The notes under the pieces were generated by a model. That model ran no database searches. It saw only the letters and a program-made list of their open reading frames with translations, and was not told where the DNA came from. Positions 1 through 34,383 of a DNA stretch of 34,383 nucleotides are shown here, one piece after another. Origin of the DNA: an uncultured Sphingorhabdus sp. (lineage in GTDB: Bacteria; Pseudomonadota; Alphaproteobacteria; Sphingomonadales; Sphingomonadaceae). Within the stretch, counting starts at the first letter, position 1. Every line of letters begins with the position of its first letter. Location: contig CAJQNR010000173.1 of the NCBI GenBank assembly GCA_905479715.1, positions 1 to 34,383 of the forward strand, read 5' to 3'. The translations under genes and the position numbers were made by a program.

Positions 1-1479
1 CGCCAGCAATTTCTGTGCCTCCACCGCAAATTCCATCGGCAGTTCCTTGAGTACTTCCTTGGCAAAGCCGTTGACGATCAGGCTCACCGCCGCCTCTTCA
101 TCCAGCCCGCGTTGCTGGGCGTAGAACATCTGGTCGTCGGAGATTTTGCTGGTCGTCGCTTCATGCTCGATCGTCGCGGTCGGGTTTTTGACCTCGATAT
201 AGGGCACGGTATGCGCGCCGCTCTGGTCACCAAGCAGCAATGAATCGCACTGGGTAAAATTGCGGACATTCTCCGCATTGGGCCCGACCCGCACCAGACC
301 GCGATAGGTGTTGTCGCTGTGACCGGCACTGATCCCCTTGGAGATGATCGTCGAACGGGTGTTCTTGCCATTGTGGATCATCTTGGTGCCGGTATCGGCC
401 TGCTGATAATTGTTGGTCAGCGCGACGGAATAAAATTCGCCCACGCTGCCTTCGCCGTTCAGCACGCAGCTCGGATATTTCCAGGTCACCGCGCTGCCGG
501 TCTCGACCTGGGTCCAGCTGATCTTGCTGTTCCTGCCCTGGCACAGCCCGCGCTTGGTAACGAAATTATAGATGCCGCCCTTGCCATTCTCGTCGCCGGG
601 ATACCAGTTCTGCACGGTCGAATATTTGATCTCCGCATCATCCATCGCGACCAGCTCTACGACGGCGGCGTGCAGCTGGTTCTCGTCGCGCATCGGTGCG
701 GTGCAGCCTTCGAGATAGGAAACATAGCTGCCCTCGTCGGCGACAATCAATGTCCGCTCAAACTGCCCGGTATTTTCGGCATTGATCCGGAAATAGGTGC
801 TGAGTTCCCTCGGGCAGCGAACGCCCTTGGGAATATAGACAAAGGTGCCGTCGCTGAACACGGCGCAGTTGAGCGTCGCGAAATAATTGTCGTGCATCGG
901 CACGACCTTGCCGAGATATTTTTTTACCAGTTCGGGATATTCCTTGATCGCCTCGCTGATCGAGCGGAAGATCACGCCTGCGTCTTCCAGTTCCTTGCGG
1001 AAAGTGGTCGCCACCGACACGCTGTCGAACACCGCGTCCACAGCAACCTTGCGCGCGCCCTCGACGCCAGCAAGAACCTTCTGCTCCTCGATCGGGATGC
1101 CGAGTTTCTCATAGACCCGCAGAATCTCGGGATCGACCTCATCGAGCGAACCCAGCTTTTCCTTGGCCTTGGGCTCCGCGTAATAATAAGCGTCCTGATA
1201 GTCGATCATCGGAATATCGAGCTTCGCCCAGTCCGGCGATTCCATCTTTTCCCACTGGCGAAACGCTTTCAGACGCCATTCAAGCATCCACTCCGGCTCG
1301 CCCTTCTTGTCGGAAATGAAGCGCACCGTGTCTTCGTTCAGACCTTTCGGCGCAAAATCCTGTTCGATGTCAGACGACCAGCCGAACTCATAGGTCGACG
1401 CCTTGTCGACCGCTTCCTGTGCTTCGGCGTTCATTTCCGCGCGCTCATCGAGCGGCTCCGTCTTCACTTGTTCGTTCAT
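1..1479 (-). CDS. sufB: Fe-S cluster assembly scaffold SufB (3' end cut by window edge)
   Basis: This encodes SufB, the scaffold subunit of the SufBC(2)D complex that assembles iron-sulfur clusters in the cytoplasm. The minus-strand reading starts [15 protein letters not shown] and stays open for 493 codons to position 1, which is close to full SufB length, so only the last residues and stop are outside the window. Family-typical stretches are visible: a PKGVRCP segment, [28 protein letters not shown], the YPSCVL segment with its cysteine, and SDNTYRGLV with the SufB/SufD beta-helix character. The ATG at 1479 overlaps the TGA of the upstream Rrf2-type regulator as ATGA, so the two genes are probably translationally coupled in one suf operon. 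The remaining suf genes should lie left of the window. The assignment is firm. Long plus-strand ORFs here are antisense shadows. Confidence 0.96.
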
Positions 1480-1997
1480 ACCAATATCCCGTTCGTGTCG
1501 AGCGAAGTCGAAACACTTCGCTCCCTGTCACCATCTCCCGACATCGGCCGAGACGCATGATGATCCATGTTTGTTGCAGGCAAATCCGACAGGCTGGCGA
1601 GGCTGACCTCGTGCAGGGCCGCACGGATCGTGCGATTGATCACGCCCCAATGCGGTTTCACGGTACAGCCGCTTTCCAGCGCGCAATCATGATTGCCGTC
1701 GACCATGCAGCTGGTAATTGCCAACGGCCCTTCGACCGCCTCGACAATATCGGCAAGGCTGATGGATGACGGCGGCCGGGCAAGCCGGATGCCACCACCG
1801 ATACCACGCGTCGATTCGAACAGACCGGCGGCAGTCAGGCGGCTGATCAGCTTCTTTGCCGTGGGTAGCGGCACACCGGTTTCCTGCGCCAATTTGGTTG
1901 CGTTGAGCTTCCCTTCTGCAAGCAGCGCTGCGCCACAATGCCGCGCGGCGGCGGACATCAGGACAACGGCATAATCGGCGAGGTTGGAAAGACGCAT
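1476..1997 (-). CDS. Rrf2-family regulator of the SUF system (IscR-like)
   Basis: This is a 173-residue winged-helix regulator of the Rrf2 family, matching the SUF-system regulator subgroup that senses Fe-S status and controls suf genes. An N-terminal helix-turn-helix is visible ([15 protein letters not shown], then [19 protein letters not shown]), followed by the wing [13 protein letters not shown] at about residues 64-76. Three cysteines, C97-X7-C105-X5-C111, are in the position of the Fe-S cluster ligands of this family. The start is ATG at 1997. The stop overlaps the sufB ATG. The tail after about residue 145 is low-complexity and appears to be encoded by a short palindromic repeat element, so the ancestral protein probably ended earlier. 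A GACT-N5-AGTC palindrome 34 bases upstream suggests autoregulation. Confidence 0.92.
1495..1516. repeat. Short palindromic repeat-like hairpin inside the regulator's 3' end
   Basis: The sequence GTG-TCGA-GCGAAG-TCGA-AA-CAC can fold into a hairpin: TCGA pairs with TCGA and GTG with CAC, across a two-base bulge. It resembles the short dispersed palindromes common between sphingomonad genes; that is recalled from family knowledge and not tested here. Only this copy is seen in the window. It is translated as part of the last ~15 residues of the Rrf2 protein and sits about 15 bases upstream of the sufB start. Confidence 0.45.
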
Positions 1998-2030
1998 TTT
2001 CTCGAATCGCTAAGAGTGGATATCTAAACA

Positions 2031-2045
2031 AGACTGATTTAGTCT
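2031..2045. promoter_or_regulatory. IscR/Rrf2-type operator (AGACT-GATTT-AGTCT)
   Basis: A perfect inverted repeat AGACT-N5-AGTCT lies 34 bases upstream of the Rrf2 gene start. Its core GACT-GATTT-AGTC fits the central part of the known IscR type 1 motif (YGACT-RWWWY-AGTCR) exactly; the outer bases fit only partly. On the minus strand it overlaps plausible promoter elements (TTGCAA, 17 bases, TAAATC). I infer that the regulator binds here to control its own gene and sufB. Confidence 0.65.
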
Positions 2046-2122
2046 CATTTATCCAACATTGCAAGCGCAGCGCGACTTCACGCGGTTCGAAAAAAGCAAA
2101 AACAGGCTTCCAATTCTTCCAA

Positions 2123-2965
2123 TTACGTATCGGAAGTCAGCGGTGCAATCTTGCCCTTCAGGTCCTTGCGCTGATCGATCAGCCGTGCGGTTTCGCCTTC
2201 ACCCACGCGCAACTGGCTCGGGGTCACGCCGGCGAAGAATTTCACTTCGCGGATCATGTGGGACTGATCATAAAAGGCGTCGACCAGTTCGAGCAATTCT
2301 TCTTCATTATGCTCGGCATAGGCCCGCGCCGCGCGAAGCGCACGATATTTGCGCGCCAGATATTTTGGCGGCATGCCATATAGTTTGTTCACGGTGCGCA
2401 GCACCTGCCGCGAGCTTTGCTCTGAGCGTTCCATCAACTTGCTGACCGGGGGCGAGGGCTCCGACGACAGCCACTCGTCGATCATCTTGGTGAAAGCCTC
2501 GGTTTCGGGCTTCAACCGTGGTTTCAGCGCCCGATAAATCTTGTCCGCCCAGGCCACCATCTCTTCGGGAGTCTGGCATCCGCGCAAATATTCGAGATTC
2601 TTTTCAATTTCCTGGGTAAATACATCCGCAGCGTCAACCGCCCGATCGGTATAGTCCGCTGCGGATTTCCGGGTAGAAATAGCCCAGCCAGCAGGCAGAA
2701 TGCCGATCCCGAACATGCGGAACGGTCCGGTCACGTCAAAATGCATTGCCCCGGTCGAAGGCCCCTGCAGCATCGCACCGGAAGCCGGGAAACTGCTGCC
2801 ATCGGCAAAGCTGACGACCGCCTCGCCCTCCAGCAAAAAACGCATCTGTGCGATAGCGGCCCGCTCGTTATCTGCAAAACGTGGCTGCTGTACCTCGAAC
2901 AGATAATAGACCGAGACCAGGTCCCGGACGTCTTCCGCAGGTGCAAAATATCTCAAACTAACCAA
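2123..2965 (-). CDS. AraC-family transcriptional regulator
   Basis: This is a 280-residue cytoplasmic DNA-binding regulator. The first ~150 residues form a cupin-like sensor region (LRYFAPAEDVRDLVSVYYLFEV onward) of the kind seen in AraC proteins. The C-terminal third carries the AraC DNA-binding region: SSRQVLRTVNKLYGMPPKYLARKYR matches the first helix-turn-helix and recognition segment, and FYDQSHMIREVKFFAGVTPSQLR matches the second, with the family's Q-S-H-hydrophobic-R-x-F-K/T-x-F-x-G-xx-P pattern. The start is a TTG at 2965, chosen because AAGGGG lies about 7 bases upstream and no in-frame ATG fits the homologous N-terminus. The target genes are unknown. It is transcribed in the same direction as the suf regulator but separated from it by 125 bases. 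Confidence 0.88.
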   Translation of the reverse strand: MVSLRYFAPAEDVRDLVSVYYLFEVQQPRFADNERAAIAQMRFLLEGEAVVSFADGSSFPASGAMLQGPSTGAMHFDVTGPFRMFGIGILPAGWAISTRKSAADYTDRAVDAADVFTQEIEKNLEYLRGCQTPEEMVAWADKIYRALKPRLKPETEAFTKMIDEWLSSEPSPPVSKLMERSEQSSRQVLRTVNKLYGMPPKYLARKYRALRAARAYAEHNEEELLELVDAFYDQSHMIREVKFFAGVTPSQLRVGEGETARLIDQRKDLKGKIAPLTSDT

Positions 2966-3042
2966 TTTACGACCCCTTTATCTGTCCCCCCCTCAAGTCC
3001 AGATAGTTTACCGATGCTCCCTTATAGCTGAAAAACAAAGGT

Positions 3043-3076
3043 AAAAAAAAGGCCTGACTAAATTAATAGCCAGGCC
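3043..3076 (-). terminator. Rho-independent terminator downstream of the DUF885 gene
   Basis: Read on the minus strand, GGCCTGGCTA, a 6-base loop and TAGTCAGGCC form a 10-bp stem with one mismatch, followed directly by eight T. This is a good intrinsic terminator for transcription coming from the DUF885 gene, 164 bases downstream of its stop. It also insulates the AraC gene. Confidence 0.75.
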
Positions 3077-3090
3077 GATAAGGAAAAGAA

Positions 3091-3121
3091 CTCTTGGACC
3101 TTCGCCATGCGATGGTCCGAG
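3091..3121. other. Stable stem-loop between DUF885 gene and its terminator
   Basis: CTC-tt-GGACC-t-TCGC-cat-GCGA-t-GGTCC-GAG forms a 12-bp interrupted stem with a tight loop. With the terminator hairpin at 3043-3076 it makes a compact structured segment in the 3' untranslated region of the DUF885 transcript. It could be a 3'UTR-derived small RNA or simply an mRNA stabilising structure. I do not recognise it as a known RNA family. Confidence 0.4.
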
Positions 3122-3239
3122 CCCTTAGGGTCGCAGAGCCCCTATGCACTCGCAACAGCGCAGATTAATTGGACAAATACGACAGATTCATCGGGTAGAT
3201 TTGACTATTTAGGACATCGGGGTCGATTGGAGCTGCAAC

Positions 3240-5057
3240 TCAGCTGTTCGCCGCGATCCAGGAATTCACCCGCTCTTCCATGATGTCGAGCGGCACCGGA
3301 CCACTTTTCAGGATCACGTCGTGGAATTCGCCCATCGTGAACTTGTCCCCCAGCGCATCCTGTGCCCGCGTGCGAAGCTCCAGTATTTTCAGCTTGCCGA
3401 TCATATAGGCGGTCGCCTGCCCGGGATAGACGATATAACGCTCGATTGCCTTTCGAATATCGCCTTCGGGATTGGGTGTATTGTCCGTCAGATATTGGAT
3501 CGCTTCCTCACGACTCCAGCGTTTGTGATGGATGCCAGTATCAACAACCAGCCGGCAAGCGCGCCATAATTCCATCCCGAGCCGGCCAAAATCGCTATAG
3601 GGATCTTCATAAAAGCCCATGTCCTTGCCGAGTTCCTCCGAATAGAGCCCCCATCCTTCGGTATAGGCCGTCCATCCGCCAAATCTCCGGAATGGTGGCA
3701 AATCTCCCAGTTCGGTCTGAATCGACCGCTGCAAATGATGGCCGGGCAAGCCTTCGTGATAGGCCAGCGCCTCCAGTTCCGTTTTCGACATGCTGCGTAA
3801 ATTATAGAGGTTGACGTAGTAGGTCCCTGGACGCGATCCATCGGCGGCGGGGCTGTTGTAAAACGCCTTGCCCGCAGATTTTTCGCGAAACGCCTCGACC
3901 GGTTTGATCACCAGTGGCGCTTTCGGCAGCGTATTGAAATATTCAGGCAGCTTGGCTGTCATGGCAGCCAGCTTGCTGTCGACATCCGCCAGATAGGCCT
4001 CGCGTGTGTCATAATAAAATTCGTCACTGGTCCGCAGGTGCTGGAAGAAATCCTGCAAACTGCCGTCAAAACCGACATCCGCCATGATTTTGCGCATCAA
4101 TCCGTGAATGCGCGCGACATTGTCGAGACCGATTTGATGAATTTCGTCCGCTGTCAGATCGGTGGTGGTATAATTGTTCAACCGCTCCGCATAATAAGCG
4201 GCACCATCCTTGAAACGCCAGATACCGTCACCATCGACCGCCATCGCCTGTTGCCGTTCCATCTCGGTGATCAGCTTCTCATAGGCTGGCTTGAGGCTCT
4301 CGTTCAGCGCTGTTTCACCACGCGATATGAGGCTTGCCTTTTCCGCATCGGAAATATCCAGTGCCGACACTTTCTTTTTGAGGTCAGCATAAATGGGCGA
4401 ATCCGCGCCATCGCCAAAGGGAGCACCGCTGATCACATTTTTGGCATCGGCTATCACATAGGGGAACACCCAGTCCGGCACGATGATGCCGTTGTTTGCC
4501 CGCTCCGCCGACTGGGCGACCAGCGTCTCGATCAACGGACCGGCGCCATCAAGCCGACTAACATAGGCTTCCGCATCCGCTTGGCTCGACACGCGGTGAA
4601 TATTGATCATGAACGCCGGAATCTGGCTTTGCGCACCGTTCATCTGATCGAAAATATAGGCATTGTGGCGGAACGGAAAGGCGTTGGCTGATCGTTCAGC
4701 CCGCGCTTCGAACAGACGATAGCTCAATCGGCTGCCTGCATTCAGCTGATCGGTGTCAAATCCGGCCTTCATCTCGGCAAGAGCGGCCTGGCCGCGTTCA
4801 TATTCCGCTATTTCCGCAGCATCACTCGGGTCATTCCATTTGCCATAATCGGCGTCCCTTATCCCGCGATAGGCTTTGGACATCGGAGAATGAGCGAGTT
4901 CCTGATCATCATATTGTTTGAAAAACTCGGACAGCTGCACATTGACGTCTTCCGTCGCCGGAACCGTAGCTTCGTCAGCCTGTGCATGGCTTGCCGGTCC
5001 GACCATGACGCCGCCCAGCGCCAGAACAGAAACAGCGGTCAGCAACAAATATCTCAT
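3240..5057 (-). CDS. Secreted DUF885-family metallopeptidase-like protein
   Basis: This is a 605-residue DUF885 protein, a family of predicted zinc-dependent peptidases found in the periplasm or cell envelope. The N-terminus MRYLLLTAVSVLALGGVMVG with a following ASHAQA is a typical signal peptide. The candidate zinc motif is HEGLPGH at residues 434-440, followed by YTEGWGLYSEE (E467 as likely third ligand), and DTGIHHKRWS and PGQATAYMIGK towards the C-terminus, all hallmarks of the family. An open frame extends 72 codons further upstream, but the start at 5057 is preferred because it opens the signal peptide and is preceded by AAGGA. It is divergent from the FAD oxidoreductase gene with a 200-base gap. 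The substrate is not known. A hairpin terminator lies downstream at 3043-3076. Confidence 0.92.
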   Translation of the reverse strand: MRYLLLTAVSVLALGGVMVGPASHAQADEATVPATEDVNVQLSEFFKQYDDQELAHSPMSKAYRGIRDADYGKWNDPSDAAEIAEYERGQAALAEMKAGFDTDQLNAGSRLSYRLFEARAERSANAFPFRHNAYIFDQMNGAQSQIPAFMINIHRVSSQADAEAYVSRLDGAGPLIETLVAQSAERANNGIIVPDWVFPYVIADAKNVISGAPFGDGADSPIYADLKKKVSALDISDAEKASLISRGETALNESLKPAYEKLITEMERQQAMAVDGDGIWRFKDGAAYYAERLNNYTTTDLTADEIHQIGLDNVARIHGLMRKIMADVGFDGSLQDFFQHLRTSDEFYYDTREAYLADVDSKLAAMTAKLPEYFNTLPKAPLVIKPVEAFREKSAGKAFYNSPAADGSRPGTYYVNLYNLRSMSKTELEALAYHEGLPGHHLQRSIQTELGDLPPFRRFGGWTAYTEGWGLYSEELGKDMGFYEDPYSDFGRLGMELWRACRLVVDTGIHHKRWSREEAIQYLTDNTPNPEGDIRKAIERYIVYPGQATAYMIGKLKILELRTRAQDALGDKFTMGEFHDVILKSGPVPLDIMEERVNSWIAANS

Positions 5058-5257
5058 TCCATATATTCCTTGTCCAATTGGGATGCCCTTGGTCCTATCA
5101 TCCCGACAGGATTTGCACAAATCCGCTTTTCTGCCGCCAGCATAGCCAATAGAAACGCGTCTCGTCGATCGAGGGACCTGTCGATCCGGAACAGGGTGAT
5201 TTGGCCCGGAGGATTGTGGGTTGCTGCGGCGATTGACCGCTGTTAGGCCGAACCACC

Positions 5258-6865
5258 ATGCACGCACATCCACCGGACGCGTTGATCATCGGCGGAGGCC
5301 ATAACGGTCTGGTCTGCGCCTTTTATCTCGCCCGCGCCGGCATGAAGGTACGCATATTGGAAGCGCGTGGCGTGATTGGTGGCGCGGCAGTGACCGAGGC
5401 ATTTCATCCTGGTTTCCGCAACAGCACCGCAAGCTACACGGTCTCGCTCCTGCAACCGAAAATCATCGCCGACATGGAACTGGTAAAGCGCGGCTACCGC
5501 GTGATCGAACGCCCCAGAAGCAACTTTCTGCCGCTCGGTGGCGGCGAATATCTGCTCGTCGGCGGTTCGCTCGCGGCCACGCAACAGGAGATTGCGCGTT
5601 TCTCGAAGACCGATGCCGCGCGGTTGCCGGAATATTATGACATGCTCGAATCGGCGGCAGACATATTGCGCGATCTGGCACTGGAAATTCCTCCAAATGC
5701 CGGCGACCGGTCGCGCTCCCTGCTGAAAGGAATCCGCACGGCCCGCCGGTTCGCGCGCCTCTCGATACTGAAACAGCATGAAATCATCAAATTGTTCACG
5801 CTGAGCGCACGCGAACTCCTCGACCAGTGGTTTGAAAGCGCACCGATCAAGGCCGCCTTCGGTTTTGACGCGATTGTCGGCAATTACGCCAGTCCGGACA
5901 CGCCGGGAAGCGCTTATGTTCTGCTTCACCATGTCTTTGGCGAGGTCAATGGCAAGCAGGGTCAATGGGGCCATGTGATCGGCGGGATGGGACGGATCAC
6001 GCAGCTCATGGCCGATGCCTGCAAAGAAGTCGGGGTGGAGATCAGCCTCGACACGCCCGTGAAGAAACTGCTTGTCGAAAATGGAGCTGCCATCGGAGTC
6101 TGCACGTCCGGGGGCGAACAGATCCATGCTGCAAAGATTATCGCCAATGTCGGACCGAAGCTGCTATATGATCGCCTGATCAATCCCGCTGACCTGCCTT
6201 CTGATTTCCGCACAATGATAGCCGGCTATCATTGTGGTTCGGGCAGCTTCCGGATGAATCTGGCGCTCGAGGCCCTGCCCGAATTCACCGACCTGCCGGG
6301 ACATGGAGATCATCTGAAATCCGGAATTATCATGGCACCCTCACTGGACTATATGGACCGGGCCTATCAGGACGCACGCCGATACGGCTGGTCGCACAGG
6401 CCGGTGGTGGAAATGCTGATCCCCAGCCTTGTTGACGATAGCCTGGCTCCTCCCGGTCGGCATGTCGCAAGTCTCTTCTGCCAGCAATTTGCTCCGCAAT
6501 TGCCAAATGGCCGCAGTTGGGACGATGAGCGCGATGCAGCGGTGGAATCAATATTGGGCGTCGTCGAAAAACACGCGCCGGGGTTTCGCAAGCTGATCGT
6601 CGGGCAGATGGCGCTCACTCCGCTCGATCTGGAACGCAAATTCGGTCTGGTCGGCGGTGACATATTTCATGGCCGCATGTCGCTTGACCAGCTTTGGGCA
6701 GCGCGGCCAGTGATCGGAGCCGCCAATTATAAAGGACCACTCAAGGGTCTCTACATGTGCGGTTCGGGGACCCATCCGGGCGGCGGTGTCACCGGTGCAC
6801 CGGGCCATAATGCCGCAAATTCCATTCTGCAGGAACGTGGTTTCTGGAGTCGCTTGTTCGGCTGA
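5258..6865 (+). CDS. FAD-dependent oxidoreductase, phytoene desaturase-like (COG1233 type)
   Basis: This is a 535-residue flavoprotein of the phytoene desaturase / PYROXD2-like group. The N-terminal FAD-binding dinucleotide fold is clear: IIGGGHNGLV (G12-x-G14-xx-G17) with the ribose-binding E35 in RILEARG, then GGAAVTEAFHPGF. The C-terminal FAD signature is CGSGTHPGGGVTGAPGHNAA. The length suits the family. Genuine carotenoid desaturases normally sit with crt genes, and none is seen here, so a role on another hydrophobic or amine substrate is equally possible. There is no good ribosome binding site before ATG 5258, although the homologous N-terminus supports it. The DUF3604 cassette follows 87 bases downstream on the same strand and could be co-transcribed. 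Confidence 0.9.
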   Translation: MHAHPPDALIIGGGHNGLVCAFYLARAGMKVRILEARGVIGGAAVTEAFHPGFRNSTASYTVSLLQPKIIADMELVKRGYRVIERPRSNFLPLGGGEYLLVGGSLAATQQEIARFSKTDAARLPEYYDMLESAADILRDLALEIPPNAGDRSRSLLKGIRTARRFARLSILKQHEIIKLFTLSARELLDQWFESAPIKAAFGFDAIVGNYASPDTPGSAYVLLHHVFGEVNGKQGQWGHVIGGMGRITQLMADACKEVGVEISLDTPVKKLLVENGAAIGVCTSGGEQIHAAKIIANVGPKLLYDRLINPADLPSDFRTMIAGYHCGSGSFRMNLALEALPEFTDLPGHGDHLKSGIIMAPSLDYMDRAYQDARRYGWSHRPVVEMLIPSLVDDSLAPPGRHVASLFCQQFAPQLPNGRSWDDERDAAVESILGVVEKHAPGFRKLIVGQMALTPLDLERKFGLVGGDIFHGRMSLDQLWAARPVIGAANYKGPLKGLYMCGSGTHPGGGVTGAPGHNAANSILQERGFWSRLFG

Positions 6866-6952
6866 CGCTACGACAGACTGGCCGAATCAGCTCCCTATTG
6901 CACTGAAAGTCAGCTCGGGATAGCCTGTCGATATTGGGATGGGAGAAATGAA

Positions 6953-8842
6953 ATGCGCAAACCGCTGATGTTTGTCGCCTGCGCGACTGCTTTGGTCTTA
7001 TCAGCCTGCTCGAAAACCAAAGATGATGACAGGGATAGAGCAAAGGTCACCGACACCGCCTATCCCGAACAAGTCTTCTGGGGTGATACCCACCTCCACA
7101 CCGACAACAGCATTGACGCCTTCGGTTTCGGCAACCGGCTGGACGCCGAGAACGCCCTCAGATTTGCGCGTGGCGAGGAAGTCACCGCGAGCAAAGGCGC
7201 CAAGGCAAAATTGTCGCGGCCCCTCGATTTTCTGGTGATTGCTGATCATAGCGACGCGATGGGCGCGACCAAGGCGATCATGGAAGCCCCTCGTATTGCC
7301 CTGCTCACCAACAAATTCCTGCTCCGCTGGCATGATATGATGAACGAGAGCGACGAGGGCTCTTTACGGGTCACCGCAGAACTCATTGATGGCGCAGCCA
7401 AGGGTACATTGCCGGCGTCACTCACTGATCCGGAAGAATCAAAAGAACGTACAGCGGACCTCTGGGAAAAACATGGCAAGACCGTGGATCAATATAATGA
7501 GCCCGGAAAATTCACGGCATTCATGGGCTTTGAATATACGTCGATGCCGGACGGCGACAATCTTCACCGGGTCGTGATGTTCCGTGACGGTCCGAAAAAA
7601 ATGGGCGATACACTTCCTTATGGCGCTTTGGGTTTGCAGGACCCGGAGAAGCTCTGGGCCTATATGGACGCCTATGAGGAAAAGACCGGCGGCAAGGTTC
7701 TGGCCATTCCGCACAACAGCAATGTTTCCAACGGTCGCATGTTCGCGATGAACAAATTTGACGGCAGCCCGATTGACGCAGCCTATATCAAAACGCGAGC
7801 GCTGCGCGAACCGATTGTCGAAGTCACCCAGATCAAGGGCGATAGCGAATCCCATCCGTTTCTTTCGCCGAATGACGAATTTGCCGATTTCGGCGTCACC
7901 GGCTGGGACAAATGCAATTTGAGTTGCACGAGGGACATGCCGCCCGAAAGCTATGGCGGCAGCTACGTTCGCGAAGCGCTGAAACGCGGCCTCGAACTGA
8001 CCCTTTCTGTCGGCGCCAATCCTTTCAAATTCGGCATGATCGGCTCGACCGATAGCCACACCTCTCTGGCGACGGCGGATGAAAATAATTTCTTCGGCAA
8101 GCACAGCGCCAACGAGGCGAATAACAAGGAGCGCGCCCTCGAGCCACAAAATCTCGGTACCCGGGAAGGCCGCTTCGGCTGGCATTATCTGTCGAGCGGC
8201 TATGCGGCCGTCTGGGCGACCAGCAACACGCGTGACGCCATATTCGACGCAATGATGCGCCGCGAAGTCTATGCGACGACGGGCCCGCGGATGCAGGTCC
8301 GCTTTTTCGGCGGATTTGATTTTTCACCGGAGGACATCCAAAATCTCGTCAAAACCGGCTATGCCAAAGGCGTCCCGATGGGCGGAGACCTGAGCGGCGG
8401 TGACGGCGAGGCGCCGAAATTCCTGATCAGCGCATTGATGGATCCGGAAAGCGCCAGCCTCGACCGCATCCAGGTGGTCAAGGGCTGGGTAGATGCATCG
8501 GGCAAGAGCCAGGAGAAAATCTACAATGTCAGCTGGAGCGATGCCGACACCCGCAAGCTCGGGGCCGATGGCAAGCTGAGTCCCGTTCCGAATACGGTCG
8601 ATCTGACCAAGGGCACGTGGGACAATACAACCGGCGCACCCGAACTGGTAACTTTCTGGCAGGATCCCGATTTCAACGCCGCGCAAAATGCATTTTATTA
8701 TGTGCGTGTGCTGGAAATCCCGACGCCGACATGGCCGGTTTACGATGCGCTCAAATTCAGTCTGACCTTGCCTGACGAGGTGATCAAGATTCAGCAGGAA
8801 CGGGCCTATAGCTCGCCGATCTGGTATACGCCGAGCGCATAG
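6953..8842 (+). CDS. DUF3604 lipoprotein (PHP-like metallohydrolase candidate)
   Basis: This is a 629-residue DUF3604 protein. The N-terminus MRKPLMFVACATALVLSACS is a lipoprotein signal with lipobox LSAC and C19 as the lipidated residue, so it is probably anchored in the envelope. Metal-binding-type motifs are visible: WGDTHLHTDNS (D45, H47, H49), VIADHSD (D98, H99), an AIPHNSN histidine and STDSHT. These resemble the amidohydrolase/PHP arrangement, so a metal-dependent hydrolase is likely, with unknown substrate. GGGAGAAAT lies just before ATG 6953. Genes for a parvulin-like PPIase and a HupE/UreJ protein follow. I infer that these three form a functional set. Confidence 0.9.
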   Translation: MRKPLMFVACATALVLSACSKTKDDDRDRAKVTDTAYPEQVFWGDTHLHTDNSIDAFGFGNRLDAENALRFARGEEVTASKGAKAKLSRPLDFLVIADHSDAMGATKAIMEAPRIALLTNKFLLRWHDMMNESDEGSLRVTAELIDGAAKGTLPASLTDPEESKERTADLWEKHGKTVDQYNEPGKFTAFMGFEYTSMPDGDNLHRVVMFRDGPKKMGDTLPYGALGLQDPEKLWAYMDAYEEKTGGKVLAIPHNSNVSNGRMFAMNKFDGSPIDAAYIKTRALREPIVEVTQIKGDSESHPFLSPNDEFADFGVTGWDKCNLSCTRDMPPESYGGSYVREALKRGLELTLSVGANPFKFGMIGSTDSHTSLATADENNFFGKHSANEANNKERALEPQNLGTREGRFGWHYLSSGYAAVWATSNTRDAIFDAMMRREVYATTGPRMQVRFFGGFDFSPEDIQNLVKTGYAKGVPMGGDLSGGDGEAPKFLISALMDPESASLDRIQVVKGWVDASGKSQEKIYNVSWSDADTRKLGADGKLSPVPNTVDLTKGTWDNTTGAPELVTFWQDPDFNAAQNAFYYVRVLEIPTPTWPVYDALKFSLTLPDEVIKIQQERAYSSPIWYTPSA

Positions 8843-8933
8843 GCCAGCTTCCCCTTGTCTCACGGCGCCTGTCACCGGACGGGGCCGTGATCCATCGACT
8901 GGCTGCGGCCGAACATAATGGATTCCCTGATAT

Positions 8934-9749
8934 ATGGTGCGTAAGCTTATCCGAGAACCGCTGGTTCATTTTCTTGGCGGCGCGCTGCTGATTTTTGCGT
9001 TCTTCTGGGCCACCGGCAGTAGCCGTGATCCGGCGGATTATGCGATCAGCATCGATGAAACGGATATCACCCGGCTGAGGTCGGACTGGGTCCGAAATTT
9101 TCGCCGTGCACCAACCCAGCAGGAATTGGACGGCCTGATCGATCAGGAAATCGCCGAAGAAATCTACTATCGGGAAGCCTTGCGGCTGGGGCTGGACAAA
9201 AATGATCCGATGATCCGGCGCCGACTCTATACCAAGATGCGCTTCGTCGATGGCCAGAACGCGGATGCTGTCAAGCCTACCGACACGATGCTCCAGCAAT
9301 GGATGGACAAGAACCCCGGCAAATATGCCTTGTCTCCGCTCTATGATTTCGAGCAAATCTATCTCGGCCAGATCAGTGCGGCGGAAGCGGGCAAGCGAAT
9401 CGATCAACTGAATGTCGGCACCGAATCCGCTGAACTTGCTCAATCCATTTCCCTGCCGGAGACTCTAAACCAGGCCAGCATCGAAGATATTGGCCGCCAG
9501 TTTGGCGACAAGTTTGCCGGACAATTGGAGGGGCTGGAAACCGGTGTCTGGAGCGGTCCTGTCACATCGGGTTTCGGTCTTCATGCAGTCAAGATCACCG
9601 CAAAAAAACCCGGTAAGATACCTGCTCTGGATGATGTCCGGCAGCGGGTAGCCAATGAATGGCACGCAGCCCGTCAGGCCAAACAGAAAGAAAAAGCACT
9701 GTCCCGTTACCGCGCGCAATATGAAATCACGGTGGCTGGCCGGCCATGA
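8934..9749 (+). CDS. Membrane-anchored parvulin-like peptidyl-prolyl isomerase
   Basis: This is a 271-residue protein with a single N-terminal membrane segment (about residues 12-27, FLGGALLIFAFFWATG) and a periplasmic PpiC/SurA-like remainder. The helical chaperone portion includes RAPTQQELDGLIDQEIAEEIYYREALRLGL-type sequence at about residues 58-87. The parvulin signature near the C-terminus is GVWSGPVTSGFGLHAVKI (residues 204-221). The central isomerase part is short and looks degenerate, so chaperone function may dominate. The ATG at 8934 has little ribosome binding sequence. The stop overlaps the next gene start as ATGA, which argues for translational coupling with the HupE-like protein. 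The likely job is folding or assembling the DUF3604 lipoprotein or HupE partner (inference). Confidence 0.85.
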   Translation: MVRKLIREPLVHFLGGALLIFAFFWATGSSRDPADYAISIDETDITRLRSDWVRNFRRAPTQQELDGLIDQEIAEEIYYREALRLGLDKNDPMIRRRLYTKMRFVDGQNADAVKPTDTMLQQWMDKNPGKYALSPLYDFEQIYLGQISAAEAGKRIDQLNVGTESAELAQSISLPETLNQASIEDIGRQFGDKFAGQLEGLETGVWSGPVTSGFGLHAVKITAKKPGKIPALDDVRQRVANEWHAARQAKQKEKALSRYRAQYEITVAGRP

Positions 9750-10735
9750 TCCGCTGGTACGCTGTCCTGTGGACCAGTCTGGCGCTCGCCCTTTGTCCGA
9801 CCAGCGCCCGCGCGGACGAACTGCGTCCGGCCTATATCGAAATGACCGAACAGGCGCCGGGCCAATGGTCGCTGCTGTGGAAGGCGTCGGCCAATTCGCG
9901 TCTGGGCCACAGCGGCGAAGTGACAATACCCGAAAATTGCAGAATCGAAAACGAGCCCCGGCGTGAATTTGCCGCCAGCAATATCCTCACGCGGCTTTCG
10001 CTGCGCTGCGACGGGTCGGTGCAGGGCCAGACCATAGGCCTGAAGGGCCTGGAGCTATCGACCACCGACGCGCTGGTTCGCATCGCCCCGATCGACAGCG
10101 CCATGCAGACCGTGCGTCTGACACCGGACCAGCCGACCACCACCTTGGCCAAGCCCTCGGTAATTTCCAATGTCGCCGCGACATACACGATCCTTGGGAT
10201 CGAACATATCTTGCTGGGCTTTGATCACCTGTTCTTCGTGCTGGCTCTGGTCTTGCTGCTCAAGGGCGGCTGGCTCGTCGCCAAGACCGTCACCGCCTTC
10301 ACCATCGCGCACAGCCTCACTCTGGTCGGGACGACGCTGGGTTTGCTGTCGCTGCCATCGCAGCCGGTTGAAGCGGTAATTGCGCTGTCGATCGTCTTTC
10401 TCGCCGTCGAGGTCGTGAAATCCAGGCCCGGCAATTTCCGGCTTTCGGAACGTTTCCCCTGGATCGTGGCTTTCCTGTTCGGCCTGCTCCACGGTTTCGG
10501 CTTCGCCGGCGCGCTTGCGGAAATCGGCTTGCCGGAAGGCGACGTTCCCCTGGCATTGTTTACCTTCAACCTTGGCGTCGAAATCGGACAGCTGGCGATC
10601 GTCGCCGTGGCGCTGGTGGCACTATACGGAATTCGAAAACTGCGGGGCCAATGGTTACAGCCGACCAAAACCGCGATGGCCTATGGCATCGGGATTATCG
10701 CCACCTACTGGTTCGTCGAACGAATGGTGGCCTGA
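9746..10735 (+). CDS. HupE/UreJ-family membrane protein with periplasmic N-domain
   Basis: This is a 329-residue protein. A signal peptide (MIRWYAVLWTSLALALCPTSARA) leads to a soluble domain of about 120 residues and then a HupE/UreJ_2-type membrane domain of about six helices from residue ~145. Candidate metal ligands sit in conserved helical motifs: H154, D160-H161 (LLGFDHLFF), H189 (FTIAHSLTL) and H249 (GLLHGFGFAG). HupE and UreJ relatives are linked to nickel or cobalt permeation, but this subfamily's substrate is not established. The start overlaps the PPIase stop by ATGA. It ends the cassette, followed by a strong terminator. Confidence 0.9.
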   Translation: MIRWYAVLWTSLALALCPTSARADELRPAYIEMTEQAPGQWSLLWKASANSRLGHSGEVTIPENCRIENEPRREFAASNILTRLSLRCDGSVQGQTIGLKGLELSTTDALVRIAPIDSAMQTVRLTPDQPTTTLAKPSVISNVAATYTILGIEHILLGFDHLFFVLALVLLLKGGWLVAKTVTAFTIAHSLTLVGTTLGLLSLPSQPVEAVIALSIVFLAVEVVKSRPGNFRLSERFPWIVAFLFGLLHGFGFAGALAEIGLPEGDVPLALFTFNLGVEIGQLAIVAVALVALYGIRKLRGQWLQPTKTAMAYGIGIIATYWFVERMVA

Positions 10736-10769
10736 AAAGGTCAACCCATTCAGTCCGCCTGAACGGAAA

Positions 10770-10804
10770 TTGGCCTTTGCTCCGCTGGTCGGAACAAAGG
10801 CCAA
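10770..10804. terminator. Bidirectional hairpin terminator between convergent genes
   Basis: TTGGCCTTTG pairs perfectly with CAAAGGCCAA (10 bp). Inside, TCCG pairs with CGGA around a five-base loop. AATTT flanks the stem on the plus strand and a similar AT-rich stretch on the other side. It lies between the HupE-like gene (plus) and the NmrA-like gene (minus) and can serve both. The U tract is modest. Confidence 0.75.
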
Positions 10805-10839
10805 AATTTCGTCTGAGTTATAAGTGTCGGGAGCGAAGA

Positions 10840-11772
10840 CTATCCCGCTGGCGGACGATGCGCATCGTCCGACCAGTCCTGCCGCGCCGCCCATTGTTCC
10901 AGCGTCTCGAACTCAACTTCCGGCAGTCGCTGCTGCATGAAATCGGTGTCCACTTCGAAGGGCCGTGTTACGTTATTGTTGTTATATTCGTAGAAGGCGG
11001 TGATTCCGGCAGCCATGGTTTCGCGATTTTCCGGCGGCACATCATCGCCAAAGGCTTCGACCAGATAGTCGCCGAATTCCTTCGGCGTGCAAGGATCATA
11101 TTTGATTTCATGTCCGAATACACGGGACAGGATTTCGGCAACTTCCGGGGGTTTGATGCGCTGCGGCCCGCCAATATTGAGCCAAGAACCTTCAAAGTCA
11201 GGGCGATCCATCGCAGCAACCATACATTTGCCGACATCATCCAGACTGATCCAGTTCGCTTCCAGGGTTGCATTGTGCGGATAGACATAGCGTCTTTCAT
11301 TCACAATGAACGGCCGGGCCCAGTTGGTCAGCAGATTATCCATGAACAATACCGAGCCAAATACGGTCGCTGGCATGCCGGAACGGAAAATCTGGTTCAG
11401 CGCGACAGTATTGTTGCCATAAGTGAACGGGTCACCGGGACGCTCCGGAATCCAGCTTGATGTATTCCAGACAAAACGCTCGGTCCCGGCCTCCTTGGCG
11501 GCAGCGGCTACACGCCCAACCATAGAGGCGCGATCTTCCCGCGTCTGCAGCGGGTGGGTATAGAAAACGGCGTCGGATCCCTCAAAGGCGGGAACCCAGG
11601 TCGATTCGTCACTGAGATCGATCTTGCGGCATTCATCGGCAACATTCGAACCACCCAGATCCGGATTTTCGCTGCGTGACAAGGCCCGAACCTTGTGACC
11701 AGCTGCTGCCAATTGCCGTATTTGTGCCAGACCCTGCCGACCGGTTGCACCTACGACTGATACTAATGCCAT
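10840..11772 (-). CDS. NmrA-like NAD(P)-binding protein
   Basis: This is a 310-residue atypical short-chain dehydrogenase of the NmrA/QOR2 type. The N-terminal nucleotide-binding loop is VVGATGRQG (G8-xx-G11-xx-G14), followed by ALSRSENPD, and the body shows the NmrA pattern of a central VFYTHPLQ and GTERFVWNTSSW. No YxxxK catalytic pair is evident, so it may be a redox sensor or an oxidoreductase acting on a quinone or aldehyde. The start at 11772 is chosen because GAGGAGAG lies just upstream; the open frame runs 19 codons further. The SDR gene lies 111 bases upstream on the same strand. Confidence 0.87.
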   Translation of the reverse strand: MALVSVVGATGRQGLAQIRQLAAAGHKVRALSRSENPDLGGSNVADECRKIDLSDESTWVPAFEGSDAVFYTHPLQTREDRASMVGRVAAAAKEAGTERFVWNTSSWIPERPGDPFTYGNNTVALNQIFRSGMPATVFGSVLFMDNLLTNWARPFIVNERRYVYPHNATLEANWISLDDVGKCMVAAMDRPDFEGSWLNIGGPQRIKPPEVAEILSRVFGHEIKYDPCTPKEFGDYLVEAFGDDVPPENRETMAAGITAFYEYNNNNVTRPFEVDTDFMQQRLPEVEFETLEQWAARQDWSDDAHRPPAG

Positions 11773-11883
11773 GATATTCTCTCCTCTTGCATTTGCAGCA
11801 ACGCTAGAGCCGAAAAAGCCGGTTCCCAATGCTCCTTTTTGTCAGGACATTTTTGTTAGGGGACCGATTCTGTCAAAACACTG

Positions 11884-12657
11884 TCAGGAAGCCTCTTCGG
11901 TCAGCATCGCCTGCCAGCGCTGCATACCCGAGATCCAGCGTTCAGGGTCGGCGCCCTTCTGCCGGACATAATCACCCACCTTGGGGTGCGGGAGGATCAG
12001 GAATCGCTCATCGCCAAGGGCCTCGACGCAGATATCGGCCACGCCCTCCGCGCTGATTATTCCGTCCTTCGCTACCGTCGATGTATCAATCCCGGCAATC
12101 ATCGGCGTGTCGACGCCTTGCGGACACAGGACCGAAACCTTCAGTCCTTCTGCACCATGGGTTATCGCCAGCCATTCGGCGAAACTGACAGCAGCATGTT
12201 TGGTCACCGAATAAGGCGCGGATCCGATTTGCGCCAGAAGCCCGGCCGCCGATGCCGTGTTGAGCAAATAGCCACCGCCGCGTTCCAGCATTTTGGGCAC
12301 CAATATCCGCGCAACCCGGATATGGGCCAGAACATTGATGTCCCAGATATTCTGCCAGTCCGCATCGTCCACTTCGACACCGCCGCCGGTGATGATGCCG
12401 GCATTGGAAACAAACAGATCGATCGGCCCGATGTCGGATTCGACGGTTTCGATCAGGCGGCTGATATCCGCTGCCAGCGACACGTCGGTCCTGATCGCAA
12501 CACCGCCGATTTCGTCGGCGACAGATTGCGCACCCGCGAGATCACGATCGGCACAGACAATCTTCTTTGCCCCTTCCGCTGCGAAGCGGCGAGCCATGGC
12601 TGCCCCGATACCGCTGGCGCCGCCGGTAATAACGACAATCTTGTCTTTCAATATCAT
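11884..12657 (-). CDS. SDR-family NAD(P)-dependent oxidoreductase
   Basis: This is a 257-residue classical short-chain dehydrogenase/reductase. The cofactor loop TGGASGIG is at residues 11-18, NAG at 85-87, the active-site N108, S136 and the Y149-x3-K153 pair (APYSVTK) are all present, so the enzyme should be active. An upstream extension of 11 residues (MINLFKRDKIK) is possible, but MILKDKIVVITGG is the usual SDR start. The substrate is not identifiable from sequence. It is divergent from the VOC-AtuA operon and may act in the same pathway. Confidence 0.9.
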   Translation of the reverse strand: MILKDKIVVITGGASGIGAAMARRFAAEGAKKIVCADRDLAGAQSVADEIGGVAIRTDVSLAADISRLIETVESDIGPIDLFVSNAGIITGGGVEVDDADWQNIWDINVLAHIRVARILVPKMLERGGGYLLNTASAAGLLAQIGSAPYSVTKHAAVSFAEWLAITHGAEGLKVSVLCPQGVDTPMIAGIDTSTVAKDGIISAEGVADICVEALGDERFLILPHPKVGDYVRQKGADPERWISGMQRWQAMLTEEAS

Positions 12658-12783
12658 TTTGATCTTGTCCCGCTTGAATAAATTAATCACTCGCTTAAAG
12701 ATGCCGGACGGCTAGAACAAGAGCTACATTGCCTGCGGGCCGGGGTTCACCCAAATGTCTAGCTCGAAAAAAGGAGAGAAAAA

Positions 12784-13164
12784 ATGTACAGTCACATGAT
12801 GGTCGGATCGAACGATATGGACCGGTCGAAAAAATTCTATGATGCGTTGTTCAAAAGCGTTGGTGGCCCGGAAGCCATGGTCGATCCGAAAGGTCGGCTG
12901 ATGTACCTCCACAATGATAATATTTTCATGGTCACTTCCCCCATTGATGGCAAGGATGCCACATGTGGCAATGGCATGACCGTCGGCTTTGCCATGGAGA
13001 GCCCCGAACAGGCCGACGCATGGCACAAGGCCGGTCTCGAAGCCGGCGGCACGGCCATCGAAGATCCTCCCGGCGTTCGCGACAATCCGGGCATGAAACT
13101 TTATCTCGCTTATCTGCGCGATCCCGACGGCAACAAGCTCTGCGCCCTGCACCGCATGGGTTGA
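12784..13164 (+). CDS. VOC-family (glyoxalase/dioxygenase fold) protein
   Basis: This is a 126-residue vicinal-oxygen-chelate fold protein. It begins MYSHMMVGSNDMDRSKKFYDAL, the standard first beta-alpha unit with a possible metal-ligand H4, and ends YLRDPDGNKLCALHRMG, the standard last beta unit. AAGGAGAG lies 6 bases before ATG, the best ribosome binding site in the window. It begins a plus-strand operon with the AtuA-like gene only 5 bases downstream. Glyoxalase, dioxygenase or epimerase activity cannot be told apart from sequence alone. Confidence 0.9.
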   Translation: MYSHMMVGSNDMDRSKKFYDALFKSVGGPEAMVDPKGRLMYLHNDNIFMVTSPIDGKDATCGNGMTVGFAMESPEQADAWHKAGLEAGGTAIEDPPGVRDNPGMKLYLAYLRDPDGNKLCALHRMG

Positions 13165-13169
13165 AACAA

Positions 13170-14978
13170 GTGCGGGACAAGATAATCCGCATTGGCGGTG
13201 CGAGTGGCTTTTGGGGCGAAAGCACCATGGCCACTCCGCAGCTGCTGGATGCAGGCGTGGATTATCTGGTCTATGATTATCTAGCCGAGATCACCATGTC
13301 GATCATGGCACGCGCCCATGCCAAGGATCCGGCAGCCGGCTATGCTGGCGATTTCATCAGCGCTGTTCTCAAGCCTCATGCCAGAACCATTGCTGCCCAA
13401 GGGGTAAAAATCATTGCCAACGCGGGCGGCGTCAATCCGGCATCCTGCGGCGAAGCGGCGCGGGCCGTGATCAGGGAACAGGGCCTTGACCTCAAGGTTG
13501 CGGTCATCACCGGCGACAATCTGCTGGCCGAACGGGACGCCATCGCCACCGAAGCACCCACGGAAATGTTCACCGGTGCAGCCTTTCCGGACAAGGAAAA
13601 AATCGCCAGCATCAACGCCTATCTCGGCGCTTTTCCGATTGCACGGGCGCTGGCAGAAGGCGCGGATATCGTCATCACCGGCCGCTGCGTTGACAGCGCA
13701 GTGACTCTCGGCGCCTGTATCCACGAATTCGGCTGGTCGGCTGGCGACCATGATTTGCTCGCCAGCGGTAGCCTCGCGGGCCACCTGCTGGAATGCGGGC
13801 CGCAAGCGACCGGCGGCAATTATACCGACTGGGAAGACGCCGGCGATATATCCAATATCGGCTACCCGATTGGCACGGTTTCAGCCGACGGATCGTTTAC
13901 CATCACCAAGCCGGAAGGCACGGGCGGCTGTGTGACTGTCGGCACGGTTTCCGAACAGATGCTCTACGAGATCGGCGATCCACAGGCCTATATGCTGCCC
14001 GATGTGGTTTGTGATTTTTCGCAGGTTCAGATCACGCAGTGCGGCCCGGACAAAGTGCATGTCTCACCGGCGCAGGGCTATGCACCGCCCGACCATTACA
14101 AGACCTGCCTCACATATGGCGAAGGTTTCCGAGGCGGCACCTATGTCAGCTTCTACGGTTTCGACGCCGCCCGCAAGGCGCAAAAATTCTGCGACAATGT
14201 CTTTGTCCGCGCCAACAATATCCTGCGCAGCCACAATCTCGGCGACTATAGCGAGACCAGTGTCGAGATCATCGGTGCGGAAAGCCAGTATGGCGATTTT
14301 GCTGAAGTCAGTGACCCCCGTGAGGTCGTGGCAAAAATTGCCGCCAAGCACAGCGAAGCAGCGGCGATCGGCATTTTGCTCCGCGAACTCACCGGTCTCG
14401 GCCTTGCAACGCCGCCGGGACTGAGCGGTTTTTCCGGCGCGCGCGCCAAGCCATCGCCCGTGGTGAGACTATTCTCCTATCTCACCCCGAAATCGGCGAT
14501 CACCACCCGGATCGACATCGATGGCCAGGCCATCGAATTTTCCGATAGCCCCGGTCAGGCCTTTGATCCTGCGTCAATCCCCCGTCCGGCCGATCCGGAA
14601 TTGCCGGCAATATCCGGCGAGATGGTCATGGTGCCGCTGATCCGGCTGGCCTGGGCGCGATCCGGTGACAAAGGCAACAAGGCCAATATCGGGGTGATCG
14701 CGCGCAACCCGGCCTGGCTTCCCTATATCTGGGCAGCGCTGACCCCGGATTCCGTCGCCCGGCGCTTCGGCCATTTTATCGATGGTGGCACCGATGCGGC
14801 AATCATCGGCAAATTCTACCTGCCCGGCTGCCACGCCATCAATTTTCTGATCGATGCCGTGCTCGGCGGCGGCGGCGTGGCCAGTATCCGCAATGATGCA
14901 CAGGGCAAGGGCTATGGCCAGATATTGCTCGCCCATCCAGTGGCGATACCGGCTGCACTGGCCAAAAAACTGACATAA
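13170..14978 (+). CDS. AtuA-family acyclic terpene utilization protein (DUF1446)
   Basis: This is a 602-residue protein of the AtuA/DUF1446 family, named for citronellol/geraniol catabolism in Pseudomonas but widespread in other degradation clusters. The start RDKIIRIGGASGFWGES and later GGVNPASC and DIVITGRCVDSAVTLG are family hallmarks. From about residue 487 to the end a second AtuA-related domain is fused (RLAWARSGDKGNKANIG, then LPGCHAINFLID). The chosen start is GTG 13170, 5 bases after the VOC stop; an in-frame TTG at 13161 overlaps that stop. The open frame extends further upstream through the VOC gene, but only as an out-of-frame shadow. The molecular reaction of AtuA is not established; a role in acyl-CoA or terpenoid catabolism is inferred. 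Confidence 0.9.
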   Translation: MRDKIIRIGGASGFWGESTMATPQLLDAGVDYLVYDYLAEITMSIMARAHAKDPAAGYAGDFISAVLKPHARTIAAQGVKIIANAGGVNPASCGEAARAVIREQGLDLKVAVITGDNLLAERDAIATEAPTEMFTGAAFPDKEKIASINAYLGAFPIARALAEGADIVITGRCVDSAVTLGACIHEFGWSAGDHDLLASGSLAGHLLECGPQATGGNYTDWEDAGDISNIGYPIGTVSADGSFTITKPEGTGGCVTVGTVSEQMLYEIGDPQAYMLPDVVCDFSQVQITQCGPDKVHVSPAQGYAPPDHYKTCLTYGEGFRGGTYVSFYGFDAARKAQKFCDNVFVRANNILRSHNLGDYSETSVEIIGAESQYGDFAEVSDPREVVAKIAAKHSEAAAIGILLRELTGLGLATPPGLSGFSGARAKPSPVVRLFSYLTPKSAITTRIDIDGQAIEFSDSPGQAFDPASIPRPADPELPAISGEMVMVPLIRLAWARSGDKGNKANIGVIARNPAWLPYIWAALTPDSVARRFGHFIDGGTDAAIIGKFYLPGCHAINFLIDAVLGGGGVASIRNDAQGKGYGQILLAHPVAIPAALAKKLT

Positions 14979-14992
14979 AAAGGAACCGTTGA

Positions 14993-15808
14993 ATGATGCA
15001 GGAAGCCCAGGATTTCAAAGATGAAAGCGACACGCTCGCGGCCGTTCTCGCCGATGCGGATGACGCTGTCTTTGCCACCGTCACCCAGTTCAAGAACTGG
15101 ACGATAGAGGATGTTATCGGTCATCTCCATATCTGGAATGTTGCGGCGCTGATGACCCTGCAGGATCCGGATGCCTTCAAACAGTTCCTCCGTGACATGA
15201 TGGGCGCGTTCAAAACCGGCAAGGGCCATGTCGATGTGCAATATCAATGGCTGGACACCCATGCGGACGGAATCCGCGGCAAGGCATTGTTCGATGCCTA
15301 TTGCGACTATTATCCAAAGCTGGCCGCCGCTTATGGTGAAGCCGATCCCGAACATCGCGTTGCCTGGGCCGGACCCGACATGACCACCCGGTCGAAAATC
15401 ATCGCGCGCCAGATGGAAACCTGGTCCCACGGACAGGAGATATTCGATATATTGGGACAGGAACGCAAGGATGGCGACCGCATCCGCAATATTGCCCACC
15501 TCGGCGTCACCACCTATGGCTGGACCTTCCGCAATCGCCGTCAGGAACCGCCCGCACCCAAGCCTTTTGTCCAGCTCACCGCACCATCGGGCGCCGTCTG
15601 GGAATGGAATGATCCGCAGGAAGATAATTTGGTCCGTGGCAGCGCGGTCGAATTTTCGCAGGTCGTGACCCAGACCCGCAATATCGACGACACCTCGCTC
15701 GAGACGATCGGCGCCACCGCCCGTCAATGGATGGAAATCGCCCAGTGCTTTGCTGGCGGCCCCGAAACGCCGCCGGCAAAGGGAACGCGTACCATGGCGA
15801 CGGGGTGA
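14993..15808 (+). CDS. TIGR03084-family metal-binding protein (DinB/MDMPI-like)
   Basis: This is a 271-residue protein of the TIGR03084 family, related to DinB and mycothiol-dependent maleylpyruvate isomerase N-domains. The metal-site pattern is visible in DVIGHLHIWN (H44, H46), METWSHGQEIFD (H146) and IAHLGVTTYGWTF (H169). AAAGGA lies about 9 bases before ATG 14993, and the gene follows the AtuA gene by 14 bases, so they are one operon. Members are often next to AtuA-like genes, which I recall as recurrent in sphingomonads and actinobacteria. Its reaction is not known. Confidence 0.9.
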   Translation: MMQEAQDFKDESDTLAAVLADADDAVFATVTQFKNWTIEDVIGHLHIWNVAALMTLQDPDAFKQFLRDMMGAFKTGKGHVDVQYQWLDTHADGIRGKALFDAYCDYYPKLAAAYGEADPEHRVAWAGPDMTTRSKIIARQMETWSHGQEIFDILGQERKDGDRIRNIAHLGVTTYGWTFRNRRQEPPAPKPFVQLTAPSGAVWEWNDPQEDNLVRGSAVEFSQVVTQTRNIDDTSLETIGATARQWMEIAQCFAGGPETPPAKGTRTMATG

Positions 15809-16165
15809 CATGGGAGGCAGTAATCACTTCGCCGCCCTTGCTTCGTTTTTGTCCGGGTCCGCGGTCTGGCGATTCGACAAATGTTGCGGCCGCCGATAAG
15901 TTTCGATTTCCCTGTGAAGTCTTGCGCGATTGCGACATCAGAATGGCATAGGACAGATGCATCCCTCTAATGTGAGTGTAGCGACTGTCTAATAAGGACC
16001 GTAGCTGTATATGATACTTGGCAATCCGAAACCAACAGAGTAACTCACCAGTTCAGACGGAGGCAGATCGAAAACCAGCGCCGGTTTCGAGCCGCTAAAT
16101 CCCGAGCATTTGCAAGTGCCGGATATCCCGATAGATCAGTGTGTCCGTTAGTGGGTCAGGTTAAT
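15809..16165. other. Intergenic gap, no gene recognised
   Basis: This 357-base stretch separates the metabolic operon from the polysaccharide region. I see no convincing ORF, tRNA or terminator. A small hairpin CGAAAACC-agcgcc-GGTTTCG (one bulge) occurs at 16069-16089. The promoter of the downstream membrane protein presumably lies here, but no clear -35/-10 pair stands out. Confidence 0.5.
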
Positions 16166-17722
16166 ATGTTGGACGGAAAGATACCGCTGAAACGGCAGAG
16201 CGAAGAAAGACCTGCAATATGGTCGGCGTTGTCTGATCTACGATTATTCGGTGCTGTCGCGATATGTGTCTTTGCCGGAACTCTGCTATTTTACGGTTCC
16301 ATTTATTCCGTACATCAAGATCTAGGAGGTAGCGCACTGTCGGGGCGTTTGGCCGTCACGCTCGGTGATAGCTATAGCAATTACAGCGTATATTTCCCAC
16401 CAGTCGAAAAATACTGGTTCTCGCTTGCAGCACAGTTAAGCAGCCTCACCGGGCTGCGGCTCGACCTCATGGTCATAGCAATGACCGATATAATGGTACT
16501 TTTCGGAGCAGGCCTCGCTTTCCAAATCCGGCGCGGAACCGTGGGTGCTTCGCCGCTCTTTTTCATTTCGTCCGTGGCGGTGCTCATCATTCTGCCGATC
16601 CTGTTCAAGAATATCTTCGGGTTGCGCGAGCATATGGTCGTGCTGGGACTCTGGCCCTATCTTGTTCTTCGATTTTCGGACCAAGACGGGACCCTGATTA
16701 GCTGGCGACTGCGGATGATACTGGGCCTTTGGATGGGCGCGACGCTACTTTTCAAGACTTTCTACGCCGCCGTCGTATTTCTGGTCGAAATCACCAATTC
16801 TCTTCTGGAGCGCCGACCACTCTCGCTCTTCCGGATTGAGAACGTCACTGCGGGTATAGTTGTCTTTCTATATCTGTTCTGCTGGCTCGGCTTAGACCCG
16901 CACCAGCGCGAGGTGATCGGCGCAATGATGAACACAATCGATGCCAATCTCCTCGACCGCCGCGAAAATTGGCTGAAATTGGCTGAGAACTTGATTCCCG
17001 CGGTCCCTATGCTGATCGCTTCATGGTATTTCCGAATTCCGAAACGATCGATCGCAATCGCCTTTGTCACTGTGATTGCGACGGCGTTTGCTGCGTGGTC
17101 GCAGGAACGATGGTACTCGCATCATCTATTTCCAATCACTATGGCATATGTTGCATGGTGGTGGATCGCGGCGCGAGAATTTCGCTGGTTTGTCAATCTG
17201 GCCGTGGCGCTGCTTGTCTTGTTGCCGATCAGTGCCCAGTTTCTGAATACGCGTATCTATCAGGAGCAGTCCGAAGAGCTTGAACAGACACTTGAGGAAC
17301 ATGGACAAATAGTGGCGGGGAAACGGGTCGCTGTCCTGACCATGCATCCCTCACCTTATAATCAATATCTTGCTTCTCATGACGCGCTGCGCTGGAACCC
17401 GATGATGAACATCGCCTACGTAGCCGCCGAGTTAAAGCCTTTCGACAAAACGGAACTGGTCGGCAAGACTCCGCCGGTCAAGCTCGATGATCCGGGACGA
17501 ATGATGCTATTTGATCAGATGATGCAGCTATGGGAAGACATGCCGCCTGATGTGCTGATCCTTGACCGAACCCACCGCTGGCCTTTACGCCATATCGATA
17601 TCGATTGGATTCATGTCTTCTCAGAACAACCGAGGTTCAAAGCTTTCCTCAAAAAATATCGTCCTGTAGTGGCTTACGACGGCAATAGGATTAAATTCAC
17701 TTATTATGTCCGCGCCCGTTAG
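16166..17722 (+). CDS. Polytopic membrane protein, GT-C-type glycosyltransferase candidate
   Basis: This is a 518-residue protein I do not recognise by family name. About nine to ten membrane helices span roughly residues 25-370 (for example LFGAVAICVFAGTLLFY, SPLFFISSVAVLIILPILF, AVALLVLLPISAQF), followed by a soluble C-terminal domain of about 150 residues. The large extracytoplasmic first loop with GDSYSNYSVYFPPVEKYW, and the overall layout, suggest a GT-C glycosyltransferase using a polyprenyl-linked donor, which fits the neighbouring glycan genes. A GTG 27 bases upstream (16139) could also start it; ATG 16166 follows a CAGG and is preferred. It is convergent with the flippase gene. Function is inference. 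Confidence 0.7.
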   Translation: MLDGKIPLKRQSEERPAIWSALSDLRLFGAVAICVFAGTLLFYGSIYSVHQDLGGSALSGRLAVTLGDSYSNYSVYFPPVEKYWFSLAAQLSSLTGLRLDLMVIAMTDIMVLFGAGLAFQIRRGTVGASPLFFISSVAVLIILPILFKNIFGLREHMVVLGLWPYLVLRFSDQDGTLISWRLRMILGLWMGATLLFKTFYAAVVFLVEITNSLLERRPLSLFRIENVTAGIVVFLYLFCWLGLDPHQREVIGAMMNTIDANLLDRRENWLKLAENLIPAVPMLIASWYFRIPKRSIAIAFVTVIATAFAAWSQERWYSHHLFPITMAYVAWWWIAAREFRWFVNLAVALLVLLPISAQFLNTRIYQEQSEELEQTLEEHGQIVAGKRVAVLTMHPSPYNQYLASHDALRWNPMMNIAYVAAELKPFDKTELVGKTPPVKLDDPGRMMLFDQMMQLWEDMPPDVLILDRTHRWPLRHIDIDWIHVFSEQPRFKAFLKKYRPVVAYDGNRIKFTYYVRAR

Positions 17723-17811
17723 AATAGCGATCCACACCGGTACGCTGGACGATCGCCTTAATAAAATACCGCGCGAACCATCCGTCACCAGATTATAAAA
17801 AGCCCTGGTTT

Positions 17812-19107
17812 TCAAGCAACGGATTCAGCTGCCTTTTGTGGTTTGATGTAGCGCGCAAGCACGATCAATCCGCTGATCAGGAAAGTCAGACCGAAGGCGG
17901 CTATAGTGCCAAGCATGATGCCATGAATGCCCATGGTCGGTGCCCAGAGAATGCTGAGCCAGATATTCAGCGCGATAGTCAGCGCACTGCAGAGCGACAT
18001 CACTCTGATATCCTTGTCGAAATGAAGGAACTTCATGTTGTGCATAAAAAACCCCTGCAGTACGATTGCGACCATGATGTAGCGAATGAGCGGAATGGCA
18101 CTGTGAAATGCTTCCCCCAGCAAGATCGGCGCCACGTAAAGTGAGACTAAGTAAAAGCTCAGACCGGCGATTGCTGCGAAAAGGAAATACAGCATTGAAA
18201 CCGATAGAACTTCGCCAAGCCCGTCGGATTGCGCAACCTTAAGCTTGCGGAACAGCCAGGGAGTCCACGCCATCACGAAACTGTGATTGATGACCCAAAA
18301 GGCCGAAGCGAACAATGCGGCAACCCCGTACATTGCGCTGGCAGAAACCCCAAGATAATGTGCTGCCACCACTTTGTCGGTCATCGCGACAGCCATGATC
18401 ACCATCCCCGAGGGCCAATAAATCACACCGAATTTTGCAATGTCGCGATAGAAAGAACGCGGCGGCAGACGAAAGAAAAACGAAGGACGATACCCCAATG
18501 CCCGAAGAGAAATCAGAATAGCGATAGTCATTCCTAAAATTCTGCCAAGGATCACTCCACGCCAATCCCAGCCTCCAAACAGAAATAGGGAAATCAAGGC
18601 AATGCTGAGAACCGCCTGTATGACCTGAGTCATGAGAAACGCCTTGCGCCGGTTGTGAAACTGGTGAAGCGCAAGCGCCGTATAAAAAACCTCGAAAAGA
18701 AGCGCCGTGATGACGATGCTGACGAGCCAATCGGCGGGGAACTTGGCGAGTGTAGCCAGAACATCACGAAAAATGAATGTCAGAGTCGAGACGCCAACTG
18801 CCATCATTATCATGACGAATAGTGCGGTGTGCGTAAACTGGTCCAGTTGCTTCTGGTCGAAATCGTAAAATCGCATCCGGATCGCATCCTGAGTGGTCAA
18901 TCCGACGATCGGACGCAAGAAGGTCGCGTAGGTGATGAAAAGCACCCATATCCCGTATTCCGCAGGGGCCAATATCCGTGTGAGAATGGGAGCAAGCAAT
19001 AATGGCACGAGTGCTTCTATGCTGTTCGCGATTGCGTAGAAGAGCGATTGTACCGCCAGAAAGGTCTTCCCTTTCAATTTCAATGCTCTTCGTTTGATAT
19101 GCATCAT
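17812..19107 (-). CDS. Wzx-type polysaccharide flippase (MOP superfamily)
   Basis: This is a 431-residue polytopic protein with about 12 helices. The N-terminal segment LLLAPILTRILAPAEYGIWVL and the following TQDAIRMRFYDFD are typical of Wzx/RfbX O-unit flippases, which move undecaprenyl-linked repeat units across the inner membrane. The open frame extends to a TTG 15 codons upstream, but the adjacent ATGs at 19107 and 19104 are the better starts. It is divergent from the GT-B-like gene at 19253, whose product may build the substrate. The window holds a second, quite different flippase at 27388-28668. Confidence 0.85.
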   Translation of the reverse strand: MMHIKRRALKLKGKTFLAVQSLFYAIANSIEALVPLLLAPILTRILAPAEYGIWVLFITYATFLRPIVGLTTQDAIRMRFYDFDQKQLDQFTHTALFVMIMMAVGVSTLTFIFRDVLATLAKFPADWLVSIVITALLFEVFYTALALHQFHNRRKAFLMTQVIQAVLSIALISLFLFGGWDWRGVILGRILGMTIAILISLRALGYRPSFFFRLPPRSFYRDIAKFGVIYWPSGMVIMAVAMTDKVVAAHYLGVSASAMYGVAALFASAFWVINHSFVMAWTPWLFRKLKVAQSDGLGEVLSVSMLYFLFAAIAGLSFYLVSLYVAPILLGEAFHSAIPLIRYIMVAIVLQGFFMHNMKFLHFDKDIRVMSLCSALTIALNIWLSILWAPTMGIHGIMLGTIAAFGLTFLISGLIVLARYIKPQKAAESVA

Positions 19108-19252
19108 TATATTATTTCGCTTATGTTTTTGCACAATGTCGATGGTTAACAACGCTTAAACCCAATTTATTAACAATTGCCTGCGATATATCGCTGCAGC
19201 CTCGCGACGTACGAAGCGGGTCGGACGATTGTAGCAAATAAGTGAGGGCATC

Positions 19253-20677
19253 ATGGGGCAACAGGCAACATTTGGCATGAAACGGAGCGGGACAGCATTA
19301 GCGACCGAAACCAAATCTGCAATTGTGGAAGAGCTGAAAACCGGGATTCAAACAGCGTATGATTCAGATGTCGAAGTGCGCCGGGATCGATATGATCTCG
19401 TCACCGCGCTAGGCATCATCCGCCGCATAGAAACGTCCTCAACACGCAGCGCGGTTTTCGCGGAGATAAAGGATAAGAATATAATTTACCGGCTGGTCGA
19501 CGCTCTTTATGCCAAGGCCGGGTCTCGCGTCGTGCAACCACTTGTTCTGCTTGCTTATATGCTCAAGTGCGTTCTTTCGCTTGGAAGTGTCAACGATGAT
19601 CATCATGAAGCAGTCGCAATTTCGAACTTTCACAATGAACATGATGCTATCAACCGGTTGGTGGCATTGATTCCCGGCACGCGGGTTATGATGTCGTCCT
19701 CGAATTGGCGTAATATATTCAGGCGCGGCCAGGTGCGCACCGCCATAAGCATGGTTGGTGCTGCGCTACGGGTGTTCCCGTTCCTGTCACGACTTGCGCG
19801 ATCCTACAACTTCATGCCCTCCGCTCGGATCGCGAGCGGTCTGGCCTATTATATTTGGTTTTCGCGGCTCTTCGCGCGGCATCCCGAACTGCGCGCCGCC
19901 ATCGTTGCGAGTAACTATAGTCCGGAGGCCCTTGGCATATCCGCGGCCGCTCACGCGACGAACCGGAATGTCATTTACGTCAACCACGCGCCGGTTCCGG
20001 CGAACGGGGCCATTGTCCCGCCCGTATTAGCCGATTGCGCGGTTTTTTATGGTAATGCGATCCGGTCCACCTATGAGCAGAAGAGCCGCTGCAACGCGGA
20101 TGTTGCGCTGATCGGACAGCCTGGGACCGCTCGTCCGATGGAGTGGCGCGACGAGATCCGTACGGTTGGGATTTTTCTGACCGCGCTGACCTGCGCTAGA
20201 TCCGTCGAGAAGCTTGTCGCTGCGATAAGTGACAGCCGTCCCGATTTGAATATTCTGATCCGCAACCATCCGGTGGCCCTGCTAAAGTCAGACTTTTCAG
20301 ATTTGGCGGCAAGACATGAAAATGTTGAAATCACTATCGGCAACCCGCTTGAGGACGAGATTGCTGCCTGCGATCTGATCTTGTGTGGCAATAGCGGCGT
20401 AGCAATGAATATATTGCGCGGAGGACGACCGGTGGCCTATCTTGATACTCTTGATGAGCTCAATCACGACTATTGCGGGTTCGTTCAAAGTCGGCTCATC
20501 TGTGAGGTCAAGAACTGGTCCGGCGATCTTTATCCTATGATCCGGGCATTCTACACACGCCCCGACTGGCCCCGCATAATGAAGGATTACGATGCCTCTT
20601 ATCGCTCTGACGCCGCGAAGTTGGAGCGCAGGGCAGCAAAGATAATCCTGCGCCACATCAACCCGAAACTTTACTGA
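19253..20677 (+). CDS. Unrecognised GT-B-like glycan enzyme with HAPV motif (copy A)
   Basis: This is a 474-residue cytoplasmic protein without a confident family match. The last ~260 residues look like a GT-B (CDP-glycerol-transferase-like) half: SN at 220-221, VIYVNHAPV with H245-A-P-V248, ADCAVFYG at about 260-267, the donor-site-like IRNHP ending at 340, and CGNSGVAMNILRGGRPV at 378-393, which matches the G-x-S-G-V phosphate-binding loop of such enzymes. These motifs recur in the same order and at nearly the same spacing in the protein at 26090-27358. The first ~200 residues are divergent and carry no clear motif. GAGGGC precedes ATG 19253. A glycosyl- or glycerophosphotransferase is the best guess; it is placed with flippase and nucleotide-sugar genes. 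Confidence 0.65.
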   Translation: MGQQATFGMKRSGTALATETKSAIVEELKTGIQTAYDSDVEVRRDRYDLVTALGIIRRIETSSTRSAVFAEIKDKNIIYRLVDALYAKAGSRVVQPLVLLAYMLKCVLSLGSVNDDHHEAVAISNFHNEHDAINRLVALIPGTRVMMSSSNWRNIFRRGQVRTAISMVGAALRVFPFLSRLARSYNFMPSARIASGLAYYIWFSRLFARHPELRAAIVASNYSPEALGISAAAHATNRNVIYVNHAPVPANGAIVPPVLADCAVFYGNAIRSTYEQKSRCNADVALIGQPGTARPMEWRDEIRTVGIFLTALTCARSVEKLVAAISDSRPDLNILIRNHPVALLKSDFSDLAARHENVEITIGNPLEDEIAACDLILCGNSGVAMNILRGGRPVAYLDTLDELNHDYCGFVQSRLICEVKNWSGDLYPMIRAFYTRPDWPRIMKDYDASYRSDAAKLERRAAKIILRHINPKLY

Positions 20678-20937
20678 GGCTGATTGGTAAGGTGCATTAC
20701 GCCCTAGTAGCCGCGCAACCCTTTCTCGCTGGACGGATCACTCTCCGAGCACGGACTTGTAATTCATTGTCAACCTTATCCTCTCCCTAATGGAACATAT
20801 GCCAAATTAACGGCCATGGTTATAGTTAGGGTAAAGAGGGTTTCGTACTGGTCGCAGCCAAGGCATGCACCACAATTGGGAGAGGGTTGCAGTCGAAATA
20901 ACTGCGATTTACTCCAAAAGTCTGAAGCTAACGGTAG

Positions 20938-22236
20938 TCAGCTGACGAGTCGCATACTCAGGCTTGCTTCCCGATTATCAGGCTGATCGGGCCAGATTCC
21001 GCGCGTGTCATAGACCACTTTGGTGGCGCGTTCATCAAGCGGAATGGATTTGAACATGTCATGATCCGTCAGCGTAATCATGACCGGACAGTTTTCCAAC
21101 GCTTCGTCAATGTCGATCAGTTCCGCGCCCGTGCCTTCAAAGGCTGCCGGTAATTCGCTGGCATAGGGTTCCACAATCTTGATCCGTCCACCGTAGCGTT
21201 TTGCCAGTTTAGTAGCGATTTTAAGCGCAGGGCTCTCCCGAAAATCATCGATATTGGCTTTGAAAGCGAGACCGAAACAGGCGACAGATACACCGGGCAG
21301 TTCGTCGATCAGCAGCGAAGCCTGTTCCAGCACATGGTCGGTTTTCCCGTCATTCACTTCACGAGCAATACGGATCAGTGGCGTATGGCTTGGCGCACCA
21401 TGGATAATGAACCAGGGATCAACCGCGATACAATGTCCGCCGACGCCAGGCCCAGGCTGCAAGATGTTGACCCTGGGATGACGATTGGCGAGGCGAATAA
21501 CCTCCCAGACATCGAGATCCATTTCGTCCGAAACGATCGAAAGCTCGTTGGCGAAGGCAATATTGACATCGCGATAGCTATTCTCAACCAGCTTGGTCAT
21601 CTCCGCGGCGCGTGCGGTTGTGGTCACGCATTCGCCACGGACAAAGCGTCGATAGAATCCCAATGCCTTGCGGGCGCAGCGCGGCGTTATGCCGCCGATG
21701 CAGCGATCATTATTGGTGAGTTCCTCCAGAATTCTTCCCGGCAACACCCGCTCCGGACAATAAGCAATGGCAACATCCGGAACATCATTGGTAAGCCCCG
21801 GTATCTTGAGATCCGGGCGCAATTTCGAAATGAGATCGCGCATTTTCTCGGTTGTACCGACAGGGGAGGTAGACTCCAATATGATGGTATCACCGGCTTT
21901 TAACGCCGCGGCAACATTGGTCGCGGCTTCCATCACATAGCTCGTATCGGGAACATGATTTTTACCAAACGGGGTCGGTACCGCGATAACAAAAACATCG
22001 GCAGGTTCAATAAGCAGCGACGCCCGCAACGTACCGCGTGCGACAACACCTTGCACCAATCCTTCCAGATCGACCTCTTCAATATGGATTTTGCCGCTAT
22101 TCACCGTATCAACAACATGGGGCGTTACATCTACACCCAGCACCGGGCATCCGGAACGGGCTATGACCGCCGCAGTCGGCAAGCCGATATAGCCAAGGCC
22201 CAAAACGCAAACGGAAGGTTTCGTGTCGGAAATCAT
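20938..22236 (-). CDS. wecC: UDP-N-acetyl-D-mannosamine dehydrogenase
   Basis: This 432-residue enzyme oxidises UDP-ManNAc to UDP-ManNAcA with two NAD+. The N-terminal Rossmann motif GLGYIGLP is at residues 13-20. The catalytic cysteine is C269 in GPGVGGHCIAVDPWF, and the lysine-asparagine helix is EMTKLVENSYRDVNIAFANEL (K215, N219). The family-typical FGLAFKANIDDFRESPAL occurs in the C-terminal half. GGAGA lies about 10 bases upstream of ATG 22236. It follows wecB in the same direction, which supports WecC over a generic UDP-glucose dehydrogenase. The product UDP-ManNAcA would feed an acidic surface glycan. Confidence 0.94.
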   Translation of the reverse strand: MISDTKPSVCVLGLGYIGLPTAAVIARSGCPVLGVDVTPHVVDTVNSGKIHIEEVDLEGLVQGVVARGTLRASLLIEPADVFVIAVPTPFGKNHVPDTSYVMEAATNVAAALKAGDTIILESTSPVGTTEKMRDLISKLRPDLKIPGLTNDVPDVAIAYCPERVLPGRILEELTNNDRCIGGITPRCARKALGFYRRFVRGECVTTTARAAEMTKLVENSYRDVNIAFANELSIVSDEMDLDVWEVIRLANRHPRVNILQPGPGVGGHCIAVDPWFIIHGAPSHTPLIRIAREVNDGKTDHVLEQASLLIDELPGVSVACFGLAFKANIDDFRESPALKIATKLAKRYGGRIKIVEPYASELPAAFEGTGAELIDIDEALENCPVMITLTDHDMFKSIPLDERATKVVYDTRGIWPDQPDNREASLSMRLVS

Positions 22237-22315
22237 GATTTGAGATTCTCCCGAATGCGCCTCATGCGGCGGAAATTTCAGGAATCACCATGGTAGAATA
22301 TCGTAAAGATTTCGG

Positions 22316-22342
22316 TAACAGGGATTACATTCATCCCCGTTA
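22316..22342 (-). other. Stem-loop between wecB and wecC
   Basis: TAACAGGGA and TCCCCGTTA form a 9-bp stem with one mismatch across a 9-base loop in the 116-base wecB-wecC gap. No T tract follows on the minus strand, so it may be a processing or partial-termination site more than a full terminator. Confidence 0.35.
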
Positions 22343-22352
22343 TCGCCTGACT

Positions 22353-23498
22353 TCAATGGATCAGGCTTCGCTCGATAATATCCGCAATCCGCTCGCTCGA
22401 ATGCCCGTCCCCGAAAGGATTATGGGCTTTGGCCATCATGTCATAATAGTTTGGATCATCCAGCAATTTTTCGGTTTCACTCACGATCAGGCCGATATCC
22501 GTCCCTACCAATTTGGCTGTGCCCGCCTCCACGCCTTCCGGCCTTTCGGTGGTGTCGCGCATCACCAATACCGGCTTTCCGAGAGCGGGCGCTTCTTCCT
22601 GAACACCACCGCTATCGGTGAGCATCAAGGTACAACAGTCAATCAAGGCCACGAAATCCGGATAATCCAGCGGTTCAATCATCGCAACATTGGCGAGATC
22701 ACCAAGTGCATCGCGCATGATGGCGCGTACATTGGGGTTGAGGTGCACCGGAAAAATGAGGGCGACGTCATCGCGGCGCGCAATTTCACGAAGCGCGGCA
22801 GCTATATTGGTCAATCCATCACCGAAATTCTCGCGCCTATGGCTGGTAACGCCGATAATTTTTTTATCGGAGAAATTGGCGAACAGGGTTTTTAGTCGCG
22901 CGCTGATGCGTTGGCCGTCACGGTTCTTTTCTCTCGTCGCCAGCAAAGCATCAATCACCGTGTTACCCGTCACGCTGATCTGTTCCTCAGGGACATTTTC
23001 TTTACGCAAGGCCGCAGCCGATGTTTCTGTCGGCGCAAAATGTTGATCGGCGATCGTGCCAATAATCTTTCGATTCACTTCCTCTGGCCACGGATGATAA
23101 ATATTATAGCTGCGGAGGCCCGCTTCGACATGGCTAACGGGGATTTTGCGATAATAAGCCGCAAGCGCACCGCACATAGCGGTAGCGGTATCACCCTGAA
23201 CCACGACCCTCTGCGGTTTGATTTCATCGAGAACCTGTCCGATGCCGGTCAGAAGCCGGCCGGTCAGTTCGTCAAGGCTCTGGTTGGCCCGCATCAGATC
23301 CAGATCATAATCGGGCGCAATTTCGGCGATTTCCAGAACCTGATCCAGCATCTCGCGGTGCTGCGCGGTCACACAGGCGATGCTCTCTAGGCTATTGCGC
23401 TTTGATAGTGCCCGGATCACCGGAAATAGCTTGATGGCTTCTGGCCTTGTGCCGAAGATTGTGACGATTTTCGGCTTGGAAATTGAACTGTTTGTCAT
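22353..23498 (-). CDS. wecB: Non-hydrolysing UDP-GlcNAc 2-epimerase
   Basis: This 381-residue enzyme interconverts UDP-GlcNAc and UDP-ManNAc in the cytoplasm. The family start TIFGTRPEAIKLFPV has R18, E20 and K23. QGDTATAMCGALAAYY with D103 and VSHVEAGLRS with E125 give the catalytic acid residues, and LTDSGGVQEEAPALGKPVLVMRDTTERPEG is the C-terminal signature. Length and motifs are standard for WecB. The start ATG 23498 has a weak ribosome binding site. It lies between a small upstream ORF and wecC and with wecC makes UDP-ManNAcA. Confidence 0.95.
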   Translation of the reverse strand: MTNSSISKPKIVTIFGTRPEAIKLFPVIRALSKRNSLESIACVTAQHREMLDQVLEIAEIAPDYDLDLMRANQSLDELTGRLLTGIGQVLDEIKPQRVVVQGDTATAMCGALAAYYRKIPVSHVEAGLRSYNIYHPWPEEVNRKIIGTIADQHFAPTETSAAALRKENVPEEQISVTGNTVIDALLATREKNRDGQRISARLKTLFANFSDKKIIGVTSHRRENFGDGLTNIAAALREIARRDDVALIFPVHLNPNVRAIMRDALGDLANVAMIEPLDYPDFVALIDCCTLMLTDSGGVQEEAPALGKPVLVMRDTTERPEGVEAGTAKLVGTDIGLIVSETEKLLDDPNYYDMMAKAHNPFGDGHSSERIADIIERSLIH

Positions 23499-23556
23499 GG
23501 CGCACCCATTACCGGGTTAAGGCTAATATTTGCTAAATTGCCTCGATGATTAAATC

Positions 23557-23658
23557 TTACCTTTGAATAATGGGGACGGCAAGTTTGGACCTGCAGTAGA
23601 AATATCCGTATCCACAGCCGTAGGTGGAGAGCTTGAGACTTTTCTGTTTATTTCTCAT
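23557..23658 (-). CDS. Small ORF upstream of wecB (33 residues, Gly/Tyr/Cys-rich core)
   Basis: A 33-codon frame begins at ATG 23658 with AGGAG 5 bases upstream, a much better ribosome binding site than wecB itself has. The product starts MRNKQKSLKLS (basic) and has a core YGCGYGYFYC with two cysteines, ending AVPIIQR. It stops 58 bases before wecB. A candidate promoter lies at 23710-23739. It could be a leader peptide that controls wecBC, a small secreted or redox-active peptide, or a remnant. I know no family for it; conservation in relatives would decide. Confidence 0.45.
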   Translation of the reverse strand: MRNKQKSLKLSTYGCGYGYFYCRSKLAVPIIQR

Positions 23659-23709
23659 CTTCGCTCCTACGTCACGAAGGGATTCGAATTAAATGGACGA
23701 GGCATTGAA

Positions 23710-23739
23710 ATCATAGCATGAAATAATCGGCAAAGCCAA
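23710..23739 (-). promoter_or_regulatory. Candidate sigma-70 promoter for the small ORF-wecB-wecC unit
   Basis: On the minus strand TTGGCT (23739-23734), an 18-base spacer and TATGAT (23715-23710) match the -35 and -10 elements at 4/6 and 5/6 positions. Transcription would start about 45 bases upstream of the small ORF. Confidence 0.4.
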
Positions 23740-24025
23740 AATCCACCCCGATATATACCCCTACTTCCAATTGGCTGCATTGTATTTCCGCTTTGCGCCC
23801 AGAGCACAGAACCGCTTCATAGCATTGGTTCATGGTTTGAAGGACCACGATATGATTAGGTGCTTAGGGCAGTGCAATCGTTCAATGAGCGCCTGGGCGA
23901 TAGCGATAGAAGGCGCGTCGCGCACACGAACGATCTTGCGGCTCATGGCGCGTTTGCGCTGATCGTTCGTATGCACGACGGCGGATTCAACCGGTCGTCG
24001 CAACACCCTGCTTGAGAAGGTTTTG

Positions 24026-24300
24026 ATGAAAACGCCTAAAGGCACTTCAAAACAGTGTACCCGCCGCAAGTTGCGATCGCCAGGTCATCCCCCCGGGTGG
24101 GGCCCGAACATCTTTGCCGTTACTGGGAGGCTATTGCGGCAGGGCGTTCGAGTGAGAATACGGCTATTGTAGCTGGTGTTTCGGCACCGGTCGGTGCGCG
24201 CTGGTTTAGGATTGCAGGAGGAATGCCGCCAACTCAATTCACCTGATCAGCAGTCTCACCTGCCGGACGCGATTTAACATTCCCAGAGCGCGAAGAAATC
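24026..24300 (+). pseudogene. IS30-type transposase N-terminal remnant, frameshifted and truncated
   Basis: Two reading frames together give the N-terminal region of an IS30-family transposase as I recall it from sphingomonads. The first frame starts at ATG 24026 (MKTPKGTSKQCTRRKLRSPG). After a shift in the C-rich run near 24087-24097, the second continues (RYWEAIAAGRSSENTAIVAG, then RWFRIAGGMPP). A TGA interrupts it at 24244-24246, after which the helix-turn-helix lead-in GRDLTFPEREEI is recognisable up to 24300. The DDE catalytic core is wholly missing, so it cannot be active. It joins directly to pyruvyl transferase sequence. The stretch from 23740 to 24025 holds no recognisable gene but may contain the element's left end. 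Confidence 0.6.
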
Positions 24301-24872
24301 AGATCTGTTGGTGCCGTGCTATCCGTCGGCGGGGATAACCATTCATTTGATTATCGTCTACCATCCACGGGGATGGGCCTCGATCAACTAGCGTTGGAGT
24401 TAGGCAAGCCCGTATATATATGGGGCGGGACCCTTTGAGGCGGAACCGCATTTTGTGCCAGCCATACGCAAGCGTTTAGCGAAAATGACAATGATCGCGG
24501 TGCGCGAAAGTATTTCATATGCTTATCTTACCCAGACGCTAGGCCTTAGCAATGTCGCACAAATGGCCGATCCCTCCTTCACTCTATCCAGAGTACCAGT
24601 TGATACGGCTGCCTTCTGGCCCAAGGCCGGACCCAACGGTACCATTGGCTTGAACGTCAGTCCTCTGATAGCGCGTTACAACAACAATCAGGAACTGCGC
24701 ACCGAGACCATTAAGTTTATCCGAGATTTTGTAGCAAAGGGTTTGGTGTTCTGCTAGAATCGCACTTCCCCCTCAATGGAGCGGAAAAGAACAATGATGC
24801 GGTCGATATGGCCAAAATACTGGAAGAGATGCAAGATCTGGGCGAAGCCGTGCGCCAGATGCTGAGCAGGGT
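24301..24872 (+). pseudogene. Polysaccharide pyruvyl transferase remnant (two frameshifts, no N-terminus)
   Basis: The family core is readable across two frames. The first, 24301-24426, gives GAVLSVGGDN and LALELGKPVYIWG. A shift near 24427 leads to GPFEAEPHFVPAIRKRLAKM, VRESISYAYLTQTLGLSNV, MADPSFTL and GLNVSPL (to about 24747). A second shift returns to the first frame for VLLESHFPLNGAEKNNDAV and MAKILEEM, fading by about 24872. The N-terminal ~100 residues and the C-terminal acceptor-site region are missing. Intact relatives add pyruvate ketals to glycan sugars. The remnant implies that the ancestral polysaccharide at this locus was pyruvylated. Confidence 0.75.
24382..24397. repeat. 16-bp direct repeat, copy 1 (in pyruvyl transferase remnant)
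   Basis: GATCAACTAGCGTTGG occurs here and again, in the same orientation, at 34084-34099 in the gap before the nonulosonate synthase gene. Both copies are followed shortly by GTTAGG. Here it encodes DQLAL of the pyruvyl transferase. Confidence 0.4.
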
Positions 24873-24944
24873 CGGTCCCCGGAGCGGTGCAAGCTGTTGG
24901 CGCGGGAGTGTTTGGCGACTTTGCTTGAGGTTTTGGGGTAGGAA

Positions 24945-25886
24945 ATGGGAAAAAAGGTTATCGTTACCGGTGCAACGGGCCGCATTGGGCGAGCACTGTT
25001 AGCTCATAGCCACTCGCAGCTATATGAAGTGCATGCTATTGTAAGAAGAAAGAGCGATACCGTCAGAACTATCTCCGGGGGCGTCAATATAACCTACCAT
25101 GCGGTGGGTGACCTCGCATTCTGCAATACTAACGCCTTAACGCCCATATTACAAAATGCGGACGCAGTGATCCATCTCGCAGCGATGATCGCCGAGGATG
25201 GGCCTGCGAATGAAAGTGCTACCGTCAAAATGGCTGAGAATGTCGCAAAAGTATGCGCAGAAGCAAGTGTTCCGTATATTATCCATCTGAGTAGCATTTC
25301 CGCTCGGTTAGCCCAAGAAGGGGCCGCTAATTCGAGGTTATATGGTCAGCGAAAGCTAGAAGCGGAACATGCGTTTAATAGTCAATGTGCAGATAATTCC
25401 GCAGTAATTAACTTACGTCCCCCAGCTGTATATGGAGAAGGTATGGGAGGGCCTTTATCTGCTATGATCTCGCTAGTGCGGATGGGTATTCCATTACCTT
25501 TTGCTCGCGCTAGAGAGCAAAGAGACTATATTTCGATCAACAATTTAGTTGACCTAGTTTGGAGTATAATAAAGCAGCAATTGTCATGTAATTCGAACTC
25601 TGGGGTGAAGGAATATGAGCCATGTGATGGTCTACCTTTAGCCACAAATGAGCTTACGAAACTCATCGCAAATTCATTGGGGCGAAGGGCAATTCAATTC
25701 CCGGTGCCGATAGCACTAATTTCTTCTATTTTAAAATTGCTCGGTAAAGCTGAATTGGCTGATGGAGCTTTCGGGTATTTAAAGGCGCGCGGCAATTTTG
25801 AGCTGAAGAGGGATTTTGGCTGGGCACCCATAGAAACTATGCCTGAAAGTTTAGAATTTTTACGTTCTTCAACTAAGCTTCAGTAG
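24945..25886 (+). CDS. NAD-dependent epimerase/dehydratase (extended SDR)
   Basis: This is a 313-residue extended short-chain dehydrogenase of the GalE/WbuJ-like nucleotide-sugar group. The cofactor loop TGATGRIG is at residues 8-15, followed by DAVIHLAAMIAEDGP. The catalytic serine lies in HLSSISA (S116/S117), and Y133 and K137 complete the YxxxK pair (LYGQRKLE). INLRPPAVYGEG is the usual substrate-binding segment. Likely roles are 4-epimerisation, 4-ketoreduction or dehydration of a UDP- or dTDP-sugar; the exact sugar cannot be read. TAGGA precedes ATG 24945. It is the first gene of the AT-rich block, 72 bases after the last recognisable part of the pyruvyl transferase remnant. Confidence 0.85.
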   Translation: MGKKVIVTGATGRIGRALLAHSHSQLYEVHAIVRRKSDTVRTISGGVNITYHAVGDLAFCNTNALTPILQNADAVIHLAAMIAEDGPANESATVKMAENVAKVCAEASVPYIIHLSSISARLAQEGAANSRLYGQRKLEAEHAFNSQCADNSAVINLRPPAVYGEGMGGPLSAMISLVRMGIPLPFARAREQRDYISINNLVDLVWSIIKQQLSCNSNSGVKEYEPCDGLPLATNELTKLIANSLGRRAIQFPVPIALISSILKLLGKAELADGAFGYLKARGNFELKRDFGWAPIETMPESLEFLRSSTKLQ

Positions 25887-26089
25887 ATTCTCAATATGAT
25901 TATGCGCTGGTCGATTTGCAGACCGTCTTTGGACAAAACATTAATTGCATTGGTTTTAGGGATTTCGTTAGTTTGATCCAATTCACTTTTCTGAAAATTG
26001 AACATTTCAGGCTTCGTTTAATTCTCTTTAGAGACTACTATTGCGCAGAAAATGGGCGCCGTATTGAGAGTTGGAGATAGTGAATAACG

Positions 26090-27358
26090 ATGTTGAGGCA
26101 CCTGACCCAATGGGTAGAGGATCGATTAGAACGATTGAACGTCGAATTTGGCAATCCATTACTCAATGGAGCAACCATATTTGCACGTATTTCTCCAAAA
26201 TGGTTAAATGGCATTGCACATTTGCTAATATTTATCTTCAAGGAAATGACATTCAAGCGCTATAAGTGGAATGCTAAACCTGTGCTTATATGCGTAGGAA
26301 GCCATAACAACTATCATTCGGCAAGTTTAGCTTTTGGAAACCGCGAAGATATTCAATTTGCAACGTTTCACAATTACTATTTACCCAATACTCCTAAAAT
26401 TAACCTTCTTTTTTGTTATCTGAGTGGTTCTTTTATTGTACTATTTTTGCCGTTATTTTTTTTGATTATCAAAAAGCCTAACCTTAGAAAATATATGATT
26501 TTCCGTACGGACCAAATGGCGCTTAGTTTTGGTTCGCGGTGGTTTGTTCGTCGAGCAATAAAACGCTCCGGAGCCCAAGTTTTAATTCTGATGTCAAACC
26601 TATCAGTATACCATAATCTGATTCTAGAAGAGGCTAACCGATTAGGCGTTAGTACAATATTCGCGACACATGCTCCTGTAGGGCGAGGCCAACGAGCTTT
26701 GAGAACAGACTATGCCATGCTTGATGGTGAATGGCAAAGTAGTCTCTATCCATCTTCAAACACCAAATTCTTGATAACTGGATCAGCGCGCGGCGCAGAG
26801 TTGGTCGAGCGTTGGGAATCGCGATTAAATTATACTGGCTTAATAATCGCAACGAACACGCTAATGATCGATCTAAATATCATCGAAAAATTCATATCGC
26901 TTTTAAAAGACCGCTATCCACTTATGCCGATTTCGTTGAGGCCGCACCCTAGAGATGTCGAGCGACATGAAGCTCACCGCATCATTTGTGAGAATCATAG
27001 CATAGCTTATAATGATCCTAAAAAGCCCCTAGTTCAACCTAATGACAGCTATAAATATCTCGCGACCGGGCTGAGCGGAGTAATGATTGATGCGTTACTG
27101 GTCGGCATGTATCCGCTCCAGATTTCTGAACCGCAATTGGACATGCTTTTAGCACACACCCCTGATGACTATTATGGACTTCATGAGCTCAATCTAGTGA
27201 GAACGATTGACCTAAATGACCCGGTACTCCCAACTGACTGGCTTATAGGTGACCAGTTGGTCGAACTCGAGAAGTCTGCCCAACCAGGTTGGGATAGTAA
27301 AAAACTCATGAATGAAGCGCTCGATGAGATATTGAGGCATCAAAATACTGTCAGGTAA
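26090..27358 (+). CDS. Unrecognised GT-B-like glycan enzyme with HAPV motif (copy B)
   Basis: This 422-residue protein has no confident family match. A hydrophobic segment at about residues 107-127 may be a membrane helix or a buried hairpin. The C-terminal half shares the motif order of the protein at 19253-20677: SN at 169-170, TIFATHAPV with H194-A-P-V197, TDYAMLDG at 206-213, LRPHP ending at 287, and TGLSGVMIDALLVGMYP at 326-342. RPHP and the G-x-SGV loop are typical nucleotide-binding elements of CDP-glycerol- or sialyltransferase-like GT-B enzymes. The gene is clearly AT-rich. A 203-base gap separates it from the epimerase; GGAG lies 13 bases before ATG. It is convergent with the second flippase. 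A glycosyl- or glycerophosphotransferase is the best guess. Confidence 0.65.
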   Translation: MLRHLTQWVEDRLERLNVEFGNPLLNGATIFARISPKWLNGIAHLLIFIFKEMTFKRYKWNAKPVLICVGSHNNYHSASLAFGNREDIQFATFHNYYLPNTPKINLLFCYLSGSFIVLFLPLFFLIIKKPNLRKYMIFRTDQMALSFGSRWFVRRAIKRSGAQVLILMSNLSVYHNLILEEANRLGVSTIFATHAPVGRGQRALRTDYAMLDGEWQSSLYPSSNTKFLITGSARGAELVERWESRLNYTGLIIATNTLMIDLNIIEKFISLLKDRYPLMPISLRPHPRDVERHEAHRIICENHSIAYNDPKKPLVQPNDSYKYLATGLSGVMIDALLVGMYPLQISEPQLDMLLAHTPDDYYGLHELNLVRTIDLNDPVLPTDWLIGDQLVELEKSAQPGWDSKKLMNEALDEILRHQNTVR

Positions 27359-27387
27359 AGAATTGCTATGCAGAATATTGGAGGTGA

Positions 27388-28668
27388 TTATATATTGTTG
27401 CTACCACGGATCGGGAGAAAGTGTGCTAAACTTATGTAACCAACCAGCCTGATTAATGCACCACAGATCATTACCCATGGCAAATACTGCGCTGCAGGTT
27501 CGCTCAGTGCGAACGTACTAAGAATAAAAACGAGAGCGAATATATCCACTTTTAACAATTGTTTGCGTGATACTCGCCAAAATACCGTCTCGATCACAAC
27601 AAGAATACTAGCTTGTATGATAAAAAACGCTGCCATGCCTGCAATTAATGATACTGAAAACATGGCTTCGTATTCAGGATTTATTGTTTTAGCGAAAATC
27701 GCAGCAACAATTGCACAGGCGGCCAGTAAAAATGGGAGCATAAGGTTAGGAAGGCGCAACCATTCGCTCATTATCATTTTTCCCTGTGTTTTGATCAATT
27801 CCGGCCTTCTGGGTGTAAAATATAAAATGGAATGGCCAACGACAATCATATTGAACAATGTGGCAAAAAATACATAAACATCTAATCGCAGACCTTCTTG
27901 GTTAGCAACCCAGAGCCGGTCCAAAAGGTAGAAATTAACACTTAAAAATGACCACAGCTGATTAAAACTATACTCATTTCGCCAACGTTTAAGAAATCGA
28001 GAAATCATCGATGCCGCTCCGTGTCGAAATTCGTGCCAAATGCTTACGCAAATTTTAGCGTAAAACTTTGTGTAACGTTTTTTTATGAGCAGATATGATG
28101 CGAAGCTGAGGATAGATATCAGTGAATAATATATAATTATACGTCCAGAAATGAAGTGCATAGCAGTCACAATGACTATTCCTGGAATAACAGTTCGCGC
28201 CGCAAACGAGGCGGACCACCTCAGATATTGTCTGGTAAAAAGATGATGTCGCTGGTCTTCATCAAAAAACTTTTCGATGACAACGTGCATTGTCAAAAGC
28301 CCAATAATAAGAGAATCATTTGTCCATAAAAATGCAACAACAGCCACTAAAGGCAACACAATTACTAAATGCGTTAAGCTGTCACGAAAATAATCTCGAA
28401 AAGCGTAGCTATACCCGGTTCGATTTTGTTCATCAAATCGGAGTTTATAATACTGGATGTGTATCTGGGCGCCGGTTAAGACGAATAAAGATGCGAGAGC
28501 CGTGGTCAGTAAAGCGTAGTCAATAGCAAATTGGCTTTGTCCTATCAGACTAGCTAGAAAGATAATCAATGGCCTTAATAGAAGACCGAAAACTCTTGTG
28601 ATCAGAAATACTAGAAAGTCGTGCCTTTGGTTTAGACGGTAATATAATTTACCAATCATCATCTCCAT
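27388..28668 (-). CDS. Second flippase-like polytopic membrane protein
   Basis: This 426-residue protein has about 12 hydrophobic segments, with no signature that identifies it beyond doubt. Size, helix pattern and position in a glycan locus suggest a divergent Wzx/MOP flippase. The N-terminus (MEMMIGKLYYRLNQRHDFLVFLITRVFGLLLRPLIIFL) is cytoplasmic-basic then hydrophobic, as expected. The start ATG 28668 shares its A with the TAA of the GT4 gene (TAATG), so the pair is translationally coupled. Two more in-frame ATGs follow at once. The sequence does not align obviously with the flippase at 17812-19107. An O-antigen polymerase is a less likely alternative. Confidence 0.65.
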   Translation of the reverse strand: MEMMIGKLYYRLNQRHDFLVFLITRVFGLLLRPLIIFLASLIGQSQFAIDYALLTTALASLFVLTGAQIHIQYYKLRFDEQNRTGYSYAFRDYFRDSLTHLVIVLPLVAVVAFLWTNDSLIIGLLTMHVVIEKFFDEDQRHHLFTRQYLRWSASFAARTVIPGIVIVTAMHFISGRIIIYYSLISILSFASYLLIKKRYTKFYAKICVSIWHEFRHGAASMISRFLKRWRNEYSFNQLWSFLSVNFYLLDRLWVANQEGLRLDVYVFFATLFNMIVVGHSILYFTPRRPELIKTQGKMIMSEWLRLPNLMLPFLLAACAIVAAIFAKTINPEYEAMFSVSLIAGMAAFFIIQASILVVIETVFWRVSRKQLLKVDIFALVFILSTFALSEPAAQYLPWVMICGALIRLVGYISLAHFLPIRGSNNI

Positions 28669-29951
28669 TAATCACGCTTGTTTCGATTTTGGGCCACTAA
28701 ATTTTCTAAATGCTGTTGATATTCTGTATAAATTTTATCTGCGTTAAAATGCAAATCAAAATAATTACGGATACGTTGTCTTTCCGTGTCATTTGCGAAA
28801 TAATCTATTCCATCTTTGATGGCATTTGCTGCAGCTTTAGGGTCACGCATGTCAACAGCGGTACCAAGTTTCTCTCTGTGCAAAAGTTTCGCGCCCTCAC
28901 CTGTGAATGTAGCAACCTGATAGAGACCTGCAGACATATATTCAAACAGCTTGTTCGGCATGCCTTGAGGCGAGTTGGTTCGATAGGGCGCAATTGCGAT
29001 TTGGCTGTCATTCATAAGCTGTGCGATTTGATTACGGTCAAGCCAGCCAGGGCATATAATATTGGGTTGGCTTTTCATTCGCTCACGAAGCGCTTCGGCC
29101 TGTTCACCGTCACCAGCAATAATGAACTGGATATCTTTACGTTCACTTAGCAGTATGGCTGTGTTTAAAAGATACTGAAGATCGTATGTTTGACCCCATG
29201 AACCGATAAAGCAAACTAGTGACTTAGAAAAATCGACACCAAGAAATTGAAGTTCCTCTCTAGCCTTCCGTTTGTTCAAATCCGAATTCATGGGAGAATA
29301 ACCAAGTGGCAATATCGTATCGTTTATTCCTTGGTCCCGGCCTGCCTTCTTCAAGGCCCAATCCAAATATCCTTCTGAAATACCGACAATAGATGTCGCG
29401 TTCCTACAAGCTCTTGTCACACCGTGATCCATATGTGCAATAAGGGGGCGCGCAAGTTTTGCTTTCATTGGCGACAGAAATTTTTCAAAAAAGTCTGGCC
29501 ATAAATCTCGTATAGATAATACGGAGGGTATGCCCCATCGTTCTGCAAGTAGGACGCCCTGAAGTGCCATTTCCGGCATAGGCATATCCAGCACCATTAT
29601 ATCCGGTATAGCTTGACCATGTTGTACTAATTGAGATGCGCGCTGGACCGCACGCTTGCTTACAAGCCAGTTATGAATGAATCTTTTTGGAGAAGTATTC
29701 CGGGTATATCCTGGGCCATCTAACAATTCCAAAACTAGACCATCGGTCAACATATATTGGCCGTGGGGCTGGGTTCTCATGCGCTTCTGATAATGGTCAA
29801 ACGTCGAATTGAACCAACGGACGTTGTGGCCAGCCGCAGCTAAGCGCGTAGCAAACATCCCGGCACGCATCAGCCGCGGGTTGCCTGGATCAATCGGAAT
29901 AGGCTCGCAGTCGCGCCATATCCATATATTCAATGGGGAGGTTGTTCTCAT
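28668..29951 (-). CDS. GT4-family glycosyltransferase (WbuB-like)
   Basis: This is a 427-residue GT-B retaining glycosyltransferase. The N-terminal acceptor half has NPRLMRAGMFATRLAAAGHNVRW, and SIRDLWPDFFEKFL is a hallmark of the WbuB-like O-antigen enzymes. The donor half contains VCFIGSWGQTYDLQYLL, FIIAGDGEQAEALRERM, CPGWLDRNQIAQLMNDSQIAIAPYR and the E-x7-E-type NKLFEYMSAGLYQVAT. It would add a sugar from an activated donor to a lipid-linked acceptor at the cytoplasmic face. The start ATG 29951 has only a weak ribosome binding site. It is 22 bases downstream of the acyltransferase gene. Confidence 0.9.
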   Translation of the reverse strand: MRTTSPLNIWIWRDCEPIPIDPGNPRLMRAGMFATRLAAAGHNVRWFNSTFDHYQKRMRTQPHGQYMLTDGLVLELLDGPGYTRNTSPKRFIHNWLVSKRAVQRASQLVQHGQAIPDIMVLDMPMPEMALQGVLLAERWGIPSVLSIRDLWPDFFEKFLSPMKAKLARPLIAHMDHGVTRACRNATSIVGISEGYLDWALKKAGRDQGINDTILPLGYSPMNSDLNKRKAREELQFLGVDFSKSLVCFIGSWGQTYDLQYLLNTAILLSERKDIQFIIAGDGEQAEALRERMKSQPNIICPGWLDRNQIAQLMNDSQIAIAPYRTNSPQGMPNKLFEYMSAGLYQVATFTGEGAKLLHREKLGTAVDMRDPKAAANAIKDGIDYFANDTERQRIRNYFDLHFNADKIYTEYQQHLENLVAQNRNKRD

Positions 29952-29973
29952 TGTATCACTTATAGGGGTATGG

Positions 29974-31956
29974 CTAACGAAAATTTAAACTATCAAACAA
30001 TGGAACTAATAACTCAGCTCCGGCAATCGATAGATGATCGTGGTCGAAATAGTACGATTGGTCACTGTTACCCACTGCGCAATACATTTGGCATAGCTTC
30101 GAAGCTGGATCCAATATCATTACACGTTGGTGCTTTTTTGCGATTTTGTCAAAAAGCTTATCAGAAAATTCTTGAAGATTTCGATGTTGTTTCAACGAGA
30201 CCGAAGCAACAAGAACCGACTGCTCAGTTAGGCTCTTTTGACTCAACTCATAATAAATGTCCCGAGGATCCTTCAGTTGTTCCGGCACCTGTCGCACCAA
30301 AACAACATCAACTCCTGCTTCTGACAGAGCCTTAACTCTTTGATTTAGCGCTGTCTTAAAAATCGACCGTGTTATTTCTGTTGATTTTTTTGCATCGGGA
30401 GTCAGCCCCAGATAGAAAAAATCATCTCCCTCATAGCCACCCTCGCTGTAACCGCTCCATCGCGCAATTAATACGACTGTTTTAATATTGGATGCTTGAA
30501 TGCGGCTGAACACATTTTCACTTAGATCTTTGCAGCTACGGCCCCCTTGATCTGGGCGAAGAGAGTATACACCGCCCAGAGGTAGACAGCCACTAGATGC
30601 AATGAAATAGGCACTTTGTTGACTGTTCTCGAATGCGATGTCGATGGCTGGGAGCATTGAGAAAGCATGACTGTCTCCGAAAACAAGAATACGTGGCTCG
30701 ACTTTTGATGCGCCAATCTTGCAACTTATCTCTTCAAGGCTGCCAGTAATGGGTAAATCAAAACAGATTGATTGAAGCTCTGACCGTTTAAATGATGCCT
30801 CAACACTTTTGGGCAAATCATATCGGGACGGCACACCTTTCGACAGATGAAGCGCTAGGCCAATCAAAAACATGGCCATCATTCCGGCCGCTGTCATTAA
30901 AAAAATATGCCTTCTACTAAAGGTAAATTTATCTCGGAATGGACGTTCCAAATAACGCCAACTTATCCATCCAATAGGGAATGAAAGCAGGCCAATAACC
31001 GGCAAAATGGTGGAAGGCAGAGAGTCATCGAAATGAAGACGGGCGAAGGCCATAAACGGAAAATGCCAAACATAGACACTGTAGCTTATCAACCCCACTA
31101 ATACTATCCATCGATGCGCTAACAGACGCGTAACTAACCCGTCTTTCTGGCAGAACACAATTAATAATGCGGCTCCTATTACAACCGGTAGAGTGTAACG
31201 GCCCGGAAAAGGGACATCTTTATCTAAGTAGAAAATGGACCAAGCAATCATTCCAAGGCCAATTACGGCTAGCAGGTCAGCACCTTTACTTGGATTTATC
31301 GATTTTACGGCAAGAAATACCGCAATTAATGATCCTATCAACAATTCCCATATTCGGTACGGAGGTAGGAAGAATACCGCCATTACATCTTGATCAGACA
31401 TTATGTCGGATGCTGTGAATGAAATAATGGTGATTATAGATAATATAATACCGATCAGTCGATACGATAGAAACTTCCAGAAACGAACTATAATAAGCGG
31501 AAAGAAAAGATAGAATTGCTCTTCAACCGCAAGGCTCCACATATGTAAAAATGGCAGATTTTCAGCAGCGGTGGAAAAATAATCAATTTTCAGATAGAAA
31601 TATACGTTCGATAGAAACAAACTCATAGCTACTAAACTTTGGCCATAATCCTCTAACTCATTTGGAAGCATAATCATCCAAGCAAAAGGTATGGTCGCAA
31701 AGGCGGCAAAAAAGAGAACAGGGAATATTCGACGTGCCCGCCGTTCGTAAAAATTCACAAGGGAAAATTTTTCCTCAGCTACTTCTGTAAGCAGAATTGA
31801 GGTTATTAAATAGCCACTTATGACAAAAAAAATATCAACGCCGACAAAACCACCAGAGAAACTGGAGAAGCCCGCATGGAATAGTACGACTGGAATCACA
31901 GCTATAGCACGAAGCCCATCAATTTCCGGACGGTAAGACAGGCGGTTTATATTCAC
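29974..31956 (-). CDS. O-acyltransferase, AT3 membrane domain fused to SGNH domain (OafA-like)
   Basis: This is a 660-residue fusion. The first ~370 residues are an acyltransferase-3 membrane domain with YRPEIDGLRAIAVIPVVLFH (catalytic H27) and FFVISGYLITSILL. The remainder is a periplasmic SGNH domain with FGDSHAFSMLP (catalytic serine, block I) at about residues 423-433 and DHDHLS (catalytic D and H) near residue 643. Such proteins acetylate or otherwise acylate O-antigen or capsule sugars. The start is a GTG at 31956, because no in-frame ATG fits the conserved N-terminus. It probably modifies the glycan made by its neighbours. Confidence 0.92.
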   Translation of the reverse strand: MNINRLSYRPEIDGLRAIAVIPVVLFHAGFSSFSGGFVGVDIFFVISGYLITSILLTEVAEEKFSLVNFYERRARRIFPVLFFAAFATIPFAWMIMLPNELEDYGQSLVAMSLFLSNVYFYLKIDYFSTAAENLPFLHMWSLAVEEQFYLFFPLIIVRFWKFLSYRLIGIILSIITIISFTASDIMSDQDVMAVFFLPPYRIWELLIGSLIAVFLAVKSINPSKGADLLAVIGLGMIAWSIFYLDKDVPFPGRYTLPVVIGAALLIVFCQKDGLVTRLLAHRWIVLVGLISYSVYVWHFPFMAFARLHFDDSLPSTILPVIGLLSFPIGWISWRYLERPFRDKFTFSRRHIFLMTAAGMMAMFLIGLALHLSKGVPSRYDLPKSVEASFKRSELQSICFDLPITGSLEEISCKIGASKVEPRILVFGDSHAFSMLPAIDIAFENSQQSAYFIASSGCLPLGGVYSLRPDQGGRSCKDLSENVFSRIQASNIKTVVLIARWSGYSEGGYEGDDFFYLGLTPDAKKSTEITRSIFKTALNQRVKALSEAGVDVVLVRQVPEQLKDPRDIYYELSQKSLTEQSVLVASVSLKQHRNLQEFSDKLFDKIAKKHQRVMILDPASKLCQMYCAVGNSDQSYYFDHDHLSIAGAELLVPLFDSLNFR

Positions 31957-32050
31957 GCTTTGCGCGCTTTTGTTGAATGTATAGAAAATACGGGCAACTT
32001 TCCTACAAAATAAAAGTAATACAATCGATTCTACTGGCTAAACTCATGCA

Positions 32051-33331
32051 TTAGTGTTGCATTTTACGTGGTGTAGTTTCTATATGGCCTACTAAAGCTA
32101 AAAGCAAAATTAAGCGTGTGAAAGCTGGGTCAAGAGGATTTATAATATCTAATGAGCCATCAAGCAGGGCGCCGATTATGAATGCGAGATATAATAACTC
32201 AAAAATTCCACAGTTTGGATGCTTTATGACTGTGGCTACTGTTCTTACCATACAAGCATAAAACAAACATACGAGAGGCGCGCTAAACAGTCCAAATGGA
32301 TAAAAAAACAAAGCGCCGACCATTCCAGGCGCCGTGCCAGTACGGTCTTGCATGTGCCAAGTAATTTGTTCGTAGTTTAATCTTTTTACTGATGATACTT
32401 CATTAAAAGTGGTTGGCCGTCCAAATAAAACATCTAGTCGATGTCGAAAATTGTTTAATATGTCGCTAATGGCCTGCATAGACAGGTCTACATTTAGAAG
32501 ATTGTATGTCGCATGAAAACTGGCGCTATAAAGATGATATGAAATGCGATTTTGGAGTATATCAATAATTCGACGACCATCTGATGTGAACATTGCCAAA
32601 GTTGAGTCCGCACCAATTTTATTACTAATACCTATAAATAAAGCTAAAATAGCTGCGATAATTATAAAAAATATTGCACCAATACGCCCAGTGGGAGTTT
32701 TAGACCTCAAAAAATCTTGGCTTATAGTAAGTCGTCCTAACTGAATAAGCCCCACGAATATCACTACAATGCCTGTAGAACCCTGAATCGATAATACAGA
32801 GCCGATGATGAAGCCTAAAATTGTTAGCACTATGACGAATTTATGCGATTTTAGGGTCTCATCGGACCTTCCTATAATCGAGATGATAAATATCGAAAAA
32901 TAAGCTGTTAAAACATACAGAGGTATAAGTATGCCCAACGATCCGGTTTCCCCAATTCGCTCACCAGTCTGGCGGAACTGGAGACCAAAGTTGTACCAAA
33001 AATATACAGACAGCAATATGAATAACCCGGCAAGAGCCAGAGATGTTAGAGGATGAAATAAAATGGATAGCCGGGGAAGTTTAAATCTTGCCCCATATTT
33101 GCCAAGCTGAACGATTAGCAGCCAGGTTAGTAAGAACATGCTTAAGATAAGAATGAACCCTCTAAAATAGCTAGGAGGGTATCTTAATATAGCATCCAAA
33201 GATGGGCCAAAAATAACAACTAATAATAATGGTATGCCATAATACACTATAAAATATGCGGCCAAAATTTTGACCGCTAGTTTAGTAGTTCCTGATTCAT
33301 CCAGAAATGTCTGGTGTTTGAGATTCTTCAT
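32051..33331 (-). CDS. Wzy-like O-antigen polymerase candidate
   Basis: This is a 426-residue polytopic protein with about 11-12 helices and a long extracytoplasmic loop at about residues 235-345 (LAMFTSDGRRIIDILQNRISYHLYSASFH onward). Helix density, large periplasmic loop, AT-rich codon use and position suggest a Wzy-type polymerase; sequence conservation in this family is too low to be sure. The start at 33331 overlaps the TAA of the preceding gene (TAATG), which favours it over the frame's upstream extension of 15 codons. It would polymerise repeat units flipped by the Wzx-like protein. Confidence 0.7.
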   Translation of the reverse strand: MKNLKHQTFLDESGTTKLAVKILAAYFIVYYGIPLLLVVIFGPSLDAILRYPPSYFRGFILILSMFLLTWLLIVQLGKYGARFKLPRLSILFHPLTSLALAGLFILLSVYFWYNFGLQFRQTGERIGETGSLGILIPLYVLTAYFSIFIISIIGRSDETLKSHKFVIVLTILGFIIGSVLSIQGSTGIVVIFVGLIQLGRLTISQDFLRSKTPTGRIGAIFFIIIAAILALFIGISNKIGADSTLAMFTSDGRRIIDILQNRISYHLYSASFHATYNLLNVDLSMQAISDILNNFRHRLDVLFGRPTTFNEVSSVKRLNYEQITWHMQDRTGTAPGMVGALFFYPFGLFSAPLVCLFYACMVRTVATVIKHPNCGIFELLYLAFIIGALLDGSLDIINPLDPAFTRLILLLALVGHIETTPRKMQH

Positions 33332-34035
33332 TAACGATGATAAACCGTAACTGCATATCGCTCGCCGTCTAAGCAAGGGCTTGCCCGATGGAGAGCGCTA
33401 GTATCAATAAGCATCAGTGTGCCAGCTGGAACAGTGATCCTTTTGCTCATAAAACCTTTGTGACCCAAGTTCGCCACCTTATCATCATGTATTGATTGCC
33501 AGGAGCGTCGACCTTGCAGATATTTGGGTATATCGCGCAAGCGGTAATAACCCATCGGGATTGATGCGCGCAATTTAAAGCTAGTGGTATGAGTATACGG
33601 AACCACTTCCAGTGGTCCATCTTTCTCTGTTACATCGGTCAAAAAAGCGAAAAGCTTCAACTGCTTGCGAAAGCTGTCCAAATGCCATCTGGTTGTCATA
33701 CGTTCGGCAGTTAGAGGAACTTTATGATTCCTGATGGCTAAAACATTGTGGGCCAAGGAAGGACGACCATATAATCTTGGCATTATGCTATTTGACAATT
33801 TTTCGAATTCCGCAAATGCAGCAGCTTTTTTATGCGCGTGCCATATCCTGTGTTCTGACCCTTCGTAGTTCACTTCAACATCATCGTTCTCGGCTAATTC
33901 ATCTATGCGATCACGCAAATAGTTGCAGTCATTGGCAGATATCTTATTTTCAAAGAAGTGCATGCCGCGATCAGCCATCTGTCTAACAACGGGTGCCGAA
34001 GCTAATTCATCATAAAAAGCCGATAAATTAATCAT
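33331..34035 (-). CDS. PhyH-type 2-oxoglutarate/Fe(II) dioxygenase-like protein
   Basis: This is a 234-residue protein of the phytanoyl-CoA dioxygenase (PhyH) superfamily. The iron facial triad is visible: RWHLDSF with H118-x-D120, and LHRASP with H216, ten residues before R226 in the DGERYAVTVYH segment, the 2-oxoglutarate-binding arginine. DGPLEVVPYTHT is the usual strand between them. Members hydroxylate varied small molecules or glycan-linked groups. It sits between the nonulosonate synthase and the Wzy-like gene, so it may tailor the sugar or its acyl group; this is inference. AGAGG lies 10 bases upstream of ATG 34035. Stop and next start overlap as TAATG. Confidence 0.8.
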   Translation of the reverse strand: MINLSAFYDELASAPVVRQMADRGMHFFENKISANDCNYLRDRIDELAENDDVEVNYEGSEHRIWHAHKKAAAFAEFEKLSNSIMPRLYGRPSLAHNVLAIRNHKVPLTAERMTTRWHLDSFRKQLKLFAFLTDVTEKDGPLEVVPYTHTTSFKLRASIPMGYYRLRDIPKYLQGRRSWQSIHDDKVANLGHKGFMSKRITVPAGTLMLIDTSALHRASPCLDGERYAVTVYHR

Positions 34036-34083
34036 TAAACATCTACCTCTTGGTTACGGCTTGCTAATATATTGATGATCCCA

Positions 34084-34099
34084 GATCAACTAGCGTTGG
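34084..34099. repeat. 16-bp direct repeat, copy 2
   Basis: This is the same GATCAACTAGCGTTGG as at 24382-24397, here in the 122-base gap between the nonulosonate synthase and dioxygenase genes. It could be a trace of displaced pyruvyl transferase sequence, a recombination footprint or chance. Confidence 0.4.
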
Positions 34100-34157
34100 T
34101 TAGGGGTTAACCGAATGGCCCAATTCAGCTTAATAGAGCGCTCCCAATTATTTTCTA

Positions 34158-34383
34158 TCAAATCAAGTCGTTACTCAACACAGCATCGCCATATTGGCGA
34201 TTCTTATTAACTATGCGCCCCACTACCTCGTCCAGCATCTTCGGCGGTAATCCGAAACCGGGACGAACGCTACGTACAGCATCCCTTGTTATGACATCGC
34301 CCGCGCGCAATGGCTTAACGAAATAGAGTGACCGCCTGAATTTTACATTCCCGTTTTCACTGGCTTTGCGGCCATAATTGACT
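34158..34383 (-). CDS. pseI: Nonulosonic acid synthase C-terminal part, probably pseudaminic acid synthase (5' end cut)
   Basis: Seventy-four codons plus a stop of a minus-strand gene enter from the right edge. The reading contains FRRSLYFVKPLRAGDVIT, SVRPGFGLPPKMLDEVVG and ends AVLSNDLI, the SAF (antifreeze-like) domain that closes NeuB-family synthases condensing PEP with a hexosamine. The PGFGL-x-PK-x-LDE pattern resembles PseI more than sialic acid NeuB, but legionaminic synthase is not excluded. The catalytic barrel is outside the window. It leads the minus-strand glycan operon and implies that the polymer contains a pseudaminic-type acid. Confidence 0.75.
   Translation of the reverse strand, partial: VNYGRKASENGNVKFRRSLYFVKPLRAGDVITRDAVRSVRPGFGLPPKMLDEVVGRIVNKNRQYGDAVLSNDLI

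What the first reader, a model, noticed from the sequence alone, without database searches (positions are those of the whole stretch)
19253..27358. Two divergent GT-B-like proteins share an ordered HAPV / R-x-HP / G-x-SGV motif set
The proteins at 19253-20677 and 26090-27358 look unrelated end to end and differ in base composition, yet the spacing is nearly identical. SN to HAPV is 24 residues in both (N221-H245; N170-H194). HAPV to the R-x-HP motif is 92 versus 90. R-x-HP to G-x-SGV is 42 versus 43. A D-containing strand (ADCAVFYG / TDYAMLDG) follows HAPV in both. This is directly visible and suggests one enzyme family, perhaps undescribed, with a conserved His in the acceptor half. Each copy lies next to a different flippase.
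Basis: partly seen in the sequence, partly recalled or inferred. Interest (0 to 1): 0.75.

Follow-up and report, generated by a model that had tools for sequence, protein, structure and literature searches.

The report
Two likely pseudaminic acid glycosyltransferases
Two very different-looking proteins in this bacterial sugar-coat gene cluster belong to one unnamed enzyme family that most likely attaches the sialic-acid-like sugar pseudaminic acid to surface polysaccharides, a step for which few enzymes are known.

Summary
The proteins at 19253-20677 (P0001) and 26090-27358 (P0002) are distant homologs sharing an ordered [N/D]-24-HAPV / R-x-HP / SGV set. In relatives at 16-66% identity the His and the HP pair are invariant (15 of 15 rows); the other letters vary a little. 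P0001 models as a GT-B fold. Neither protein matches Pfam or passes an NCBIfam cut-off.

The new result is functional. Of 18 distinct non-window HAPV-type loci, 17 carry pseudaminic acid (Pse) biosynthesis genes; the 18th is a 3.3 kb contig. So do 4 of 4 more distant loci examined, including Sinorhizobium meliloti Rm41 and S. fredii NGR234, which make Pse-containing K antigens. The window ends inside a PseI gene. In a 298-genome draw, the 4 other genomes with a clear member are all among the 16 with PseI.

Best explanation: an unrecognised family of CMP-pseudaminate transferases for surface polysaccharides. HP and SGV would grip the CMP donor; the HAPV histidine may be the base. The Asp-nucleophile motif of Kdo transferases is absent. 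No activity was tested, P0001's own module lacks adjacent Pse genes, PseC and PseG were not found in the incomplete assembly, and remote HGQ relatives showed no Pse genes.

The parts
19253..20677 (+). P0001: GT-B family member, predicted CMP-pseudaminate transferase. N128, N221, H245-APV, D261, R337-x-H339-P340, S381-G-V, D406/G409
26090..27358 (+). P0002: second, divergent member of the same family (clade with the G111 protein, 42% identical). N170, H194-APV, R284-x-H286-P287, S329-G-V, D360-YYG
17812..19152 (-). Flippase A (PF01943), the conserved divergent partner of P0001-type genes
27388..28668 (-). Putative flippase B (no Pfam match), the convergent partner of P0002, kept in the G111 locus (42% identical)
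16139..17722 (+). Membrane protein (527 aa, no Pfam match at E<=0.01). In relatives Pse biosynthesis genes lie between it and flippase A; here the two genes are about 90 bp apart
20938..22236 (-). UDP-sugar dehydrogenase (PF03721/PF00984/PF03720), WecC-type by its place beside WecB (inference)
22353..23498 (-). WecB-type UDP-GlcNAc 2-epimerase (PF02350)
28668..29951 (-). Group-1 (GT4-like) glycosyltransferase of the P0002 cluster
29974..31956 (-). Acyltransferase-3 / SGNH fusion, likely O-acetylation of the glycan
32051..33376 (-). Membrane protein, Wzy-like by position (inference); relatives in the L045 and L037 loci
33331..34035 (-). PhyH-type dioxygenase; relatives follow PseI directly in L037, L038 and L046 (a relative also occurs in L048, which has no Pse genes)
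34158..34383 (-). C-terminal 74 residues of PseI (pseudaminic acid synthase), cut off by the end of the contig
   Evidence: TIGR03586, E=9.3e-16, model positions 261-326 of 327

Best explanation
P0001 and P0002 are two deeply diverged members of one unrecognised GT-B family that transfers pseudaminic acid (or a close derivative) from CMP-Pse to an undecaprenyl-linked glycan in the cytoplasm. The neighbouring flippase then carries the glycan across the membrane. Proposed mechanism: the C-terminal Rossmann domain holds CMP-Pse, with R337-x-H339-P340 and S381-G-V at the CMP phosphate and residue 386 (N/E/D) at the ribose. H245 (HAPV), just after an N-terminal strand, faces it across the cleft and is the leading candidate for acceptor activation or for holding the donor carboxylate. 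Shown: homology, motif conservation, GT-B fold for P0001 (predicted), genomic linkage to the CMP-Pse pathway. Inferred: donor identity, residue roles, acceptor, lipid carrier, stereochemistry.
For: (1) Homology and conserved motifs. (2) Linkage: 17 of 18 distinct non-window HAPV-type loci have Pse genes in the fetched flank; the 18th, L035, is a 3.3 kb contig. By tblastn, PseI is found in 16 of 17, PseC at 50% identity or more in 15 of 17, PseB at 50% or more in 14 of 17; L045 supplied those three queries and counts as a match to itself. NCBIfam equivalogs above cut-off: PseB, C, F, I in L028 (PseG 144.9 bits, under 153.55); PseB, C, F, G, I in L045; PseG, H, I in L046. (3) The linkage holds in each HAPV/HAEV/HASV clade, including P0002's closest relative (L045) and two loci outside the class (L092, L093). 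(4) Window right edge is the PseI C-terminus. (5) 298-genome draw: PseI over cut-off in 16. The A3 profile finds the family clearly in 5, of which 4 are not the window's genome; those 4 are all among the 16, hypergeometric 5.7e-6 if independent. (6) S. meliloti Rm41 and S. fredii NGR234, whose K antigens contain Pse and GlcA (passages), carry a two-domain relative in a stretch with Pse genes; the Rm41 protein has a C-terminal GT-D-like domain. (7) For the A8 profile the PDB sequences with E below 1 are four variants of one enzyme (8csb, 8csd, 5fa0, 8cse; E about 5.5e-4) over HP and NS. It is labelled N-acetyl glucosaminyl transferase; I recall it as the CMP-Kdo-using WbbB GT99 domain. (8) An HP motif matters for CMP-Neu5Ac binding in bacterial sialyltransferases (passage of PMC6388019). 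(9) GT-B model.
Against: In the window, P0001's module has no Pse genes next to it. PseC and PseG were not found in the genome assembly (89.5% complete), PseB only below cut-off on another contig; PseF was not sought there. P0002's cluster contains a second glycosyltransferase (28668-29951). 12 of 16 PseI-positive genomes show no member at E<=0.001, so Pse use does not require it. The strongest matches in the class draw outside the family, G744 and G830, are HGQ proteins with no Pse genes in what was examined (20 kb and 3.6 kb), so the wider superfamily may use other donors. In L037 and L038 only PseI, a PseG-like gene and a cytidylyltransferase-like gene are clear. Loci share ancestry, so they are not independent events. 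No biochemistry.
Confidence: 0.8

Rival explanations
1. The proteins add a different sugar that sits next to Pse in the same glycan (the acceptor-side glycosyltransferase), so they travel with Pse genes without handling CMP-Pse.
For: Linkage alone cannot tell these apart. P0002's cluster holds another glycosyltransferase, and L045, L038 and L046 hold genes of the same cluster c16.
Against: In L028 no other glycosyltransferase was recognised by NCBIfam (E<=1e-5) among the 9 neighbouring ORFs scanned, of 16 other ORFs picked in that locus. The donor half carries HP and S motifs, and its PDB sequence match is, as I recall it, a CMP-sugar enzyme. Linkage holds across clades with otherwise different neighbours.
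Confidence: 0.12
2. They use another CMP-linked ulosonate (legionaminic, neuraminic or Kdo) in some members, Pse being only the commonest.
For: The 12 genomes with weaker NeuB-type hits in the survey were not tested for linkage. The window's genome has an incomplete Pse set. L025, L026, L037, L038, L044 and L046 show a cytidylyltransferase-like gene (c10) and no PseF match (NCBIfam run on the L046 gene only).
Against: In the three loci annotated the synthase is PseI above the equivalog cut-off, with NeuB under its own.
Confidence: 0.05
3. They are not transferases but GT-B-fold epimerases or hydrolases of nucleotide sugars, as the best structural matches suggest.
Confidence: 0.03

Closest known systems
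Retaining Kdo transferases GT99 (WbbB), GT107 (KpsC), GT140 (KrkA) and the pseudaminyltransferase KpsS1 (GT118)
   Same: CMP-ulosonate donor; HP and S motifs in the C-terminal half (weak sequence match to the entries I recall as WbbB); capsule or O-antigen context; WbbB, KpsC and KrkA are multi-module enzymes (passages of PMC12887879).
   Different: The Q-x(2,3)-D nucleophile motif is missing at the equivalent place in the family. PMC12887879 describes WbbB and KpsC as a highly modified GT-B; the P0001 model ranks among classical GT-B enzymes, though rows below 50 were not shown.
Tannerella forsythia GtfS (Tanf_01245), Pse5Am7Gra transferase
   Same: About the same size (445 aa), HP motif, encoded after pseBCFHGI and a wzx flippase with wecB/wecC in the cluster; transfers Pse to a ManNAc-uronic acid type residue (passages of PMC6120980 and PMC6388019).
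   Different: Its sequence was not at hand, so homology is untested.
NCBIfam TIGR04396 (surface carbohydrate biosynthesis) and NF046086 (BFO_1060 glycosyltransferase)
   Same: Weak matches; in P0001 over the HP-to-S stretch. Best E 7e-5 and 0.0012 among 15 members.
   Different: P0001 scores 18.4 and 16.3 bits against curated cut-offs of 125 and 200; only 3 and 2 of 15 members match at E<=1.
S. meliloti Rm41 / S. fredii NGR234 1024-aa protein
   Same: N-terminal domain belongs to the family (HAEV, K-x-HP, NSSV, DYYG); Pse genes in the same locus.
   Different: Fused to a GT-D-like domain (PF22882, scanned in Rm41 and in the G993 relative); possibly the product called RkpY, which I could not verify.
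Maf flagellin pseudaminyltransferases
   Same: Candidate Pse transferases (listing; passage of PMC6388019).
   Different: No Pfam match of any kind for P0001 or P0002; the clusters here look like surface-polysaccharide clusters with flippases.

Membership tests
GT-B glycosyltransferase fold | Two Rossmann-like domains facing a cleft | tested here: met
One family: P0001 with P0002 | Significant sequence homology with motifs in register | tested here: met
   BLASTP 5e-6; shuffles; hhalign of the two subfamilies 1.5e-6, probability 90%; each to the third subfamily 6.9e-25 and 5.4e-7
GT99 / GT107 retaining Kdo transferases | Asp nucleophile in a Q-x(2,3)-D motif ahead of the HP motif | tested here: not met
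   No Q-x(2,3)-D at the strand end ahead of the HP motif in 15 of 15 rows (place judged by eye); 5 rows have one elsewhere in the HAPV-to-HP stretch (L035, L003, L088, L090, L091); a KpsC-like protein of the Rm41 locus has QVEDD
GT118 (KpsS1) pseudaminyltransferases | Sequence relation to KpsS/KpsC-type proteins | tested here: inconclusive
   No Pfam match at E<=10; profile against a KpsC-like Rm41 protein E=0.0057, probability 6%; the KpsS1 sequence itself was not available
Non-hydrolysing UDP-GlcNAc 2-epimerase | PF02350 sequence match | tested here: not met
   No match for P0001 or P0002 at E<=10
CMP-pseudaminate transferase (function) | Transfer of Pse from CMP-Pse to an acceptor | not testable with these tools
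   Only genomic linkage and motif evidence
CAZy family status | Assignment to an existing numbered GT family | not testable with these tools
   CAZy is not on hand; Pfam and NCBIfam give no family

The most novel reading that the evidence does not exclude
A new GT-B family of pseudaminate transferases, mechanistically separate from the Asp-nucleophile Kdo/Pse transferases (a His replaces that chemistry). It spans single-domain O-antigen/exopolysaccharide enzymes of sphingomonads and the N-terminal half of a two-domain rhizobial enzyme that by itself polymerises the GlcA-Pse K antigen. In this genome two non-orthologous members would share one CMP-Pse pool for two different surface glycans.
Probability: 0.4. 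Interest if true: 0.75.

Novelty: new variant of a known kind. Interest (0 to 1): 0.58.

Why it matters
Few pseudaminic acid transferases have been assigned, although Pse occurs on flagella, capsules or O-antigens of many bacteria. No Pfam or NCBIfam model covers this family, so annotation by those libraries misses it. It gives a testable candidate in harmless environmental bacteria, names a candidate for the enzyme that builds the Pse-containing K antigen of nitrogen-fixing rhizobia, and supplies conserved residues (H245, H339, S381) to mutate. New Pse transferases would also help enzymatic glycan synthesis.

Tried and rejected
Rejected readings. Chance similarity: rejected. Epimerase: rejected for lack of PF02350. 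Membership of GT99/GT107: the nucleophile motif is absent. The Asp of the D-containing strand (D261) as a catalytic residue: it is acidic in all 15 rows (Glu in the two Sinorhizobium rows), but its place before a strand looks structural; left open. WecB/WecC as a constant partner of P0001 (ManNAcA acceptor): WecB is found only in the window, and WecC only in the window and weakly in L038 (25%) and L048 (33%), so it is a local feature at best.

Led nowhere or limited. P0002 as a single query found one relative besides itself in 196 genomes and none in the plasmid collection. L088's protein found no plasmid match. The structure search ranked generic GT-B enzymes first; the entries I recall as WbbB are not among the 50 rows shown, which says nothing either way. 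Model coordinates were not readable in the Python box, so distances between H245, H339 and S381 were not measured; their place at strand ends is read from the secondary-structure line only. The 2017 GtfS paper is not held; no paper with the term BFO1060 was found; for RkpY only the title of a cited paper was seen. Paper searches: on Pse transferases and on sphingomonads with Pse; 59, 66 and 72 on rhizobial K antigen; 100. I read their listings, plus passages of PMC12887879, PMC4881576, PMC7591256, PMC3556828, PMC5429615, PMC6120980 and PMC6388019. In what I saw none describes this family; most subscription journals are missing.

Rows dropped before counts. Weak profile hits L014, L018-L024, L085 and L089 (E 4e-6 to 8e-4, short matches around the HP-S stretch) were not counted as members. 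L014 and L018-L024 were inspected for motifs only; L085 (genome G230, which also has NeuB-type genes 10-14 kb away) and L089 were not inspected. L031, close to L030, was left out of A3, A8 and the tree but is in the linkage count. Sinorhizobium/Ensifer plasmid hits H2-H5 and H7 were not opened. L094 was fetched and not analysed, nor were the PseI loci L050-L079. The motif spacing script did not pick up the Ser of L003 because its pattern wanted N or L before it. L032 has HATV instead of HAPV.
Full report
What was checked. Both ORFs and every spacing in the finding are correct. The two proteins are homologous: BLASTP E=5e-6 over 288 residues with HAPV, R-x-HP and SGV in register, and a Smith-Waterman score of 96 against 36+/-5 in 1000 shuffles. 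Neither matches any Pfam model at E<=10. NCBIfam gives two sub-cut-off matches for P0001 and none for P0002.

The family. A first profile (A1, 6 rows) and one genome-collection scan (14 loci) brought in relatives in Sphingomonadaceae, Sphingopyxis and Erythrobacter-type bacteria and one MAG labelled Rhizobiaceae group. Whole-genome searches gave few clear members: 4 of 298 in the family draw with P0001 alone, own included; 8 of 296 in the order draw, one of them weak; 10 of 385 in the class draw, of which only the own genome, G744 and G830 are strong; 4 of 200 in the phylum draw, one weak. The A8 alignment (15 rows, the others 16-54% identical to P0001) spans P0001-type, P0002-type, a third sphingomonad type (L037, L038, L046), L088 from another class of the phylum, the N-terminal domain of a 1024-aa Sinorhizobium protein and its relative in G993, and two remote HGQ proteins. 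In A3, P0001-type relatives reach 66%. Invariant in all 15 rows of A8: H245, Y274, H339, P340, G391 (and the start Met). The motif reads HAPV, HAEV, HASV or HGQ[IV], and HATV in L032; R-x-HP becomes K-x-HP in the three rhizobial-type rows; SGV becomes SS[VI] in four rows and TG in the two HGQ rows. The residue 24 before the His is Asn or Asp in 16 of 16 sequences measured. Profile-profile comparison links the three sphingomonad subfamilies pairwise. In the tree P0001 and P0002 fall in different, well separated clades; several branches are long and the deep order is unsure.

The neighbourhoods. In loci such as L028 the order is membrane protein c6, PseI, other genes, PseG, PseF, PseC, PseB, flippase, GT; in L025 and L026 PseI lies on the far side of the GT and a cytidylyltransferase-like gene (c10) takes PseF's place. 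NCBIfam equivalog models confirm PseI, PseF, PseC and PseB above cut-off in L028, with PseG just under; PseI, G, F, C and B in L045, the locus of P0002's closest relative; and PseG, PseH and PseI in L046. Of 18 distinct non-window HAPV-type loci, 17 have Pse genes in the fetched flank; the exception, L035, is a 3.3 kb contig. PseI is seen in 16 of 17, PseC at 50% identity or more in 15 of 17, PseB at 50% or more in 14 of 17, L045 being itself the source of those queries. In L037 and L038 the pathway is only partly visible. The four more distant loci, L090, L091, L092 and L093, carry PseI, PseG and PseF, three of them PseB and PseC too. The HGQ locus L048 (G744) shows none of these genes in 20 kb; L017 (G830) was examined only in 3.6 kb.

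The window. Its right end, 34158-34383 on the minus strand, is the C-terminal part of PseI (TIGR03586, E=9.3e-16, model end). The P0002 cluster (PseI, PhyH, Wzy-like, acyltransferase, GT4-like, flippase, P0002) therefore looks like a Pse cluster cut by the contig end; its flippase, Wzy-like gene and PhyH gene have relatives in L045. P0001's module here is compact: c6 and flippase A are about 90 bp apart, where the 11 relatives' loci with both genes and a longer gap (L025-L031, L033, L036, L041, L044) have about 4-8 kb with Pse genes between them. L035 shows the same compact layout as the window. A reasonable inference is that P0001 draws CMP-Pse from the neighbouring cluster. Against it: PseC and PseG were not found in this assembly (89.5% complete), PseB only below cut-off on another contig, PseF not sought.

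Is the linkage more than chance? In a draw of 298 genomes of the family, PseI passes its cut-off in 16 (28 match at E<=1e-60). The A3 profile on a draw of the same size, listing the same handles and taken to be the same draw, finds the GT family clearly in 5 (G000, G020, G111, G286, G315) and one weak, excluded hit (G230). The four other than the window's own are all among the 16; the chance of that is 5.7e-6 if genomes were independent, which they are not fully. Twelve of 16 PseI genomes show no member, so they presumably use other Pse transferases, or members too divergent for this profile.

An outside anchor. S. meliloti Rm41 makes a K antigen of GlcA and a Pse derivative (passages and table of PMC4881576), and S. 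fredii NGR234 one of Pse and GlcA, with its PseI (RkpQ) in the rkp-3 locus of pNGR234b (passages of PMC7591256). P0001 and the L038 protein both match a 1024-aa protein in these strains, on pSymB and pNGR234b in stretches that also hold Pse genes; the plasmid tables carry no annotation there. The family domain is N-terminal; the Rm41 protein and its G993 relative have a C-terminal GT-D-like domain (PF22882). I infer a two-headed polymerase alternating Pse and GlcA. It may be the RkpY of the literature, which I could not verify.

Mechanism. For the A8 profile the PDB sequences with E below 1 are variants of one enzyme, E about 5.5e-4 over the HP-to-NS stretch; I recall it as the WbbB GT99 Kdo transferase. 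That family uses an Asp nucleophile in a QxxxD-type motif (passages of PMC12887879). The family here has no such motif at the equivalent place. Roles proposed for H339, S381 and residue 386 in CMP binding and for H245 in acceptor activation are inferences from homology and position. Whether the reaction inverts or retains is unknown.

Verdict. The best explanation is an uncatalogued family of CMP-pseudaminate transferases, about 0.8 likely; the residue-level mechanism is much less certain. Novelty: a new variant of a known kind (GT-B transferases of CMP-ulosonic acids). A numbered CAZy family may already exist; that could not be checked.

Noticed in passing
window 23520-24900: Stretch without a long ORF between WecB and the SDR gene; a 100-aa ORF at 24455-24757 matches polysaccharide pyruvyl transferase (PF04230, E=2.2e-4, under its cut-off), so probably a decayed gene.
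   Followed up: partly
window 24900-34383: GC falls from about 0.57 (1-16000) to about 0.39-0.46 across the P0002 cluster, suggesting a horizontally acquired block next to a less divergent P0001 block.
   Followed up: partly
L090:14434-17508, L091:11419-14493, L093:5666-8458: Two-domain proteins: family domain plus a C-terminal part that is GT-D-like (PF22882 found in L090 and L093; L091 not scanned), in loci with Pse genes; candidate K-antigen polymerases of rhizobia.
   Followed up: partly
L025, L026, L037, L038, L044, L046: These loci carry a cytidylyltransferase-like gene (cluster c10; in L046 fused to an aldo-keto-reductase-like domain) where PseF would be expected; possibly an alternative CMP-Pse synthetase.
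   Followed up: no
L028:1773-2519, L028:2519-3781, L045:3524-4213: WbqC-like, FAD/NAD-binding and formyltransferase-like genes inside the Pse clusters may point to unusual N-acyl Pse derivatives.
   Followed up: no
L016/L048 (G744), L017 (G830): Remote relatives with MHGQ and GNTG in place of HAPV and NSGV; no Pse genes seen in L048, donor unknown.
   Followed up: partly
genome G230, C1:1541428-1556931: A weak HP-S motif hit (L085) lies 10-14 kb from two NeuB-type genes; may be another sialic-acid-type transferase.
   Followed up: no
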